The notes below the pieces were generated by a model. The model made no database searches and was not told the origin of the DNA. It was given only the letters and a program-made list of their open reading frames with translations. Both the position numbers and the translations under genes were made by a program. Below are positions 1 through 64,000 of a stretch of 64,000 nt of DNA, in pieces (positions within the stretch are counted from its first letter, which is position 1; the number at the start of each line of letters is the position of its first letter). The stretch comes from Elusimicrobia bacterium RIFOXYA2_FULL_47_53 (GTDB lineage Bacteria; Elusimicrobiota; Endomicrobiia; Endomicrobiales; XYA2-FULL-47-53): NCBI GenBank assembly GCA_001800315.1, contig MGVE01000009.1, positions 35,121 to 99,120 of the forward strand, given 5' to 3'.

Positions 1-703
1 CGGAACGCATATCGCCGACTATATCGCGCAGCTCCATGCGCAAATCGTTGAGTTCATCTTTTAAATTTTCTTTCTTCGCCTCTTTTTCTTTGTCCTTTTC
101 CTGCCCCTGGTTTTCCGTGCCGTTGTCTTCCGCCCCTTCGTAACCCTGCCACTCCTGCTCTTCGGCGGCAACTTCTTCGGCGGTCATGGCCCTGGGCTCG
201 GAGGGTTTGCCTGTGTCATCGGCACTGCTTAACTGCCCCTGGACTACATCAAGATTATTGCTAAAATTAAGGTCGCTGAAATTAACCTTGCCCTCTATAA
301 CGGCAAGAATACCTTCCCATGAAATTATGAACTCCGTTCCGCGCACCGAACAGACCGCCACCGGCGTCTTGACCTGGAATTTTTTGCCGGCAAGAAGTTT
401 TACTCTGGCTCTTATCTTTCCCGCCAGCATGCTCAGGACGCTGCCGTCGCTGCCGGTAGAAATCTCCATCTCTGTGTTCTGCCTGACCCATACTCTCGTG
501 TGTTCGTCCACTCTGAGTATGGCCTTGCTGTCCTGCATCGTCTTGATTTTATCTTTTTCCGATAAAAGCATGCCCTGTTTCGCTTCAGACCATTTCTGGT
601 CGTGAAAAACGGCGGCAGAGCCCGAAAGGTACGAAAGCTTGACCTCCGAGAACGCCATGACCGGCAAAAGCAGCGCCGCAACTGTTATAAGTATTTTTTT
701 CAT
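1..703 (-). CDS. FecR-domain exported protein (3' end outside window)
   Basis: The frame opens at ATG 703 after GGAGGAATAAT, a good Shine-Dalgarno, and is still open at base 1, so the C-terminus is missing. The first ~20 residues (MKKILITVAALLLPVMAFSE) are a Sec signal peptide. Residues ~25-150 fit a FecR domain: a run on load-bearing beta strands (TRVWVRQNTEMEI, KIRARVKLL) and the typical VKTPVAVCSVRGTEF motif. After it comes an acidic, Glu/Gln/Lys-rich stretch that looks helical or coiled-coil. FecR domains occur in anti-sigma regulators and in many secreted or envelope proteins of unknown role; with a cleavable signal and no transmembrane anchor, an envelope or periplasmic role is more likely than anti-sigma function. 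It is preceded by its own strong promoter. Confidence 0.85.
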   Translation of the reverse strand, partial: MKKILITVAALLLPVMAFSEVKLSYLSGSAAVFHDQKWSEAKQGMLLSEKDKIKTMQDSKAILRVDEHTRVWVRQNTEMEISTGSDGSVLSMLAGKIRARVKLLAGKKFQVKTPVAVCSVRGTEFIISWEGILAVIEGKVNFSDLNFSNNLDVVQGQLSSADDTGKPSEPRAMTAEEVAAEEQEWQGYEGAEDNGTENQGQEKDKEKEAKKENLKDELNDLRMELRDIVGDMRS

Positions 704-741
704 ATTATTCCTCCGCCTGCTAAGTCTCTTTCCTCAGCCAA

Positions 742-770
742 ATTATAATATATAGGTATAGAGGTGTCAA
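742..770 (-). promoter_or_regulatory. Sigma70-type promoter of the FecR gene
   Basis: On the minus strand TTGACA (765-770) is followed by exactly 17 bases and TATAAT (742-747), both consensus hexamers. Transcription would start near 735 and reach the FecR start codon after about 32 bases. Confidence 0.75.
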
Positions 771-837
771 TAACCCGCTGATGTGCTTTTTGACACAGCA
801 AAAACGAACAACCCGCCCGGGAGGTTTCCCGCGCGCC

Positions 838-1941
838 TCAGACTATTGATTCGCCGGTAGCTATGTCAAAAATGTGGATTTTATTGAGGTTTATGACCAG
901 TTCCATAAGCTGGTTTGATTTTGCCTGGTTGTGAGCGTCAACTTTGCATACAATTGTATTTTTTCCGGTATTTAAATGCAGGAATATCTCGCTGCCCAGC
1001 GGTTCAACCACATCAACCGTCGCGCTGATAACATTGCCGTCCTTGTGTCCCAGTGTGTAAAAAAGCTTGTCATACATATCTTCGGGCCTTATTCCCAGAA
1101 GAACCCTCTGCCCGATGTGGCGGACTATTCTTTCCCTGAACCCTTCCGGCAGTTTAATTTCAAATGTGCCTTCATTGAGAAAAATGCTCTCGTCCCTTTT
1201 TACCACCTCGGCTTCAACGAAATTCATGGGCGGGCTTCCTACAAAGCCTGCCACAAACTTGTTGCGCGGGTTGTCGTAGAGTTTCAGGGGGCCGTCCACC
1301 TGCTGAATAGCTCCGTCTTTCATTATGCAGATTTTGTCTCCCATAGTCATGGCTTCCGTCTGGTCGTGCGTAACATATATAATGGTGCTCTGAAGGCGCT
1401 CATGCAGCTTCTTGAGTTCGGCCCTCATCTGCACCCTTAATTTCGCGTCTAAGTTTGAGAGGGGCTCGTCAAATAAAAACACCTTGGGTTTGCGTACTAT
1501 GGCCCGGCCTACCGCGACCCTCTGGCGCTGGCCGCCCGAAAGCTGTTTGGGCTTTCTCTCAAGCAGGTGCTGAATGTTGAGGATCTCCGCCGCCTCTTTT
1601 ACCCTTGAATCAATTTCATTTTTGCTGTAACCGCGCAGTTTCAGGCCAAAACCCATATTGTCGTAAACCGTCATATGGGGGTAAAGGGCATAATTCTGGA
1701 ATACCATGGCGATATCCCTGTCTTTGGGAGGCAGGTCGTTGACTTTTCTGTCGCCAATATACACATCCCCGCTGGTAATCTCTTCAAGTCCCGCGACCAT
1801 GCGCAGTGTCGTGGTCTTTCCGCAGCCCGAGGGCCCCACCAGTATACAGAACTCCCTGTCAGCTATTTCCATGGAGAAATCTTTTACAACTTCAATATCT
1901 CCGAACTTTTTGCAGATCTTGCTTAACATTACCCGAGCCAT
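838..1941 (-). CDS. ugpC: ABC importer ATPase, MalK/UgpC family
   Basis: 367 residues, the usual length for sugar or glycerol-3-phosphate importer ATPases. Seen in order: Walker A GPSGCGKTT near residue 38, Q-loop, signature LSGGQRQR, Walker B VFLFDEPLSNLDAKLR, switch His in YVTHDQTEAM, then a C-terminal OB/TOBE region with GIRPEDMYD. ATPases of this type power ABC importers for maltose, trehalose, other oligosaccharides or glycerol-3-phosphate. No binding protein or permease lies next to it, so it is a stand-alone ATPase that probably serves transporters encoded elsewhere, as MsmK and MsiK do. The substrate, and so the symbol, is uncertain. A GGAG lies 9 bases before the ATG and a good promoter lies upstream. 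Confidence 0.9.
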   Translation of the reverse strand: MARVMLSKICKKFGDIEVVKDFSMEIADREFCILVGPSGCGKTTTLRMVAGLEEITSGDVYIGDRKVNDLPPKDRDIAMVFQNYALYPHMTVYDNMGFGLKLRGYSKNEIDSRVKEAAEILNIQHLLERKPKQLSGGQRQRVAVGRAIVRKPKVFLFDEPLSNLDAKLRVQMRAELKKLHERLQSTIIYVTHDQTEAMTMGDKICIMKDGAIQQVDGPLKLYDNPRNKFVAGFVGSPPMNFVEAEVVKRDESIFLNEGTFEIKLPEGFRERIVRHIGQRVLLGIRPEDMYDKLFYTLGHKDGNVISATVDVVEPLGSEIFLHLNTGKNTIVCKVDAHNQAKSNQLMELVINLNKIHIFDIATGESIV

Positions 1942-1993
1942 GTTTATTATCTCCGGTGAAAAATCAATCAGAATTAAAGAAAATGCTTACTGG

Positions 1994-2022
1994 ATTATAT
2001 ACTTTTTGTATGCCTTAGTCAA
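1994..2022 (-). promoter_or_regulatory. Sigma70-type promoter of the MalK/UgpC ATPase gene
   Basis: Minus strand TTGACT (2017-2022), 17-base spacer, TATAAT (1994-1999). It sits about 50 bases upstream of the start codon, between the gene and the dispersed structured element, so the gene can be transcribed alone. Confidence 0.7.
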
Positions 2023-2204
2023 ACAACGCAGCGGGGCTTTAAGCCGGCCCAAATTGAACCAATTTAAAAAGCCTTAATAATATCCTGCGAACCCGGAGGA
2101 TGAGGCAATCTCGTAGTCAAAACGATTCCGTAGTTGCGGAGCTTGCCCTGCGTTTAAGGTAGTAGCGCGGCTTGTCGCGCGTTCCGTCGGATGCCGCCGT
2201 TCCG

Positions 2205-2395
2205 ACACCTGATTTTAACTTTCTTTGGATGCGCAAAGAAAGTTAATAAAGAAACGCACCCCTAAGGCTATTCGTTTGAAATATTTCGGCACCTGCGGAA
2301 CTCGCCCGCCAAAAGACCGGCGGACTCAGACAGTCCTCGCTGAAATCCCCGAAATATTTCTCACTCATGGACAGCCTTAAAGGGGAGCAGAAGGA
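2205..2395 (-). repeat. Dispersed structured element, copy 1
   Basis: Part of the 507-base gap 1942-2448. Reading on the minus strand there are nested arms: an outer pair (CCCCTAAGGCT 2259-2269 with its partner at 2373-2385) and a perfect 12-bp inner pair (GAAATATTTCGG 2278-2289 with 2349-2360) enclosing a GC-rich core. Then follows the box GCGTTTCTTTATT and an 11-bp perfect hairpin (AACTTTCTTTG 2217-2227, six-base loop, CAAAGAAAGTT 2234-2244). The same architecture recurs near 56.6 and 61.3 kb, and the last part near 22.2 kb. It lies between two minus-strand genes. The rest of the gap (2045-2204) shows no gene. Confidence 0.75.
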
Positions 2396-2448
2396 CAAAT
2401 ACTTGAATTATTTGTTTTGCTGCGAAAGCCAGTCTGAATGCGACAACG

Positions 2449-3816
2449 CTATTTTGGTTTTTCGCTCAATGATTTTGAGTATTCCTTTACGCCGTTGCGT
2501 CCGTTCGCCTTAACCCAGTAAAGCGCCTGATCGGCGGCCGACAACAGCTCCTCCATTGAAGGGCCGTCGTCAGGAAAATGGCTTACTCCTATGCTGATAG
2601 TGGCTTTGAAAATATCGCTCCCGCGCGAGAATTCCGCTTTTGCCACGGCCGCCCTGATGCTTTCGGCAAGAGCCAGGGTTTCCCTGGGCGTTATCATATG
2701 AAGCAGAATCATGAATTCCTCGCCGCCGTAACGGCCGACAAGGTCGCCGGGCCTCGCTTTGGCGGTAAACAGTTTAGCGAGAGACGCGAGCACCTCGTCT
2801 CCCACCACATGGCCGTAGGTATCGTTGATCTTCTTAAAATGGTCAATATCAAGCATTATTATGGAAAATTTGGTTTTATACCTTTCGGCCCTCTTTACCT
2901 CGGCGTCAAGCCTCTCTAAGAAGTATTCCCTGCGGTGCAGCCCGGTCAGGCCGTCAACGCGCGAGCGGTCTTTGACCTCGGCGAAAAGCCTGGTGCGCAC
3001 TATTCCCAGCGCGATGAGCGGAATAAATATAGCCCCCTCTTCAAGGTAGCGCGAGGAGTAATCCTGTTCAACGGTAAGAAATATCGCGGCAAGGAATTTT
3101 CTGTCCATTTTGACGGGCCAGAAAACCACCGCGTCTTTATCTATCCATTCCGGAGGGACAAGCACCTTAGGTTCGCTTTCTTTGAAAAATTTGGATTCCT
3201 CAACAAACTCCAGCCACTGATTCTTCTGCTCCGGATTTGAGAAAAGCAGCGGCTTCCAGCGGCTTTTTTCCCAGGAAAATATCGTAATGGTTTTTATGCC
3301 GGGCCTGTCAAGCAGTATCCTCTGCAAATGCTCTATGACCTCGCTTGTTTCCATGTGTTCCACCAGTTCCCTGCCGAGCACATAGAGTTTGTTAATTTTT
3401 TCAATCTCTCTTTCAAATTCCTTCCTCTCGCTTTTCAGCCTCGTGACATCGGACTGTAGCTGGGTGAGCCGTTCAAGAGCGGGGAAATAGCGCCTTCTGA
3501 AATCCTGTTCTTCAAGCGTTTTAACCCTCTTGAAATAAAACGGTATCACAACGGTGCCTATCAGAAACACGCAAAGCGAGGCACTTGTAAGGTTCAAAAT
3601 AAAACCGCGATCCAGCAACAGCAGGGCCAGGGCGGCGCCGTTTAGAATGACAGCCGCCGACGGCAGGGCGAAAGAAGCAAACAGGCTGGCCAGAATAAGA
3701 AAGTATACCCAGACCTGCCTGAATTCACTTGAAGGCAGAACAAAGTATACCGCTCCGAAAAGCACGGTTATTAAAAAAACTTTAATGTACCTTAATATTT
3801 TATCTTTTGATCCCAT
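2449..3816 (-). CDS. Membrane-bound GGDEF diguanylate cyclase
   Basis: 455 residues. Four or so hydrophobic segments fill residues 10-95, followed by a charged coiled coil (100-150), a GAF-like sensory region (~150-275) and a GGDEF domain. The active site is GGEEF (364-368) and the product-inhibition I-site RPGD (355-358) stands five residues before it, so the enzyme looks active and feedback-inhibited. It makes c-di-GMP from two GTP. It starts at an ATG two bases after the stop of the next upstream gene, which encodes a second GGDEF protein of similar layout; the pair looks like a tandem duplication that has diverged in the sensor half. Signal sensed: unknown. Confidence 0.92.
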   Translation of the reverse strand: MGSKDKILRYIKVFLITVLFGAVYFVLPSSEFRQVWVYFLILASLFASFALPSAAVILNGAALALLLLDRGFILNLTSASLCVFLIGTVVIPFYFKRVKTLEEQDFRRRYFPALERLTQLQSDVTRLKSERKEFEREIEKINKLYVLGRELVEHMETSEVIEHLQRILLDRPGIKTITIFSWEKSRWKPLLFSNPEQKNQWLEFVEESKFFKESEPKVLVPPEWIDKDAVVFWPVKMDRKFLAAIFLTVEQDYSSRYLEEGAIFIPLIALGIVRTRLFAEVKDRSRVDGLTGLHRREYFLERLDAEVKRAERYKTKFSIIMLDIDHFKKINDTYGHVVGDEVLASLAKLFTAKARPGDLVGRYGGEEFMILLHMITPRETLALAESIRAAVAKAEFSRGSDIFKATISIGVSHFPDDGPSMEELLSAADQALYWVKANGRNGVKEYSKSLSEKPK

Positions 3817-3818
3817 AA

Positions 3819-5195
3819 TTACGCCGATATCACGACTTTGTTTCTTCCGTCGGACTTTGCCCTGTAGAGCGCCTCGTCCGAAAGGCTCAGAAGTTCTTTG
3901 TTGCCCTCTATTTTCTCGGCCAGTTTCGCCACTCCCACGCTGACGGTGATGCGCGCCTGCACGGGCTTAAAGCTCTCCACGGGCAGGAAAAACTTTTCGG
4001 TTTCCACCGCTTTTCTTATTGACTCGCAGACTTTAAAAGCCTCTCTTATGTCGGTCTGCATCATCATCACGGCGAACTCTTCTCCGCCGTAGCGGCACAG
4101 AAAATCGGTTTCTCTGAAGCGGTGCCTCAAAAGGTCCGAGAGCTGCCGCAAAACCGCGTCTCCCGCCATATGGCCGTAGGTATCGTTGATATCCTTAAAA
4201 TGGTCTATGTCTATCAGGGCGACGCTCAACTGCAGCTGGTGCCTGTTGGACCTCTGGATTTCTTCGTCTAAGCGTTCCTTGAAATAGCGCTGGACATAAA
4301 GCCCGGTCAACCCGTCGGTTATCGCCAGCTCCTGGGTGCGTTTATACAGAAATACATTGTTAAGCGCCAGAGAGGCTATGCCGCCCAATATGGAAAGCAG
4401 GCGCAGGTCGGCTTCCGAAAATATCTCCGGCTGAGGAGAGGTTCCCTCAAGCATCCCCCACATATCATTTTCTATTTCAAGCGGGATGGCGATCATTGAC
4501 TGAAATTTGGGTTTTTCTATGCTGAACCTGGTGTCTTTGGAAAGATCGCTTATCATAAGCGGCAGTTTCTGCCGTTTGATATATTTCGCGAAAAGATCCC
4601 CCTGCATATTTCTCCTGATTTTCCACGAGCCCCTGCCGATAAACCTTGCCGCGGATTCGGTCAGAAGCGGCAGAATTTTTTCTTCCTGAAGCGTTGTGCA
4701 GAATATCTGCACCATCTGGCCGAGAGATTTGTAGTCCGATATCTGTTTGGAAAGCCCGATTCTTTTATTCTTTATGTCGGACATCTCCGAGACGAAATAA
4801 GACAACTTTGTCTCCAGCACCTCCTCCTGCTCGCGCATATTGTTCTGCTTATCCACATATTCCTGCTGATAATTCTTTATCGCGAAAAATACGCCCCAAA
4901 GCCAGACGACTTCCAGAAAATAGATGAGCGGATAGTAGCTCGTATGTGTCAGGACAACGCACATCATGCCTATCAGCGTCGCCAGGCCGAGCAGGATACT
5001 GCCGTAGAGCAGGCCGGAAAAGAGAAACAAAACGGTGAGAATAATCGCGCTAAGCGGAAAAATCAGAATGCCGGGCTGGGAAGATTTGATGAGGTTGTAA
5101 ATCCAGACAAGAAAAGCAAAGCCGGAAAGTATGGGAACCGCGAGGCTTTGAATTATTTCAGAAACTACCTGTTCTTTTATCTCTTTAGAATCCAT
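3819..5195 (-). CDS. Membrane-bound GAF-GGDEF diguanylate cyclase
   Basis: About 458 residues from the ATG at 5195; a TTG four codons upstream (5207) is the alternative and neither has a clear Shine-Dalgarno. Several transmembrane segments lie in residues ~15-110, then a coiled coil with the repeated pattern EEVLETKLSYFVSEMSDI, a GAF domain (~155-285) and a C-terminal GGDEF domain. GGEEF is intact and RETD five residues before it is an I-site, so catalysis and product inhibition are both expected. The next gene (2449-3816) has the same plan and lies two bases downstream, so the two are co-transcribed. GAF ligand unknown. Confidence 0.92.
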   Translation of the reverse strand: MDSKEIKEQVVSEIIQSLAVPILSGFAFLVWIYNLIKSSQPGILIFPLSAIILTVLFLFSGLLYGSILLGLATLIGMMCVVLTHTSYYPLIYFLEVVWLWGVFFAIKNYQQEYVDKQNNMREQEEVLETKLSYFVSEMSDIKNKRIGLSKQISDYKSLGQMVQIFCTTLQEEKILPLLTESAARFIGRGSWKIRRNMQGDLFAKYIKRQKLPLMISDLSKDTRFSIEKPKFQSMIAIPLEIENDMWGMLEGTSPQPEIFSEADLRLLSILGGIASLALNNVFLYKRTQELAITDGLTGLYVQRYFKERLDEEIQRSNRHQLQLSVALIDIDHFKDINDTYGHMAGDAVLRQLSDLLRHRFRETDFLCRYGGEEFAVMMMQTDIREAFKVCESIRKAVETEKFFLPVESFKPVQARITVSVGVAKLAEKIEGNKELLSLSDEALYRAKSDGRNKVVISA

Positions 5196-5251
5196 ATTTT
5201 GAATCAATTAAAAAACATTTTCCGGACTGAGAATTTCGGTTAAACAGGTTC

Positions 5252-5420
5252 TTTAAACCCGAATTTTGCAATAGAAGCGAGTACCGAGGCGAGCGAGGCC
5301 GAGGCTTTTGTGACGGAAAAAGTGAAAGCGATGCAGGGACATCGGTTGAGCTTTTTGCGGATACAAAAGTCCGACATCGCTCGACGAATACCGCTCTCTA
5401 TTGCAAAATTCGGGTTAAAC
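5252..5420. repeat. 169-bp element with 20-bp inverted termini
   Basis: The ends carry AACCCGAATTTTGCAATAGA (about 5256-5275) and its perfect reverse complement (about 5398-5417). The homology of the arms extends inward imperfectly, with related GAGCGA, CTTTTGT and CGATGT boxes on both sides, so the whole unit can fold into a long interrupted hairpin. It lies upstream of the tandem GGDEF pair and downstream of nothing on this strand except the RlmD gene. A miniature transposable element or a structured RNA leader are both possible. No coding capacity. Confidence 0.7.
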
Positions 5421-5473
5421 TGACTCTATTCTAATCAATAAATATTATATTATCAAGGCATTTCTAAATGTTT

Positions 5474-6817
5474 TTACGCTCTTTTAAGGTAAACGACTGT
5501 CTCTACATGAAAGGTCTGGGGGAACATGTCCACCGGGACAATTTTGACGACCTCGTACCTGCCGCCAAGACAGATAGCTTTGAGGTCTCTGGCAAGGGTG
5601 GACGGATTGCATGAAACATATACTATCTTGGCGGGCGCCTCAGCCGTTATAAACTCAATAATTTTGGGGGTCAATCCGCTCCTGGGCGGATCAACCACCA
5701 GCGAATCAAACTCCAGCTCTTTGTTCAGCTTTACCCAGTTTTCAACGCTCCCTTCAACAAACTCAATATTTTCAATTTTATTTAAAAGGCTGTTCTCGCG
5801 GGCGTTTTTTACGGCATCGGGAATTTGTTCCACGCCGTAGACGCGGCCGGTGCAGGGAGCCAGGACAAGTCCGATTGTCCCCGTTCCGCAATAGAGGTCC
5901 AGCACCCGGTCGGTTTTTGCCCACGGCGCGATGTCAACAACCGTTTCATATAATTTTTCGCAGGCGTATGTGTTTGTCTGAAAAAATGAGAAGGGCGAAA
6001 TATTAAATCCGTATTCTCTGTTTTTTACTATCAGCTTTTCATGGATTACCGGAGCGCCGGAGAGAAGCGTCAGCTCATCGGCGTAAACCGCGTCTGAGGG
6101 CCTGGAATTAACGGTCCAATAAACGCTGGCCGCCTTGTTCCCGAGCTCTTTAACCAGTGGAGCGAAGAATTCCGCGGAAACGGCGCCATCTTTATTTGTG
6201 ACGATATTTACAAGAACCTCGGAACTTCTTTTTGCTTTCCGCAAAACGAGATGGCGGTAGAAACCCGACTGCAGCTTCTTATCGTAAACCGGTTTGCCGG
6301 AATTTTGGGCGAAGTCCATAACCGTATCAAATACGGACATCGTGTCTTTGTCGGCTATAAAACAGGGCGGAACCGGCACATAGCGGTTGAATTCTTTTTT
6401 AACATGCAGGCCCGCGAGGAGCCGACCGTCCTGGGCGAAAAAGCTGAACTCCATTTTATTCCTGTAGCCGAGCTCTTCCGGGCTCGGCACCGTGGCGCCT
6501 ATCAGGGGCTCGTACTCTTTGAGCTGTTCGCATACATAGCTCCGCTTTATTTCAAGCTGGTTGGCATACCCCGTATGCTGAAACGAACAGCCTCCGCAGA
6601 ACCCGAACGAGGGGCAGACCGGGGCCCGCCTTATGGGCGAAGCGCTTAAAACCGAAAGCAGGATTGCTTCCTTGAAAGACTTCTTACTTTTAATAATTTT
6701 TACTTCCGCGGTTTCTCCCGGCAGGGCGCCGTCAAAGAAAACAGCCGTGCCGTCTTCTCCGCGCGCGAGCGCTTTACCCGGGTAAACAATTTTTTCCACT
6801 TTAACGGTTGATTTCAT
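5474..6817 (-). CDS. rlmD: 23S rRNA (uracil-C5)-methyltransferase, RlmD/RumA type
   Basis: 447 residues. An N-terminal TRAM domain (~1-55, VEKIVYPGKALARGEDG) is followed by the iron-sulfur ligands CPSFGFCGGC and a later Cys (VPPCF), then the SAM-binding motif VLDLYCGTGTIGL, the active-site motif VDPPRSGL and the catalytic YVSCNPSTLARDL near the C-terminus. These are the hallmarks of the TrmA/RlmC/RlmD family, which forms 5-methyluridine in 23S rRNA or tRNA using SAM. The 4Fe-4S cysteines and the TRAM domain favour the RlmD (U1939) or RlmCD branch; which uridine is modified cannot be told from sequence. The ATG follows 16 bases after the PAS/HD-GYP stop on the other side, with only a weak Shine-Dalgarno. 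Confidence 0.9.
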   Translation of the reverse strand: MKSTVKVEKIVYPGKALARGEDGTAVFFDGALPGETAEVKIIKSKKSFKEAILLSVLSASPIRRAPVCPSFGFCGGCSFQHTGYANQLEIKRSYVCEQLKEYEPLIGATVPSPEELGYRNKMEFSFFAQDGRLLAGLHVKKEFNRYVPVPPCFIADKDTMSVFDTVMDFAQNSGKPVYDKKLQSGFYRHLVLRKAKRSSEVLVNIVTNKDGAVSAEFFAPLVKELGNKAASVYWTVNSRPSDAVYADELTLLSGAPVIHEKLIVKNREYGFNISPFSFFQTNTYACEKLYETVVDIAPWAKTDRVLDLYCGTGTIGLVLAPCTGRVYGVEQIPDAVKNARENSLLNKIENIEFVEGSVENWVKLNKELEFDSLVVDPPRSGLTPKIIEFITAEAPAKIVYVSCNPSTLARDLKAICLGGRYEVVKIVPVDMFPQTFHVETVVYLKRA

Positions 6818-6833
6818 TTATTTTTCCGGAAGG

Positions 6834-9116
6834 TTACTCAAAATTGAAGTTGCCGCCCGCCAAAACCTTGAGGCAGGCGTCCACCACTAAGGTATCGTAA
6901 TACGAACCCCTGCGGGCGGTAATTTCTTCTATGGCCTTTTCCATGCCGAGGTTAGCCCTGTAAGGCCTGTGAAACGCCATGGCTTCAACGACATCCGCCA
7001 CGCCGATAATACGCGCTTCAAGCAAAATATCGTCTCCGGAAAGGCCCAGCGGGTATCCGGTGCCGTCTATCCGTTCGTGATGCTGAAGGACTATCTGCGC
7101 GACAGGCCAGGTGAAGGGAATTGTTTTAAGAATGTCATAACCCACTTTGGGGTGAATTTTTATAAGGCCCATTTCCAGATCCATGAGCTTTCCTGGCTTA
7201 TTTAAAATTTCGGCGGGCACATATATCTTGCCGATATCGTGGAGCGTCGCGGAGACGCGTATTCCGTCAATCTTATCCTGGGGCAGTTTCATTTCCCTTG
7301 CTATCGCGCAGGCCAGAAGCATCACCCTGTGCTGATGCCCCGCCGTGTAGGAATCCCTTTTCTCGGCTGTGGAGGCGAGGGCGTTTACGGTTTCCTCAAG
7401 AGTAATCTGCAGTTTTTTAAAACTTTTCTCAAGCTCTTCCTCAGCTTTTTTGTGCTCGGTTATATCCTTCATGGTTTCTATTGAGGCTATAAGCTCGCCC
7501 CTGGTGTTGTAAACGGGCGCCGCGTCAAAAACGATATACCTTTCCCTGCCGCCGAGATTTTTGAACCACTCCTCGCTATGAAGCCCCTCGGCCAGCACAT
7601 CCGATCTTTCATAGCTCATATGGTAGCCGTCGGCGTCGCCGCTTTTTCCGTCAATGATAAGGTCCGCCAGCAGCGGCCTCTTCTGCGGATAAAATGCCTT
7701 CCAGTGCAGGTCGGTATTTACCATGCCGTGGTCGCCGGAACCGGTAAGTTTTTCGCAGGCCTTGTTCCATATTATTACTTTATGGTTCGCGTCCAGCACG
7801 AAGGCCGGAGTAGTGGAGCTCTGGATAAGTTTCGCGGAGAACTCCTTCTGTTCCAGGATGTCCTCTTCGGATTTTACGCGCTCGGTCATATCCACCATCG
7901 TTGTTCTGATACCCACGACCTCGCCTTTTATGTCGCGGTCAAGGGCGTCGTCTATGGAAACATATATTTTTGTGCCGTCTTTCTTAATGTAAACCCTGTT
8001 TTCCGACTTGCCGAACTGCCTGCCGGTGAGCTTCATCTGGAACCGCTCCCTGGCTTTTTCGCGCTGTTCAGGGAGAATAAAATCAAAAATATGTTTTCCC
8101 ACCATCTCTTCGGGTTTATAGCCCAGCAATTTGCTCTCGGTCTGATTAACCCTGGTGATAACACCGTTTGAGTCAAGCGTATGGTAGGCGATAGGAGCGT
8201 TATCCCACAATTCTTTTAATCGTTCCTCGCTCTCCAGCAGAGCCCTGGATGTTGAATTCCGCTCAGTTATGTCTATCAGCGAAACAAGGCTTCTTTTCGT
8301 GCCGGGTATCATGGTAACCGTAAGAAAAGTGTCGCGGACCGCTCCGTTTTTTGCCACAAAATGAGTTTCGTAATTCCTCGGAGCGCTGCCAGGGTCCGTC
8401 CTCCTGGCCGCGTGGAAGCCCTTCATTTTTTCCAGATCGTCTTTGTGTATTATAGCGGTCCAGCTGATTTTACCTTCTATCTCGTTTTTCGTGTACCCGG
8501 AAAACTTCTCAAACTCGGCGTTTATAAGCGAGATTGTCGTGTCTTCTTCCACTATGGCCATCGCCGTTCCGGTACTCTCAAAAAACGCCCTGTATTTCGC
8601 TTCGGAATCCTTTATGGTTTTCTCGGCGAGTTTTTGAAAAGTTATGTCTTCTCCGGAACTCAGGGTGCCGGCCGGCTGTCCGTTTTTGTCCTTGAGCAGG
8701 GAGACATACCAGGCGATATTCTTGCGCTCTCCGTTTTTACACAGCACGGGAAACTCAACATACTCGTTCGGCTTAAGGTCGCCGGAAATTATCATACGGA
8801 AAACCGACCTCGCCTCGGGCCTGACATCTTCCGGTATAAATGTTTCAAACCAGTTTTTGCCCAGGATTTCTTTTTCGCCGAGCCCTAATATTTCACTGCC
8901 TTTGCGGTTAATAAGGCTGACCGCCTCGTTTTTATCTATGGCAAGCAGAATCACGCTCGCGACATCAAGGTATCTCTGCGTTCTGTCTCTTTCCTGGCGC
9001 AGTTCTTCCTCAACGCGCTCGTGCCTGCCCTCAAGCTCTTCAAGCTCGGCAACGCGGGCCTTAAGCCGTTTGATCTCTTCCTGCTGTTTGTCCTTTGCGG
9101 GTTTTTCGTTTTTCAT
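6834..9116 (-). CDS. Four-PAS HD-GYP c-di-GMP phosphodiesterase
   Basis: 760 residues and no transmembrane segment, so cytosolic. A short N-terminal coiled coil (rich in EE/KR heptads) is followed by four PAS domains at about 45-165, 175-290, 295-415 and 425-560, each ending in a DIT-type motif (EDITFQK, IDITERN, VDMTERV, KDITEHK), then an HD-GYP domain from ~575. Metal and catalytic residues are intact: HDIGK at 626-630 and HHERIDGTGYP at about 679-689. HD-GYP enzymes hydrolyse c-di-GMP to pGpG or GMP, so this would oppose the GGDEF proteins next to it. The PAS ligands are unknown; no heme-binding or flavin-binding signature is obvious. Confidence 0.93.
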   Translation of the reverse strand: MKNEKPAKDKQQEEIKRLKARVAELEELEGRHERVEEELRQERDRTQRYLDVASVILLAIDKNEAVSLINRKGSEILGLGEKEILGKNWFETFIPEDVRPEARSVFRMIISGDLKPNEYVEFPVLCKNGERKNIAWYVSLLKDKNGQPAGTLSSGEDITFQKLAEKTIKDSEAKYRAFFESTGTAMAIVEEDTTISLINAEFEKFSGYTKNEIEGKISWTAIIHKDDLEKMKGFHAARRTDPGSAPRNYETHFVAKNGAVRDTFLTVTMIPGTKRSLVSLIDITERNSTSRALLESEERLKELWDNAPIAYHTLDSNGVITRVNQTESKLLGYKPEEMVGKHIFDFILPEQREKARERFQMKLTGRQFGKSENRVYIKKDGTKIYVSIDDALDRDIKGEVVGIRTTMVDMTERVKSEEDILEQKEFSAKLIQSSTTPAFVLDANHKVIIWNKACEKLTGSGDHGMVNTDLHWKAFYPQKRPLLADLIIDGKSGDADGYHMSYERSDVLAEGLHSEEWFKNLGGRERYIVFDAAPVYNTRGELIASIETMKDITEHKKAEEELEKSFKKLQITLEETVNALASTAEKRDSYTAGHQHRVMLLACAIAREMKLPQDKIDGIRVSATLHDIGKIYVPAEILNKPGKLMDLEMGLIKIHPKVGYDILKTIPFTWPVAQIVLQHHERIDGTGYPLGLSGDDILLEARIIGVADVVEAMAFHRPYRANLGMEKAIEEITARRGSYYDTLVVDACLKVLAGGNFNFE

Positions 9117-9314
9117 GTTTTTGTTCCGTCACTGATTATACGAAAATAATCTCATAACCTCAAGCCGCGCGCTATGAATCAGCGGGATGTCCCACCTAAG
9201 CACTGTTTAATAAAAAACTGCATAACAGCAAGAATTATTTAAATGGCCGCCAAAATCATATAAACAGAACTGCTCTAATGCAATTTCCAGTAAATATGCC
9301 TTATTATTCAAGCC

Positions 9315-12032
9315 CTATTTTATTATAGCGATTTTCCCTATTTTCTTCTGGGCGCGGTTGTCCGGGTTGACTATATAATAAATATATACACCGGAGGCGA
9401 CCTTCTCCCCACTATTATTTTGTGCGTTCCAGACTACAAGGCCGTCGCCGTCAGCTTCGCTGAATTCCGCGACAAGTTCGCCGGCGATATTGAATATATT
9501 TATATCGGCTTTTGCGGTTAGGTCCTTAAATACTATTCCGGCGCCATATGAGGTCCTGTCAAATTCTCCCCCGCTGCCAGGCTTGTAAGGGTTCGGAAAG
9601 ACCTTAACATTATCCAGATCGGAGGAAGGCGCAATTACGCTTACAAGAGCGAACATTGAAAAATGGTTTATCTGCACCGAAACAGTCTTTGCGGCTTTGT
9701 CCAACGCGTATTCGGGTGATACTTGTACCCATTCCTGGCTTGCTTCATCAAAATTTAATATCCTTAAACCCTCTGCGCGCACGGGTGGTGCGGTATTGTC
9801 TATAATCTCATTATTGTCTGTGTCAGGATAGGCAAGCGTAAGCGTCATAGGTTTGTTGAATACAGAGACAGTTGAGCCGCCGATGTCGTAGTACTTCAGG
9901 TCAACGATGGAATCTTCCATCAAAATCTTATTCTTCAGCTTTAACTTATCAGCGCCAACTACAAGCTTTGCTCTCATTGCGGGTGCCGCGCTGTTTTTGG
10001 CATTTGCGTCAATTATTATATAGCCGTCGCAGGGAACCGCCCCTTCCGGAAGCAATACCTTAACCTCGCCAAATGAAAGGTTGTCGGCTTTCTGTTCCTG
10101 CTGGCCTGATGTATTCGCGTGAATGAGCGTTATACCTGCAGGCAGCGGCTGGGTCCCGGCAGTTGCATATACATTGCCGGTATCAATCCCGCTGATATTA
10201 TAGGCGCAAATTGAATACTGATAAGTCGTGGCAAGCGATAACCCCGAATTACAATAAGTGTTAACATCCTGTTCTAAATCTGCCACAGCTGACCAAGTTG
10301 AGCCATCCATAGTTCGCTTTATCTTATAACCAGCAGCCGCACTTTTATCCCAGCTTAAAACAACACAGTGCCTGCCGTCAGTTGAGGTTTTGAAATTCGC
10401 AGGCGCTTGAGCCAGCGTAACAGCTTCCATCTGCGCTGCTGTTCCCTGTCCGTAATCGTTGTAAGGCTTAATATATCGCTGGTATTTTGTGTTTGGCGTA
10501 AGGCCGGACTCAAGCCAGGAAGTAGTGGCCTTATCCAGCTCCTGAAGCAGTGTATTGTCAGCTTTTGAGAATATGCGGTATCCGCTAACCACGGCGGCAT
10601 CGGTACTGTTCCATACCCAGGTTACGCTTGCGTCAGTCGCAAGCACAGCAGAAGCGCCGGATATCTCAGGAAATGGTATGGGCGAAGTTACATCAAGCGA
10701 TGCAGATGTGTTTGATGGCAGGTAATAGTAGCCGTCGCCGGCATATTCTACGGAAATATTGAATATATTCTGGTCAAGGTGTATCTCGGGATAAACTGTT
10801 GCTGTGCCGCTGCTGTTTGTTATGGCGGTATAGGATGTGTTGTTTATGGTAAATACTATTACCTGGTTGGCAAGTTCAGCTGAATCAAGCTTGGTAAGCG
10901 TTGCCTTAAATATCGCGGTTTCATGCTGCGGTACGGTAGTATCACCGGAATAGACAAGTTGTGTCTGGTTTGGCACTACAGATACAATAGAGTTGGTTCT
11001 CGTTTCTTCCGGTACGCTTGGAAAATATACGGTTGCGTAATTTGTAATAGACGCTCCTGAAGCCATGCTCCCCTTTGCCGAAACAGTAATATCAAATTTT
11101 CCGCCTTGCCTTGAGCCGACCTCGCCTTCGTTATCCATATATACCGTTAAAAGCCGGGTATCGTCATCGTACTCATACTCAAAAGTCGCGGCAGTTTCGG
11201 AACTTGTAAGGTAGTTTATGCGTTTGCAGTTGGAAACGATAACAGAAGAATCATCAATGTCCGTATCCAAAATATCCGCAACATACACGCCATAGGCGAT
11301 GCCTTCCCCTTCGTTTTCAAATTCCACGGTATAGGTGAGCGTCTGACCTGCAGAAATGCTGCCGTCAGGGCCGTACATTATGTTAGGGTCGTGGGCAACA
11401 CCAATAATACCAAGTATTTTTTTCCATATTTCGTCTTTCCCGTCACATTCATCTTTATTTTTATCTCTATTACTAAATATCTTTTCAAGATCCACTTCTT
11501 CACCATTATGGGTTACATGTATATCCAAATGAGAACCATCGCCATGTTCCGAGTACACACTTCCCGTATTTCCCATCTCTGCAATTTGTGCGCCGCCAAC
11601 AACCTCACTATCCCTCGATGGCAAGATACTATTATATTTTAAATGCCTGTATGATGATTTCCAGCCTCCGCCATGATTAATATCAATATAATTCCCTTGC
11701 GCACGTTTTTTTGCATCATTTACTCCAGCATAGTTCGGATTAGTATACACGGTAGATTTATCCTCATCATTATCTAAATCATTTACAACCTCTTCCACAA
11801 TACCATCTCCAAGAGAATATACTGGATCAGTAATAATACCATCAATATCCGTTGACCCATGTATTTTATTCTCATGATTTACCCTTGGTTCATTAAAGCC
11901 ACTTGTTATTTGATGATTAGAACCCCTATCTGTAGGCCAAAACACTTCAAAATCAGGCTGTGGAATATTCCCAGCAAAAAGAATTGAAGCTGGAATAATC
12001 ATTAGAACAAAAAGCACTATTTTGTTTTTCAT
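9315..12032 (-). CDS. Secreted multidomain protein: M23-like, DUF11-like, Ig/FN3, FlgD-like tail
   Basis: 905 residues with signal peptide (1-20). Residues ~35-185 resemble an M23/LytM peptidase: KIHGSTDIDG matches the first H-x-D zinc motif, but the second motif reads SHLDIHV where the family has HLH, so activity is doubtful. Next comes a DUF11-like domain (~213-325, ISAGQTLTYTVEFENEG), an Ig-like domain (~355-450), two fibronectin-III domains (~455-640), a ZU5-like region (~640-805), and a C-terminal FlgD/Ig-like domain (~815-905, VKVFPNPYKPGSG ... GVYIYYIVNP) of the sort used as a cell-surface sorting or anchoring tail. The first ~215 codons are much more AT-rich than the rest, as if grafted on. 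Probably a surface or wall-associated protein. Confidence 0.75.
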   Translation of the reverse strand: MKNKIVLFVLMIIPASILFAGNIPQPDFEVFWPTDRGSNHQITSGFNEPRVNHENKIHGSTDIDGIITDPVYSLGDGIVEEVVNDLDNDEDKSTVYTNPNYAGVNDAKKRAQGNYIDINHGGGWKSSYRHLKYNSILPSRDSEVVGGAQIAEMGNTGSVYSEHGDGSHLDIHVTHNGEEVDLEKIFSNRDKNKDECDGKDEIWKKILGIIGVAHDPNIMYGPDGSISAGQTLTYTVEFENEGEGIAYGVYVADILDTDIDDSSVIVSNCKRINYLTSSETAATFEYEYDDDTRLLTVYMDNEGEVGSRQGGKFDITVSAKGSMASGASITNYATVYFPSVPEETRTNSIVSVVPNQTQLVYSGDTTVPQHETAIFKATLTKLDSAELANQVIVFTINNTSYTAITNSSGTATVYPEIHLDQNIFNISVEYAGDGYYYLPSNTSASLDVTSPIPFPEISGASAVLATDASVTWVWNSTDAAVVSGYRIFSKADNTLLQELDKATTSWLESGLTPNTKYQRYIKPYNDYGQGTAAQMEAVTLAQAPANFKTSTDGRHCVVLSWDKSAAAGYKIKRTMDGSTWSAVADLEQDVNTYCNSGLSLATTYQYSICAYNISGIDTGNVYATAGTQPLPAGITLIHANTSGQQEQKADNLSFGEVKVLLPEGAVPCDGYIIIDANAKNSAAPAMRAKLVVGADKLKLKNKILMEDSIVDLKYYDIGGSTVSVFNKPMTLTLAYPDTDNNEIIDNTAPPVRAEGLRILNFDEASQEWVQVSPEYALDKAAKTVSVQINHFSMFALVSVIAPSSDLDNVKVFPNPYKPGSGGEFDRTSYGAGIVFKDLTAKADINIFNIAGELVAEFSEADGDGLVVWNAQNNSGEKVASGVYIYYIVNPDNRAQKKIGKIAIIK

Positions 12033-12048
12033 AAGACCTATTTACTTA

Positions 12049-13353
12049 TTAATAAGCTCCATTAATATAAAACAATTTACTCCTATTTTGATTAAAAGCG
12101 GTCTCGTAAGTAATAATTGAAGAACCATTGTCTGATGATTGAAAAACGCTACACAATCCAGCAAGATTTACCGACCATATTTCCTCTCCACTTATATCGT
12201 ACATTTCAATAACACTGCCTACGCTCTTAGATTTTACTGGATACTTTAACACAACAACATTTTTATCTTCTAATGTTAAGAGATAATTGCCATTTATTTC
12301 ATACCTAAAATCATTGTTATCAATTTTAGTCAAAATGCTTTCATTTTTATTTAGAATCAATATCTTCTCATTTACCCCTCTTTTATCAATATTTTTATTT
12401 GCTTCAAATGATGTAAGATAATGTTTTCCCAGTCTATAACGAGTTTCATCAATCGGAGAAATAAAAGTTTCTCCTTTAAAATATGTCTTCTTTTTTTTCG
12501 ATGTTTTTTCAACCAATATTCTCTTTTTGCCAATTTCGTATACTCTAAACACCCATTCCCGAGAATGCAGTTTTGGGGAGTCAAATATTGAACTGTCTAT
12601 ACTTGACAGATAGTTACCATTTACTTCGGAAATAATTCCAGCAACACTCATCACAACGCTTTTATCAATTGCATACAAATCACTATCTTTGATTATATAT
12701 CGCCCATCTTTTGACATCCATGCCTGACTCTTAACATCTTTCCTATTTATTTTCCATAAAATATCACCTTTTGAATTTAATAAATAATAATCGTCTTTCG
12801 GATCGCCAGATTCAGCAAGAACAGGGCTAATAAATATGTGTTTTCCATCCGGCGAAATAGCAGGATTACCCATTAAATCCAAAGACCACAACAAATCACC
12901 TTTTTCAGTAAAGAATAGTACTTTCCTTACATATCTTTCATCAAATATTTTCATTGACTTTTCTTCAACACTTCCAACCATTCTTGATTCTTGGACAATC
13001 TCACTCACTGTACATGCAACATATGCACCGTTTTTACTTATGACTGCATTGCTAATTACATAAACACCAGTCGAGTTTTTGTACTCAAATTCCCAAAGAA
13101 CATTGCGATGACTATCCATTGCAATCAATTTACTACCGAAATAAGTGTTTTTCGTGCCACTATAATACATATCATCTTTTATTGAATTAAATTGAGGTTC
13201 TATTGACACAAGGATCTTTGTTCCATCGCCACTAATTCCCATGGCATTAATTCGCGAAGGAAATTCTTTTTCCCACAATATCCTCTCCGCAGAAAAAGCG
13301 CAAAAAGGCATACCAAAAATAAACACAAACAGTAAAAACGATTTCATTTTCAT
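12049..13353 (-). CDS. Secreted beta-propeller-like protein of unknown function
   Basis: 434 residues with a signal peptide (MKMKSFLLFVFIFGMPFCAFSA) and an AGGAG six bases before the ATG. The body is made of repeated blade-like units such as ILWEKEFPSRINAMGISGDG, NVLWEFEYKN, DLLWSLDLMGNPAISPDGKH, DILWKINRKD and EIWSVNLAGL. The alternation of a W-containing strand with S-x-D-G turns is typical of PQQ/WD-like seven-bladed propellers. Family membership beyond that is not recognised. The gene is strikingly AT-rich compared with its neighbours and lies wholly inside an AT-rich block that also includes the end of the upstream gene and the start of the downstream one, so it was probably acquired together with those pieces. 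Likely periplasmic or extracellular, with a binding or sensing role. Confidence 0.7.
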   Translation of the reverse strand: MKMKSFLLFVFIFGMPFCAFSAERILWEKEFPSRINAMGISGDGTKILVSIEPQFNSIKDDMYYSGTKNTYFGSKLIAMDSHRNVLWEFEYKNSTGVYVISNAVISKNGAYVACTVSEIVQESRMVGSVEEKSMKIFDERYVRKVLFFTEKGDLLWSLDLMGNPAISPDGKHIFISPVLAESGDPKDDYYLLNSKGDILWKINRKDVKSQAWMSKDGRYIIKDSDLYAIDKSVVMSVAGIISEVNGNYLSSIDSSIFDSPKLHSREWVFRVYEIGKKRILVEKTSKKKKTYFKGETFISPIDETRYRLGKHYLTSFEANKNIDKRGVNEKILILNKNESILTKIDNNDFRYEINGNYLLTLEDKNVVVLKYPVKSKSVGSVIEMYDISGEEIWSVNLAGLCSVFQSSDNGSSIITYETAFNQNRSKLFYINGAY

Positions 13354-13365
13354 TAAAAACTCCTC

Positions 13366-16300
13366 TTAATCATGATCTCCATCTGGATTATATGTTGGGA
13401 AAATGCCATCAGCAGCATCATTATCAAGCAGATATAAATCTGCGCTCAAAGGAGTTCCTTGAGGCAGACCCCATAAGATTTTAAATTTTCCATTCAATTT
13501 TTTAACAGACTTTGCATCTATTAAGGATATATTCCACCGAACTACAGGACTAGAATAATAGTTATCATTTTCATCCCAACAAGACAGATCATATTTTTTA
13601 TGCTCACCTGAAGCTGCAATATAGGTACATTTTACTGGTGGGAATAGAACTATACTTTTGTTTGTTGCGGCAGCCAATCCATTATTCTTCACCTCAATAG
13701 TATAGGTAACTGTCTGTCCGGGGCTTGCGGCGCCGGGTCCAAACAGTTCAACTTCTATATCAGGTTGAGGCGATTCGCCTATATCCAGTTTAGTCACGAC
13801 AAACCACATGGATTTGGTTGTGCTGTTTTTCAATAATCCTGAAGCTGTGCCGAACATGGGGTTGTCCAGCATCAGCTTTAGCGTTATCTCTTCAGCGCTT
13901 ATGGCATCGGCAAAGCCCCAACCCATGCCCGATAATCCGCCCCACTGGTAAGACAAAATAGTGAAGCCGTCCTTATCGTATATATTGCCGGTATCGTTTA
14001 TATAAACATTGGTCAGGATAGTTTTAATATTGCCCGTATATCCTCCGGCAAGCGTGCCCTGCGCCGATGTCTGCAGGAAGTTTAGTCCTGTATTTGCATA
14101 TTCCTGCTGGCTATCATAGGTTAAGGAACCAACGAGGCGCAGCCTCCCGCTTGAAATGCTTCCGCCGCCCGTTGTATTAACACGGAACGACCATGTGGCA
14201 GCCAGTGTGTCGTAGGTGTTGCTGTTTGCTAAAGATTCCAAGAGGCAGCCGTCAAACGAACCGTCCACAACGCCTTCCATAACGCCTTTCAAATAGAGTT
14301 TTCTTTCAGTTGTGTTCAGATACGCCATACCATAGATTTGGCCCTGATAATTTACCCCGTCTAAAGTCCCGCTCCACGCGCCTTTATAGAAGCCCTTGTC
14401 CTTGTAGCCGCCGGTATTTATGGTAACTATAGCTATTGTGGATATATTTATACTCCCTGATAAAGTGCCACTTGCGGTAAGCGAGCCTTTTGCGGTTTTC
14501 ACCAATATGGTTTCGGTAAGCTGTGATGTTGAAACATGTCCTACGGCTGAATTAGATATGCCGCTTGGCGAATCGGCTGAAACTGTAGGTACCATCTTCG
14601 TGCCAGCTTCGGCCTCAGGGTTGCCGCCGGTGCCTGCGGTAGTATTGATTGAACCTGAATAGGTTGAATTGTTATAAAACACAGCTATCCTGCCGCCTGC
14701 ACCACCTCCGGCAGAACTACCGGTATCGCCGTTGCCGCCGTTCGCGTTTATTACCCCGCTTCCAGCAAACTGATCCGCAATAATATATATGCTTCCACCG
14801 CTTCCTCCACCACCGCCATTAGAACCTGAATGATAACCGCTAAAACCATTGGCGTTTATTGCGCCATCGTTTGTAAGAGTACCGTCAACTGTAAGTTTTA
14901 CCTTGCCACCACCGGCGCCACCTAAAGCAAGACCGTTGCCGACACCGCCGCCTGAACCGAGATAGCTCGGACTCATCATACTTCCGTAAGAGAGGCCGCC
15001 TGCTCCGCTTGATGTGCCTCCGTTTCCGCCGTAACCGCCGCCCGCACCGTCTATACCGGCTGTACCGCCACCTGCGCCTTCGCCGTTAGAATATGTAACA
15101 CCGTCGCCGCCATGATATCCCATGCCGTTCACATTTATCTGGCCGCCGGAATTTATTGTAAGGTTACCGTTGACTGTAATATCAAATTCCGGGTCTGCTG
15201 CTGAGTGGCTCACAAGACCGCCGGAATATACAGTCATATTATTCACCGTTAGCCCCGAGTTAACATAAAGCACCCCTGATGAGTTTATGCTTGCCGCGCC
15301 GGTTATATTGAACTGACCTGCGCCTATATATATAGTCGCACCGTTTGAAAGGTTCAGGTCTGCTATGGATGAAGTGCCGGAACTGTAAAATATGCCGTTG
15401 TTGTCAAGGTTAAGCGCCGACGCGGTAAGCGTTGAAGTGGATTGGAGCACGCATTTATTTTCAGCGATAATATTGTCAAATTGGCCGCAAAGATAAGTGA
15501 TGCCGCCTATTTTGTTGTTATTATTTACAAACACATCGCCGTAGGATTGTGATGTGCTTTTTTTGTATATCGTACCCGCGCCGCCGCGGTTGGCATCGTT
15601 ATTACCGCTGTATGCTGAAATAGCATAAGCTGAATTGTCCGTCGTGTAATACAGCGCTATCCTGCCGCCAGCTCCGCCGCCATTGTAAGTATCTCCACCA
15701 GGCCCGCCGTTAGCTTTGATACTACCATCCCCGCTTAGAGTGTTAGCTAAAATATATACGCAGCCGCCAGAACCGCCACCGCCATAACCGGGGAAGTTTG
15801 CTCCGCCGTTTGCACCGTTTGCGGTAATTATTCCACTATTAAATATTTCGCCAGTTGCAACTATCTTTATTCTGCCGCCGCCTGCTCCCCCGCCGGCATT
15901 ACCGCTTCCAACACCGCCACCGGATCCAAAATCAGTTGGATTTGCAATACTTCCATAAGATATTCCACCATAGCCGTAGGCTTCCCATGAGCGGTAAATA
16001 CCTATACCTCCGACACCTCCATAACCTGCCCCACCGGCACAAGTTGCTGCAGTTCCACCGCCAGAGCCTTCACCATTAATTATTGAAGACCCGTTGCCGC
16101 CCCGATACCCTGCGCCGTCAGCACTTATTTTACCAGTTGCACTTATTGTTATTGAGGAGCATATGAGTTCAAGCCAGCCGCTTGTGCCAGAACCGATATA
16201 AGAACGGACATTTAAGGTGCCGTCAATCTGTACAAAGCTCGCATAGGTATGGGTTCCGCTTGAAGTGTAGGTTTCGCCGACAGGTATGATAAGATAGTTT

Positions 16301-16476
16301 GTGGTATCAGTAATTACAGAGAAGCCGCTTTGCGGAAAAATCACCTGAAAGAATAGAACCGTTGAAAATAAAAAAAATCCGTAAAGCTTTTTAGCGTGCT
16401 TTACAGGATAAAACAATGCTTTGAATTTCTTATGGAAACTTGCCAACGCCTTGCACCCCACGCTCTTATCCCCCAC
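13366..16476 (-). CDS. Large Gly-rich surface protein with DUF11-like C-terminal domain
   Basis: Up to 1036 residues from a GTG at 16476; a -10 box only about 20 bases upstream means a later start (GTG 16461 or a downstream TTG) is possible. A hydrophobic segment at ~32-52 acts as signal or anchor. Two long Gly/Ser/Asn-rich modules (~105-290 and ~425-620) share the pattern GxGGGxGGxGG, separated by short beta-rich segments (IYIGAGQFNITGAASINSSG), as in passenger-like or beta-helical exported proteins. Residues ~680-900 are beta-rich without a recognised family. A DUF11-like domain begins at ~905 (PQPDIEVELFGPGAASPGQT) and is completed by an AT-rich stretch ending at PDGDHD. Unlike its neighbour it has no FlgD-like sorting tail. 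Confidence 0.7.
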   Translation of the reverse strand: MGDKSVGCKALASFHKKFKALFYPVKHAKKLYGFFLFSTVLFFQVIFPQSGFSVITDTTNYLIIPVGETYTSSGTHTYASFVQIDGTLNVRSYIGSGTSGWLELICSSITISATGKISADGAGYRGGNGSSIINGEGSGGGTAATCAGGAGYGGVGGIGIYRSWEAYGYGGISYGSIANPTDFGSGGGVGSGNAGGGAGGGRIKIVATGEIFNSGIITANGANGGANFPGYGGGGSGGCVYILANTLSGDGSIKANGGPGGDTYNGGGAGGRIALYYTTDNSAYAISAYSGNNDANRGGAGTIYKKSTSQSYGDVFVNNNNKIGGITYLCGQFDNIIAENKCVLQSTSTLTASALNLDNNGIFYSSGTSSIADLNLSNGATIYIGAGQFNITGAASINSSGVLYVNSGLTVNNMTVYSGGLVSHSAADPEFDITVNGNLTINSGGQINVNGMGYHGGDGVTYSNGEGAGGGTAGIDGAGGGYGGNGGTSSGAGGLSYGSMMSPSYLGSGGGVGNGLALGGAGGGKVKLTVDGTLTNDGAINANGFSGYHSGSNGGGGGSGGSIYIIADQFAGSGVINANGGNGDTGSSAGGGAGGRIAVFYNNSTYSGSINTTAGTGGNPEAEAGTKMVPTVSADSPSGISNSAVGHVSTSQLTETILVKTAKGSLTASGTLSGSINISTIAIVTINTGGYKDKGFYKGAWSGTLDGVNYQGQIYGMAYLNTTERKLYLKGVMEGVVDGSFDGCLLESLANSNTYDTLAATWSFRVNTTGGGSISSGRLRLVGSLTYDSQQEYANTGLNFLQTSAQGTLAGGYTGNIKTILTNVYINDTGNIYDKDGFTILSYQWGGLSGMGWGFADAISAEEITLKLMLDNPMFGTASGLLKNSTTKSMWFVVTKLDIGESPQPDIEVELFGPGAASPGQTVTYTIEVKNNGLAAATNKSIVLFPPVKCTYIAASGEHKKYDLSCWDENDNYYSSPVVRWNISLIDAKSVKKLNGKFKILWGLPQGTPLSADLYLLDNDAADGIFPTYNPDGDHD

Positions 16477-16494
16477 ACATTTTAGACACTTAGC

Positions 16495-16523
16495 TATATA
16501 TAATAATCGCGTTTCATTGTCAA
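16495..16523 (-). promoter_or_regulatory. Promoter of the surface-protein cluster
   Basis: Minus strand TTGACA (16518-16523), 17-base spacer, TATATA (16495-16500). It would drive the three secreted-protein genes at 9.3-16.5 kb. The predicted start near 16488 leaves little leader before the GTG at 16476, so either the leader is very short or translation begins further in. Confidence 0.55.
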
Positions 16524-16589
16524 ATATTTGTGCGCCCCCTAACCCTCAGACAGCACCTGAGGCGTGACGGCGAAGATTTTACCGTACCT

Positions 16590-16930
16590 GTAAAGTCACA
16601 CTGAACGAAGTGAAGGGTCTCGTTTTTTATCCAACGACGAGATTCTTCTCTCCCTGCGGGAGATCAGAACAACGACAACGACACAACGAGATTGCTTCGT
16701 TCCTCGCAATGACATCCTTTTGTGGATTCCGGACAGAACAATTCCGGAATGACAGCGTGTGGCGCTTTTGTGTCGTCATACCAGCGGACAGACTGTGTGG
16801 CAATGTCATCCTGCATGACAACAACTCAAAGCCCTCGTTAATGGCAGTTATGACACAGTCTGGGAAGCTGGTATCCAGTGGTTTTTCTGGATCCCAGACT
16901 GGACATTTCCGGGATGACAGACTGGCTTTG
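16590..16930. repeat. Dispersed short-repeat island
   Basis: Fills most of the gap 16477-16935. It is a mosaic of short palindromic phrases that recur at 22.24-22.77 and 30.7-30.95 kb: a GAACGAAGTGAAGGGTCTCG unit, a unit GAGATTGCTTCGTTCCTCGC followed by AATGACA, and a unit TATCCAGTGGTTTTTCTGG followed by ATCCC. Small frames run through it on both strands but they simply translate the repeat. Phrases of this kind are widespread intergenic repeats in many bacteria. No gene is seen. Confidence 0.7.
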
Positions 16931-16935
16931 TGATA

Positions 16936-17802
16936 TTAAGCCTTTAAAGGGCTTTTTTGCTTTCTCCACTTTTTAAGTTTTGAAAGATTTTCAAGATCCG
17001 CGGTTTCGGAATCCTTCGGCGTTTCAAGAATGCCCGCCTCGGCAATATCCTTGACGCGTTCAATAAAATACTTGAAACCTTCCGCCCCTATATAACCTTT
17101 CGCTATGTGTTCGTGCCTGTCTCTCCGCGAGGAAAGCGGAGCCATTGAATCGTTGAAATGAACGCACTTTAAATATTTAAGCCCTATCAGGGAATCAAAT
17201 TCCGAGAGAGCCTTGTCTATGCCTTTCGCGCAGGATATATCGTAACCGGCGGCGAAAGCGTGCGCGGTGTCAAAACAGACCCCGATTCGTTTCTTATTTT
17301 TTATGCCGTCAATCATTGCGGCAATCTCTTGAAAGGCGCTCCCCATTCTTCTGCCGCCTCCGGCCGTGTTTTCCAAAAGCAGGGAGACATCGCCGGCTGA
17401 CTCTTCAAAAGCCTTATTGACGGCATCCACGACTTTTTTGATGCCGGTTTCGCGGGTCGCGGTTTCGGAATACGCGCCGGGATGAATTACAAGGTAATCG
17501 GCACGCAAAATATCGGAAACGGTAAGGTCGTCAATAAGCGCCTTTAAGGACATTGCGTAGAGTTTTTGCTTTGAGGTCGCAATATTTGGCAGGTAAGGAG
17601 TATGCACGACAAGCGGAGCTATCCCGCTCCGGTTCCGGGAAGCCTTAAATTCCCTGATATCTCCCTCGGGCGGCATTGTCATGCGCCACATGCGAGGGCT
17701 TCTGGTAAATATCTGCATGGCTTCGCATTCAATATTTTTGGCTTCCTCAAGCGCGCCCGGCAGGCCTTTCCTTAACGAACAGTGAACTCCGAATCTGATC
17801 AT
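16936..17802 (-). CDS. nfo: Endonuclease IV (AP endonuclease)
   Basis: 288 residues, the standard length. The TIM-barrel zinc ligands are visible in order: VVHTPYL, VIHPGAYSE, LLLENTAGGG, CFDTAHAFAAG, CVHFNDS and DRHEHIAKGYIG. Endonuclease IV cleaves DNA 5' to abasic sites and removes 3'-blocking groups, and so acts in base-excision repair. The start ATG overlaps the stop of the upstream DUF3820 gene by four bases (ATGA), so the two are translationally coupled; the neighbour may therefore also have a nucleic-acid role, which is inference. Downstream is the repeat island. Confidence 0.95.
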   Translation of the reverse strand: MIRFGVHCSLRKGLPGALEEAKNIECEAMQIFTRSPRMWRMTMPPEGDIREFKASRNRSGIAPLVVHTPYLPNIATSKQKLYAMSLKALIDDLTVSDILRADYLVIHPGAYSETATRETGIKKVVDAVNKAFEESAGDVSLLLENTAGGGRRMGSAFQEIAAMIDGIKNKKRIGVCFDTAHAFAAGYDISCAKGIDKALSEFDSLIGLKYLKCVHFNDSMAPLSSRRDRHEHIAKGYIGAEGFKYFIERVKDIAEAGILETPKDSETADLENLSKLKKWRKQKSPLKA

Positions 17803-18026
17803 TTCGTATTATCCTTAAGCGGTTTCAGCATGTTTTCCAGTCCGCCCTCTTTTAATTCAAGTATTTCTTTCATCAGCGCGCCCAGCCGGCCCTTGGGAAA
17901 CCCTTTTCTCGCAAACCAGATAAAATAATGCTCAGGCACATCAATAAGCCGCCAGTTGGAATATTTTCCAAAAGGCATACGCGCGTTGGCGAGATCAATG
18001 AGGTGCTTTTTGTCCATATCAACCAT
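17799..18026 (-). CDS. DUF3820 family small protein
   Basis: 75 residues (72 if the second Met is used; neither start has a strong Shine-Dalgarno). The core MPFGKYSNWRLIDVPEHY followed by FIWFARKGFPKGRLG is characteristic of DUF3820 proteins, described as putative quorum-sensing-regulated or nuclease-associated but without established function. It is coupled by an ATGA overlap to endonuclease IV. Basic and aromatic, no transmembrane segment, so cytosolic. Confidence 0.8.
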   Translation of the reverse strand: MVDMDKKHLIDLANARMPFGKYSNWRLIDVPEHYFIWFARKGFPKGRLGALMKEILELKEGGLENMLKPLKDNTK

Positions 18027-18199
18027 ATTGCCGTATATGATACTCTTTTATGAGCATAAGATAAAGGCTGGCAACTGACGGGCATGAAGGTTGTGAGGCA
18101 GGATATACCGGGGGAGGCGTAAAAGCTGGCGGACTGCTTTATACTATCGTAATAGGGTTAACCGTGTGAGAATAAAATATAATCTGGAGTAAGGAGTGT

Positions 18200-18421
18200 T
18201 TATAATTTGGGCGAGTTTTCTAAAACATTAAAAATATCGGGATTATTTAATGCCTCGGTCAAATCTTTTTTTGTCATAAAACCATTGTTTTTAAAGTAAG
18301 AAAGTTGTTTGTATTTTTGTTGGCTACTATGGTTCGACTTATCAATCACTCGCCTTAGCTTCTTTCCCCATAGGTTCCTATTATGTCTTTGTTTGGCGAT
18401 TAGCCAATAATGAGCCCTTTG
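18200..18421 (-). pseudogene. Possible remnant or small ORF downstream of the AlbA_2 gene
   Basis: An open frame of about 73 codons with no ATG at its head encodes a basic, soluble stretch (KKLRRVIDKSN, QQKYKQLSYFKNNGF, TKKDLTEALNNPDIF, stop at 18200-18202). A GTG at 18349 could start a 49-residue version. It lies in an AT-rich segment (18.2-18.43 kb) just after the AlbA_2 gene, and repeated GGCTAAT units separate the two. It could be a decayed tail of a longer gene, a small ORF, or chance. The family is not recognised. Confidence 0.25.
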
Positions 18422-18441
18422 TTAGCCGTATTAGCCGATTA

Positions 18442-19803
18442 TTAGCCCTTTAGCTTGTATATAGTTCCCCGACCGGTTACCCCTACCCTGACAAGAACTT
18501 GCTTGCTAACCATATCTTTTAGGTCAATAGTAGCCATAGGTTTTGAAATATCCGTCAATTCTTGATATTGCTTATTCGTTATCTTTCCTTTTTCTTTAAC
18601 ATAGGCGACAGCTTTTATCTGTCTTTCGTTAAGGCCAAGCTTTTGCAAGTTCTCTTCAGTATGGGTGTCCTTTGAGAATGTTATCTGAAAGCCTTTTTGG
18701 CGTTCTTTTATGGCCGGGATAGGAACTTCTGCATCGTTGCATAGATGAACCATTTTACCTATACCGCTCCCCCACTGTTCAATGAATTCAATGTCAAAGA
18801 AGACCTTTGCAATTCCCTTGTTTCGTGTATCGGAATCATGCGTCTTAAATAAATCTTCTACGGAAACATTAGGTGCTAATCCTCCGGGATTCCATATCTC
18901 AAGCCGGTCATCGTGTATTCGTACGCTTATATTGGAAGAAACGAGATAATCTCTGTGACATACGGCATTGATAAGAGCTTCCCTAATAGCGTCAAGCGGA
19001 TAATCCCAAACATTTTTACGCCGCGGCTCGCCAGTCATTACAAATTTAACGCTTATGTTCTTTTTGATAAAATCCATCGCCAAATCTACCTGGTCAATTA
19101 ATGTTCCCTCAACCATGTCATCATCAATTACAAGCGACTCATTCTTGAATCTTCCGCAATGGATTACTGCCTGTTGTACATACCTCATCGGACGCTTGCC
19201 AAAAAGAAGCAGGGCGGCCCAGGCAGGAACACCATCTTTGATAAACTCAAGTTTTTTCAATATCTCTAAGACAGTTTCATCTTTGGGGATTTTTCGGCGG
19301 CCGGTTTCATTGGCAGTATCTCTATATGCAAACACTTTTTTTTCATCTATGTCTTTTAAGGAATATCCTGCGGCTTGAGTTAAATCCCAGCTCATATCAA
19401 GCGACTTATAGTGCATATCGGCGATTTCTTGCGGGGTCATCAAGCGGTTGCTGTTCTTAACCCTTCTAAAGCACTTACCCTTAATAGCTACGGGCTTAAT
19501 GGGGCATTCTTTAATAGTGATAACTGCGATGATTTTATTGTCAACGGTAAGTTGCTCTACATCGGGGATTACGCGGGGATTGCTTGCTTGGGTGATCTGG
19601 TTTATCCAATCGTTTATGGTTTCTTTGCCAATCTGAATTCCTTTTATTGTGCCATTGTCTGAGACACCTACTATAATGGTACCGCCTTTGGAATTAGAAA
19701 ACGCCCCGGCAGTTTCTACGGCCTCTCTGTCGAAGCTTTCTTTGAAGTCCAATGTCTCGGACTCACCCTTGCTAATGATTACTTTAAGTTCTTCCGGTGT
19801 CAT
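18442..19803 (-). CDS. AlbA_2/Schlafen-type ATP-binding putative transcriptional regulator
   Basis: 453 residues. The N-terminal ~125 residues form an AlbA_2 (Schlafen-like) domain: ESETLDFKESFDREAVETA, SNSKGGTIIVGVSDNGTI and CFRRVKNSNRLMTPQEI. The middle (~265-365) is a GHKL ATPase of the HATPase_c_4 type, with YPLDAIREALINAVCHRDY (N-box) and RLEIWNPGGL (G1). The C-terminus (~395-453) is a winged helix. Proteins of this layout are often annotated as ATP-dependent helicase RecG-like or transcriptional regulators, and some belong to phage-defence loci; the biochemical role is not established. It has its own promoter and stands alone between an AT-rich tail and the amidase gene transcribed away from it. 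Confidence 0.85.
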   Translation of the reverse strand: MTPEELKVIISKGESETLDFKESFDREAVETAGAFSNSKGGTIIVGVSDNGTIKGIQIGKETINDWINQITQASNPRVIPDVEQLTVDNKIIAVITIKECPIKPVAIKGKCFRRVKNSNRLMTPQEIADMHYKSLDMSWDLTQAAGYSLKDIDEKKVFAYRDTANETGRRKIPKDETVLEILKKLEFIKDGVPAWAALLLFGKRPMRYVQQAVIHCGRFKNESLVIDDDMVEGTLIDQVDLAMDFIKKNISVKFVMTGEPRRKNVWDYPLDAIREALINAVCHRDYLVSSNISVRIHDDRLEIWNPGGLAPNVSVEDLFKTHDSDTRNKGIAKVFFDIEFIEQWGSGIGKMVHLCNDAEVPIPAIKERQKGFQITFSKDTHTEENLQKLGLNERQIKAVAYVKEKGKITNKQYQELTDISKPMATIDLKDMVSKQVLVRVGVTGRGTIYKLKG

Positions 19804-19821
19804 AGTTACCCTACGAATATG

Positions 19822-19850
19822 ATTTTACATTTTTTATATGTCTTTGGCAA
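19822..19850 (-). promoter_or_regulatory. Promoter of the AlbA_2 regulator gene
   Basis: Minus strand TTGCCA (19845-19850), 17-base spacer, TAAAAT (19822-19827), about 20 bases before the start codon. Confidence 0.55.
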
Positions 19851-19919
19851 CAAAACGCAAAATACGGATAGACTAATTCTCAGACAGAGCCGGGGCTAAG
19901 ACTGGGCTTAAAATCGGGC

Positions 19920-19948
19920 TTTTTCAATTGACTCAAATATTGTATAAT
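19920..19948 (+). promoter_or_regulatory. Promoter of the amidase gene, formed partly by a repeat end
   Basis: A consensus TATAAT at 19943-19948 lies only seven bases before the amidase ATG. The matching -35 position (19921-19926, TTTTCA, 16-base spacer) falls inside a solo copy of the inverted-repeat terminus TTTTTCAATTGACTCAA (19920-19936). The predicted transcript starts at or next to the ATG, so the message would be leaderless. Confidence 0.5.
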
Positions 19949-19955
19949 CTGCCCT

Positions 19956-21788
19956 ATGAACACAAGAATACTGTTTCTGGCCTATGTTTTACTATCCCAT
20001 TTTGCCGCGACTGCGTGTTTCGCGTCGGAAGGCACGGCTGACGAAAAGGCGTTGCCGGCAACAAAGAGCTACGCCGGCGCGGGTATTCCGTTTAATATAG
20101 CCCATCCGAAAGAAGGCCAGCAGCTGCCATACCTGAAATCTTCCTTTGTTTTCGGTTCCGCCGATCCGCGCGGCAAACTCTACATTAACGGCGCGGAGAC
20201 TCCAATCTTTGAAAGCGGCGGATTTCTTGCCATGGTTCCATATTCAACCGGAACTTTCTCAATAATCGCCGAACTGAAAATATTTGAGAGCTCCAAAACA
20301 ATTACAAGAACTATATTTGTGGCTCCCCCCGCGGAAACACCTCCCGCCTCGCCCTTAACCCTTATTTCGTCTAAACCGGAAATGGACTTATCTCTCAGGA
20401 CGGGAGAAACATTTATTATTGAATGCAGGGGCAGCCCCGGGGCTAATGCATTGGCCAAAATTAAAGGCTCCAAAGGAGTAATTAATTTAAGCGAAACGGC
20501 ACCAGGCTCCGGGATTTACCGTTTTCTTTACAGGATTAAGCCGGGCGATAATTTCAAGGACTCCGAGATCTCCGTAACGCTTGAGAATAAAAAGGGCAGA
20601 AAATCCATTGTCGCCTCCGGAAAAATATCTAAACTTGAACCGGATTCGTTCTGGCAGGCGGAGGTTTCAGCCGATAACGCTGTTGTCCGTTCCGGTTACG
20701 CTTTAACGCCTGCGGATAAGGCGGGATATGTTTTATTTCCTCCCCAGGGAACAAAGTTTCTTGTCACGGGCAGGCGCGGCCAGGAACTGGAAGTGCGTTT
20801 AAATCAGGCCCGCAGCGGCTGGATCGGAGAAACCGAGGTCAGGCCCGCCGGCCATAGCACCCCCAGGATAACCAGCGGCAATTTAATTGTCAGCTACCAA
20901 AAACCGAATTCGCTGCTGCGCTTATATCTTGGCGCGAAGCCGCCCTTTGAAGTTACGGCTTCTCCCGCGGAGGACAAGATTGACATAAGGTTTTTCGGAG
21001 TGGTTTCAAACACGGACTGGATAAATTACGAGTCCACTTCTTCCATAATAAGTTTTGTTGAGTGGTTTCAGGATGACACGGAGACATTCCGAGTGACACT
21101 GCACTTAAAAGAGACTAACTGGTGGGGCTACGACGCGAGGTTTGAAAACGGAAGTTTTGTTTTTGAGATCCGCCGGCCCGAAAAAATCCCGGCCGCTGAT
21201 TCAACCCTAAAAGGCATTATGGTAGCCATTGACGCGGGACACGGGCCCGAAACAGGGGCCGTGGGCCCAACGGGCCTTGAAGAAAAAAATGTAAACCTTA
21301 GTATCGCGCTTTCGCTTGAAAAAATGCTTTTAGCACAGGGGGCGGAAGTAACTATGATTCGCAGAGGGAATGAACCGGTAAGCCTTTACGATAGAATAAG
21401 AAAAGCCCAGAACATCAAAGCCGATATGCTGATAAGCATCCACAACAACGCGCTTCCCGAGGGGCAGAACCCGCTGGTAAAAAACGGGTTCGGCGCGTAT
21501 TATTACTACCCGCAAAGTTTCGCGCTTGCCCAGGAGATTCATGATTCTCTGGCAAAAGCATTTTCTTCTTCATATTCAAAGTACCCGCTGAGAGACGACG
21601 GACTTTACTACGGCAACCTCGCTCTCGCCAGGGTTCCGCAGATGCCTGCGGTGCTTGTTGAGTGCGCTTACATAATCGTGCCGCGCGAGGAATCGCTGCT
21701 TAGAAACGCGGGATTTCAAAATGCCTGCGCGCAGGCTATAACTTCCGGTATAAAAAAGTTTGTCGCGGCTAAGAAAAAGCGGAAGTAA
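19956..21788 (+). CDS. Secreted N-acetylmuramoyl-L-alanine amidase (Amidase_3)
   Basis: 610 residues with a signal peptide (1-23). Residues ~40-120 form a beta-rich domain, ~140-235 another, ~240-300 an SH3-like region (NAVVRSGYALTPADKAGYVL) and ~315-415 an AMIN-like beta domain. The catalytic Amidase_3 domain covers ~425-605 with zinc ligands in VAIDAGHGPETGAVGPTGLE (His and Glu) and SIHNNALP (His), and the catalytic Glu in VLVECAYI. It cleaves the bond between N-acetylmuramic acid and L-Ala in peptidoglycan, in the periplasm, during cell separation or wall turnover. The C-terminal VAAKKKRK tail is basic. No Shine-Dalgarno precedes the ATG. Confidence 0.92.
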   Translation: MNTRILFLAYVLLSHFAATACFASEGTADEKALPATKSYAGAGIPFNIAHPKEGQQLPYLKSSFVFGSADPRGKLYINGAETPIFESGGFLAMVPYSTGTFSIIAELKIFESSKTITRTIFVAPPAETPPASPLTLISSKPEMDLSLRTGETFIIECRGSPGANALAKIKGSKGVINLSETAPGSGIYRFLYRIKPGDNFKDSEISVTLENKKGRKSIVASGKISKLEPDSFWQAEVSADNAVVRSGYALTPADKAGYVLFPPQGTKFLVTGRRGQELEVRLNQARSGWIGETEVRPAGHSTPRITSGNLIVSYQKPNSLLRLYLGAKPPFEVTASPAEDKIDIRFFGVVSNTDWINYESTSSIISFVEWFQDDTETFRVTLHLKETNWWGYDARFENGSFVFEIRRPEKIPAADSTLKGIMVAIDAGHGPETGAVGPTGLEEKNVNLSIALSLEKMLLAQGAEVTMIRRGNEPVSLYDRIRKAQNIKADMLISIHNNALPEGQNPLVKNGFGAYYYYPQSFALAQEIHDSLAKAFSSSYSKYPLRDDGLYYGNLALARVPQMPAVLVECAYIIVPREESLLRNAGFQNACAQAITSGIKKFVAAKKKRK

Positions 21789-21832
21789 AAATAATTCGGA
21801 TCACTCTGAAGGGTTTGGAAGGTTATATTTAA

Positions 21833-21858
21833 GGGACTTCCCTTTTTAGAAAGTCCCC
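21833..21858 (-). terminator. Hairpin downstream of the Lys/Ala micro-ORF
   Basis: Read on the minus strand, GGGACTT (right arm, 21851-21857) pairs with AAGTCCC (21833-21839), followed by TTAAATAT. It lies 13 bases after the micro-ORF stop and, on the plus strand, 45 bases after the amidase stop, so it could serve both. Confidence 0.5.
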
Positions 21859-21870
21859 AAAATACAAATT

Positions 21871-21915
21871 TTATTTCTTTTTCGCTTTCTTTTTTGCTTT
21901 TTTCTTTGCAGCCAT
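21871..21915 (-). CDS. 14-residue Lys/Ala micro-ORF with a near-perfect ribosome binding site
   Basis: ATG at 21915 opens MAAKKKAKKKAKKK and a TAA. Eight bases before the ATG ends GGAGG, within GGAGGTGATC, which is complementary to ten consecutive bases at the usual 3' end of 16S rRNA; most genes here have much weaker sites. A hairpin follows the stop. The peptide is a tail-like Lys/Ala repeat of the sort seen at the ends of histone-H1-like and ribosome-associated proteins. Translation is supported by the initiation site; function is unknown. An alternative is that the site belongs to a longer ORF now truncated, or is a regulatory ribosome-landing site. Confidence 0.5.
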   Translation of the reverse strand: MAAKKKAKKKAKKK

Positions 21916-21920
21916 CCCGA

Positions 21921-22037
21921 TCACCTCCCTGTTGTGACACTTATCGGAAATAAAAAAGCCACGCAATAAAACTGCGCGGCCAATGCTATCGGGTTATTTT
22001 CGTCGTAATTATTTCTATTCGAAAAATTGTCATTCAT
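21921..22037 (-). CDS. Possible 38-residue leader ORF
   Basis: ATG at 22037 follows AAAGGGGC and opens 38 codons (N-terminus MNDNFSNRNNYDENNPIALA, then a hydrophobic run FYCVAFLFPISV) whose TGA stop lies inside the Shine-Dalgarno of the Lys/Ala micro-ORF. The frame passes through the terminator-like hairpin. That geometry would allow attenuation-like coupling, but the ORF is short and could be chance. Confidence 0.25.
   Translation of the reverse strand: MNDNFSNRNNYDENNPIALAAQFYCVAFLFPISVTTGR
21951..21980 (-). terminator. Intrinsic terminator or attenuator
   Basis: On the minus strand an 8-bp stem (GCCGCGCA with TGCGTGGC, one G-U pair; arms 21973-21980 and 21958-21965) with a seven-base loop is followed at once by six T. 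It stands about 75 bases after the predicted start of the promoter at 22061-22089 and before the Lys/Ala micro-ORF. Confidence 0.65.
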
Positions 22038-22054
22038 GCCCCTTTCAAGTTTCT
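21953..22054 (-). ncRNA. Candidate small RNA or attenuated leader of about 100 nt
   Basis: Bounded by a consensus promoter (start predicted near 22054) and the intrinsic terminator ending near 21953. No known RNA family is recognised. If read-through occurs the transcript continues into the Lys/Ala micro-ORF, so the same unit could be a regulated leader. Confidence 0.4.
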
Positions 22055-22060
22055 GAAATA

Positions 22061-22089
22061 ATTATACATCATATTTTTTAATATAACAA
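22061..22089 (-). promoter_or_regulatory. Sigma70-type promoter in the intergenic island
   Basis: Minus strand TTGTTA (22084-22089), exactly 17 bases, TATAAT (22061-22066), in an AT-rich context. It has no annotated gene directly downstream other than the small RNA and micro-ORFs. Confidence 0.65.
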
Positions 22090-22178
22090 TAATTTATTTT
22101 AAATTTTTTATTTATTTTTTGTGTTTGCGCGCGAACCTGGGCAGTTCTCCGGTAAGAAGGCGGGGTTATTCTGATTAT

Positions 22179-22245
22179 AACTTTCTTTGAACGCGCAAAG
22201 ATAGTAAGTAAAGAAACTTGCGACGCCTCACCATCTCGGACCGGC
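22179..22245 (-). repeat. Dispersed structured element, truncated copy 2
   Basis: On the minus strand it has CCGAGATGGTGAGGCGTCGC, then a GTTTCTTTA box and a hairpin (right arm CAAAGATAGT with one mismatch, loop, left arm AACTTTCTTTG 22179-22189). The CCGAGATGG part matches the copy at 61.36 kb almost exactly; the 5' nested arms are absent. It lies about 90 bases upstream of the promoter at 22061-22089, in the same orientation. Confidence 0.65.
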
Positions 22246-22770
22246 CGTCATTCCAGAAATGTTCTGTCTGGAATCCAGAACAATGGCATTTTATTAATGA
22301 CTCAAAGAAGTGGATCCCAGACTACTACCTCTGGGATGACGACACAAACTAGTCTGTCATCCCTACCCCCGATTGCGGCACTTGAGGGCAAACTCCAGCA
22401 GGGATCCAGAAAAACCTCTGGATACCAGCTTCTGCTGGTATGACGACACGAAGAAGTTCGCCGTTCACTTATAACTTGAGTCAATTGAAAAAGTGTTTCA
22501 GGCCGTCTTTGCGAGGAGCGCAACGACGCGGCAATCTCGTCGTTCCCGACGGAAAAGCGAGATTGCTTCACCCTGCGGGCTCGCAATGACAGGGTCTAAT
22601 TAAGGGTTTTTCAATTGACTCAACTTACAACTTACATCTTAAAACTTATTACTTAAAATATTCTGTCCGGAATCCACAAACGCCGTCATTGTGATCTTCC
22701 GCAGGGAGATAATATTCTCGTCGTTTGAGGAAAAACGAGACCCTTCACTTCGCTCAGGGTGACTTTATAT
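22236..22770. repeat. Dispersed short-repeat island
   Basis: Mosaic of the phrases found at 16.6 and 30.8 kb, here on both strands: CTGGAATCCAGAAC and CTGGATACCAGC-type palindromes, the GCGAGATTGCTTC...CGCAATGACA unit, and GAGACCCTTCACTTCGCTCA. It contains one complete MITE-like element (22476-22623). From 22771 to 22982 there is non-repeated AT-rich sequence with a TTGACT-N17-TAGAAT promoter-like site near 22835 and a hairpin CCAACTGC-TTCC-GCAGTTGG near 22950, but no gene. Confidence 0.65.
22476..22623. repeat. MITE-like element with TTGAGTCAATTGAAAAA termini
   Basis: 148 bp bounded by TTGAGTCAATTGAAAAA (22476-22492) and its perfect reverse complement (22607-22623). The interior is the GCGAGATTGCTTC...CGCAATGACA repeat, so this copy is a composite. 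No coding capacity and no clear target-site duplication. Confidence 0.7.
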
Positions 22771-22982
22771 GTCTGATGAAATCTTCACCGGCAGGCATGG
22801 GCTCTATCCGAGGATTAGGGGATCTGGAGTATGCTTGACTAAAACCTGCTATTTATATAGAATCTCACAGTCAAGCCGAATTGAAAACTATAACAATATA
22901 TGTATGCCGAGGTGTCCGCCACTACTGCGGGCGGATTTGCTTCACCAACTGCTTCCGCAGTTGGTTCCTTGAATATTATAGA

Positions 22983-23150
22983 TTGAGTCAATTGAAAAAG
23001 CCTGTTTCAGGAGCGAAATTTTGGGCTTTGTGCCGAGGCAAGGCGGCCGAAGCGAGCATATGCTCCACGGAGTATATGTAAACTGAGGACAACGAAGCCG
23101 CAGGCCAAAGGCCGAAATTGCAGCCCGAAAGAGGTTTTTCAACTGACTCA
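22983..23150. repeat. MITE-like element, longest copy
   Basis: 168 bp from TTGAGTCAATTGAAAAA (22983-22999) to the inverted end TTTTTCAACTGACTCA (23135-23150). Subterminal CCTGTTTCAGGAGCG and CCCGAAAGAGG boxes and an internal CATATGCTCCACGGAGTAT palindrome are shared with the inverted copy at 54969-55097. It ends 56 bases before tRNA-Leu. Confidence 0.75.
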
Positions 23151-23206
23151 GAGAAGTTACAGTGTGCGGTTATCTGACAAGCTAATCAAACAAAAAATAG
23201 TTTATT

Positions 23207-23293
23207 GCCGAGGTGGCGGAACTGGCAGACGCGTCAGACTCAAAATCTGAAGTCACTTTGGGTGGCGTGTGGGTTCAACTCCCACCCTCGGCA
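23207..23293 (+). tRNA. tRNA-Leu(CAA)
   Basis: Acceptor arms GCCGAGG and CCTCGGC close the molecule with discriminator A; the anticodon loop in CAGACTCAAAATCTG gives CAA, reading UUG. The long variable arm (around GTCACTTTGGGTGGCGT) and a TGGGTTCAACTCC T-arm confirm a class II leucine tRNA. CCA is not encoded. A T run follows directly. Confidence 0.95.
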
Positions 23294-23315
23294 TTTTTTT
23301 AATCTATAGTTTTTA

Positions 23316-23999
23316 CTAAATACCAAGAAGTTCCCCGACAGGAATAATTTCATATCCTCTTTTTTTGAGCTCTTCAATAATCAGCGGCAGCGCTTCAACA
23401 GTGCTCTCTCTTTTCACTCCTCCGTCATGCATAAGAAAAATCGCGCCGGGCTTGATGTTTTTAATATATTCCGCGGCCAGCTCGCTGCCGGTCATTTTCT
23501 TCCAGTCGCAGCCGAAACTCCAGTTTACAAGAACCATGTCATGCCTTCCGGCGACTTCCCGCACCCAGGGTTTCACGAATCCATAGGGCATACGCATCAG
23601 CCGCGGCTTAAGGCCCGATATTTTTTCCAAAGCGGCATTGGCCCGGGCTATCTCCCCGGACAAAAGCTCTTCCTTGTCATCTTTTTTATACGAGTAGAAA
23701 TTAGGATGCGTGTACGAGTGAGCGCCCACCTCGTGGCCGTCATTATAGACGCTTTTTACAATTTCGGACCTCGCGGCGGCCAGCTGGCCTTCCATAAAAA
23801 AAGTGGCTTTGATATTGCCGGCTTTTAGAATTTCCAAAATTTTGGGCGTAAATTTTCCCGGGCCATCATCAAAAGTCAGAGCTACGGCTTTTCTGTCTTT
23901 GTTCCCCTGGGCGAAAAACGGCGCCATTTTCTGTTCCGAGTTTACTTCCGCGGAAATAACCGCGGCTAAAACAAACAATAAAAACACAGTTTTTTTCAT
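23316..23999 (-). CDS. Polysaccharide deacetylase, secreted
   Basis: 227 residues from the ATG at 23999, which overlaps the exporter stop by four bases (ATGA) and follows GGGGCAAAG. Signal peptide MKKTVFLLFVLAAVISAEV, then the NodB homology domain: motif 1 ALTFDDGPGKFTP, motif 2 HEVGAHSYTHPNF, motif 3 RMPYGF and motif 5 FLMHDGG. Such enzymes remove acetyl groups from peptidoglycan, chitin-like or exopolysaccharide GlcNAc in the periplasm or outside. Its coupling to an ABC exporter suggests it works on something that system handles, which is inference. The frame is open further upstream inside the exporter gene but the signal peptide fixes the start. Confidence 0.92.
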   Translation of the reverse strand: MKKTVFLLFVLAAVISAEVNSEQKMAPFFAQGNKDRKAVALTFDDGPGKFTPKILEILKAGNIKATFFMEGQLAAARSEIVKSVYNDGHEVGAHSYTHPNFYSYKKDDKEELLSGEIARANAALEKISGLKPRLMRMPYGFVKPWVREVAGRHDMVLVNWSFGCDWKKMTGSELAAEYIKNIKPGAIFLMHDGGVKRESTVEALPLIIEELKKRGYEIIPVGELLGI

Positions 24000-25618
24000 C
24001 TTTGCCCCGATTCTAAAGATTTCAGGCCGAAGCGGAGCGGCAGGACTACCGCAATGAGATTGACCGCTAACAGCCCGCCGGCAACCCACGGAAGTCCGTA
24101 CGAAAGATTCCGCGCGCTGTAATAATTCTGTATGGGTATCGCCCATAAGCCCATATTCACAAGAAGATAAAAAAGAGCGGAGACCATAAAAAGCAGGCCG
24201 CCCGGCGAAGACTCTATCTCGGAAACATTCGTGGAATCATATTTTGGGAAAATTGAACCCAGCCCCACCGCCATGGAACACAGGCCAAGGCCCATAATTG
24301 TGACAGCAAGCGCGAATATGGCCGTAAGGGCCATGTCTGCTTTTAGAATGAAGCCGGAAAAAATTACGAGCGAGGAGCCGAAAATCACCATAGGGAGCGA
24401 ACCATAAACAAGTTTTTCAAAAATAAATTTTGCCGGAGAAAACGGGAAAGAACGGACAAGCCAGAGGCTCTCGCCTTCAAGGCTGACCGAAGGAAATACG
24501 AACCTCAGAGCGACCGCCGAGAGCATGAAACCTATAAGGCCGAGGTTAAAATATGTCACGAGGTTTTGAATATATAAGGTTTCAAGCGGAAGCTTGTAGA
24601 GGCTGAAAAGATAAACCACAATCAGCGCGCCCAGCAAAACCAGCTGAGACCATTGGCTGGCGTCCCTGAAGAAAATCGTGAGATCTTTTCTGAAGAACGC
24701 CTGCAAAGGCATTCTTTTTACATAGGAGTTCGTTCGTCTTTGTCCGGATCCCCCAAAAATCTGAGCCGAAGCCCAGCCTTCAAAATAATATTTTCTGGCA
24801 AATAAAATAAGCGTGGCAAATAACAACGCCGCGCAGCCGTACAGAAGCGCCGAATTCAAAGCAACACCTTTAAGCGATCCCGCGGAGGAAGCAAGAATGC
24901 CCGCGGTAAGCCACCAGGAGGGAAGATAAGGCGCGGTCGGAGCATCCAGATAACGAAGGTATTGCGATACCAGCTCCAGAGCGTCGGGCCTTAAAAGCCG
25001 TTCCGGCTGAAGAAATCTCAGCAGAATATATATGCCAGTCACAAACATTACTCCCGAGAAAAGCAAAATATCCCTCGTCTTTCTTCTGGGAAGCAGTTTC
25101 ATAAGTATCAGGCACAAAAAAATTCCCAGGCTCCCTGATATAACCAGGAACGGAACTGTCAGGACAAACCCGGAGACATAAAACCAAAACGAGAGATGCT
25201 TTACGGACCCGAGCGCCCCCACAAACGGGATTAGCAAAAGCAGTACCATCCAGGAAGAATAAAATATCGTTTCAAACGCTTTGTAAACAAATATCCCGCG
25301 TACCCCCAAAGGTTTTGTCATAAGCCACGGAAGGTCCCTGCTGGAAAATAGCGTATTAAACGAAGCTATAAGGCTTGAAATAATTACCATGGAAAACGAT
25401 GTCAGAAAAACGAGCGCGAGGAGTTTATTGGTCAGCAGAGGGCCAATCAACTGAACAGAATTGAGCTCCTTTAACAGGCGCCAGGCTCCGGCGTAAATAC
25501 CCAGAATAAAAGCGCAGGCGGTTATCAGCATCAAGGCCGCCTTTATCTCCCCGCCGAGGCTCATGCGGACAATCTTGTTCCTGATGCTTTTTAATTTAAT
25601 TGAAAGAATGATTTTCAT
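23996..25618 (-). CDS. ABC-2 type exporter membrane subunit
   Basis: About 540 residues with 12-16 hydrophobic segments (for example LVFLTSFSMVIISSLIASF, LVLLGALIVVYLFSL, PWVAGGLLAVNLIAVVLPL), resembling the large putative ABC exporter family (PF16949 type). ATG 25618 is taken as start; a TTG eight codons upstream (25642) would place the N-terminus at the edge of a repeat fragment, and neither has a Shine-Dalgarno. The matching ATPase is the next gene upstream on the same strand. Cargo unknown; the downstream deacetylase and the lipid-kinase-like and protease genes upstream suggest an envelope role. Confidence 0.8.
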   Translation of the reverse strand: MKIILSIKLKSIRNKIVRMSLGGEIKAALMLITACAFILGIYAGAWRLLKELNSVQLIGPLLTNKLLALVFLTSFSMVIISSLIASFNTLFSSRDLPWLMTKPLGVRGIFVYKAFETIFYSSWMVLLLLIPFVGALGSVKHLSFWFYVSGFVLTVPFLVISGSLGIFLCLILMKLLPRRKTRDILLFSGVMFVTGIYILLRFLQPERLLRPDALELVSQYLRYLDAPTAPYLPSWWLTAGILASSAGSLKGVALNSALLYGCAALLFATLILFARKYYFEGWASAQIFGGSGQRRTNSYVKRMPLQAFFRKDLTIFFRDASQWSQLVLLGALIVVYLFSLYKLPLETLYIQNLVTYFNLGLIGFMLSAVALRFVFPSVSLEGESLWLVRSFPFSPAKFIFEKLVYGSLPMVIFGSSLVIFSGFILKADMALTAIFALAVTIMGLGLCSMAVGLGSIFPKYDSTNVSEIESSPGGLLFMVSALFYLLVNMGLWAIPIQNYYSARNLSYGLPWVAGGLLAVNLIAVVLPLRFGLKSLESGQR

Positions 25619-25643
25619 ATTTTGAGCAATTTTAAAAACCAAT

Positions 25644-25683
25644 TTGAGTCCGCTGGGAAACCTCTTTCGGGCCGTTTTTGCGG
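25644..25683 (-). repeat. Fragment of the MITE-like element inside an operon
   Basis: TTGAGTC followed by GAAACCTCTTTCGGGC aligns without gaps to the end of the copy at 54969 (TTGAGTC, GAAAAACCTCTTTCGGGC), with several substitutions. It fills the 64-base gap between the ABC ATPase and permease genes, so it is an old insertion or a preserved end. Confidence 0.5.
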
Positions 25684-25706
25684 AGAGTTAGAACAGCGCC
25701 GGCCGG

Positions 25707-26456
25707 CTACAGCAACTCAAGCAGTTCGCTGTACCGGCTTCCGCCCGTGAGATGCAGGAACAGCTCTTCAAGGGTGCCTTCCTGCCGCGCCCTTTTTTTG
25801 AGTTCCTCAACGGTGCCAAGAGCTATTATTCTTCCATTTTGAATAATTCCTATCCTGTGGGCAAGCCTCTCGGCGATTTCAAGCACATGCGTGCACATAA
25901 ACACAGCTACACCTTTGGCTGAAAGGCGCGTAATAATTTCTTTGACCATTTTCGCGCTCTTGGGATCAAGGCCCACCAGCGGCTCGTCAAGAAAAATAAC
26001 CTTGGGCTGGTGAAGCAAAACGCTCGCGAGAACTAGTTTCTGTTTCATGCCGTGCGAGTAGGCCTCTATCATCTCTCCGGCCCAGGGTGAAAGTTCAAAC
26101 ATGGACAGCAGTTCAGGGATCCGCTGCTTTTGTTCGTCTATTCCCACCTTATATATGTCTCCGACAAGCCTCATGAACTCAAAACCCGTAAGATGAGGGT
26201 AAACATAAGGCTGATCCGAAACAAAACCGGTTATTGACTTTGCTTCAATCGGGTTTTTTCGCAAATCAAAATTACCGATAACCGCCGACCCGGCCGTCGG
26301 CTGAAGTATGCCGGTAAACAGCTTGACCGTAGTGGTCTTTCCGGCTCCGTTAGGGCCGAGAAAAGCGAATATCTCGCCGGGCGGTATCTCAATGTTTAAA
26401 TTGTCCACCGCCGTAAGGCTTCCGAATTTCCTGGTAAGGTTAACGGCTTTAATCAT
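25707..26456 (-). CDS. ABC-2 type exporter ATPase
   Basis: 249 residues. Walker A GPNGAGKTTTVK, Q-loop VSDQPYVYPHL, a variant signature YSHGMKQKLVLA, Walker B VIFLDEPLVGLDP and switch CTHVLEIAERL. The short length and GMKQKL signature are typical of the CcmA/NatA/DrrA class of exporter ATPases. It pairs with the permease encoded just downstream. Its ATG overlaps the stop of the preceding lipid-kinase-like gene by four bases. Confidence 0.9.
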   Translation of the reverse strand: MIKAVNLTRKFGSLTAVDNLNIEIPPGEIFAFLGPNGAGKTTTVKLFTGILQPTAGSAVIGNFDLRKNPIEAKSITGFVSDQPYVYPHLTGFEFMRLVGDIYKVGIDEQKQRIPELLSMFELSPWAGEMIEAYSHGMKQKLVLASVLLHQPKVIFLDEPLVGLDPKSAKMVKEIITRLSAKGVAVFMCTHVLEIAERLAHRIGIIQNGRIIALGTVEELKKRARQEGTLEELFLHLTGGSRYSELLELL

Positions 26457-27040
26457 GATAAAAAGGCCTTCGCGAATGAAGTCAGCACCATAGCGGAGGT
26501 GAGAGGCATCCAGAAATTATCGTTTAGCGGCCACGGCATGACCTCTATGGATGTCGCCACGAGCGCTCCCCAGAACGCAAGCGGCCAGTCAAGGAAGAAC
26601 ATTCCGATCCCGAAACAAACCGCGAAACAGGCTATACTGCCTTCAATGGTTTTTTCGTTGAGTATTTTATTTTTGCCGTGCCGGCGCCCGACAAGCGCCG
26701 CCACCGCGTCGCCGAAAGCCAGGTAAAGCAGGCTTGCGGTTACTATATTTTTGTCCTGGAAAATTAGCATGGTAAAAAACGAACCGGAGAAAGTCCAAAG
26801 CAGGCCGCTGATCTGCGTCTCTTCCTCCTTTCTATGCACGCCTCCGAGGACATTGAGTATCCATTTGTTCAGCCTTGAGTTATTGAGGCGGAGCGCCTCC
26901 GTGACCGCTATCGCGAAAATCAAAATTCCCATAGCCTGCAGAACCAGAATCCTGGGAAGGAACCAATAGGCCGCGATATACAATAAGATAAGAAAATGGA
27001 ACAGTTTTCTTTTTACTTCATCCTGGCTAAAAAATCCCAT
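26453..27040 (-). CDS. SEC59/DGK1/VTE5-type CTP-dependent lipid kinase-like membrane protein
   Basis: 195 residues from ATG 27040, which follows GGCGGTTTTGCT; an upstream frame extension inside the previous gene is unlikely to be used. Six or so transmembrane segments. The family motifs are present: KRKLFHF near the N-terminus and LAFGDAVAALVGRRHGKNK followed by KTIEGSIACF. Relatives phosphorylate dolichol, phytol or diacylglycerol with CTP; the bacterial ones are little studied, so the substrate lipid is open. It overlaps the genes on both sides and belongs to the protease-kinase-exporter-deacetylase operon. Confidence 0.82.
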   Translation of the reverse strand: MGFFSQDEVKRKLFHFLILLYIAAYWFLPRILVLQAMGILIFAIAVTEALRLNNSRLNKWILNVLGGVHRKEEETQISGLLWTFSGSFFTMLIFQDKNIVTASLLYLAFGDAVAALVGRRHGKNKILNEKTIEGSIACFAVCFGIGMFFLDWPLAFWGALVATSIEVMPWPLNDNFWMPLTSAMVLTSFAKAFLS

Positions 27041-27723
27041 AGCAAAACCGCCTTTGCATAAAGCATACTGCAAATCAACAGAGTGGTGTTGTAACTGCCG
27101 GCAAAAAAGCTTTTGAGAGCAACCGAACCCGGAAAAACTAACTTTAAAAGAACCGGAAGCATAATGAAGTTAACAGTTGCTATAAAAATTGAGGAAAAAA
27201 ATATTCCGTAGAGCTTCAGGTCGCTTTGTCCCTGCTTTAGGGCAAAATGAGTCAGGCTGAAATGAAACGCCAGGCTAAAACCCATGGCGAAAATAAAATA
27301 CGGCTGGTAATCCCCCAGTTTCCAGAATTTGGCTCCGACAGCGTACACTATCATCAGGACAACGCTGTAGAACGGAACAAAATAGGGAGCCAGCGAAATC
27401 AAAACATTGGTTTTTGAAAGAATTACGCTTCCCCCGGAAGATGAAACCTTAAAACTCTTGAGCTTCGCTCCGCTGATAATTCCGGCCAGCGCGTGAGTAA
27501 GCTCATGGGCGAAAACATAAAGCCTCACGGGCTTGGGGAAAAATGCCTGGAAAATAAAATAGGAGCCCAGCCCGCCCCAGAAGGGCAGGGTGCTGTAATC
27601 GGCCTTTCCGGCGAAATCCGCCACCAACCCGGTAAAACGCCAGACCAGAGCGGCCGCGACCGGCAGCATAAATACAGCTATGATAAACCGCGCTAAAGCA
27701 GGCGCTCTTTTGCTGAATTTCAT
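27013..27723 (-). CDS. M50-type (site-2 protease-like) membrane metalloprotease
   Basis: 236 residues with six hydrophobic segments. The zinc motif HELTH is at residues 73-77 in the context FAHELTHALAGIISG. The second M50 motif (NxxPxxxxDG) is not seen, so this resembles the M50-like, HExxH-bearing integral membrane proteins rather than classical RseP. It leads the minus-strand operon. Substrate unknown; in this context a role in processing envelope proteins is possible. Confidence 0.7.
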   Translation of the reverse strand: MKFSKRAPALARFIIAVFMLPVAAALVWRFTGLVADFAGKADYSTLPFWGGLGSYFIFQAFFPKPVRLYVFAHELTHALAGIISGAKLKSFKVSSSGGSVILSKTNVLISLAPYFVPFYSVVLMIVYAVGAKFWKLGDYQPYFIFAMGFSLAFHFSLTHFALKQGQSDLKLYGIFFSSIFIATVNFIMLPVLLKLVFPGSVALKSFFAGSYNTTLLICSMLYAKAVLLWDFLARMK

Positions 27724-27774
27724 ATATAAAATAGACTGAATTTTTGCTTATTTTATTGATTTTTTAGTTTAGCA

Positions 27775-27791
27775 ACTTTGCGTGGCAAAGT
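27775..27791. promoter_or_regulatory. Palindrome in the divergent promoter region
   Basis: ACTTTGC-GTG-GCAAAGT, a perfect 7-bp inverted repeat, six bases upstream of the -35 box of the plus-strand promoter and between divergent genes. It could be an operator or a short hairpin. Confidence 0.35.
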
Positions 27792-27796
27792 CAATA

Positions 27797-27825
27797 TTGA
27801 CACGAGGTTTCCAATTGCATATAAT
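27797..27825 (+). promoter_or_regulatory. Promoter of the GGDEF/HD-GYP gene
   Basis: TTGACA (27797-27802), 17 bases, TATAAT (27820-27825): full consensus. The leader of about 50 bases contains a small CCGT...ACGG hairpin and no clear Shine-Dalgarno. Confidence 0.75.
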
Positions 27826-27880
27826 ATTTACGCTAAGCCGAAGCTGAGCCGTCCTGCGGCAACGGACAAACTTAATTATC

Positions 27881-29488
27881 ATGAAAAAATCTCCCGCAAA
27901 AAGCGCTTCTTCTGCCGAAACTCTTCATAAATCAATTTTTGAAAACCTTCCGGACATGTCCATTATTATTGATCCTGCCGATTATAGCATCGTTGACGCT
28001 AACAAAAACTACTTAAACAAAGAAGGCCTGAGCCGCGAGGATATAGCAGGAAAGAAGTGTTATGACATTACCCATAAAAGAACCTCCCCCTGCCGCGGCC
28101 CTTCCGATAAATGCCCCATGAAAGCGACGCTAAAAAACGGGGAGATTTCCTCCACGCGACACATTCACTTTGATAAAAAATACAATCCATATTATGTTGA
28201 AGTCGTCACGACTCCCGTCAAAGACCCGATACGCGGCAAAAACTATATTTTGCACATTTCAAGGAACCTTCCGGCCACCGAGAATGCGGGAGGCAGGCAC
28301 GACAAATCATACCTTGACCGCCTGAAATCGCTTATAGTAAAAGATCCCCTGACCGGGGCCTTCAATTACCGCTATCTCATGGAACGCCTGCCCATAGAGA
28401 TCAGCCGCGCGCGCCGCTACGAACACCCGTTTTCGGTAGCGATAATTGATATAGACTTTTTCAAGTCTATCAACGACGCTTACGGGCATCTCGCCGGTGA
28501 CAGGGTAATAGAAGAATTTGCCGGTTTTCTTTCCGGCATTCTCAGGAACAGCGATGTGCTCACCCGCATGGGAGGTGAGGAGTTTACGGTTCTCATGCCT
28601 CATTCCGACGAAGCGGCCTCTCAAAGGATGGCAAACAGGATACTTGAGGCTCTCGGCACGCATGTCTTTGACAAATCGGAAAATTCCATAAAAGTAAAAG
28701 CCAGCATCGGCATAGCCTGCCTTTCGGATAAAATTTTTGACAAGCTCGGAAAGAAAATGCTTGAAGCGGCCGACAACGCCCTGAGACGGGCAAAAAACGC
28801 CGGAGGCAACACCGTTGTCCTTTCCAGCGAATACTACGCCGGAGACGAAGAAGCAGGCGCGGCAAAAACACCCGAGCTGGAAGTTGATAAGCTGAAGAAA
28901 AAAATACAGAAGATGACCGAACGCGTGGACAGAGTGGTGCTGGAGTCTATTTACGCGTTTTCAAAATCGCTTAAAAGCCGCGATTACTACGCCCCTAACA
29001 ATTCCGAGGAGATGGTCAGCCTGGCCATGCGCATAGGCAGAAGGCTCGGCCTGGACCAGGCGACACTCAACAACCTGGAAATGGGTGCGATGCTGCACGA
29101 TATAGGCAAAATCGGAATAAGCGAGCAGATTCTCGGCAAAAAAGGAAGGCTGACGCCGCAGGAATTCAACGCCATAAAAGTTCACCCCAAGGTTGGCGCC
29201 GAAATTATAAAGGCGATTCAGTTTCTTAAAGATGTCGTGCCCATGGTTCTTTATCACCATGAGCGCTTTGACGGCAAAGGATACCCCTACGGCCTTAAGG
29301 GAGACGAGATACTTACGGCGGCAAGAATAATCGGAGTTCTGGACGCGTACCAGTCACTGATATCCGATAGGCCGTTTAGAAAGGCCTACTCCAGCAGAAA
29401 AGCCCTGGAAATAATTAAAAAAGAAAGCGGAACCCGTTTTGACAAAGAAATAGTGAATATTCTTTTGGAGTTATTGAAGCAAAAATAA
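27881..29488 (+). CDS. PAS-GGDEF-HD-GYP bifunctional c-di-GMP enzyme
   Basis: 535 residues, cytosolic. PAS domain at ~15-130 with a cysteine cluster (GKKCYDITHKRTSPCRGP then KCPM, residues 59-80) of the type seen in many deltaproteobacterial PAS proteins. GGDEF domain ~150-310 with an intact GGEEF at 231-235 and I-site RNSD at 222-225. A linker coiled coil leads to an HD-GYP domain with HDIGK (406-410) and HHERFDGKGYP (459-469). Synthase and hydrolase halves both look active, so the PAS domain may switch the direction of c-di-GMP flux. The cyclophilin/DJ-1 gene follows after 19 bases and is probably co-transcribed. Confidence 0.93.
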   Translation: MKKSPAKSASSAETLHKSIFENLPDMSIIIDPADYSIVDANKNYLNKEGLSREDIAGKKCYDITHKRTSPCRGPSDKCPMKATLKNGEISSTRHIHFDKKYNPYYVEVVTTPVKDPIRGKNYILHISRNLPATENAGGRHDKSYLDRLKSLIVKDPLTGAFNYRYLMERLPIEISRARRYEHPFSVAIIDIDFFKSINDAYGHLAGDRVIEEFAGFLSGILRNSDVLTRMGGEEFTVLMPHSDEAASQRMANRILEALGTHVFDKSENSIKVKASIGIACLSDKIFDKLGKKMLEAADNALRRAKNAGGNTVVLSSEYYAGDEEAGAAKTPELEVDKLKKKIQKMTERVDRVVLESIYAFSKSLKSRDYYAPNNSEEMVSLAMRIGRRLGLDQATLNNLEMGAMLHDIGKIGISEQILGKKGRLTPQEFNAIKVHPKVGAEIIKAIQFLKDVVPMVLYHHERFDGKGYPYGLKGDEILTAARIIGVLDAYQSLISDRPFRKAYSSRKALEIIKKESGTRFDKEIVNILLELLKQK

Positions 29489-29507
29489 ATATTTAAGGGG
29501 TATGCGC

Positions 29508-30656
29508 ATGAGGTCAGGAATTGTTTTTTGTTTCGCTGTGTTCGCGGCACTTTTGTCGGGGCTTTCGGAAAATCTCCGGGCCGATGAAGGCTGGGGTTCC
29601 ACTCCGGGCCTTTACGCCGTATTCAGCACGACAAAGGGAGAAATCGTCTGCAAACTTTACGAGAAAGAAACGCCAAAAACCGTGGCGAACTTCACCGAAC
29701 TAGCCGAGGGCAGGAGAGAATTCATTGACCCTAAAACCGGCCAGAAAACCACAGGAAAGTTTTACGACGGCCTGATTTTTCACAGGGTAATACCGAATTT
29801 TATGATACAGGGAGGCTGCCCGCTCGGTAACGGAATGGGCGGCCCGGGGTACCGGTTTGAGGATGAATTTGTGCCCGGCCTAAATTTTGACATTCCGGGC
29901 AGGCTTGCCATGGCAAACTCCGGCCCAAACACAAACGGGTCGCAGTTTTTTATAACCGAAGTCGCGACTCCATGGCTTAATTCGCGCCACACGATTTTCG
30001 GCCAGGTAGTCGCCGGCCAGAGTATCGTAAATCTCATCGCCAGGGTTAAGAGAGGCCAGGCCGACAGGCCGGTTGAACCGGTGGTATTGAAAAAATTAAC
30101 TATCAAAAGAATCGGCGGAACACAGGAAACGAACGCTCCGGTAAAAACAGGGCCCACGGCATTGCTTATAGTAGCTCCGGAAATGTATAACGAAGAAGAA
30201 TATGACAAAACCAGGCAGGCGCTTGTAAATGCCGGTGTAACGGTTGTAACGGCAAGCCTTAAAAAAGGCGCTCTTTCCGGAATGTCCGGAGGCACCGCGG
30301 AAAGCGAGCTGTTAATAACCGATGTTAAAACCAACGAGTACGACGCGGTTGTCTTCATAGGCGGTGAAGGCTCGCAGGTTTACTGGGCCAACCAGCAGGC
30401 GCATCAGATAGCCAAAGACTCGTATGCCCGGAACAAAATAGTCGCTGCTATTTGCCTGGCGCCCGGAACGCTCTCAAACGCGGGGCTTCTGAAGGGTAAA
30501 AGGGTCACGGGCTTCATGAGCCTTCAGGCCGAGTTTCAAAAAGCCGGAGCCCAGTACAGCGACAAACCGGTGGAGAAGGACGGAAATATAATCACGGGTT
30601 CCGGCCCGGAAGCTTCCGAGGCTTTCGGCAGCGCCGTAGCCGAAGCTCTTAAATAA
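29508..30656 (+). CDS. Secreted cyclophilin / DJ-1-PfpI fusion protein
   Basis: 382 residues from the ATG at 29508, which stands seven bases after AAGGGG; the ATG two codons earlier is too close to that site. Signal peptide in residues 1-25. Residues ~30-200 are a cyclophilin peptidyl-prolyl isomerase: FHRVIPNFMIQGG, GSQFFIT, HTIFGQVVAG. Residues ~215-380 are a DJ-1/PfpI domain: TALLIVAPEMYNEEEYDKTR, YDAVVFIGGEGS, and the nucleophile elbow AAICLAPGTL with its conserved Cys. Each domain is common but the fusion is unusual. The isomerase would act on exported proteins; the DJ-1 part may have chaperone, protease-like or deglycase-like activity. Confidence 0.9.
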   Translation: MRSGIVFCFAVFAALLSGLSENLRADEGWGSTPGLYAVFSTTKGEIVCKLYEKETPKTVANFTELAEGRREFIDPKTGQKTTGKFYDGLIFHRVIPNFMIQGGCPLGNGMGGPGYRFEDEFVPGLNFDIPGRLAMANSGPNTNGSQFFITEVATPWLNSRHTIFGQVVAGQSIVNLIARVKRGQADRPVEPVVLKKLTIKRIGGTQETNAPVKTGPTALLIVAPEMYNEEEYDKTRQALVNAGVTVVTASLKKGALSGMSGGTAESELLITDVKTNEYDAVVFIGGEGSQVYWANQQAHQIAKDSYARNKIVAAICLAPGTLSNAGLLKGKRVTGFMSLQAEFQKAGAQYSDKPVEKDGNIITGSGPEASEAFGSAVAEALK

Positions 30657-30660
30657 AAAA

Positions 30661-30707
30661 AGTCCATGCGGGAACGAAGCAACAGTTCTTTTCACGCATG
30701 GGACTCG
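30661..30707 (+). terminator. Hairpin after the cyclophilin/DJ-1 gene
   Basis: AGTCCATGCG (30661-30670) pairs with CGCATGGGACT (30697-30707, one bulge) across a 26-base loop that can itself pair (GGAAC/GTTCT). No U run follows, so it may stabilise the 3' end rather than terminate. Confidence 0.3.
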
Positions 30708-30708
30708 T

Positions 30709-30944
30709 CATACCAGCGGAAGCCGGTAACCAGTGGTTTTTCTGGATCCCTGTGTGTGCTCACATCTCGCACCCGTTGCAAGCTTGTGCGGCTTATTCGC
30801 CGCACTGCAGCTACAGGGATGACAAACTTTACGGAACGCGCAGCAAGCTGCGCAACTACAAAACCAACTAACCGCGAGCCTGCTTCTCTCCCTGCGGGAG
30901 ATCGCAATGACAGGGCCTTATTAGGGGTTTTTCAATTGACTCAA
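30709..30944. repeat. Dispersed short-repeat island with one inverted-repeat end
   Basis: Contains the CAGTGGTTTTTCTGGATCCC phrase, a TCTCCCTGCGGGAGATCGCA unit and ends with TTTTTCAATTGACTCAA (30928-30944), the terminus of the MITE-like family, without a partner end on the left. It fills the 328-base gap between convergent genes; no gene is seen. Confidence 0.6.
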
Positions 30945-30984
30945 CCGATAACTAATAACTTATATCTTATAACTTCAAACTTAT

Positions 30985-32361
30985 TCAATACTTATAAGAG
31001 CTTCCCCCGATAAATTCCCTTACCAGAGAATTTTTAGGTATCGCGGAGAAATCTTCCAGCCCCAGCACTCCCTCCAGCAGGCCGTAAACGCGTTTTGCCC
31101 TTATATAGGCGTCAAGTTTTTTGGGGTCTTTTTCGTATTTACCTATTATCCCGGGAAAACCGTCAAAAAGATATTTCTTGTACACGGGCAGTTCGTAAGG
31201 CATGGCTCCGTTAAAAACATAGTCGGCTTTGTTTATAAACGGCACGATGTATTTTTTCTCGCTTCTCCTAACATAATGCCAGTGTCCGACCGTGCGCTCC
31301 GGATCGTATGAACGGTGCAGGGAATCGCGCACCATGCGCCGCAGCATTCTTAAGTCGGCCCAGCGCACAAACTCGTTATTGGAATCTCTTATCTGGCAAA
31401 GCGCCTCAATATAAAATTTAAATTTCATCTCATGAGGCACGCTTGAAGTCATTTCCGGGAAAAGGCCGTGCAGGCTGTCTATAAGAAGTATCTCGTTTTC
31501 TTTAAGCTTGAACTCGCGGGCATCCAGAGTCCGCCTGCCGGTTTTAAAATTATATTCGGGCATCAGGACTTTTTTGCCCTGGAGGAGAGCAAAGAGGTGC
31601 TCGTTGACAAGGCCCAGGTCCAACGCCTGCGGGCTTTCAAAATCATAATCTCCGTACTCGTCTTTTGGATGCTGGTCCAGGTTCTTGAAATAATTATCCA
31701 GGTTTAAGGCGACAAACTTCAGGCCTTTTTCACGCAGTTTTTCTCCGATTTTGGCGGTAGTCGTGGTTTTGCCCGAAGAAGAGGGTCCGGCCACTATAAC
31801 CATCCTGATGCCATGCCTGCCGCTTATTATTCTATCCGCGACTTTACCGATCTCGTCATGGTAGGATTTTTCGGAATCTTTCACAAGTTTGGCGAATTTA
31901 CCGTCAATTATGGTTTTGTTGAGTTTTTCAACGCTATCGCAGCCGTGGTCCACATTCCAGGTAAAAACCTTCCACAAAACCTTGTAGGGCACATTGTCCT
32001 CAGCAGCGATTCTGGAAGACTTTTCTTCGCGGAGTTTCGCGTGCTCGGCTCTGTAAAGTATATAAGCCTTAGCGGTTTTATAATGGCCGTTTTCAACCAG
32101 CACTTTCTCAATAAGGTCCTGTATCTCCTCAACACTGGGAACGGAACCGGAGGGATAAGCCCTGTTAATCAGCGCTATAACCTGTTTGGTAAGTTTTTCC
32201 GCAAGTTCTCTGTTAGATCCGCCCACATCAACCGCGGCGCGGAAAATAGAGTCGGATATTTTGTGCGCGTCAAAGGCAACGAGGCGGCCGTCGCGTTTTA
32301 TAACGCTTTCAATTTTGAGCCTGCTGATTTCCTTTTCGGGAAAAAGATATTCTAAGTTCAT
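30985..32361 (-). CDS. ATP-cone / uridine-kinase-like P-loop protein
   Basis: 458 residues from ATG 32361; a TTG start further up would overlap the previous gene. The N-terminus (~17-112) is an ATP-cone, VIKRDGRLVAFD with DLIEKVLVENG, a nucleotide-sensing domain best known from ribonucleotide reductases. A P-loop kinase follows: VAGPSSSGKTTTTAKI at ~190-205, LDNYFKNLDQHP, DFESPQALDLGL, LIDSLHGLFP and a C-terminal region with RRMVRDSLHR. This matches the uridine-kinase/phosphoribulokinase superfamily seen in thermotogal and related bacteria, probably phosphorylating a nucleoside. Last gene of the PfkB-cdd operon, which supports uridine or cytidine as substrate. Confidence 0.85.
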   Translation of the reverse strand: MNLEYLFPEKEISRLKIESVIKRDGRLVAFDAHKISDSIFRAAVDVGGSNRELAEKLTKQVIALINRAYPSGSVPSVEEIQDLIEKVLVENGHYKTAKAYILYRAEHAKLREEKSSRIAAEDNVPYKVLWKVFTWNVDHGCDSVEKLNKTIIDGKFAKLVKDSEKSYHDEIGKVADRIISGRHGIRMVIVAGPSSSGKTTTTAKIGEKLREKGLKFVALNLDNYFKNLDQHPKDEYGDYDFESPQALDLGLVNEHLFALLQGKKVLMPEYNFKTGRRTLDAREFKLKENEILLIDSLHGLFPEMTSSVPHEMKFKFYIEALCQIRDSNNEFVRWADLRMLRRMVRDSLHRSYDPERTVGHWHYVRRSEKKYIVPFINKADYVFNGAMPYELPVYKKYLFDGFPGIIGKYEKDPKKLDAYIRAKRVYGLLEGVLGLEDFSAIPKNSLVREFIGGSSYKY

Positions 32362-32371
32362 TATAGGCGGG

Positions 32372-32845
32372 TTATTCCAGCATGTAATCTTCAAACGGTA
32401 TATTTTTACTCTTTAATTCCTGTTTCCATAATTCGCGGGCTTTAGGCATTTTCTCGCGCGACAGCTTCACCCACTTTGATTCCGGCGGAGAAAAAAGCTC
32501 AACCGCGGTCTGGTACCAAACATACGCGTATTTTATGGAGCTGTCGGACATTTTCTGCTTGAGGTCAAATTCCATTATCTCCAGCTCGCGGGCATAATCT
32601 TCTTTTGAAAGCTTGCCCGACGCGAGTTTTTTGCTTAGCTTCTCTTTCTTGGCTTCAAATTCCGCCTTAAGCGCTGTTTCTTTCGCTTTTGGGTTTTCAT
32701 GCCAGCCCCAGAACTTTTCCCCTTCCAGGTATGCCGAACGGGCGCGCAAAACCACATCCGTGTAAATCATCGCGTACACCGCGGCAACGCAGAACAGCGC
32801 GGCCGCCGAAATCCTGAACCATTTTTTTTGAAGCAACTCTTTCAT
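32372..32845 (-). CDS. Small single-pass membrane protein, unknown
   Basis: 157 residues from ATG 32845, which follows GGAGAG by six bases. A signal-anchor helix lies at ~10-30 (ISAAALFCVAAVYAMIY). The rest is a Lys/Glu-rich predicted coiled coil (AEFEAKKEKLSKKLASGKL, ELEIMEFDLKQKM) and a C-terminal part with YVWYQTAVELFSPPESKWVK, probably outside the membrane. No family is recognised. It starts inside the 3' end of the preceding unknown membrane-protein gene and ends ten bases before the kinase gene, so it is firmly within the operon. Confidence 0.65.
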   Translation of the reverse strand: MKELLQKKWFRISAAALFCVAAVYAMIYTDVVLRARSAYLEGEKFWGWHENPKAKETALKAEFEAKKEKLSKKLASGKLSKEDYARELEIMEFDLKQKMSDSSIKYAYVWYQTAVELFSPPESKWVKLSREKMPKARELWKQELKSKNIPFEDYMLE

Positions 32846-32868
32846 TTTACTCTCCAGCGGCCAAAGGC

Positions 32869-33939
32869 CTATTTTACCGACAGCTTCCACAAAAGGAAAG
32901 TGTCTATTATTGACCAGACCAGCGAAAGGAAAAATATAATATCCAGCAGGATAAAGAAATTGTTTGATAAAAACTCCCGCGCCGAGTTATAGGACTGCTC
33001 TATCCGCTCAATTTTTACCTCAACGGTTTTGTGAAGCTCTTCGGTGTTAAAAACCTTGTTCACATTCTGGAATACCGTGCGCAGGTGCCAGTCCGATTCC
33101 ACCTTGGGTATGCTGGTAATGACATTGTACAGGGAATCAACGATGCTTATTTTATCCTTGTCAAAACCCAGCGCCTCTTCGGAAAATGTCTGGTAGGCCT
33201 GCAGAATCTGCCAGAATTTATAATACGGGGGAAGGTTTTCCAGAAGCTGCTGGCTTACATCCATCTCATGGTCAAGAATAAAGTTGTAGGAGCGCATGGA
33301 CCAGTACTGGGCATAGGCGAGCTTTATCATTTCAAGGATGGACGAAGCCTCCCTTGAGTAGACCAAAGCGCCGAACCGTTTAATAAGTATTATTTCTTTT
33401 TCGTAGTAGCCGTAATTAACGAGTTTTTCTTTCTCCAGAACATAGTTGGAAAGAGAGTCGTAATCCGGCTCGCCGGCCAGAAAGCCGAACAGGGCCTTGT
33501 GATTTTTCCAGATATATGTCTCGGCATCCTCCGTCACCTGCTCTTTGAGCTCAACAATGGGGAATATCTCGCCTTCGGTCAGGCGTTTTTCGTAACTGTG
33601 TATGGAATATTTCAGGGCCCGCTGAATCAGGCCGTCAACCAGCGACTGACAATATGTAATAATCCCGGTTTTTCCGGCTCGTATTTTTTCAATATTGCAC
33701 GAGAGAGAGGCAAGATATTTTAAATCCTCTTCCACCTCAAAAGATATCTGTATTATACCGACGCCGAACTTGTAAACCTGGGTGGAAAACTCGGCCTGGG
33801 GAAAAATCCTGCCTTCAAAGGATATTGTGCCCATCTTGCGGGCTGAAATCTCTTTAAAAAATTCAGTCGTGTCCTTGCCGGTAAAATCCAGCTCAAGGCC
33901 CATATCAAACGGGAAAAGAAGGCAGACCTTTGAACTCAT
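32869..33939 (-). CDS. C-tail-anchored membrane protein, unknown
   Basis: 356 residues. No N-terminal signal; the single hydrophobic segment is near the C-terminus (~322-345, FFILLDIIFFLSLVWSIID), so most of the protein is cytosolic. The body is mixed alpha/beta, then helical (DSLYNVITSIPK, DWHLRTVFQNVNKVF, VEVKIERIEQSYNSAREFL). This organisation, with a globular region, long helices and a C-terminal membrane segment, is reminiscent of DUF155/RMD1 proteins, but no decisive motif is seen and the identity is open. It overlaps its neighbours on both sides (four bases upstream, 24 downstream). Confidence 0.6.
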   Translation of the reverse strand: MSSKVCLLFPFDMGLELDFTGKDTTEFFKEISARKMGTISFEGRIFPQAEFSTQVYKFGVGIIQISFEVEEDLKYLASLSCNIEKIRAGKTGIITYCQSLVDGLIQRALKYSIHSYEKRLTEGEIFPIVELKEQVTEDAETYIWKNHKALFGFLAGEPDYDSLSNYVLEKEKLVNYGYYEKEIILIKRFGALVYSREASSILEMIKLAYAQYWSMRSYNFILDHEMDVSQQLLENLPPYYKFWQILQAYQTFSEEALGFDKDKISIVDSLYNVITSIPKVESDWHLRTVFQNVNKVFNTEELHKTVEVKIERIEQSYNSAREFLSNNFFILLDIIFFLSLVWSIIDTFLLWKLSVK

Positions 33940-35177
33940 TTGCTTTCCTCCGGAGCCCTGCTCTTAAAGGAAATTGTAAAGATTTTCTCCCTGCCTTTTG
34001 CCTCAAAGGTAACCGTGCCTCCCAGAAGCTCCGCCAGGTGGCGGGACTGCGACAGTATCATATTCCTATAACCGCTCCTGGTATCCCAGACGGGGAGGAA
34101 CAGGCTCTCAATCTCTTCAGGCTTTATCGCGGGCGCGTTATCTTTAAAGGAACACGATAAAACATCGCCCTGCCTGGCCACAGTTATATCAAGTTTAGTC
34201 GCGGGCCCTGAAACTTCCAGGTAATTATCAACCAGGCATGAAAGGGCCTCATAGGCTATTTTTGGATCCAGCGAGAGTTCGGCAATGCTTTTTGTTTCCG
34301 GCCAGATTATCCTTGTTTTTTTTCTGCTCTGCTGTTCCGCAAAACGGGCCTTGAGCTTCTCAAAAACAGCGGAGAGGTCAACTTTCTCGTATTTTGGTTC
34401 CACTTCTTTCAGCATCCCCAGGTAGAGTTCAAGCACTTTGGTGATTTCCCTGCTGGTGGTGCAGGCGTTTTCAATATCGGCCTTGTTTTCAATGTTTTCG
34501 TGCCCGGCAACGCGGGATTTCTCTATGCGCTCAAGACAGAGCTGGGCGTTGACGCTTATTATACTCGCCATGGCATGGACCCGCGAGATCACATTCTTGT
34601 ATTCCCTGACAAACTCCGTTCTGCCCTCTTTTTTTCCTCTCGCGACAGACTGCTCCAGCTCAAGGCGTTTTTTCTCAAGCAGAGCTATCTGCTCGGAGTG
34701 CTTTTTATCAAACTCGGAAAGTTTATCCGTAATACTCTTAATGTCGGATTCGTGCCGCTTTCTCTCTTTTTCTCTTGCCATAAGCGACGATTCAAAATCC
34801 TGCCTTAATTTTTCTTTTTCAACGCTCAGATCGTCAACTTTACGCAAAGCCGAGTCAAGGCCTTGTTTCACCGCCAGAAGCTGGTCGCGCAGAAACTTGT
34901 TCTCGGCGGCTTTCTCAAGAAGCTTCGCCTCCACTCCGACCGGCCCGACGCCAGAAATGCTCCTGAGAGTCTCGTTTTCATCCCGCAGAGACTCCGACTT
35001 ATTGTTTTCCCTCTCGAGGGCTTCTCTCAGCGCGGAATCGTACTCCTCAAGCGCCGATATAAAAGCCTTAACGGCATCCTCTCCAAGCGCGGGAGTGGCC
35101 CTCTTAATCAAATAATTTTTAAGGCCTTCAAATTCTTTTTTCATCTTATCCAGGCTGTTCATAGTATTGGTTATCAT
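33936..35177 (-). CDS. Coiled-coil protein with degenerate histidine-kinase-type ATPase domain
   Basis: 413 residues, soluble. Residues ~45-200 are a long coiled coil. A four-helix-bundle-like segment follows (VISRVHAMASIISVNAQL) in the place of a dimerisation/phosphoacceptor domain, then a GHKL-like fold: N-box region YEALSCLVDNYLEV, G1 as KDNAPAI rather than DxGxGI, and SQSRHLAELLGGTVTFEA in the position of G2. The key glycines are partly lost, so kinase activity is doubtful and a signalling scaffold or anti-sigma-like partner is possible. Overlaps the Na/Pi cotransporter gene by four bases and the unknown membrane protein gene by four bases; no response regulator lies in the operon. Confidence 0.7.
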   Translation of the reverse strand: MITNTMNSLDKMKKEFEGLKNYLIKRATPALGEDAVKAFISALEEYDSALREALERENNKSESLRDENETLRSISGVGPVGVEAKLLEKAAENKFLRDQLLAVKQGLDSALRKVDDLSVEKEKLRQDFESSLMAREKERKRHESDIKSITDKLSEFDKKHSEQIALLEKKRLELEQSVARGKKEGRTEFVREYKNVISRVHAMASIISVNAQLCLERIEKSRVAGHENIENKADIENACTTSREITKVLELYLGMLKEVEPKYEKVDLSAVFEKLKARFAEQQSRKKTRIIWPETKSIAELSLDPKIAYEALSCLVDNYLEVSGPATKLDITVARQGDVLSCSFKDNAPAIKPEEIESLFLPVWDTRSGYRNMILSQSRHLAELLGGTVTFEAKGREKIFTISFKSRAPEESK

Positions 35178-37210
35178 ATTTTCCCCGTCAGGCTGTTCCC
35201 CACCGATGAAATATAGGAGTTTATTCTTTTGAAATTGTCTATGAGGTCTAAGTGTACGCTTGAGGTTTCAAGGCTCTCTGCCAGCCCCGAGTGCAGCCTG
35301 CTTATGTGTTTTTTTCTGAGCGATGATTCGTATACATTTATATTCGCCTTGGTTTCGGCGACAAGCTTGGCAAGCTCAAGGTTGTTGTCTTTTAGCGCGG
35401 TTATGGCTTTTTCAAGATTATCCGTAATCTTCGCGTGTATAGCCACGATGTCCTGCCAGCCCTCGTCGGAGAACCAGAGGTTATTTTCAAGCTTTTTTCG
35501 CGCGAGCGCGAGCACATTTTTATCAATTATATCGCCGATGGTCTCAATGTCGGCGGTGATATACAGAAGCATTATCTCCTGAGCGGACTGCTCTTCGTTC
35601 ATCAGCCCGCCCTGGCCAATTTTTGTAAGATATTTTACAATGGCGTTCCTGAGCATATCAACCCTGAAATCCATAAGAGAAACCGTTTCGCGGAGCTTCA
35701 GGTCCCGCTCGTCAAACACCTTAAGGGACTCCCTGAGCATCACAAGGACAATCTCGGCTTCCCTGATAACTTCCTTTCTCGCCTGTTCAAGCGCCAGAGA
35801 CGGCGTCTCAAGCAGTATATCGTCAAGATATTTGGGGCCGAAGGGTTTTTCCTCCTCTCCCGAGGGAAAGGCTTTCAGCAAAAGGTCCCTGGCCGCGGGC
35901 AGAAAAGGCAGGAAAATAAGGGCGTTAATTACCGCGCTTAAAGTGTGGGCCATGGCTATCTGGCGGGCCACATCAAAGGTCGCGAAAAATGTGGAAGTAA
36001 ACCATTTCACGAAATAGACCCAGGCCGGCTCACCGTGAAAGGTTACGAACGAAAGGAATGGATAAATCAGCAGCACTCCCGCGCTCTGATGCAAAACATG
36101 CCACAGCGCGGCCCGTTTGCCTTCGCGGCCGCGGCCTATGGAGGCGAGCGCCGCGGTAAAACAGGTTCCTATCTGGGCGCCGAGATTTATAGGTATGGCC
36201 TGGCGCAGATCAATGGCTCCCGCGAGCGCCAGGGCTATGACTATTACGGCAGTCGCTCCGCTGGAGTGAATAAGCATGGTAAATACCAGCCCGATGAAAA
36301 TTCCAAACAACGGATTGGATACGCTCTCCATGGCCTGCATAAACGGAGCATATTCTCTCAGAGGAGCGAGCATATCGGCTATCACCCGCATGCTAAGGAA
36401 AATTATCCCGAGGCCTAAAATAACATGGCCTGCCTGAATCCATTTTTTTGTCTTTGAAAAAAATGAAATATAGAAACCAAGGCCGGCTATCAGCACGGCG
36501 TAGTCTGTCAGCTTGAAAGCCACCAGCTGGGCGGTTATGGTAGAGCCTATTTCAGCGCCCATGGTCACGGCCATGGTCTGATAAAATGTCAGAAGGCCGG
36601 CGCTGACCAGGCTCACTTCCAGAAGAATCGTGGCGGTGCTTGACTGGTTAAACATAGTTACAAGCAGGCCCGTCCCCATTCCCCTTAAGGGATTTTTCGT
36701 CAGATATATCAGCAGTTCCCTGAGCTTAGTGCCGGCTATTTTTGTAAGGGCGTCGTTTATATAGAACATCCCAAAAAGGAAAAGCCCGAGCCCGCCCACA
36801 AGTTCAAGAAAAAGAATCATGAGCCAATTTTTGTTTCGGGAGGAAGCCTTGAAGATGACGGGGCTGGGAAAAGCCTCTTTCGTGGAAGCCCTGATGAGTA
36901 TGTCTCCGTAAAACCCCCGCGCAATATTGAGCCTGGTTGCGGCGAGGCCGAGCGAATCGGTTATGGCGACGGGACTGGAAAAACTGAAGTTGTCGGCATG
37001 CTTATCATCAATAACCGAAAACACCACCGGCACCCCGGCAAGCGGCGCGCCCTTTTCCGAGACAATCTTAACGCAAAAATCCTCCGGCAGGGGATACCCG
37101 GCAATTCCTATCTGATTGTTCCCGGAAACAACCTCTATTTTCTGGGAGGCATCGGCGGAAAACGCGAACAGCAGCGCGCAAAGCAGGGATAGAAATATTT
37201 TTATTTTCAT
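35174..37210 (-). CDS. Na+/phosphate cotransporter (NptA/YjbB type) with N-terminal Ig-like domain
   Basis: 678 residues. Signal peptide (1-22), then an Ig/Big_1-like domain (~25-125, GAPLAGVPVVFSV ... SLGLAATRLNI) that would lie outside the inner membrane, then the transporter core (~130-450) with the paired signature repeats FNQSSTATILLE and IHSSGATAVIV, and a C-terminal PhoU-like helical domain (~480-678). Members import phosphate or organic anions with sodium, and the PhoU part is thought to regulate. The Ig-like extension is unusual. It overlaps cytidine deaminase upstream and the histidine-kinase-like gene downstream by four bases each. Confidence 0.9.
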   Translation of the reverse strand: MKIKIFLSLLCALLFAFSADASQKIEVVSGNNQIGIAGYPLPEDFCVKIVSEKGAPLAGVPVVFSVIDDKHADNFSFSSPVAITDSLGLAATRLNIARGFYGDILIRASTKEAFPSPVIFKASSRNKNWLMILFLELVGGLGLFLFGMFYINDALTKIAGTKLRELLIYLTKNPLRGMGTGLLVTMFNQSSTATILLEVSLVSAGLLTFYQTMAVTMGAEIGSTITAQLVAFKLTDYAVLIAGLGFYISFFSKTKKWIQAGHVILGLGIIFLSMRVIADMLAPLREYAPFMQAMESVSNPLFGIFIGLVFTMLIHSSGATAVIVIALALAGAIDLRQAIPINLGAQIGTCFTAALASIGRGREGKRAALWHVLHQSAGVLLIYPFLSFVTFHGEPAWVYFVKWFTSTFFATFDVARQIAMAHTLSAVINALIFLPFLPAARDLLLKAFPSGEEEKPFGPKYLDDILLETPSLALEQARKEVIREAEIVLVMLRESLKVFDERDLKLRETVSLMDFRVDMLRNAIVKYLTKIGQGGLMNEEQSAQEIMLLYITADIETIGDIIDKNVLALARKKLENNLWFSDEGWQDIVAIHAKITDNLEKAITALKDNNLELAKLVAETKANINVYESSLRKKHISRLHSGLAESLETSSVHLDLIDNFKRINSYISSVGNSLTGKI

Positions 37211-37596
37211 TTTATTTTAAAAGGCTTCGGCAGAAACGAGCTGAGGCGGCTTATTCTGATTTCACCGTTTCCGGAGGCGGAAATAACCGGAATATCGCCT
37301 TTCGCGAACTCCTGCAGCACCTGGAGGCACGCGCCGCAGGGGACAGGTTCGTGTTTTCCGGAAATAAAAAGCGCGACGGCTTCTATTTTACGGTTTCCCG
37401 ACGAGACAGCCGAGGCTACGGCGTTTCGTTCGGCGCAGGCCGTCAAGCCGTAAGAGGCGTTTTCCACATTTGCGGCTGAAAAGATTTTGCCGCCGGCATA
37501 AACCGCCGCTCCGACCTTAATCCCGGAATAGGGGCTGTAAGAATTTTTTGCCGCGTTTTTCGCGGCCGAAAGCAATTTCGCTCTGTTAACAGGCAT
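37207..37596 (-). CDS. cdd: Cytidine deaminase
   Basis: 129 residues, the usual length of the homotetrameric form. Zinc and catalytic residues are in CAERNA (Cys54, Glu56) and PCGAC (Cys87, Cys90); the substrate-binding NVENASYGLT is intact. Converts (deoxy)cytidine to (deoxy)uridine. It lies between a PfkB-family kinase and the phosphate cotransporter in an operon ending in a uridine-kinase-like gene, and pyrimidine-nucleoside phosphorylase is encoded in the next operon, so it feeds nucleoside salvage. Confidence 0.96.
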   Translation of the reverse strand: MPVNRAKLLSAAKNAAKNSYSPYSGIKVGAAVYAGGKIFSAANVENASYGLTACAERNAVASAVSSGNRKIEAVALFISGKHEPVPCGACLQVLQEFAKGDIPVISASGNGEIRISRLSSFLPKPFKIK

Positions 37597-37624
37597 TATG
37601 CCTCCATAGCAAAGGTGTTGCCGC

Positions 37625-38536
37625 TTATTTCAGCACTTCAAAATGAGTCAGTTTCTTAAACTGGTGAAATCTATCGGTTATCTTCTCCCAGTCAAGCGAG
37701 CGCAGCTTGTTGAGGCTGAAATCCTCAACATTGAAAGAAGCCATCACGCTTCCGAATACAATGGCCCTTCTTAAATCGTGATCCTCCAGGCTCCTGCATT
37801 TCGCGAGATAGCCCATAAAACCGCCGGCAAACGAGTCGCCCGCTCCGGTGGGGTCAAACACCTTTTCAAGAGGATAGGCGGGCGCGGAAAAAATATGGTT
37901 ACGGCCGACGAAAAGCGCGCCGTACTCGCCCCTTTTAATCACCAGAGCCTTCGGGCCCCAGGAAAATATTTTCTTTGAGGCTTTTACCAGATTAGATTCC
38001 CCGGCGAGCTCTCTGACCTCGGCCTCATTTATAACAAGAATATCAACTTTTTTCAGCGTCTTAATAAGCTGCGGCTTTTTTGAAGATATCCAGTAATTCA
38101 TGGTGTCGCAGGCTACAAGTTTAGGATTTTTTACCTGTTTTAAAACCTCCAGCTGAAGCTCCGGGTCTATATTGCCAAGGAACACATATTCGCTTTTCTT
38201 GTACTGCTCAGGTATATTCGGTGAGAAATGAGCGAAAACATTAAGCTGGGTATCAAGGGTTTCGGCCTGGTTTAAATCATAGGTGTACTGCCCCTTCCAG
38301 CGGAAAGTTTTCCCCTTCACCTTTTGAAGCCCGCTTAAGTCAATGTCGTGTTTTTTCAGCACATCCAGATATTTTTTCGGGAAATCCTCTCCTATGACCG
38401 CCACCAGCTTGACGGGGCTGAAGTAGGACGCGGAAACCGAAAAATATGTCGCCGAACCGCCCAAAGCGTTATCAATTTTTCCAAAAGGCGTTTTGACCGA
38501 ATCCATCGCCACCGAACCGACAACAAGAATGCTCAT
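37625..38536 (-). CDS. PfkB-family sugar or nucleoside kinase
   Basis: 303 residues. N-terminal glycine motif ALGGSATYFSVSASYF, and the C-terminal signature FDPTGAGDSFAGGFMGYLA with the catalytic Asp. The lack of the usual two-Gly ribokinase motif details and the tyrosine-rich substrate region (KGQYTYDLNQAETLDT) do not fix the substrate. In this operon with cytidine deaminase and a uridine-kinase-like protein, and beside a nucleoside phosphorylase cluster, a nucleoside or ribose kinase is a reasonable guess. First gene of the operon; AGGGAGAGTTAG precedes the ATG. Confidence 0.85.
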   Translation of the reverse strand: MSILVVGSVAMDSVKTPFGKIDNALGGSATYFSVSASYFSPVKLVAVIGEDFPKKYLDVLKKHDIDLSGLQKVKGKTFRWKGQYTYDLNQAETLDTQLNVFAHFSPNIPEQYKKSEYVFLGNIDPELQLEVLKQVKNPKLVACDTMNYWISSKKPQLIKTLKKVDILVINEAEVRELAGESNLVKASKKIFSWGPKALVIKRGEYGALFVGRNHIFSAPAYPLEKVFDPTGAGDSFAGGFMGYLAKCRSLEDHDLRRAIVFGSVMASFNVEDFSLNKLRSLDWEKITDRFHQFKKLTHFEVLK

Positions 38537-38566
38537 CTAACTCTCCCTGTATATGATTTTGCTGCT

Positions 38567-38598
38567 TATACCATGTTTATGGTATATTTATACCATAA
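38567..38598. promoter_or_regulatory. Triple half-site operator-like sequence
   Basis: Three copies of TATACCAT, at 38567, inverted at 38579 and direct at 38589, within 32 bases. They overlap the predicted -10 of the PfkB operon, so a repressor binding here would block transcription. The regulator is not identified. Confidence 0.5.
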
Positions 38599-38614
38599 CA
38601 CATATTATTTTGAA
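38587..38614 (-). promoter_or_regulatory. Putative promoter of the PfkB-cdd-Na/Pi operon
   Basis: Minus strand TTCAAA (38609-38614), 16 bases, TATAAA (38587-38592). The match is moderate and the -10 is embedded in the TATACCAT half-sites. Confidence 0.4.
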
Positions 38615-38705
38615 GTTTCACAGCCCCGAACAGAATAGATGTAAATACATTCGCGCATCGGCAAACTTCGCCTATTAACCCATTTATCCAGGATGAGCAA
38701 TCGCG

Positions 38706-38891
38706 CTAAAAGCCTTTTTCCTTTAATTTAAACCATGCCTTCCTGCTCTTTTCCGGCATAGTATTAAAAAGAAAATCATTAAGTTTCTGCATTTCAGCTA
38801 ACCGTTGCTCCGGAGTCAACGATAAACAGCGTTTAATATATTCCTTATCAACGAGTTGTCCGCCTCTATTATTTGCCTTTTTTGCTGGCAT
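38706..38891 (-). CDS. 61-residue partner of the nucleotidyltransferase
   Basis: The ATG at 38891 follows AAGGAG by eight bases and lies inside the last codons of the nucleotidyltransferase gene (23-base overlap), so the two are coupled. Sequence starts MPAKKANNRGG and continues with a Leu/Glu/Lys-rich helical part (LTPEQRLAEMQKLNDFLF, MPEKSRKAWFKLKEKGF). No family is recognised by name, but small basic helical partners of such nucleotidyltransferases are common. It could be the neutralising or regulatory half of a toxin-antitoxin-like pair. Confidence 0.65.
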   Translation of the reverse strand: MPAKKANNRGGQLVDKEYIKRCLSLTPEQRLAEMQKLNDFLFNTMPEKSRKAWFKLKEKGF

Positions 38892-39369
38892 TGATAATCT
38901 CCTTAAGCGCCTCAACATCCGAGAGGTCACGGACACGGCCGGCATGAACCTTTAACCTGATAAGGTCTTCTATTGAAACAACGGGAACTTTTACACCCTG
39001 GTTCATCAGAGTAACTCGCTTTTCATATGCTTTATTGAAATCAATGAACTCTTCTATCATTATATCAATGCCTTCCATTTCGTTCTTGGGATTATACACG
39101 GAAAACACAATCATCCCTTTCTCTTTAATCCATTTGCCTCGTTTACTTTTATCGGCAAAATCATGGATATTAACCGGAACTCTGGGCTTAAAACCAAGCT
39201 CCTGAAACAGTTGCATTAATTTGCCGACATTCTCATCGCTCATACGGAGCATAATATCAAGATCTGATGTCGCGCGAACGAAACCATATAAATTGACCGC
39301 TATCCCGCCGGCAACGAGGTATTTTATATCTCTTTTGTTAAGTTCGCTAAATATTCTTTTAAAGTCCAT
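38869..39369 (-). CDS. AbiEii/MNT-like nucleotidyltransferase
   Basis: 166 residues from ATG 39369 (a longer frame upstream would run into mtnP). The polymerase-beta-fold motif is clear: YLVAGGIAVNLYGFVRATSD followed by LDIML gives the GG...DxD signature, and GIDIMIEEF supplies the third acidic position. DLIRLKVHAGRVRDLSDVEA near the C-terminus is typical of the AbiEii/DUF6036 families, found in type IV toxin-antitoxin and abortive-infection systems as well as antibiotic-resistance-like enzymes. It overlaps a 61-residue basic protein gene. Located at the end of the nucleoside-salvage operon, 102 bases after mtnP. Confidence 0.8.
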   Translation of the reverse strand: MDFKRIFSELNKRDIKYLVAGGIAVNLYGFVRATSDLDIMLRMSDENVGKLMQLFQELGFKPRVPVNIHDFADKSKRGKWIKEKGMIVFSVYNPKNEMEGIDIMIEEFIDFNKAYEKRVTLMNQGVKVPVVSIEDLIRLKVHAGRVRDLSDVEALKEIINASKKGK

Positions 39370-39471
39370 ATACCCGACCTGTTTCGTGACTACATACTTT
39401 ATTAACAGCTCGCCAGTTTTCCACCTCCGAGGAATCCATTCGGCTGCCTCGGAGGTGTTCGGCGGCAAACT

Positions 39472-40356
39472 TTATTTATAATACTTGCCCAGTATAGGCT
39501 CAAGCTTGGCGAGCGTTTCTTTGTTGATGGCTTCTTTTGAAGTCATAACCGCGAACTCAAGAGCCTTGCGGCAGGCACAGCTTTCGGCGCGTTTTATAAG
39601 ACGGGGCAGAGCGTGTTTAATGAGCTTCTTTGAATTGGAAACATTCGCGTGCATATTCGCGAGCACCACATCCACGGTAACTTCCTCGCCCTCTTTCCAC
39701 ACATCATAATCCGTCACAAGCCCTACCGTGGAATAGCATATCTCGGCTTCGCGCGCGAGTTTGGCCTCCGGCACGGCCGTCATTCCGACTATGCTGAAAC
39801 CGTGCTTGCGGTTGACCTCGGACTCGGCTCTGGTTGAAAACTGGGGGCCTTCAATGCAGACATAGGTTCCGCCGAAATGATGGTTAATGCCGAGCTCCTT
39901 GACCGACTGATGAAGAATGTCTCTCATTCCGTTGCAGAACGGCTCCGCTACTCCCACATGGCCGACTATTCCATCGCCGAAGAAAGTAGACGGCCTGTTT
40001 CTCGTGCGGTCAAAAATCTGGTCGGGAATAAGGAAATCGCGGGGCTTTACATCCTCCCTGAGCGAGCCGCAGGCCGATATGGATATTATCTGCTCCACTC
40101 CAAGAGTTTTAAGCGCGTAAATATTGGCTCTGGCGTTCAGCTCCGAGGGCAGTATTCTGTGGCCGCGCCCGTGCCGCGGCAAAAACGCGCAGCGAACACC
40201 CTCAAGCGTGCCAATGGTTATTTTATCCGAGGGCGCTCCGAACGGAGTTTTTATTTCAACTTCCTTTAAATCGTCAATTCCGTCTATCTCGTAAACTCCG
40301 CTGCCGCCTATCACCGCTATCTTAACCGGTTCAATCTTCTTTGCCTTGTCGCTCAT
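39472..40356 (-). CDS. mtnP: S-methyl-5'-thioadenosine phosphorylase
   Basis: 294 residues. Phosphate-binding GGSGVYEI, then LPRHGRGHRILPSELNARAN, SACGSL, and the substrate region CIEGPQFSTRAES with MTAVPEAKLAREAEICY typical of MTA phosphorylases rather than PNPs. It phosphorolyses methylthioadenosine, a by-product of polyamine synthesis, to adenine and methylthioribose-1-phosphate. AGGAGG precedes the ATG by six bases. It follows recJ after 50 bases, so it may be the distal gene of the long nucleoside operon. Confidence 0.93.
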   Translation of the reverse strand: MSDKAKKIEPVKIAVIGGSGVYEIDGIDDLKEVEIKTPFGAPSDKITIGTLEGVRCAFLPRHGRGHRILPSELNARANIYALKTLGVEQIISISACGSLREDVKPRDFLIPDQIFDRTRNRPSTFFGDGIVGHVGVAEPFCNGMRDILHQSVKELGINHHFGGTYVCIEGPQFSTRAESEVNRKHGFSIVGMTAVPEAKLAREAEICYSTVGLVTDYDVWKEGEEVTVDVVLANMHANVSNSKKLIKHALPRLIKRAESCACRKALEFAVMTSKEAINKETLAKLEPILGKYYK

Positions 40357-40406
40357 TTTTCCTCCTGTAATATCAATTCTCTAAATCTTAAAATACCTGC
40401 CGCTGC

Positions 40407-42518
40407 TCAGGCAAGGCTGGGCTTTATGTCCACTATCAAAAGCTGAAGCGTCTTTCTGTCCTGCCAGTTGTTGACTTCCATCTGAAACGCGAGGTCCACC
40501 GCGTCGTGAGCCGCGAGCGCTTCGTCCAGGTGCCCCAGCCCCCAGCCCACAGCGCCCAGAGCAGGTCCTCCGTTTTTTGAAAGCCTGAGTTTCAGGTGAG
40601 TGCCGTTAGCGCCAAGGCGCGTCCGCTCAATAATTTTCATGTTGTTCATGGAGAAAACCGGATAAGGGTTGCCCATACCGAACGGTTCCAGCTCCGCGAG
40701 CTCGTTGTAGAGTTTCATGCTGGGGCCGTATGTATCAAGCTCGGAATCTATTTCAATGCTTGAATCAAGCAGTTCGTCTGAAATTTCCTTTGCCGCCAGC
40801 TCTTTTATTCTCTTTCTAAATTCCTCCAGCTTATCCAAAGCCACCGTAAGGCCGGCCGCCTGGCTGTGGCCCCCGAATTTGACAAGCAGATCCTGAACCT
40901 TCTCAAAACAGGAAACAATGTCAAAACCTTTTATGGAGCGCGCCGCGCCCATGGCCTGGCCGTCTTCAATAATAAGGAGCACCGTGGGCCTGTGATACTG
41001 CCGTGAAATCTGGGAAGCTATAATTCCCGTGACGCCGTGCTCAACGCCTTCCGCGACCACCACGAATATCCTGTCATTTTCTATGTCGCACTGCTTCTCA
41101 AGAAGCGGAATGAATTTTTCCATATTCTCGGCCTGGAGTTCGCGCCTCTCATCGTTAAGTTTAGTTATCTCGTCTATAAGCTTATGCGCCCTGTATTCAT
41201 CTTCCGTCAGCAAAAGCTCGGCGGAAATATTCGCCTTGCCTCTTCTGCCCGCAGCGTTTAAAAGCGGCGTAATGCCCCAGGATATGGACTTGGCTGAAAG
41301 CTTTTCGCTTTTGCCGCGCCCGAGGCATCTCTGCATAAGTGCCTGCAAACCCACTTTTTTTGAGTCAAGCAGTTTGCCGAGGCCGTGCTTGACCACCACG
41401 CGGTTCTCGTCAACAAGCGGCATTATGTCGGCTATCGTTCCCAAAGCCACCACATCCAGGTGGTTCTCGCGAAAAAATTTCATTCGCAGGTCGTTAATCT
41501 TCTCCAGTTTCCAGAACGCTTCTCCGAGAAACCTTGCCGCCTTAAGAATATCTCCGCCGGGCGCGGCACATAGCCCTATTTCGGCTGCAATGGGGCCAAA
41601 CGCTTTGCCGGATTCCGGATTGAGCGCGCAGATTACGGCGAGATCTATAATCTCGTTTTTAGACGGAACAAACCATGTTTTTCCGGACGAATCAACAACA
41701 ACCCTGCCGTTGCCGATAAACTCCCTTAATTCCTCAGAGCTTTCACGGCCGTCCATAACAAATATTTTTTCCTCTTTGACTATTCCGTTTACTGTTTTCG
41801 CGGCGCCTATTTCAAATTTATTTCCGGGAAGCTCCCGAACCGCGGCGCAGACCAGCTCTTTGCCGTAATGCCTTCCGAAAGAAAGCATGAGCGCCTCGGC
41901 CACTTTAAGCGAAACAAAACATCCGGCCAGATCGCTGAAGGGATAATCGGAACCGGATATTTTTGGGTTTACTATCGCCTCGGCCTTCGGCAGCTCCGGC
42001 GCCTTGGGCTCGTGATGGTCGGTAATTACAAAATCCATTCCAAGAGTTGTTCCGTGTTTTACTTCCTCGGCAGCCGAAATGCCGCAGTCAACGGTTATAA
42101 CAAGCTTGACACCCTGCGAAGCGTAGCGGCTCAAAACTTCATTGTGCACCCCGTAACCTTCATCCGAGGGAATATACCACAGGGGTTTGGAGCCCAGGCT
42201 CTCAAGCGTGCGCACCATAACGCTAATGGAGGCGACGCCGTCAACATCCCTGTCTCCGTAAACAAGAATCTGTTCGCCCGTGTCAACCGCGCGCCTTATC
42301 CGCTTAACCGCCGCATCCATATCTGGCAGAAGAAACGGGTTCGCGAAGGCGTCGGTTTGCGGAAAAAGAAAATCGCGCGCCTTTTGCGGAGTATCAATGC
42401 CTCGGTTCACCAGCACGGCCGCGACCGGCTCAGAAATGCCGATCTCGCCGGCTATCTCGCTGACGAGGGCTTTGGAGGGTTCTTTATAAACCCAGTTCTT
42501 TGGTTTAGAGTTCTTCAT
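40407..42518 (-). CDS. recJ: Single-stranded-DNA exonuclease RecJ with internal insertion
   Basis: 703 residues, about 130 more than typical RecJ. DHH motifs are present: YGDRDVDGVASISVMV (motif I, normally DYD), TVDCGISAAEEV, TDHHEP (DHH), ALGTIADIMPLVDENR, and the DHHA1/OB part with GGHSQAAGLTV. The extra ~140 residues fall between PFSDLAGCFVSLKVAEAL and LDVVALGTIAD. RecJ degrades 5' ssDNA in recombination and repair. The ATG overlaps the end of deoA by 14 bases, so a repair nuclease is embedded in a nucleoside-salvage operon. Confidence 0.92.
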   Translation of the reverse strand: MKNSKPKNWVYKEPSKALVSEIAGEIGISEPVAAVLVNRGIDTPQKARDFLFPQTDAFANPFLLPDMDAAVKRIRRAVDTGEQILVYGDRDVDGVASISVMVRTLESLGSKPLWYIPSDEGYGVHNEVLSRYASQGVKLVITVDCGISAAEEVKHGTTLGMDFVITDHHEPKAPELPKAEAIVNPKISGSDYPFSDLAGCFVSLKVAEALMLSFGRHYGKELVCAAVRELPGNKFEIGAAKTVNGIVKEEKIFVMDGRESSEELREFIGNGRVVVDSSGKTWFVPSKNEIIDLAVICALNPESGKAFGPIAAEIGLCAAPGGDILKAARFLGEAFWKLEKINDLRMKFFRENHLDVVALGTIADIMPLVDENRVVVKHGLGKLLDSKKVGLQALMQRCLGRGKSEKLSAKSISWGITPLLNAAGRRGKANISAELLLTEDEYRAHKLIDEITKLNDERRELQAENMEKFIPLLEKQCDIENDRIFVVVAEGVEHGVTGIIASQISRQYHRPTVLLIIEDGQAMGAARSIKGFDIVSCFEKVQDLLVKFGGHSQAAGLTVALDKLEEFRKRIKELAAKEISDELLDSSIEIDSELDTYGPSMKLYNELAELEPFGMGNPYPVFSMNNMKIIERTRLGANGTHLKLRLSKNGGPALGAVGWGLGHLDEALAAHDAVDLAFQMEVNNWQDRKTLQLLIVDIKPSLA

Positions 42519-43809
42519 ATATAAGTTTTTGCGGCTTTGGTTTTTCCGGAGCGATTTTGTACGCCCCTGCTATCAGGGCCGCGGCTTCTTTAGATGAACG
42601 GCCGGCTCCGAAATGCATGACGGCGAGCGGCTCATTTATTTCCACCTTGTCTCCGAGCTTCTTTAATCCCGTAATGCCCGCGGCAAGGTCAATAGCATCT
42701 TCTTTTTTACGCCTTCCCGCGCCAAGTTCAATGGCGGCAAGCCCTATCTGCTCGGTATTTATGTAATCCACGAATCCCGCGGCGGCAGAAGGCACTGCCT
42801 CGCTTGAACCCGCCTGCGGAAGGTATTTGTCCGGTTCGTCTATGACTCCCGGCTCTCCGCCCTGTGACTCAATAATCCGTCCGAATTTTTTCAGAGCGTT
42901 ACCGTTAGACAAATTCTCCAGCAGGAGGCGGCGCGCGCTTTTGTTGTCCGGCGCTTTTCCCGCCATTACTACCATTCTTGCTCCAAGCTCCATCACCAGT
43001 TCAACAAAGTCGGGAGCGCCTCCGCCCTTTAACACTTCTATGGCGTGCTTAAGCTCAATGGCGTTGCCCACGCAGTTGCCAAGAGGCTGGTTCATGTCCG
43101 TCACTACGGCTCTTACATCAATGCCGAAGCTTCTGCCGATATTTATCATTGACTGGGCCAGAGCCCTCGCGCCGCCCAAACTTTTCATAAAAGCGCCGGA
43201 ACCGGATTTCACATCCAGCAGAAGCGCGTCGCAGCCTTCCGCGATTTTTTTTGACATTATGCTTGCCGAAATCAGGCTTATGGAATCAACCGTCGCGGTA
43301 ACATCGCGCAGGGCGTAAATTTTTTTGTCGGCTGGAGCCACATCCGCCGTCTGGCCTATCATGGCAACGCCTATATCTCCGAGCTTATCCAAAAATTCGG
43401 TTACCGATAAATCTGTCCTGAAACCCCGGATTGACTCAAGTTTGTCAAGCGTGCCTCCCGTGTGGCCCAGGCCGCGCCCCGACATCATAGGCACCACCGC
43501 TCCGCAGGAAGCCACAAGCGGCGCCAGCACAAGAGATGTTCCGTCCCCGACTCCTCCGGTGGAATGTTTGTCCACCTTTATCCCGGGAAGGCCGGTTAGA
43601 TCCAGGGTCCGGCCGGAAGCTATCATGGCTTTTGTAAGCTGAACCGTTTCGTCTTTGTCCAGGCCTTTAAGAAACGCCGCCATAAGAAAAGCCGACATCT
43701 GGTAATCTGGCAGCTCGCCGCTTGAGTAGCGCGAAACCATAAAATCAATTTCATCGTCTTCAAGCTTTACGCCGTTTCTCTTTTTATAAATAATTGAATA
43801 GGGCCGCAT
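42505..43809 (-). CDS. deoA: Pyrimidine-nucleoside (or thymidine) phosphorylase
   Basis: 434 residues. The family signature KVDKHSTGGVGDGTSLVLAP is intact, as are SGRGLGHTGGTLDKLES and LLLDVKSGSGAFMK. It cleaves (deoxy)uridine and thymidine with phosphate, giving the base and (deoxy)ribose-1-phosphate. The C-terminal region (INEPLAVMHFGAG) shows the PYNP domain. Whether it is thymidine-specific (DeoA) or broader (Pdp) cannot be told. Eight bases after punA; uridine from Cdd would be its substrate. Confidence 0.94.
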   Translation of the reverse strand: MRPYSIIYKKRNGVKLEDDEIDFMVSRYSSGELPDYQMSAFLMAAFLKGLDKDETVQLTKAMIASGRTLDLTGLPGIKVDKHSTGGVGDGTSLVLAPLVASCGAVVPMMSGRGLGHTGGTLDKLESIRGFRTDLSVTEFLDKLGDIGVAMIGQTADVAPADKKIYALRDVTATVDSISLISASIMSKKIAEGCDALLLDVKSGSGAFMKSLGGARALAQSMINIGRSFGIDVRAVVTDMNQPLGNCVGNAIELKHAIEVLKGGGAPDFVELVMELGARMVVMAGKAPDNKSARRLLLENLSNGNALKKFGRIIESQGGEPGVIDEPDKYLPQAGSSEAVPSAAAGFVDYINTEQIGLAAIELGAGRRKKEDAIDLAAGITGLKKLGDKVEINEPLAVMHFGAGRSSKEAAALIAGAYKIAPEKPKPQKLIYEEL

Positions 43810-43817
43810 AAATTATT

Positions 43818-44645
43818 TTAATCCGCCGCGCCGATAATATCCAAAACGAGCTCTCCGAGTTTATGACTGATTTTCTGCCCGGCTTTCAAAACCTCGGCGT
43901 GCGACAAGCGCCCTCCGGAAGCTGAAGACGCCTTGTTTGCCACATAAGAAATAGCCGCGATACTCATACCCATCTGCCTGGCCGCGACAGCCTCGGGAAC
44001 CACCGACATTCCCACGACATCGGCGCCCAACTTTCTAAACGCTTTTGCCTCTGCGGGAGTTTCGTATGTGGGGCCGCTTACGGCAAGATAGGTTCCCTCG
44101 CAAGCCTTGAGCCCGCGCCTCCTGGCCAGAGAAAGGAGCTTTCTGCGCCAGGTTTTGTCATAAACCTCGCTCATGTCGGGGAAACGCGCTCCGAACTCCC
44201 TGGTGTGAGGCCCGCGAAGGCAGTTAACACCCATGAAATTAATATGGTCTTTAAGCACCACGATGTCGCCGGGCCTGTATTTGGGGTTAAGCGCCCCCAC
44301 CGCAGAAGTTATAAGTAAATTTTTTACACCCATGTACCCCATGAGCCTCACGGGATAAATTACTTCTTCCATGGAGTGGCCTTCGTAATAATGCACCCGT
44401 CCCGCCATTACAAGCACGGCTTTCCCCGAGAGATTTCCGATAATCAGCTTGCCGCTATGCCCCTCAACGGTTGAAGGCTTAAAGTGAGGTATCTCGGAAA
44501 AATCAATAACCGTATCGTCGTGGGAACTTTCCATCAAAGAGCCGAGGCCGGAACCGAGTATCAAGCCCAAGCGCGGGCGCGCGGGCGTTTTTCTGAAAAT
44601 ATATTCCATGCTCTCTTTGAGTTTATCTACTATTGATTCCCGCAT
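43818..44645 (-). CDS. punA: Purine-nucleoside phosphorylase, trimeric class
   Basis: 275 residues. LGLILGSGLGSLMES, VEGHSGKLIIGNL, MAGRVHYYEGH, TSAVGALNPKYRPGD and YLAVSGPTYETPAE with GMSVVPEAVAARQMGM match inosine-guanosine phosphorylases. It releases the purine base and (deoxy)ribose-1-phosphate, which DeoB converts to the 5-phosphate. Lies 24 bases after deoB and 8 before deoA. Confidence 0.95.
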   Translation of the reverse strand: MRESIVDKLKESMEYIFRKTPARPRLGLILGSGLGSLMESSHDDTVIDFSEIPHFKPSTVEGHSGKLIIGNLSGKAVLVMAGRVHYYEGHSMEEVIYPVRLMGYMGVKNLLITSAVGALNPKYRPGDIVVLKDHINFMGVNCLRGPHTREFGARFPDMSEVYDKTWRRKLLSLARRRGLKACEGTYLAVSGPTYETPAEAKAFRKLGADVVGMSVVPEAVAARQMGMSIAAISYVANKASSASGGRLSHAEVLKAGQKISHKLGELVLDIIGAAD

Positions 44646-44668
44646 TACAATCCGCCTTTTGACCCGTA

Positions 44669-45859
44669 TCAGGGGTTTAAAATTTCTTTCTTAAAACTCT
44701 CTCCGTTTTTAATTCCGTCCAGGGAGAAAATATCGGCGATGGTCTTCGCGAGATCCGCGAAGGTTTTCCTGACTCCCAGGTCCCGCCCGGCAGCAATACG
44801 GCTGCCGTAAACAAGAAGCGGCGCGTATTCCCGGGTATGGTCGGTATGCGCGGTAAAAGACGGGTCGCAGCCGTGGTCAGCCGTTATAAACAAAACATCG
44901 TTTTCATTCATTGAAGCTTTAAGCTCCGGCAGAAAATCGTCAAATGCTTTTAACCCCGCGGCGTAGGATTTCAAATCCCTCCTGTGGCCCCACAACATGT
45001 CAAAATCAACAAGGTTCGTAAAAATAAGGGATTTGCCGGAGGCTTTATTTTTTATCAGCTCAAGTGTTTTCTTCATTCCCTCGGCATTATTTCCCGTGTG
45101 AAACGCGGCGGAAATACCCCTCTTATTAAAAATATCCTCAATCTTTCCCACCGCAAGCACTTCTCCGCCGGATTCATGGATGATGTCAAGCAGAGTCCTG
45201 TCAAAAGGAGAAAGGCTGAAATCCCTTCTGTTAGAGGTTCTTTCAAAACTTCCGGGCTCTCCTGTAAACGGCCTGGCTATTACCCGTCCGACGGCGTGCT
45301 TTCCTTTGAGTATGGCTCTTGCCGCGGCGCAGACTTCATAAAGCCGCCGGAGCCCGAAATATTTTTCGTGCGCCGCAACCTGAAAAACCGAGTCCGCGGA
45401 GGTATAGACTATCGGGAAAAGAGTTTTTATGTGTTCGGCGCCGAGTTCGCGGATTATTTCCGTGCCGGAAGCAGTCTTGTTGCCGAGAGTCTTTGTACCT
45501 ATTTTTTCCTCAAATTCCGCGATAATTTCCCGCGGAAACCCGTTCGGATAAGTGGGGAAAGCCTCTTTGAGTATGAGGCCGGAAAGCTCCCAGTGGCCTG
45601 CGGTCGTATCCTTGGCGCGCGAGGCGCACGCCATTTTCGCGAAGGAACCGTCGTATCGCGGAACCCTGTAATCAAGCCCCGCCGACTTGTAGAGTCCGAG
45701 CGCGGCAAGATTGGGCAGGCTGTAAGCCGCGCCCGATCCCTCAATGATATGAGCAAAAGTATTGGCGCCCGCGTCGCCGAATTCGGAAGCGTCGGGCAGA
45801 GCCCCGATACCGAGGCTGTCTAATACAACAATAACGCATCTGTCTATTTTAGTTTGCAT
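44669..45859 (-). CDS. deoB: Phosphopentomutase
   Basis: 396 residues. Metal-binding and nucleophile motifs of the alkaline-phosphatase superfamily: VLDSLGIGALPDASEFGDAG, DTTAGHWELSG (catalytic Thr), TNLVDFDMLWGHRRD and ITADHGCDPSFTAHTDHTRE. It interconverts (deoxy)ribose-1- and 5-phosphate, linking DeoA/PunA with DeoC and RpiB. Its ATG overlaps the stop of the upstream histidine kinase by one base (TGATG). Confidence 0.96.
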   Translation of the reverse strand: MQTKIDRCVIVVLDSLGIGALPDASEFGDAGANTFAHIIEGSGAAYSLPNLAALGLYKSAGLDYRVPRYDGSFAKMACASRAKDTTAGHWELSGLILKEAFPTYPNGFPREIIAEFEEKIGTKTLGNKTASGTEIIRELGAEHIKTLFPIVYTSADSVFQVAAHEKYFGLRRLYEVCAAARAILKGKHAVGRVIARPFTGEPGSFERTSNRRDFSLSPFDRTLLDIIHESGGEVLAVGKIEDIFNKRGISAAFHTGNNAEGMKKTLELIKNKASGKSLIFTNLVDFDMLWGHRRDLKSYAAGLKAFDDFLPELKASMNENDVLFITADHGCDPSFTAHTDHTREYAPLLVYGSRIAAGRDLGVRKTFADLAKTIADIFSLDGIKNGESFKKEILNP

Positions 45860-48800
45860 CAGGCCTTTGCCGCTTCCCCTGGTCCCGCGGCCGGCTTTTC
45901 GGAAAAATCCCTCATTCCGGGCTTAGCGCGGGGTATTAAAAAAGTGAAGGTTGAACCCATGCCGGGCTCGCTTTCCACCCAGATCTGTCCGCCGTGAAAT
46001 TCAATTATTGATTTTACTATCGCCAGTCCCAGTCCCGCGCCCGCGGTAGAACGGGTCGTTCCGGTTTCGGCCTGATAGAATTTTTCAAATATCCTCTGCT
46101 GGTCTCTACTGCTTATTCCTATGCCGCTGTCTTTCACGCTAAACATCAGATAATCGCCCTTGTCAACAGCCGCGACATCAATCCTTCCGCCGGAAGGAGT
46201 AAATTTTATGCTGTTAAGTATGAGGTTGTCAAAAACCTGGCGCAGGCGGTCCCTGTCGGCGTTAATAAGCGGTAAAATCGCCGGCAGTTCAGCTTTGAGG
46301 GTTAACCCTTTTTTCTGAGCTTCACCCGCGATATTTCTCACAACCTCTTCAATAAGGGCTTTTGGGTCAACCTGTTCCATTCTTACCGTGAGTTTTCCCG
46401 ACTCAATCCTTGAAATATCAAGCAGATCGGAAATAAGCACCGTAAGCCTGTCGGTTGACTGATCGGCTATCTGAAGGAACTTTTCCTGCTGGGAGTTGAG
46501 CGGCCCGGCTTCTCCCTGCAGAACGACTTTCACAAAACCCTTTATCGTAGTGATCGGCGTCCTGAGTTCGTGCGAGACAATGGACAAAAATTCGTTCTTG
46601 ACCTGGTTGAGCCTTTCCTGCTCTATCTTGGCGTCTCTGAGAGAGTCGTAGAGATGGGCATTCGCTATAATTACGGCCGCCTGATGCGAAATAAGAGTGG
46701 CCAGCCTCAGATGGTCTTTGTTGTAGGAGTTGGCCTGGTGCCTGCCTATCCTGAGCACTCCGATAACTTTATTTTCAGCCATAAGCGGCACAATTATAAT
46801 TGAGCGAAGGTCCCACAAACGCGCGGTCTGGCTTTTTATTCTCGGGTCAAGCGAAGCGTCCGGGCTTAAGAAGGGTTCTCCCGAACGGAAAACCTGGGCC
46901 GAAAGGGAATTCGGGTCGTCAACGGGTATTTTCAGCATGACCGAAGCGCCGTCGCCGGTAAAATAGGCCCCGGACTGCGTCTCAAGTTCACCCGTCATTT
47001 CATTAAAAAGCAGCAGGGCGCAAAGATCGGAGGCAAAGGCTTTTGTGGTGGTTGAAACCACCTTATTCATGGTTTTGTCCAGTTCCGGTTCGCTGGAAAT
47101 GGCGGAAGATATTTCCTGAAGCGCCGTAAGGTCCCGGAGCCTGTGTTCCAGTTCCTGGTAAAGAGTGACATTTTCTATTATTCCGGCTATCCTGTCGGCG
47201 ATAAGTTCAAGAATCCTGAGGTCGTCCTGAGTGAAAGGCGCGCCGAATTTGTTGGCCACCCCCATAACTCCGACAGGTTTATTTCCGGAGCGCAGAGGTA
47301 CTATGGCCAGTGAATGTATCGCGAGCAGGTTCGCCAGCAGAGGCAGAGCCTCTCTTGAACTTTTTTCGTCGTTGAAAACAAAATGTTTCGCGTCTTTTAT
47401 CGCCGAGCCTAACACCCTGGCCTCGTTAAGGCTGAAACGAAGCCTTGAAAATTCCCTGTCCTTGATGCCGAAGAAGGGAGGCGAGGGTATAACTTCGTTT
47501 GTCTCGGGAGAATAGAGAAAAATTCCGGCCGCCTGAGCGCTGAGCAGCTCCTTGGTCTTGTCAACTATCATTTCCAGCAGTTCGGAAAGGCCGGACTTTG
47601 CCGCGGCGTAACCGGCAATATCCGAGAGAGCTTTCATTTCGCGGACTTTCTGGATAAGCCGCGAGTTGGTCTGAATGAGCTCCATCGTGGTTGAGGAAAC
47701 TTCCGTTTCAAGCCTCCTGTTGAGCTCTCCCACCCTTTCGTATAACCCCACATTCCTGACAGCGATTGAAAGATATTCGGCAAGGGTTTTAATCGCTTCA
47801 ACTTTTTCATGCGTAAAGAAATTCGTGTCTTTGCTGTTAACATTCAGAATTCCCATGCACTTTGAATCAACAACTATGGGAATATAAACAAAGGAACCTA
47901 TGCCTTCTTTTGCGTAATCCGCGGCGGAAACTCCCAGGCCCGGCTTGGCGAAATCATTTACGACCACGCTCTCGCACCGCTGGTAGGCGTGCCCGAGCAA
48001 TCCGTCTCCCGGCCTTACCCGAACCGATTTGGCCCACTCGGGAGAGAGGCCCCTGTAATTTTTTGTTGAAAGGAAACCATTTTCTCCGTACATTATCACG
48101 GAACTTGAGACGGTGTTAAATTTCTTTATGATTATCTCAAGCACAACATTGAAAATATCGTTAACCTCAAGATGAGAGGTCAGCGCCTTGGAAACGGAAA
48201 GCAGCATCTGGAGGGTCTCCGTGGTTCCGGAAAGCTTGTTGTTTATGGTATTAAGCCTTAAGGCAATCTGGCGCCATTCGCTGGGATAGGCGGACGCGTC
48301 AAAAGACTCAAATCGCTCATTTTCAATATTTTCAAGAAATTGGCGCAGTTCCCTCAAAGGAGAGATAAAGCTTGCCCTTATGTATGAATATATACCCAGG
48401 AAAGCCCACAATGCCAGCCCGGCCAGCCATATTCCGAGGAATAAATATGTTTTTTGCCTGGCCGGCCCCGAAAATATATACCCGGCATCGGGCCACACGG
48501 TAAGAAGGTTTGCCTCGCCGCCCCGGGAAGGCAGAGGATAGACCAAACCGTGCAATTTCAAAGTGTACTTTCTCATTTTCCAGGCATCTTCGTAATAGGA
48601 CCGGCCGTTATGAGAAAAATTTATGCCCGCCATGATCCCCGTGGAGTTGTAGAAATCCTCAATGGCGGACTTGACCGAGCTGGGATCGCTTTTCTCAAGC
48701 ACGGACTGCACCAGGAGCATTGTTTTGGGGTTTTTATCGGGAGAGAAATGAGAGTGCATCAGCGACCTGAAAAACAGGTATCCGCCCAGAAAATATAACG

Positions 48801-48864
48801 CGCATATCAGCGAGAAGAAAAATATGATTCCGGCGGAGTGCTTTAAGACCAGTTTTTTCATCAT
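45859..48864 (-). CDS. Membrane sensor histidine kinase with HAMP and three GAF domains
   Basis: 1001 residues. Two transmembrane helices (~11-33 and ~140-162) flank an extracytoplasmic sensor; a HAMP-like linker follows (FISPLRELRQFLENIENERF), then three GAF domains (~220-375, ~415-580, ~590-745), then HisKA with the phosphoacceptor in IVSHELRTPITTIK (His765), and a HATPase domain with DNLILNSIKFTPSGG, VKDSGIGIS and GAGLGLAIVKSIIEFHGG, all intact. The C-terminus is a short Pro/Ala tail. Start overlaps the stop of the DnaA-like gene by one base (TAATG). No response regulator is nearby; the output partner is unknown. Confidence 0.93.
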   Translation of the reverse strand: MMKKLVLKHSAGIIFFFSLICALYFLGGYLFFRSLMHSHFSPDKNPKTMLLVQSVLEKSDPSSVKSAIEDFYNSTGIMAGINFSHNGRSYYEDAWKMRKYTLKLHGLVYPLPSRGGEANLLTVWPDAGYIFSGPARQKTYLFLGIWLAGLALWAFLGIYSYIRASFISPLRELRQFLENIENERFESFDASAYPSEWRQIALRLNTINNKLSGTTETLQMLLSVSKALTSHLEVNDIFNVVLEIIIKKFNTVSSSVIMYGENGFLSTKNYRGLSPEWAKSVRVRPGDGLLGHAYQRCESVVVNDFAKPGLGVSAADYAKEGIGSFVYIPIVVDSKCMGILNVNSKDTNFFTHEKVEAIKTLAEYLSIAVRNVGLYERVGELNRRLETEVSSTTMELIQTNSRLIQKVREMKALSDIAGYAAAKSGLSELLEMIVDKTKELLSAQAAGIFLYSPETNEVIPSPPFFGIKDREFSRLRFSLNEARVLGSAIKDAKHFVFNDEKSSREALPLLANLLAIHSLAIVPLRSGNKPVGVMGVANKFGAPFTQDDLRILELIADRIAGIIENVTLYQELEHRLRDLTALQEISSAISSEPELDKTMNKVVSTTTKAFASDLCALLLFNEMTGELETQSGAYFTGDGASVMLKIPVDDPNSLSAQVFRSGEPFLSPDASLDPRIKSQTARLWDLRSIIIVPLMAENKVIGVLRIGRHQANSYNKDHLRLATLISHQAAVIIANAHLYDSLRDAKIEQERLNQVKNEFLSIVSHELRTPITTIKGFVKVVLQGEAGPLNSQQEKFLQIADQSTDRLTVLISDLLDISRIESGKLTVRMEQVDPKALIEEVVRNIAGEAQKKGLTLKAELPAILPLINADRDRLRQVFDNLILNSIKFTPSGGRIDVAAVDKGDYLMFSVKDSGIGISSRDQQRIFEKFYQAETGTTRSTAGAGLGLAIVKSIIEFHGGQIWVESEPGMGSTFTFLIPRAKPGMRDFSEKPAAGPGEAAKA

Positions 48865-50714
48865 TATATATCCGGAGAAGTATTCTTAAGCAGCGTGATA
48901 TCCAAAGACAGGTTCAGGTACCGGTAATCCTTATTTAGCTCGGCCCAGGGTATCAGCTGAAGAGAAAGCTTCTCGTCGTCCATAATTGTCGCCAGGAGGT
49001 TCGCGAATTCCTCGGACTCAATGTTGCTTTCCGGCGGTGGCCCGAGCACCACCGCGATGCTGATCTTAATGTTTTTGCACAGCTCCGGAAACTGGGCATA
49101 GTTTACTTTTTCCGTCAAGCTGAAGCTCTGTTCAAAAACGCTAACAAGCTTAAACTTCAGCTTATGTTTTTTTATAACCTCTTTGAAATGTTCTTTTACC
49201 TTTGAGAGTTCCGCTTCCTTGGTTTCAGGGTAAAAGAAAACAACTTCTATCGGTTTTAAATTCGCGTCCTGCGCGTCCGGCTGAGGTTTGGGAGGCTGAA
49301 AAACCGGTATCTTTATCTGTGGCGCTTCCTTTACAGGCTCAGGCTTATGCACGGTAACAGGAGGTACGGCCGACGCGGGAGCCGAAGCCTGGACGGGCGG
49401 CTCTTCGGCTATGGGGATCGCGTGCGCCAGAGAAGGAGCGGGCGCTGCCTCAGCCGCCGGAGCGGCGGTTTTTTCAGGGGCGGGCTGTGCAGGTTGAATG
49501 GGCTTTGGCTGTTCCTGCGGGAAAGATATGGGCGGCGGCGGCAGTTCCGTTTTAAGCGATGCAGGCACCGGCTCCGCCATTTCTTCCGGAGGAAGCAGGT
49601 CGCTCATCAAGACTTTAACCAGGTCAAGATTAACTTCCTGGTGAGTGAGCGAGGCGTATGCGTTTATCCTTTTTAAAAACCCTTCCAGTTCCCTGATGTT
49701 TGATTTAAGCTTGGAGGCTATGTAAAGAAGAATATTATCGTTTAAGGTCAGATGATCCAGCTCGCCTTTTTGCTTTAAAATAGCGACCCGCGTCTCAAGA
49801 TTGGGGGATTTTATATCGGCGATAAGGCCCCACTCAAAACGGCTGCGCAGCCTGTCTTCAAGAGTTGTCAGCTGTTTTGGAGGCCGGTCGGAAGTCACAA
49901 TTATCTGTTTGCCGTTTTGATGAAGTATGTTAAAGGTATGAAAAAACTCTTCCTGCGTTGACTCAGATTCAACAAGAAACTGAATATCATCCACCAGCAG
50001 CAGGTCCACCTTGCGGTAATGCTCCCTCATCTGCTGGAGACTGCCCTTCCTGATGGAATCAATCACCTCTCCCATAAATTTCTCGGTGGTCACATAAAGT
50101 ATCCTTAAGTTCGGATTCTTTTTTCTTACATAGTGGCCGACCGCGTGCATCATATGGGTTTTGCCAAGGCCCACTCCGGAATAAATGAAAAATGGATTGT
50201 ATATTTTACCGGGATTGTCGGCTACCGCCTGCGCGGCGGCCGCGGTAAAACGGTTATTAGGGCCTATGATGAAATCTTTAAAAGTATAGCGGGGGTTTAG
50301 TTCAAGGTCTTCAAAACCGTAATCCGATTTCGGCTGAGCAGCCGGGGCCGGCTCCGGCGCGGGCGCGGCTGGAGCCTTTGACGGCTGAGAGTTTGTGGCT
50401 TTATCTATGCCGGCAGCCAGACCCTCAAGTTCTTCGGAGAGTTTTTCCTCTTGCTTAGGTTCAACGAAAATTCCTTCTCCGAATTTTTTTTCAAGAGCCT
50501 CTCTGACGGCCTTAATCTCTTCGCTGCCCGCCATATAAATATAGAACCCGAATTCGTATTTTCCGTCCTCCACTAAAAAAGGCCGGCTTTTATTTACGGA
50601 AAGCTTATCCAAAACCGAGCTTAGCTCGGACTCATCCGCTTTTATTTTGGCTCGCCAGCGGTTAGGGTCTTTTTCCGCGGGATATTGCAGCAGTTCCCAT
50701 CTCTTATCGCTCAT
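48864..50714 (-). CDS. DnaA-type AAA+ protein without the DnaA DNA-binding domain
   Basis: 616 residues. The middle (~138-378) is a complete DnaA/Hda AAA+ module: NPRYTFKDFIIGPNNRFT, Walker A GVGLGKTH (180-187), Walker B LLLVDDIQF (238-246), sensor I TSDRPP (274-279), box VII LEDRLRSRFEWG (285-296) and sensor II SNIRELEGFLKR (338-349). The N-terminal ~110 residues are not DnaA domain I. In place of the HTH domain IV is a ~100-residue Pro/Ala linker (~378-485) and a novel alpha/beta C-terminal domain (~487-616, IEVVFFYPETKEAELSKVKE). So it is unlikely to bind DnaA boxes and is not a normal initiator. Followed by the GAF kinase gene with a one-base overlap. Confidence 0.88.
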   Translation of the reverse strand: MSDKRWELLQYPAEKDPNRWRAKIKADESELSSVLDKLSVNKSRPFLVEDGKYEFGFYIYMAGSEEIKAVREALEKKFGEGIFVEPKQEEKLSEELEGLAAGIDKATNSQPSKAPAAPAPEPAPAAQPKSDYGFEDLELNPRYTFKDFIIGPNNRFTAAAAQAVADNPGKIYNPFFIYSGVGLGKTHMMHAVGHYVRKKNPNLRILYVTTEKFMGEVIDSIRKGSLQQMREHYRKVDLLLVDDIQFLVESESTQEEFFHTFNILHQNGKQIIVTSDRPPKQLTTLEDRLRSRFEWGLIADIKSPNLETRVAILKQKGELDHLTLNDNILLYIASKLKSNIRELEGFLKRINAYASLTHQEVNLDLVKVLMSDLLPPEEMAEPVPASLKTELPPPPISFPQEQPKPIQPAQPAPEKTAAPAAEAAPAPSLAHAIPIAEEPPVQASAPASAVPPVTVHKPEPVKEAPQIKIPVFQPPKPQPDAQDANLKPIEVVFFYPETKEAELSKVKEHFKEVIKKHKLKFKLVSVFEQSFSLTEKVNYAQFPELCKNIKISIAVVLGPPPESNIESEEFANLLATIMDDEKLSLQLIPWAELNKDYRYLNLSLDITLLKNTSPDI

Positions 50715-50784
50715 TTATTATAGGCACCGTTCATATTTATTTTAAATTGTCAGGGAACGAAGCGCCGCCCCTGAAGCGGCCGCG

Positions 50785-50964
50785 TCACGAGTTCTTTGCC
50801 GCGACGGCTTTGCGGCGCGCTCCGGATTTTTTTCCGCCCGCAAAAACCGCTGGGTCTATCGCGATTTTTCCGTCAGCGGGGCTGCCCGGGACACTTAAGA
50901 CCATGCTGGCAAGGACTTTGTTCACATCTTCAATCAGCTGAGAAATCTCGTCTTTTTCTTCCAT
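50785..50964 (-). CDS. 59-residue protein between pilT and the DnaA-like gene
   Basis: ATG at 50964 begins two bases after the pilT stop. The peptide starts MEEKDEISQLIEDVNKVLAS, has an amphipathic helix, then PGSPADGKIAIDPAVFAGG and a basic tail (KKSGARRKAVAAKNS). No family is recognised. The tight spacing after pilT and the acidic-to-basic charge change suggest a real gene; a weak Shine-Dalgarno lowers confidence. Confidence 0.5.
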   Translation of the reverse strand: MEEKDEISQLIEDVNKVLASMVLSVPGSPADGKIAIDPAVFAGGKKSGARRKAVAAKNS

Positions 50965-50966
50965 TT

Positions 50967-52043
50967 TTATTCGGCGCCGCGCTCTATTCCCCTGAGTTTT
51001 AAAGTAAGGTCGTCGGGATTAGAGGATTTATCAAGCGCCTCCTCCATGGTTATTTTGCCGTCCTTGTATAATTCAAGGAGCGACTGGTCAAAGGTTCTCA
51101 TGCCGTAATAAGAACCCTGCTCCATTGCTTTATAGACATCGCTGAGTTTGTCGTCAGCCAAAAGTTTTTTAATAAGAGAAGTGCCTATAAGGATTTCGGT
51201 TACGGGCAGCCTGGAGCTGCCGTCCTTGCTGCTGACAAGACGCTGAGCCACTATGCCTTTTATTACATAAGCCAGCTGGCTTCTGACGGAAGCCTGCTGG
51301 TGGGGCGGGCAGGAACCGACTATTCTGTCTATTGTCTGAGCCGCGTCCATTGTGTGAATCGTGGAAATCACAAGATGGCCGGTCTCCGCGGTTGTTATAG
51401 CGGCAAGCATGGCCTCGTAATCGCGCATTTCTCCGATAACCACCACATCCGGATCCTGGCGGAGTATGTACTTCAGGGCCTTAGAATAAGACTTGGTGTC
51501 TATTCCGACCTCCCTCTGCGATACGGAGGACTTTTTATCCTTATGGAAATACTCTATCGGGTCCTCCACCGAAACAATGTTGTACTGAAAATTACTGTTT
51601 ATATAATCAACGATAGAATTCATGGTCGTGGTCTTGCCGGCGCCGGTAACTCCCGCTATAAGTATAAGGCCGCGCGGCTCGGAGGCGAGTTTCTGCATCG
51701 GCTCGCCCGGAAGGTTCAGCTCCGCGAAATTTTTTATGCTCAGAGGCACAACCCGAAGCGTAAGAGCTATGGTGCCTCTCTGCCTGTAAACATTAACCCT
51801 GAACCGCGACACCGCGTCTATAGAGTGGGCCAGGTCCAGCTCGTTTTCTTCCAGAAAATGCTTTTTCTGCGCGTCGTTCATAAAAGAAAAAGCCAGTTCC
51901 TCTAAATGTTTATAGCTGAACTGGTCAAATCCCGTTGAAATCAGTTTGCCGTTGACCCTGATAAGCGGGGCCGCTCCGGCCTTAAAGTGAATATCCGAGA
52001 TATTCTTCTTTACCATCAGTTGCAGCAGCTCGTTGACATTCAT
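50967..52043 (-). CDS. pilT: PilT-type secretion/retraction ATPase
   Basis: 358 residues. VNELLQLMVKKNISDIHFKA at the N-terminus, Walker A GVTGAGKTTTMNSIVDYIN, Asp box VEDPIEY, Walker B QDPDVVVIGEMRD, and AETGHLVISTIHTMDAAQTI. PilT powers type IV pilus retraction (twitching motility, DNA uptake). No other pilus gene lies nearby, which is common for pilT. It overlaps deoC by four bases and is part of the long nucleoside operon, together with a PilZ gene. Confidence 0.95.
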   Translation of the reverse strand: MNVNELLQLMVKKNISDIHFKAGAAPLIRVNGKLISTGFDQFSYKHLEELAFSFMNDAQKKHFLEENELDLAHSIDAVSRFRVNVYRQRGTIALTLRVVPLSIKNFAELNLPGEPMQKLASEPRGLILIAGVTGAGKTTTMNSIVDYINSNFQYNIVSVEDPIEYFHKDKKSSVSQREVGIDTKSYSKALKYILRQDPDVVVIGEMRDYEAMLAAITTAETGHLVISTIHTMDAAQTIDRIVGSCPPHQQASVRSQLAYVIKGIVAQRLVSSKDGSSRLPVTEILIGTSLIKKLLADDKLSDVYKAMEQGSYYGMRTFDQSLLELYKDGKITMEEALDKSSNPDDLTLKLRGIERGAE

Positions 52044-52699
52044 GATAAATCCCTGCCGGTTTTCTCACGGGCAATTATTTCCAGTGAAGATGATGTCCCC
52101 AAACGGCTCGCTCCGGCCGCGATCAGCCTTGCCGCATCGCCGTAGGTCCTGATTCCGCCTGAGGCCTTTATCGCGGTTTTTGGGCCCAGCGTTTTCCGCA
52201 GCAATTCTATATCGCGGACAACGGCTCCGCCCGAAGAAAAGCCCGTGGAAGTTTTAACAAAATCGGCTCCGGCCCGCTCCGCGAGACGGGCGGCGGCAGC
52301 CTTTTCTCTGTCACTGAGCAGGCAGGCCTCTATAATAATTTTCAGCGTTTTACCGCGGCACGCCGACCTCAAAGCCCTGAACTCTTTATTTATGTAGCCG
52401 TATTCTCCCGACTTAAAAAGGCCAATATTCATCACCGCGTCAATCTCGTCGGCCCCGTTCCTGATAGACTCGGAAGCCTCAAATACTTTTGCATTAATGC
52501 TGTTGGCGCCCAGCGGGAATCCGCATACCGAGCTTACTTTTACCCTGCTTTTTTTGAGAATTTTTTTGCACAGCGCCACATGGCACGGATTAACGCAGAC
52601 CGAATAAAAACCGGCCTTTTTGGCCTGCGAACAAAGTTTCCGAATATCCGACAATTTCGCCGAAGGTTTTAAAAGCGTATGGTCTATGAACTTTGCCAT
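52040..52699 (-). CDS. deoC: Deoxyribose-phosphate aldolase
   Basis: 219 residues from ATG 52699, the usual DeoC length; an upstream GTG at 52738 would overlap rpiB. IDHTLLKPSAKLSDIRKLC, VCGFPLGANS, EIDAVMNIGLFKSG (Schiff-base region), KTSTGFSSGGA (catalytic Lys) and IKASGGIRT. It splits 2-deoxyribose-5-phosphate to glyceraldehyde-3-phosphate and acetaldehyde, so it drains the DeoB product into glycolysis next to tpiA. Confidence 0.94.
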   Translation of the reverse strand: MAKFIDHTLLKPSAKLSDIRKLCSQAKKAGFYSVCVNPCHVALCKKILKKSRVKVSSVCGFPLGANSINAKVFEASESIRNGADEIDAVMNIGLFKSGEYGYINKEFRALRSACRGKTLKIIIEACLLSDREKAAAARLAERAGADFVKTSTGFSSGGAVVRDIELLRKTLGPKTAIKASGGIRTYGDAARLIAAGASRLGTSSSLEIIAREKTGRDLS

Positions 52700-52719
52700 G
52701 CCGCCGCCAGGGGTCAGAT

Positions 52720-53181
52720 TCACTTGCGCCCTTTGCACATTTTTTCCTCAAGCTTGCCGATCTTTTCAACTCTCTGGCGGTGCCTGGCCTCCGGGCTGAA
52801 AGGCGTTTTTATCCAGGCCTCTATCATATCCTGAATATCCTCGGGTTTGGAAAACCTGGCCGACAAACATAGAATATTGGCGTTATTATGCTCGGCGCAG
52901 AGTTTCGCCACCTCCCTGTTCCAGCAAACGGCTGCCCTTACTCCTCGGAACTTATTTGCGGCGATGGACATACCTATACCTGTCCCGCACATCAAAATTC
53001 CTCTCTGCACTTCTCCGCTTGAAACCGCGCCCGAAACCGCTCCGGCGATTTCCGTGTAATCGCAGCTCGCGGCGGAATGGGTCCCGTAATCAATAACCCT
53101 GTGGCCGAGACTCTCCACGAAATTAATTATTCCGTCCCGTAATTTATAACCTGCATGATCGCATCCAAAAGCGATATTCAC
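52720..53181 (-). CDS. rpiB: Ribose-5-phosphate isomerase B
   Basis: 153 residues. GCDHAGYKLRDGI, DYGTHSAASCDYTEIA, GILMCGTGIGMSIAANKF and AHNNANILCLSAR are the family blocks, with the catalytic Cys in LMCGTG. Interconverts ribose-5- and ribulose-5-phosphate, disposing of ribose-5-phosphate from ribonucleosides. 20 bases before deoC. Confidence 0.95.
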   Translation of the reverse strand: MNIAFGCDHAGYKLRDGIINFVESLGHRVIDYGTHSAASCDYTEIAGAVSGAVSSGEVQRGILMCGTGIGMSIAANKFRGVRAAVCWNREVAKLCAEHNNANILCLSARFSKPEDIQDMIEAWIKTPFSPEARHRQRVEKIGKLEEKMCKGRK

Positions 53182-53197
53182 GATAAATTCTCCGCTT

Positions 53198-53569
53198 TTA
53201 ATTCAACTCGTTCCACAGGATACTGTCCTGTTCGGCCTTTGTAGTTTCTATGAACTCGCCAAGCATCTCCTGCTCACCGGCACTCAGGCTGACAAACTTG
53301 GCCATATAGAGCTTTTTATTTTCTTTTTTTCCGGTGCCGGCGACACCCACGATCTCGGCGGAGCATTTGAATTTCACGCTATTGGGCAGCGTTATCTCAA
53401 GCTCAACGGTATCGCCGTTGGCGTACTCCGACTCGGCGGAAAACTTAACTCCTCCAACTGATATATCTATAATTTTGCCGACAAGCACCAGCAGCGGGCC
53501 GGAAAGAATACGCATCTGGCCCGCGGGCAGAAAAACTCTGATATATTTGCGCCGCTCTTCGCCTTTCAT
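53198..53569 (-). CDS. PilZ-domain c-di-GMP receptor
   Basis: 123 residues from ATG 53569 (a TTG 12 codons earlier is less likely). A single PilZ domain: RRKYIRV supplies the RxxxR box and DISVGGVKF the (D/N)xSxxG box, both needed for c-di-GMP binding. No other domain. Encoded between tpiA and rpiB and upstream of pilT; it may relay the c-di-GMP made by the GGDEF proteins of this window to motility or metabolism, but the target is unknown. Confidence 0.85.
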   Translation of the reverse strand: MKGEERRKYIRVFLPAGQMRILSGPLLVLVGKIIDISVGGVKFSAESEYANGDTVELEITLPNSVKFKCSAEIVGVAGTGKKENKKLYMAKFVSLSAGEQEMLGEFIETTKAEQDSILWNELN

Positions 53570-53609
53570 GAAGCAAACCTCTTCCTGTGCGCTGACGAGC
53601 CGCAAATTT

Positions 53610-54365
53610 TCAGTACTTTACTATTTTAGCGAAAGAATCAGCCTCAAGGCTCGCGCCGCCGACCAATCCGCCGTCAATGTCAGGCTGTTTCATAAGCTCC
53701 GCCGTATTGTCCGGCTTAACCGATCCGCCGTACAATATTCTGGCCGCCTCGGAGGCGTTTGCTCCGTACATCTGCAGATACTGTTTCCTTATAAATGCGT
53801 GCACTTCCTGCGCCTGTGCAGGCGTCGCTGTTTTTCCGGTGCCGATGGCCCAGACAGGCTCATAAGCAATAACCAGCGCTTCCGACTGCTCTTTGGTGAG
53901 TCCGGCGAGGCCGTTTTTTATCTGTTTTTCTATTACCGAAAAAGTCTCGTTCTTTTCTCTCTGCTCAAGTGTTTCGCCCACGCAGACAATGGGAATTATG
54001 CCGGCCGCGAAAGCCGCCTTGGCTTTTTTGTTGACGCTCTCATCGGTTTCCGCGAAATACTGACGGCGCTCGGAATGTCCTATAATCACATACTTGCATT
54101 CAAAATCCTTAAGCATGGCCGGAGCTATCTCGCCGGTAAACGCGCCCTTGGATTCCCAATGCATGTTCTGCGCGCCGAGATTTATGTTTGACCCTTTAAT
54201 TTCCCGGGAGACTTCCGCGAGATAAACAAAGGGAGGACAGACAAGAACTTCCCTGTCTGAAACTCCCGCGAGTTTTTCTTTTAAACCTTTTACCAGATCT
54301 TTTGCCTCTGCTGCGTTTTTGTACATCTTCCAGTTTCCCGCTAAAAGCGGCTTGCGTGTAGACAC
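53610..54365 (-). CDS. tpiA: Triose-phosphate isomerase
   Basis: 251 residues from GTG 54365, which stands six bases after AAGGAG; earlier Met codons lack any such site and would lengthen the protein beyond the norm. GNWKMYKN (Lys), IGHSERRQYF (His), AYEPVWAIGTGKTA (Glu) and LYGGSVKPDN are intact. Interconverts DHAP and glyceraldehyde-3-phosphate, receiving the latter from DeoC. First gene of the long operon and preceded by a 165-base leader. Confidence 0.96.
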   Translation of the reverse strand: MSTRKPLLAGNWKMYKNAAEAKDLVKGLKEKLAGVSDREVLVCPPFVYLAEVSREIKGSNINLGAQNMHWESKGAFTGEIAPAMLKDFECKYVIIGHSERRQYFAETDESVNKKAKAAFAAGIIPIVCVGETLEQREKNETFSVIEKQIKNGLAGLTKEQSEALVIAYEPVWAIGTGKTATPAQAQEVHAFIRKQYLQMYGANASEAARILYGGSVKPDNTAELMKQPDIDGGLVGGASLEADSFAKIVKY

Positions 54366-54538
54366 CGTGGTCTCCTTTATGTCGCGCGTACCGATCGGCA
54401 CGGCTAACCAAAATAATTTCGCTATAGCTGCGGTTTGCGCCGCTCCGCGTAAAAGAAGAACATCCTCCCGGCCCAGATAGCACCGGGGGGAACGCGGTAT
54501 TCTTTTGCGATGCTATGTAAAAACGAAATTTGTATTAA

Positions 54539-54567
54539 ATTTTAACAGATTTAATGAAACAAATCAA
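54539..54567 (-). promoter_or_regulatory. Promoter of the tpiA-led operon
   Basis: Minus strand TTGATT (54562-54567), 17 bases, TAAAAT (54539-54544). The predicted start near 54532 leaves about 165 bases of leader before the tpiA GTG, with no recognised riboswitch. Confidence 0.6.
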
Positions 54568-54610
54568 GGGTTTAAACACGGATTCCGCACTATAAATGGG
54601 AACCGAGACG

Positions 54611-54641
54611 AAAAGGCGCCCCGTAAGCGGCAAAGCGCCTT
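54611..54641 (-). terminator. Terminator after the DUF1805 gene
   Basis: AAGGCGC (right arm, 54635-54641 read on minus) pairs with GCGCCTT (54613-54619) and is followed by TTCG; it lies 23 bases after the DUF1805 stop and just upstream of the tpiA promoter. Confidence 0.6.
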
Positions 54642-54663
54642 AATATTTTATTGTATTTTTGCG

Positions 54664-54951
54664 CTAAACCATCTTTGAAAGGGCCGCCCTGCCGCTCATC
54701 CCGGGCCTTATCCCCCTCCTGGAGGCCGCCGCGCTAACTTCTACAACCCTGCCCTTTAAAAGATCTTCGGCGTTTTTCACGCCCCTGACCACGGCGGCGC
54801 AGTCCCCGAGCTTTTCAGCGGTTGCCATATTCAGATACCCGCACATCACATAACCGTTTTTAGCGTAGGCCATTACCAGGCTGCCGTTTTTCAGGCCAAC
54901 CTCCAGCGCCCAGGCTTTTCCGTTTTTTACCTTAATTTCCTCAAACCTCAT
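54664..54951 (-). CDS. DUF1805 (YunC-like) protein
   Basis: 95 residues, ATG six bases after GGAGG. KNGYVMCGYLNMATAEKLGD, AAVVRGVKNAEDLLKGRV and ASRRGIRPGMSGRAAL match the DUF1805 family (Bacillus YunC). Function is unknown; structures show a small alpha/beta fold. A single gene with its own terminator; a MITE-like element lies 18 bases upstream of its start codon, so its promoter is in or beyond that element. Confidence 0.85.
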   Translation of the reverse strand: MRFEEIKVKNGKAWALEVGLKNGSLVMAYAKNGYVMCGYLNMATAEKLGDCAAVVRGVKNAEDLLKGRVVEVSAAASRRGIRPGMSGRAALSKMV

Positions 54952-54968
54952 TGTGGCCTCCTCTTAAG

Positions 54969-55097
54969 TTGAGTCAGTTGAAAAACCTCTTTCGGGCTGC
55001 AATTTCGGCCTTTGGCCTGCGGCTTCGTTGGCCTCAGCTTACAGATACTCCGTGGAGCATATGTCGCTCCTGAAACAGGCTTTTTCAATTGACTCAA
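54969..55097. repeat. MITE-like element, inverted shorter copy
   Basis: 129 bp between TTGAGTCAGTTGAAAAA (54969-54985) and TTTTTCAATTGACTCAA (55081-55097). It is the 22983 copy in the opposite direction with about 40 interior bases missing, and keeps the CCTCTTTCGGGC and CTCCTGAAACAGG subterminal boxes and the CTCCGTGGAGCAT palindrome. It lies between divergent genes. Confidence 0.75.
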
Positions 55098-55166
55098 TGA
55101 ATGAAGCTACTAAATATTTCATTTGATTGTCAATGTTTTGCGCGGCCGAGCTTTACTGAAACAAAA

Positions 55167-55196
55167 TTGACTATCTCAGCCATTTTTTGCTAAACT
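55167..55196 (+). promoter_or_regulatory. Promoter of the TPR-aroE unit
   Basis: TTGACT (55167-55172), 18 bases, TAAACT (55191-55196). Transcription would begin about 9 bases before the ATG at 55212, too close for a ribosome binding site; the message would be essentially leaderless. Confidence 0.45.
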
Positions 55197-55211
55197 GCCT
55201 CTCATAACATT

Positions 55212-55694
55212 ATGTTATTTCTGAAACTGTTTTTAGGAATTTTATTCTTTGTGCTCGGCTGGGTTTATCTGTACAATCCAAGCCTGGTATTAAAGATCAA
55301 TCAGTTCGCGCGGGAAGCCGTTTTTAACGACCGTTTTTTACTGCTTGAAAGAAAAAAACTGTCCATACTGTTTTTTTGCGCCTCATTTCTTGCGTTATAT
55401 ATGGGCTATTCTTCCATCTCGCCCTCGGAAGACAGTTTTGAAGCGCATACCGTGAGCCACAGGATCTATCTGGCCATGCTGGATTTAAGGTCTCATAATT
55501 ATCAGTCGGCCGCGCAAAAATACCGCGCCATTCTTGAAGCGGCGCCAAATAATATTTACGCCCTGAAGGGGCTGGCCCGGACATATTTTGCCATGGGCAA
55601 CGCGAAAAGAGCGAGAGACATTTATGTCAGGCTCTCAAGGCTTTATCCGCACGACACCCAGGTTAAGAAAGAGCTGGAGAAACTCAAGAAATGA
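55212..55694 (+). CDS. Membrane-anchored TPR protein
   Basis: 160 residues. Two hydrophobic segments (~3-22 LFLGILFFVLGWVYLYN and ~50-70 SILFFCASFLALYMGYS) precede two or three tetratricopeptide-like repeats (DLRSHNYQSAAQKYRAILEA, NIYALKGLARTYFAMGNAKR, DIYVRLSRLYPHDTQVKKEL). Probably a scaffold at the inner membrane. Its last codons overlap the aroE ATG by four bases. No Shine-Dalgarno. Confidence 0.8.
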   Translation: MLFLKLFLGILFFVLGWVYLYNPSLVLKINQFAREAVFNDRFLLLERKKLSILFFCASFLALYMGYSSISPSEDSFEAHTVSHRIYLAMLDLRSHNYQSAAQKYRAILEAAPNNIYALKGLARTYFAMGNAKRARDIYVRLSRLYPHDTQVKKELEKLKK

Positions 55695-56518
55695 AAAATG
55701 TTTCCAAAACAAAGATTACCGGAATTTTCGGCTACCCGATAAAACATACGCTCTCTCCGGCTATGCACAACGCCGGCTTCAGGGCGCTGAAGCTGAATTA
55801 CAATTACTTCCCTTTTGAAGTGAAGCCGGAAGATTTAGGCCCCGCCGTTGAAGCGATAAAAATCCTAAACATCGCGGGCGTGAATATAACCATCCCGCAT
55901 AAAAGCGAGGTGTTGAAGTTTTTAGACAGTATTGACCCGCTCGCCGCGAAAATCGGAAGCGTTAACACTATTGTCAATAATAACGGGAAACTCTTGGGCT
56001 ACAATACCGACGCGACCGGGTTTATCAGGGACTTGAAAGGGAAAGGATTCAACCCAAAAAACAAAAGGGCCCTGCTGCTGGGAGCGGGCGGAGCCGGCAG
56101 GGCGGTCGCTGCCGCTCTTTCCTGGGCCGGAGCCAAAAGCATTCTCATCACCGATTCTGACGAAAATAAAGCCAGGAATCTGGCTAAATCCGTAGAGCGC
56201 GCCCGTTTTGTCCCGTTAAAAGATTTCAGGCGCGAACTGGCCGGCTGCGGCCTGCTGGTAAACGCCACTCCTAACGGAATGCACAAGGGAGACAAGGCCG
56301 TTCTAAATGCCGGTGAATTCCCGCCCGATATATTTTTTTACGATCTCGTTTACAACAGAGAAACAGAAACGCTGAAAAATGCGAAAAAGGCCGGGGCTTC
56401 TGCCGCGGGCGGGCTGGGTATGCTCCTAAACCAGGGCGCGCTGGCCTTTGAGCTGTGGACGAAAAGAAAAGCCCCGATAGATGTAATGAACCGCGCTCTT
56501 AAAAGAGCTTTGAAATAG
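55691..56518 (+). CDS. aroE: Shikimate dehydrogenase
   Basis: 275 residues. Shikimate-binding GYPIKHTLSPAMHNAGF, the catalytic Lys in ITIPHKSEVLKF, Asp in GYNTDATGF, and an NADP-binding loop LLLGAGGAGRAVAAAL. Reduces 3-dehydroshikimate in aromatic amino-acid synthesis. Translationally coupled to the TPR gene (ATGA). A structured dispersed element follows. Confidence 0.95.
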   Translation: MKNVSKTKITGIFGYPIKHTLSPAMHNAGFRALKLNYNYFPFEVKPEDLGPAVEAIKILNIAGVNITIPHKSEVLKFLDSIDPLAAKIGSVNTIVNNNGKLLGYNTDATGFIRDLKGKGFNPKNKRALLLGAGGAGRAVAAALSWAGAKSILITDSDENKARNLAKSVERARFVPLKDFRRELAGCGLLVNATPNGMHKGDKAVLNAGEFPPDIFFYDLVYNRETETLKNAKKAGASAAGGLGMLLNQGALAFELWTKRKAPIDVMNRALKRALK

Positions 56519-56563
56519 ACTTTTTAGCTCGGTAGCAATAATTGATAAAAACTTTTGCCCATT

Positions 56564-56718
56564 TTGGACTGTCAATGAGCCGAATATTTTTTGAGGCAGT
56601 AAGCGAGGACTGCCTGAGCCCGTTTCATCAGGGCGAGTTCCGCAGCTTCAAAAAATATAAGGCGAATAGTCCAAGGGCGCGTTTCTTTTATAATTTTCTT
56701 TGCGCGACAAAGAAAATT
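56564..56718 (+). repeat. Dispersed structured element, copy 3
   Basis: Outer arms TTGGACT (56564-56570) and AGTCCAA (56668-56674); inner 14-bp arms ATATTTTTTGAGGC (56584-56597) and GCTTCAAAAAATAT (56645-56658, one G-U); core shared with copy 1 (GCGAGGACTGCCTGAG, GGGCGAGTTCCGCAG); then GCGTTTCTTTTATA and an 11-bp hairpin AATTTTCTTTG (56692-56702) with CAAAGAAAATT (56708-56718). Relative to copy 1 the hairpin shows a paired C-to-T and G-to-A change. It ends 34 bases before the start of the next gene. Confidence 0.8.
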
Positions 56719-56751
56719 AAATAAAAAAGAATTATGAAGGAGGTGATTAAA

Positions 56752-57759
56752 TTGATCATTTGGATAGTCAGAATTATCGCTGTGCTGGCCGGCCCGCTCA
56801 TAGGATATTATCAGGTTTCCCGCACCACTCAGGGCCTGATGATCGGGCTTTTATGTTCTTTTATCGTTATACTGGCCGAGATTATTATTCACAGGATACC
56901 TCTTGACACCCTGATTGCCGCGATTTTAGGCACAATATTGGGGCTTGTCGGAGCGAAACTCCTGGACTATACCGTGTATCTTATGGACAATCCGCGGATA
57001 TACGAGCTTATGAAGGATTATTCTCTTCTTATAAAAGTTGTTTTCGCCTATCTCGGCCTTGTTATCGCAGTGCAGAAAAAATCCGAACTGGACCTTCTTG
57101 ACCGCGACATTTTCAGGCGGCCGCAGAAAAAAGGACAGCAGGAGCTTATTGTTTTAGACACCAGCGCGATTATTGACGGAAGGATAGCCGACATTACCTC
57201 CACAAAGTTTCTTTCCGGAGTGCTTGTCATACCGCGCTTTATTCTTGAAGAGCTCCAGACTCTGGCAGACTCGGGCGATGCTTTCAAACGAAACCGCGCG
57301 CGTCGCGGGCTTGACATCATCGCGCAGCTTCAGAAAGAAGAAGGGCTGAATGTCAAAATCGTTGACAAGGATTATCCCGAACTTCATGATGCCGACGCGA
57401 AACTGCTCCAGATGGCGAAAGAGCTCACAGCTAAGGTAATCACGACTGATTTCAACCTCAATAAGGTCGGCGTTCTGCAGGGGATAACGGTCTTAAACAT
57501 CAACGACCTGTCAAACGCGCTGAAACCGGTTTATCTTCCCGGCGAGACCATGCCTATTTTCGTTGTCAAGGAAGGCAAGGAGCACAACCAGGGCGTGGGT
57601 TACTTAGATGACGGCACGATGGTTGTCGTTGAAGAGGGCAGAAAACTGCTGGGCAAAAGGCATGATGTTATCGTAACTTCCATACTGCAGACCTCTTCGG
57701 GAAGGATGATATTTACAAAACCGCTCTCCGACACGGATAACGGGCATCACGCTAAATAG
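56752..57759 (+). CDS. YacL-like membrane protein with PIN and TRAM domains
   Basis: 335 residues from a TTG at 56752 that stands eight bases after AAGGAGG, a perfect site; an in-frame ATG at 56734 lies upstream of that site and is the alternative. Four transmembrane helices (~1-110), then a PIN nuclease-like domain (~130-265) with acidic residues in LIVLDTSAIIDGRIADI, RFILEELQTLADS and VITTDFNLNKV, and a C-terminal TRAM domain (~270-325, VKEGKEHNQGVGYLDDGTMV). Bacillus YacL has this plan. It may be an RNase or RNA-binding protein at the membrane. Followed by ispD, ispF, cysS and rlmB, as in Firmicutes. Confidence 0.9.
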   Translation: MIIWIVRIIAVLAGPLIGYYQVSRTTQGLMIGLLCSFIVILAEIIIHRIPLDTLIAAILGTILGLVGAKLLDYTVYLMDNPRIYELMKDYSLLIKVVFAYLGLVIAVQKKSELDLLDRDIFRRPQKKGQQELIVLDTSAIIDGRIADITSTKFLSGVLVIPRFILEELQTLADSGDAFKRNRARRGLDIIAQLQKEEGLNVKIVDKDYPELHDADAKLLQMAKELTAKVITTDFNLNKVGVLQGITVLNINDLSNALKPVYLPGETMPIFVVKEGKEHNQGVGYLDDGTMVVVEEGRKLLGKRHDVIVTSILQTSSGRMIFTKPLSDTDNGHHAK

Positions 57760-57779
57760 AGTTTACTTAAGGAAGAGCA

Positions 57780-58454
57780 ATGAAAGCAGCCGCGATCATA
57801 GTCGCTGCCGGAGCCGGCAAACGCTTCGGAACAAAAATTCCGAAACAGTTTGTCCTTCTTTCGGGAAAGCCGCTTTACCTGTGGAGCGTGCTGGCTTTTA
57901 AAAAACTCAGCGAGGTTAAACAGGTTATCGTGGTGGCTCCGCGGGACAGGCTCAAGGCGCTGCTGCCGCCGTCAAAGAAATACGGCTTTGAGCTCGCCTG
58001 CGGCGGAAAAGAAAGAAGCGATTCCGTTAAATCCGGCCTGTTGAAACTACTGCCGGAAATAGATATTGTCGCTATTCACGACGGCGCGAGGCCCATGATC
58101 CGGAAGGATACCATAAGGAAAAGCCTCTCTGAAGCCGATAAATTCGGCGCGGCTGTTGTCTCTGTTCAGGCCGTTGACACCGTAAAATATTCCGGGAAAA
58201 ACGGATTTGTCGCCAGAACCATCCCCAGGACTTCGGTCTGGCTGGCCCAGACACCCCAGGTATTTAAAAGAACTGTAATAAGCAGAGCTTACGCCGGCAG
58301 GCTCCCATTCAATGTCACTGACGACGCTCAGGCGGCTGAGCTGAAAGGTTTTAAGGTCAGGATAGTGCCGGGCGAATACTCAAATATTAAGATCACCGGA
58401 AAACACGATCTGGAAACCGCCAAAACATTGATACAGCGGACAAAAAGGAAATAA
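57780..58454 (+). CDS. ispD: 2-C-methyl-D-erythritol 4-phosphate cytidylyltransferase
   Basis: 224 residues. CTP-binding IIVAAGAGKRFGTKIPKQF, IHDGARPMIRKD, and QTPQVFKR and NVTDDAQAAE of IspD. Third step of the MEP isoprenoid pathway (MEP to CDP-ME). AGGAAGAGCA precedes the ATG; ispF starts one base after its stop, so the pair is co-expressed. Confidence 0.95.
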   Translation: MKAAAIIVAAGAGKRFGTKIPKQFVLLSGKPLYLWSVLAFKKLSEVKQVIVVAPRDRLKALLPPSKKYGFELACGGKERSDSVKSGLLKLLPEIDIVAIHDGARPMIRKDTIRKSLSEADKFGAAVVSVQAVDTVKYSGKNGFVARTIPRTSVWLAQTPQVFKRTVISRAYAGRLPFNVTDDAQAAELKGFKVRIVPGEYSNIKITGKHDLETAKTLIQRTKRK

Positions 58455-58455
58455 T

Positions 58456-58932
58456 ATGTTTGTCGGCCTTGGCTATGATGTTCATGCTTTCAAAAAAGGA
58501 AGAGTCCTTGTGCTCGGAGGCGTGAAGTTTAAATACCCTCTGGGGCTTGACGGGCACAGCGATGCCGATGTGGTTATCCATGCCCTCATGGACGCTATTT
58601 TAGGCGCCGCCGGAAAATCAGACATAGGCACTTATTTCCCGAATACAAGCGCCTCCTATAAAGGGATTTCCAGCCTGGAATTGCTAAAAAAAGTCGCGGC
58701 GATAATAAAGAAAGACAGCCTTAAGATCAACAATGTTGATATTTCGGTTATAGCCGAAAAACCAAAAATCTCGGCTTCTGTTTCCCGGATGAAAACCAGG
58801 ATAGCCGGCGCTCTCGGCATAAAACCGCAGAGGGTCGGCATAAAAGCTACCACAAACGAGGGCATGGGCTTCATCGGCCGCGGCGAAGGCATAGCCGCTA
58901 TGGCCGTAGCCTCGCTTTCAGGGATAGAATAA
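58456..58932 (+). CDS. ispF: 2-C-methyl-D-erythritol 2,4-cyclodiphosphate synthase
   Basis: 158 residues. GLGYDVHAFKKG (zinc Asp and His), GHSDADVVIHALMDAILGA, DIGTYFPNT and the C-terminal KATTNEGMGFIGRGEGIAA. Makes the cyclodiphosphate intermediate of the MEP pathway, with IspD one base upstream and cysS three bases downstream. Confidence 0.96.
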   Translation: MFVGLGYDVHAFKKGRVLVLGGVKFKYPLGLDGHSDADVVIHALMDAILGAAGKSDIGTYFPNTSASYKGISSLELLKKVAAIIKKDSLKINNVDISVIAEKPKISASVSRMKTRIAGALGIKPQRVGIKATTNEGMGFIGRGEGIAAMAVASLSGIE

Positions 58933-58935
58933 CAT

Positions 58936-60336
58936 ATGCGTTTTTACAGCACTCTGACCAACAAAAAAGAGGAGTTTGTCCCCTCAAACGGAAAAAATGT
59001 TTCCATGTATGTCTGCGGCATAACCCCCTACGACGAGGTCCACCTCGGGCACGCGAGGGCTTATGTAACCTTTGACACGGTGCGCAGGCATCTGGAACAT
59101 TCCGGCTATTCGGTGAAATTTATTCAAAACTTCACCGATGTTGACGATAAAATAATAAAGCGCTCCATTGAAGCCCAAACAACGCCCGGGCTTCTTTCGC
59201 AAAAGTTCATAACCGACTATTTCACCCAGATGGATAAGCTCAATATAAAAAGGGCACACGCTTATCCAAAAGTTACCGAAAACATACCTCAGATAGTCGC
59301 CTTTATAGAACGGCTTGTCGGCGGCGGTTACGCCTACGAACTCCAGGGCGATATTTATTTCTCCGTTAGAAAGTTCGCCGATTACGGCAAGCTCTCCAAA
59401 AGAAGCGTTGAAGACCTGCTTTCCGGAGCCAGGGTTGAAGTTGACGCCCAGAAAAAGGACCCTCTGGATTTCGCCTTATGGAAAAAAACGAAACCCGGCG
59501 AGCCGGAGGAAACATCCTGGAAGAGCCCCTGGGGAATGGGCAGGCCGGGGTGGCATATTGAATGCTCGGTCATGTCCACTCAAGCCCTGGGCGACACCAT
59601 TGATATTCACGGCGGCGGACAGGACCTTATTTTCCCGCACCACGAAAATGAAATAGCCCAGAGCGAAGCCGCCACGGGCAAACCCTTTGCCCGCTACTGG
59701 ATCCACAACGGGTTTGTGACCATAAATAAAGAGAAGATGTCAAAATCGCTCGGGAACTTTTTTACCCTTAGGGAGATTTTTGAAAAATACGAACCCAGAG
59801 TGGTGCGCTACTTCCTGCTCTCCCAGCATTACAGAAGCCCGCTTGATTTTTCGGACGACAAATTAAAGCAGTCTCAGAAAGCCTTAAACGGCATTGACAC
59901 GGCGCTTGACCGCCTTGCGCAGGCCGTAATACCGGAACCCAAACCGGGGCTGCTTGAAAATATCGGCGCCGACACTCTTGACGATTATGTATCGCGCTTT
60001 ACCGCGGCTTTAGACGATGACTTCAGCACCGAAAAAGCTATAGCGGCGCTAAACGAGCTGTCCAACGAAGCCCTTTCAAACACGCATTCTTCCGATACCG
60101 AATGGATAAGGAAGGCCGCTAACACCATGAAGCTTATGCTGGGCGATTACCTGGGCATAGGCCCTCGCGAAAAAAGCGGCGACTCGCGTTTTCACCAGCT
60201 GGTAACCGAAAGAAAAGAAGCCAGGGCTCAGAAGAACTGGAAAAGAGCCGACGAGATAAGAAAAGAGATTGAAAACGCCGGGTTTAAGCTTTTAGACAAT
60301 CCCGACGGGACGACAACGCTCACAAAGATGATTTAA
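58936..60336 (+). CDS. cysS: Cysteinyl-tRNA synthetase
   Basis: 466 residues, normal for the class Ia enzyme. MYVCGITPYDEVHLGHARAY has the zinc Cys and the HxGH signature; WHIECSVMSTQALG and IFPHHENEIAQSEA supply other zinc ligands; KEKMSKSLGNFF is the KMSKS loop. The C-terminal helical DALR-like region is present. Charges tRNA-Cys. Confidence 0.97.
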   Translation: MRFYSTLTNKKEEFVPSNGKNVSMYVCGITPYDEVHLGHARAYVTFDTVRRHLEHSGYSVKFIQNFTDVDDKIIKRSIEAQTTPGLLSQKFITDYFTQMDKLNIKRAHAYPKVTENIPQIVAFIERLVGGGYAYELQGDIYFSVRKFADYGKLSKRSVEDLLSGARVEVDAQKKDPLDFALWKKTKPGEPEETSWKSPWGMGRPGWHIECSVMSTQALGDTIDIHGGGQDLIFPHHENEIAQSEAATGKPFARYWIHNGFVTINKEKMSKSLGNFFTLREIFEKYEPRVVRYFLLSQHYRSPLDFSDDKLKQSQKALNGIDTALDRLAQAVIPEPKPGLLENIGADTLDDYVSRFTAALDDDFSTEKAIAALNELSNEALSNTHSSDTEWIRKAANTMKLMLGDYLGIGPREKSGDSRFHQLVTERKEARAQKNWKRADEIRKEIENAGFKLLDNPDGTTTLTKMI

Positions 60337-60384
60337 TTGCGCCGTTGCGATGCTGTTTTAGAACGGGCAAAATAAAGGGGTAAA

Positions 60385-61107
60385 ATGGAATACATTTCCG
60401 GAAGAAATTCAGTCCGCGAGGCGCTTATCGCGGGCACGAAAACTATCAACAAGATACTGCTATCAAAACAGGCCCACGGAACTCCCATACAGGACATCAT
60501 AAGGCTCGCGAAAGAAAAAGGCGTGCCCATGCACCATGTGCCGCCCGAAAGGCTTGACAAGTTTTCCGAAGAAAATAACCAGGGCGTGGTCGCCGAAGTT
60601 TCAAACACGGTTTACCTGGACTTAGACGAACTCTGGGAAAAAGTGAAGGGCGAAACAAAGCCTCTGCTTGTGGTCATGGACGGTATTGAAGATCCGCATA
60701 ATGTAGGCGCCATTATCAGAAGCGCCGTGGCTTTGGGGGCCAACGGAATAATTTTAGGCAAGTGGCGCTCGGCAGGCCTTACGGAAACGGTTTCCAGAAG
60801 CTCGGCTGGAGCCATAGAACACATACCCGTCGCGCGGGTTACCAATATTGCGGAAACCATTAACAGGCTCAAAGAGTTCGGCGTCTGGATTTACGGCGCC
60901 GAGAACGGCGGCAAATCGGTCAGCGAGGAGGAATTTTCCTTCCCGATGGCGCTCGTTATCGGGAGCGAAGGCCAGGGGCTTCACAGGCTTGTCAAAGAGC
61001 GCTGCGATTTTCTGATTTCAATCCCGCAGACGCCGATTATATCGTCTTTAAACGCGTCCTGCGCGTCCGCCATCATTTTGCACGAAATATTTAAGAAAAA
61101 AAATTAG
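60385..61107 (+). CDS. rlmB: TrmH-family 23S rRNA (guanosine-2'-O)-methyltransferase, RlmB type
   Basis: 240 residues. N-terminal substrate-binding domain (YISGRNSVREALIAG, HHVPPERLDKFSEENNQGVVA) and the SPOUT knot with motifs 1-3: DGIEDPHNVGAIIRSA, LVIGSEGQGL and ISSLNASCASAIILHEIF. Methylates the 2'-O of G2251 in E. coli 23S rRNA; the exact target here is inferred. AAGGGGTAAA precedes the ATG. In Firmicutes this gene also follows cysS. Confidence 0.93.
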   Translation: MEYISGRNSVREALIAGTKTINKILLSKQAHGTPIQDIIRLAKEKGVPMHHVPPERLDKFSEENNQGVVAEVSNTVYLDLDELWEKVKGETKPLLVVMDGIEDPHNVGAIIRSAVALGANGIILGKWRSAGLTETVSRSSAGAIEHIPVARVTNIAETINRLKEFGVWIYGAENGGKSVSEEEFSFPMALVIGSEGQGLHRLVKERCDFLISIPQTPIISSLNASCASAIILHEIFKKKN

Positions 61108-61189
61108 CACTGTCAAAAAAAATACCGACACGACATTTCGGGTATGATATAATGTTTGTGATTTTAGATCTTTAAATGGATTTTTATTT

Positions 61190-61417
61190 TCATCCCCCTT
61201 TCGGGCCGGTTATGAGCAAAAGTATTTTTGGATTCCTTCAGTCTTGCCTGTTTGACCTGCCGGCAAGGCAGGGAGTTTGCAAGACTGCCTAAAATATTTT
61301 TGCGAATGGCTCGCAGGTGGCGAATGTCCGCACGAATAAGTGCGGACTTCCATGAGGACGCCGAGATGGTGAGGCGTCGCGTTTCTTTATTACTTTCTTT
61401 GCGCGTTCAAAGAAAGT
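61190..61417 (+). repeat. Dispersed structured element, copy 4
   Basis: Inner arms GCAAAAGTATTTT (61216-61228) and AAAATATTTTTGC (61291-61303, one G-U); a further 9-bp perfect pair CAGTCTTGC (61239-61247) and GCAAGACTG (61279-61287); an inner CCTGCC/GGCAGG; a separate hairpin GTCCGCAC-GAATAA-GTGCGGAC near 61336-61360; then CCGAGATGGTGAGGCGTCGC, GTTTCTTTATT and a 10-bp hairpin ACTTTCTTTG (61392-61401) with CAAAGAAAGT (61408-61417). It fills most of the 460-base gap between rlmB and the response regulator, in the direction of transcription. Confidence 0.8.
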
Positions 61418-61567
61418 TAAAATCAGGTGTTGGGATACCCGAACCGAAATAACATTTCAAGGACAAAATGATTTGCGATTTTAATCTCAAAATGCGGTTT
61501 TCGTCGTACTATGATGTTAAATTGGGACGCAAATGAACAAAAATATAATATTTTTTGGGGGCTGGTT

Positions 61568-62251
61568 ATGACTTACAAAATTCTCGCGGTAGAAGATGTT
61601 CCGGTCCAGCAGAAACTTCTTTCCAGATGCCTTTCTTTGAAAGGCTATGCCTGCGTTTTTGCCGAAACGGGCAATGATGCCGTAAAAAAAGCCGCCGAAC
61701 AGAAACCCGACCTGATTCTTCTGGATCTTTACCTGCCCGACATGGACGGAATAAAAGTTTGCGAGACCCTGCGCTCTAACAAAAAAACCGCCGGCATACC
61801 CATAATAATGCTTACCGCCCGGGGCGATGTTAAAGACATCGTCAACGGGTTAAAAACCGGCGCCGACGATTACATGAGCAAACCGTACAATTATCAGGAA
61901 CTGCTCGCGAGAATTGACGCCATCTTGAGGCGCTCGGAAAGAAACGGGAATATTGATGAGGTTATTAAGAAAGGAACGCTTAAACTGTTCCCTGATGTGC
62001 GAAAAGTAATGGTAGGCAAAAAGACGGTTGACGCCATTACCAGAAAAGAATTTGACCTCTTAGCGCTGCTTTTGCGCAAGAGCCCGCAGATTCTTGATAT
62101 TAAATATCTGATGGACACCATCTGGGGCGAAAACGCGTCCAACGACCCACACACTTTGGACACCCACATCTATAATATACGCAAAAAGCTGGGCGACCCC
62201 GCCGGCTCGCGGATTAAATCGGTTTACGGATTCGGCTATAAGTTTGAATAA
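61568..62251 (+). CDS. OmpR/PhoB-family response regulator
   Basis: 227 residues from ATG 61568, after GGGGGC; a longer frame runs up into the intergenic element but lacks a site. Receiver domain: ILAVEDVPVQQKL, phosphoacceptor in LILLDLYLPDMDGIKV, IIMLTARGDVKD and SKPYNYQELLARID (Lys). C-terminal winged helix ~130-227 with AITRKEFDLLALLLRKSP and TLDTHIYNIRKKLGDPAG. Binds DNA as a dimer when phosphorylated. No cognate kinase lies adjacent; the GAF kinase at 45.9-48.9 kb lacks a partner but any link is speculative. Confidence 0.93.
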   Translation: MTYKILAVEDVPVQQKLLSRCLSLKGYACVFAETGNDAVKKAAEQKPDLILLDLYLPDMDGIKVCETLRSNKKTAGIPIIMLTARGDVKDIVNGLKTGADDYMSKPYNYQELLARIDAILRRSERNGNIDEVIKKGTLKLFPDVRKVMVGKKTVDAITRKEFDLLALLLRKSPQILDIKYLMDTIWGENASNDPHTLDTHIYNIRKKLGDPAGSRIKSVYGFGYKFE

Positions 62252-62254
62252 ATA

Positions 62255-63655
62255 CTAAGGTATCTCGGGCATATAAAGAGGCTCGGGTTTTACCTCTTCT
62301 TCCGTCCTGGTAAGTTTCAACCCGCGTTTCTTCCAGCGCCCGCCGGAGTAATAAAAATAAAAAGCGACAGCGCCGGCGATTGAACTGATTAAAATTCCCG
62401 CCCACAGGCCCGACTCCCGCAAAGCCGTTTTATGCGAAAGGATAAAACACAGCGGCACGCGCAGAAATATCATCGTTGAAGCTATGATGATAAACGAGGG
62501 CAGAGTATCCCCCGCGCCCCTAAGCACTCCCTGATAAGCAAATAATACCGCGAGCGCGAGATAACTTACACCCGCGTAGCGCAGGTAGTGGTTTGTCAGC
62601 AGGATGACATCTCTGTCTTTTGTGAACAACCCTGTGACCGCGTCCGGAAAAATAAGCACCGCCGCCGAAAATAAAAGCGCCATGCCAACCGACAGCAAAA
62701 GCCCCCAGTTCATGATCTGCGGAATCCGCTCAAGTTTTCTCGCCCCTATGTGCTGCGCCGTCATGGCGGAAATAGCCGCGGTGACGGCAAATGAAGCAAG
62801 GAACGCCAGCTGGTCCACGCGGCTGCCTATGCCGAAAGCCGCCGTAACATTGGCGCCGAACCGGTTAGCCAGCGAAAGAATAAACAGGAAGCTTGACGAA
62901 ACAATTATCATCTGCAGCGCCATGGGAAACCCTATGCCCACTATTTTTTTGAAGGTTTTCCAATGCACCTCAAACTTCAGGGTAACTATTTCAAACAAAC
63001 GATGGTTTTTAAGCGCAAAGTAGCTGATAACCGCGGCAACGATATTGGCTATAATTGTTGAAACAGCCGAACCAGCCACGCCAAGCGGAGCTATTACGCC
63101 GGCTCCGGTGATCAGCAGCGGCGCGAGTACGGAGTTGATTATCAGAGAGACCAGCAGAATTTTAAAAGGCGTCTTTGAATCCCCCGTGGCGTTCATTATG
63201 GCGGAAAACCACATGCCCAGCGAGCTGAGAGTCATGGAACCGATAATAAGCGAAAGGAATATTCTGGCTCCGTGATAAAGCTCAGGGGGCGTGCTTATGG
63301 CCTTAAGCAGCATACCGCAAAATACTACTCCTATAATTGAAACAATCACCGAAGCCGCAACTGTGCCTATAAGTGAAGTTGATATGATGTCGGAAAGGGC
63401 TGAATGGTTTTTAGAGCCGAAAGCCTGTCCGGCTAAAATTGAAGCTCCTATTATTATCCCAGCGATCAGAGAAGACAGCAGAAAGACTACCGGCATACCG
63501 GTAGCCACAATGGCCACTCCCGACGGCCCTATCAGGCGCCCGGCCCAGATGGCGTCTATTATCATATAAGCCGCCTGCAGCATGTTGCTGAGCAAAAGCG
63601 GTATCAGAAATTTAATCATCAATCTTGGAATGCTGCCTGTAGTAAAATCTTTCAC
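62255..63655 (-). CDS. MATE-family multidrug or metabolite exporter
   Basis: 466 residues and 12 transmembrane segments. Conserved MATE features: PLLLSNMLQAAYMIIDAIWA, GASILAGQAFGSK, GMWFSAIMNATGDSKTPFKI, FAYQGVLRGAGDTLPS. It probably exports cationic compounds in exchange for Na+ or H+; the substrate cannot be told. The start is a GTG eight bases after AAGGA. It converges on the response regulator gene four bases away, so regulation of one by the other is possible. Confidence 0.92.
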   Translation of the reverse strand: MKDFTTGSIPRLMIKFLIPLLLSNMLQAAYMIIDAIWAGRLIGPSGVAIVATGMPVVFLLSSLIAGIIIGASILAGQAFGSKNHSALSDIISTSLIGTVAASVIVSIIGVVFCGMLLKAISTPPELYHGARIFLSLIIGSMTLSSLGMWFSAIMNATGDSKTPFKILLVSLIINSVLAPLLITGAGVIAPLGVAGSAVSTIIANIVAAVISYFALKNHRLFEIVTLKFEVHWKTFKKIVGIGFPMALQMIIVSSSFLFILSLANRFGANVTAAFGIGSRVDQLAFLASFAVTAAISAMTAQHIGARKLERIPQIMNWGLLLSVGMALLFSAAVLIFPDAVTGLFTKDRDVILLTNHYLRYAGVSYLALAVLFAYQGVLRGAGDTLPSFIIIASTMIFLRVPLCFILSHKTALRESGLWAGILISSIAGAVAFYFYYSGGRWKKRGLKLTRTEEEVKPEPLYMPEIP

Positions 63656-63777
63656 CTAAGTTTTCCTTTATCTGGCTGGAATATCCCTAATCCACCGGCA
63701 GGGTGGCTTCACCGGCCCGGCAAAATCTTCGCCATTGGCCTCCGGAGCTGTCCGGGAATCAGGGAATTACGGCAAGC

Positions 63778-63806
63778 TTGAAATTTAACTATATATTAAG
63801 TATAAT
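63778..63806 (+). promoter_or_regulatory. Promoter of tRNA-Thr
   Basis: TTGAAA (63778-63783), 17 bases, TATAAT (63801-63806), about 40 bases upstream of the tRNA. The rest of the gap 63656-63777 holds GC-rich short hairpins (CCACCGGCAGGGTGG) and no gene. Confidence 0.6.
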
Positions 63807-63851
63807 CCTATCTGTAAAAAATATCACGCGCGATTGATATCGTCATAAAAT

Positions 63852-63924
63852 GCCGACGTAGCTCAGCTGGTAGAGCAACGGTTTTGTAAACCGTTGGTCG
63901 GAGGTTCAAGTCCTCTCGTCGGCT
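63852..63924 (+). tRNA. tRNA-Thr(TGT)
   Basis: Acceptor GCCGACG pairs with CGTCGGC, discriminator T; D-arm GCTCAGCTGGTAGAGC; anticodon stem ACGGT...ACCGT around TTTGTAA gives TGT, reading ACA; T-arm GAGGTTCAAGTCCTC. 73 bases, no encoded CCA. Confidence 0.95.
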
Positions 63925-63981
63925 ATAGTTTTTGTCAAAAAGTGAATAACTGTTGACAACATATTAAGTAGTTCAGGTTCC

Positions 63982-64000
63982 CCGCCACTACTGCGTTGGC
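63982..64000. repeat. Start of a repeat cut by the window edge
   Basis: CCGCCACTACTGCG (63982-63995) is identical to 22916-22929 in the intergenic island. The unit is truncated by the end of the window. Confidence 0.4.

Follow-up and report, generated by a model that had tools for sequence, protein, structure and literature searches.

The closest described relative of the protein analysed here is domain III of DnaA, an AAA+ core with Walker, sensor, and arginine-finger motifs and an initiator-specific motif (ISM) with residues for single-stranded DNA (ssDNA). In Bacillus subtilis DnaA, alanine mutants of N187, I190, I193, R202, and E228 are severely defective, and the residue roles that have been described include contacts to ssDNA as well as a contact of K222 with the double-stranded DNA (dsDNA) backbone (PMC10721633). 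Related proteins are Hda, a regulatory inactivator of DnaA that is itself paralogous to DnaA and lacks domain IV, and the DnaC/DnaI/IstB loaders, which belong to a related AAA+ clade. A second system relevant to this locus is the MID domain of Argonaute/PIWI proteins; prokaryotic Argonautes (pAgo) use it to hold the guide 5'-phosphate with the residues Y/R/H-K-Q-...-K (Ryazansky et al., PMC6299218).

Here, we describe a 616-aa protein from Elusimicrobia bacterium RIFOXYA2_FULL_47_53. Its gene starts with ATG and occupies positions 48864..50714 on the minus strand of a 64,000-nt window, the whole stretch of DNA that was analysed. The protein shares the AAA+ core of DnaA domain III; unlike DnaA, it has no detectable domain I or helix-turn-helix (HTH) domain IV, lacks K222, carries foreign N- and C-terminal domains, belongs to a different operon, and occurs in a genome that also encodes a real DnaA. 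The DnaC/DnaI/IstB loaders match it with weak scores only and differ in domain architecture. We found no DnaA paralogue of this build, with an N domain, an AAA+ core, and a MID-like domain, in the literature.

The AAA+ core and its relation to DnaA

From the N- to the C-terminus, the protein comprises an N domain (residues 1-86; 50457..50714), a DnaA AAA+ domain (residues 136-378; 49581..50309), a Pro/Ala-rich linker (residues 379-482; 49269..49580), and a MID-like domain (residues 486-612; 48879..49259), all encoded on the minus strand. Pfam places Bac_DnaA at residues 139-299 (E = 3e-71) and reports nothing convincing in either end domain. The open reading frame is real, with orthologues of the same architecture recurring across the phylum far above chance. 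The first-pass annotation had proposed a DnaA-type ATPase with intact AAA+ hallmarks, flanked by ends that are not those of the initiator, and this description was borne out. The Walker A lysine (K185), the Walker B aspartates (D242/D243), the arginine finger (R292), and the sensor 2 arginine (R341) are all present, together with the ISM residues I218, I221, and R230. An alignment to B. subtilis DnaA (PDB 8btg; E = 2e-92) covers residues 118-377 of the paralogue and ends there. Profile comparison of the C domain with domain IV of Elusimicrobiota DnaAs gave a probability of 0.1%, with no HTH domain IV detectable. The N domain compared with DnaA domain I gave values close to background (3.9%, score 18.9), leaving domain I undetectable, and its predicted order of secondary structure elements differs from that of domain I.

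The source genome spans 2.41 Mb in 20 contigs, at a completeness of 100, and contains exactly two Bac_DnaA matches. The other one (G000:C6) is a 454-aa full-length DnaA that scores 564.8 bits over the whole TIGR00362 model; its gene is followed by dnaN and gyrB, and TTATCCACA DnaA boxes flank its start. Since the true initiator is encoded elsewhere, in this dnaA-dnaN-gyrB locus with DnaA boxes, the 616-aa protein is, judged by its sequence and genomic context, a DnaA paralogue and not the initiator. The paralogue reading, which the first-pass annotation would have given up had the C domain proved a divergent domain IV or had no other dnaA existed, thus stands. The paralogue passes the cut-off of the NCBIfam DnaA equivalog model TIGR00362 (361.8 versus 343.9 bits), as do three of its relatives (369-377 bits), so these proteins would be annotated as dnaA, an error that had been foreseen.

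Over the AAA+ domain, identity to the genome's own DnaA is about 52%. In the AAA+ tree, a single clade (support 0.979) unites the DnaAs of Elusimicrobiota, B. subtilis, Thermotoga, and Aquifex, and the paralogues all fall outside it, from which the split between the two looks old; its exact root is made uncertain by long branches. Identity, the B. subtilis match, and the tree agree that the AAA+ domain shares common descent with DnaA. Loose DnaA boxes occur nine times in the window versus 4.3 expected (5 of 100 shuffles reach nine), none of them clustered at the operon of the paralogue. A 709-aa DnaA-like frame in another genome (G009) turned out to be an ordinary DnaA that has domain IV, adjoins dnaN, and probably sits on a foreign contig. 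Locus L163 (G009:C5) is listed as a second DnaA beside dnaN in this genome, which has one already, and looks like a contaminating contig of the assembly.

We further counted the equivalents of B. subtilis DnaA residues in 30 core members of the paralogue family. The Walker A lysine, the Walker B aspartate pair, and the box VII arginine finger (R264) are each present in 30/30, and the sensor 2 arginine (R313) in 29/30; at the level of conserved residues, the requirements for ATP binding, hydrolysis, and head-to-tail oligomerization are intact. Among the ssDNA residues, the equivalents of I190, R202, and E228 are each identical in 28/30, the I193 position holds I, L, or V in 28/30, and the N187 position is mostly Ser. 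K222, in contrast, is replaced by Ser or Ala in 28/30 core members and is Lys in 14/15 Elusimicrobiota DnaAs. The simplest reading is that the core is a DnaA motor still able to oligomerize and to hold ssDNA, which would have lost its dsDNA address.

In divergent lineages (families f15, f16, f26, and others), the arginine finger, sensor 2, and the residues for ssDNA have disappeared, so that oligomerization on DNA cannot be essential everywhere. The domain order persists in these lineages wherever it can be mapped, and the end domains therefore seem to vary less than the rest of the protein. Families f15, f26, and others (L101-L103, L105, L110) have orthologues that measure 750-1100 aa, whose linkers are long and look disordered and whose arginine finger and sensor 2 are degenerate; comM (Mg-chelatase) and dprA lie downstream of several of them.

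Predicted folds of the C- and N-terminal domains

The C-terminal region had been described as an unrecognised alpha/beta domain. The alpha/beta part of this claim holds: an AlphaFold2 model built from an alignment of 24 relatives (mean pLDDT 91) shows the elements b-a-b-a-b-a-b-a. The domain is, however, recognizable, and is predicted to take the Argonaute/PIWI MID fold. Foldseek against the PDB returned the human AGO2 MID as the best match (E = 1.9e-4) and aligned the MIWI MID with TM-scores of 0.67/0.72, and VIA-align superposed the Hili MID over 120 residues with a Z-score of 14.1 and an rmsd of 2.5 A. As in the Rossmann-like fold of MID domains, four strands and four helices follow each other in the same order.

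For an independent comparison at the profile level, plasmid and chromosomal pAgos were fetched, and their MID regions were aligned and compared with the C domain by hhalign. The pooled pAgo MID profile matched with a score of 37.5 (probability 78%, pairwise E = 1.9e-5) over 102 columns in the same strand register; among the controls, 19 further gene families taken from these loci, Rossmann-like ones included, did not exceed 18.8, and no column-shuffled profile exceeded 17.1. Neither the long-pAgo nor the short-pAgo MID alone gave a significant match (2.1% and 3.7%), the strong score appearing only with the pooled profile. We therefore rate the evidence from sequence as moderate and give more weight to the fold. 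The C domain has no Pfam ArgoMid match and no PDB sequence match to Argonaute.

The 5'-phosphate pocket was placed by setting the register on hAgo2, for which the hhalign alignment and the end points of the VIA superposition were used, and residues were counted in 22 sequences; two of the pocket lysines of hAgo2 are K566 and K570. The equivalents in the C domain are F570 (F in 21/22), L574 (L in 19/22), Q586 (Q in 17/22), D605 at K566 (D in 22/22), and L609 at K570 (mostly aliphatic). Four of the five canonical guide-binding residues are thus altered (Tyr to Phe, Lys to Leu, Lys to Asp, and Lys to a mostly aliphatic residue), and the glutamine is mostly kept. By these equivalents, the 5'-phosphate ligands are gone, and the YKQ...K guide-binding motif is absent. 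The domain instead carries a conserved set of its own (FYP, KH..K, GPP, W, K-D-Y-R-Y-.-N, and D), namely F494-Y495-P496, K516-H517, K520, G558-P559-P560, W590, K595, R598-Y599, N601, and D605. These residues would lie mostly in the strand-end loops and the last helix, near the nucleotide site of MID domains.

Unlike Argonaute/PIWI proteins, the paralogue has no PIWI (or PAZ) domain, and no PIWI domain was detected elsewhere in the source genome. Piwi scores above the cut-off in only 3 of 334 genomes, the source genome not among them, which rules out a role as an Argonaute accessory. Two loci of the phylum (L145 and L146, in G129 and G082) encode a short prokaryotic Argonaute of about 450 aa adjoining another ORF, a rare defence-type pair; a homologue on a Bradyrhizobium plasmid comes after a SIR2 gene.

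The N domain, marked by the motif W-E-L...RW/Y, is predicted to be ferredoxin-like (core pLDDT >90) and is without a firm relative. Its best Z-score is 7.5, to eIF1 and to aspartokinase ACT domains, and its Foldseek E-value is 0.013; according to the warning of the tool, all of its matches (SUI1/eIF1, ACT, and BMC/EutS shell folds) fall within the common ferredoxin-like background. A 922-aa relative from the same family as the window genome (Elusimicrobia bacterium RIFOXYA2_FULL_50_26, contig MGVF01000135; locus L073 of G001, 8471-11239) carries two tandem N domains ahead of the AAA+ domain.

The pilT-kinase module and its distribution

All genes of the module in the window lie on the minus strand. 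It begins with a pilT paralogue of 358 aa (T2SSE; 50967..52043), whose stop is followed after 2 nt by the start of a 59-aa ORF (50785..50964). Downstream of the AAA+ gene lies a sensor histidine kinase of 1001 aa with three GAF domains, HisKA, and HATPase_c (45859..48864), the ATG of which shares one base with the stop codon TAA of the paralogue (TAATG). The first-pass annotation, which gave no strand, had this context right, including the 1-nt overlap and the coordinates, and had named conservation of the neighbourhood with the GAF kinase as a check.

Clustering the ORFs around 41 loci revealed the recurrent order pilT, [small protein], AAA+ paralogue, and GAF histidine kinase, in some cases followed by a receiver protein. 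Of the fetched loci, 23 have the pilT cluster and 22 the kinase cluster, neither being universal, and many operon junctions measure -4 to +19 nt (4-nt overlaps or gaps of 0 to 19 nt). Upstream of pilT, the order includes tpiA, rpiB, deoC, or microcompartment genes, and downstream of the kinase or receiver deoB, PNP, and transketolase. In many lineages, a protein of 215-514 aa without AAA+ is encoded between pilT and the AAA+ gene. This small partner starts with a motif like 'DLESILTELKDALSGFSKEE' or with an N domain, often ends in a MID-like C domain, and is present in two tandem copies at L097 and L098. The 59-aa ORF of the window ('EEKDEISQLIEDVNKVLASM...') matches only its leading motif, EI..LI.D.NKVL, and apparently represents a shortened version of this partner (cluster c8), the alignment having been judged by eye and not statistically. 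The module, with pilT and the small partner as members, extends across the phylum and so goes beyond the context noted at first. Most genomes encode PilT, those without the paralogue as well as those with it, and given this near universality, co-occurrence does not tie the paralogue to pili. The leader of the paralogue gene showed no RNA structure (z 0.23).

Several further observations concern the surroundings. The source genome (G000) has at least six PilT/T2SSE-family matches, and the PilT of the operon is not among the two that score highest. Same-strand genes of (deoxy)nucleoside and pentose metabolism, deoA, PNP, deoB (phosphopentomutase), deoC, rpiB, and tpiA, surround the module in the window (42505-45859 and 52040-54401). 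In several other Elusimicrobiota families (L082, 5270-5593; L096, 14936-15535; and their relatives; clusters c9 and c14), the genes immediately upstream of pilT encode BMC shell proteins, and in others a PduL-type phosphotransacylase; the same pilT-AAA+ module thus adjoins bacterial microcompartment genes.

Within the order, orthologues occur in the other genus of the source organism's family and in four more families; none was found in family f6. Across the phylum, the C domain profile matches 128 of 340 genomes, some weakly, in 24 of the 29 sampled families, and the N domain profile matches 138 of the 340; placing the domains on ORFs gave the same succession of N domain, AAA+, and C domain repeatedly across Elusimicrobiota. 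Scanning 84,980 species genomes with two peptide patterns for the C domain yielded 31 loci, all labelled Elusimicrobia or Endomicrobia, and none outside the phylum; distant relatives could escape these patterns and thus may exist elsewhere. Viral contigs contain no relative of the C domain, and the listed phage matches concern the AAA+ part only; on these results, a phage or viral origin was rejected. The protein is best explained as a phylum-specific, ancient DnaA paralogue that is no longer an initiator.

Candidate roles of the paralogue

We favour, with confidence just short of even, the view that the paralogue is an ATP-driven oligomeric switch, probably ssDNA-binding, that works in a PilT-sensor-kinase module and not at oriC. 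Judging from its residues, the ATP form would assemble DnaA-like filaments, probably on ssDNA, without sequence addressing, and the MID-like and N domains would gate this assembly by binding a ligand or partner, for which the small MID-like protein of the adjacent gene is the likeliest candidate. Upstream input or downstream output may be provided by the sensor kinase and PilT, in which case the protein would serve signalling as an ATP-driven switch and would not act at oriC. In a more specific form, which we consider rather unlikely, a PIWI-less MID recruited by a DnaA-type ATPase and its partner would still sense a nucleic-acid end, a nucleotide, or a related ligand, and would so control filament assembly on ssDNA under two-component control throughout the phylum.

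It is also unlikely that the paralogue acts as Hda does, co-assembling with the true DnaA through the shared AAA+ interface, capping or inactivating its filaments, and coupling initiation to the sensor kinase. The interface residues fully kept in the core family and the AAA+ identity to the genome's own DnaA would suit such a role, as would the precedent of Hda itself, whose models match weakly. However, these matches stay well under the cut-offs (107.4 versus 194.8 bits for TIGR03420), the paralogue is a 616-aa protein with extra domains, and its neighbourhood shows no clamp-linked gene, the operon containing pilT and the kinase. Moreover, the whole of family f6 lives without the gene, and divergent members lack the arginine finger.

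We regard as distinctly unlikely that the MID likeness reflects no more than a Rossmann-like arrangement common to both, with the C domain an unrelated sensor or partner domain of a signalling ATPase that has no link to nucleic acids at its C-terminus. The MID is one of several Rossmann-like folds, lumazine synthase and a ribose-binding lobe are among the Foldseek matches, and the changed guide-binding residues and missing Pfam and PDB sequence matches fit this account. Against it, Argonaute/Piwi MIDs make up all 50 listed VIA-align entries (Z 11.5-14.1), and the sequence profiles pick MID over the 19 control families, the small-partner family being the second-best match to the pAgo MID profile (31.2).

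An ssDNA-handling factor that loads on incoming ssDNA during type IV pilus-linked uptake (natural transformation) is very doubtful. The adjoining pilT paralogue, the kept ssDNA residues, and the comM and dprA genes downstream in some divergent lineages would agree with it, but comM-dprA is a widespread chromosomal cluster and the operon has no ssDNA transporter. Nearly every good genome of the order has ComEC, and its persistence in f6, together with PilT in several f6 genera, weakens this reading further. A chromosomal initiator, sole or second, with a divergent domain IV can be dismissed despite the passed DnaA equivalog cut-off, as profile and predicted fold both set the C domain apart from domain IV and a full-length DnaA sits in a dnaA-dnaN-gyrB locus with DnaA boxes.

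The paralogue reading stands, and the new findings are that the module spans the phylum and that the C domain is MID-like. That DnaA equivalog thresholds are passed by non-initiators amounts to a systematic naming error in Elusimicrobiota, and inference based on dnaA, such as the location of oriC or the use of marker genes, can therefore go wrong in this phylum. On the reading as a switch, a DnaA motor would have been re-used outside initiation across the phylum, fused to a predicted MID-like domain without an Argonaute partner, which bears on the origin of MID domains and on their ligands before guides. Were the more specific form true, a PIWI-free MID, a domain so far described in Argonaute/PIWI proteins, would serve as the sensor of an AAA+ switch.
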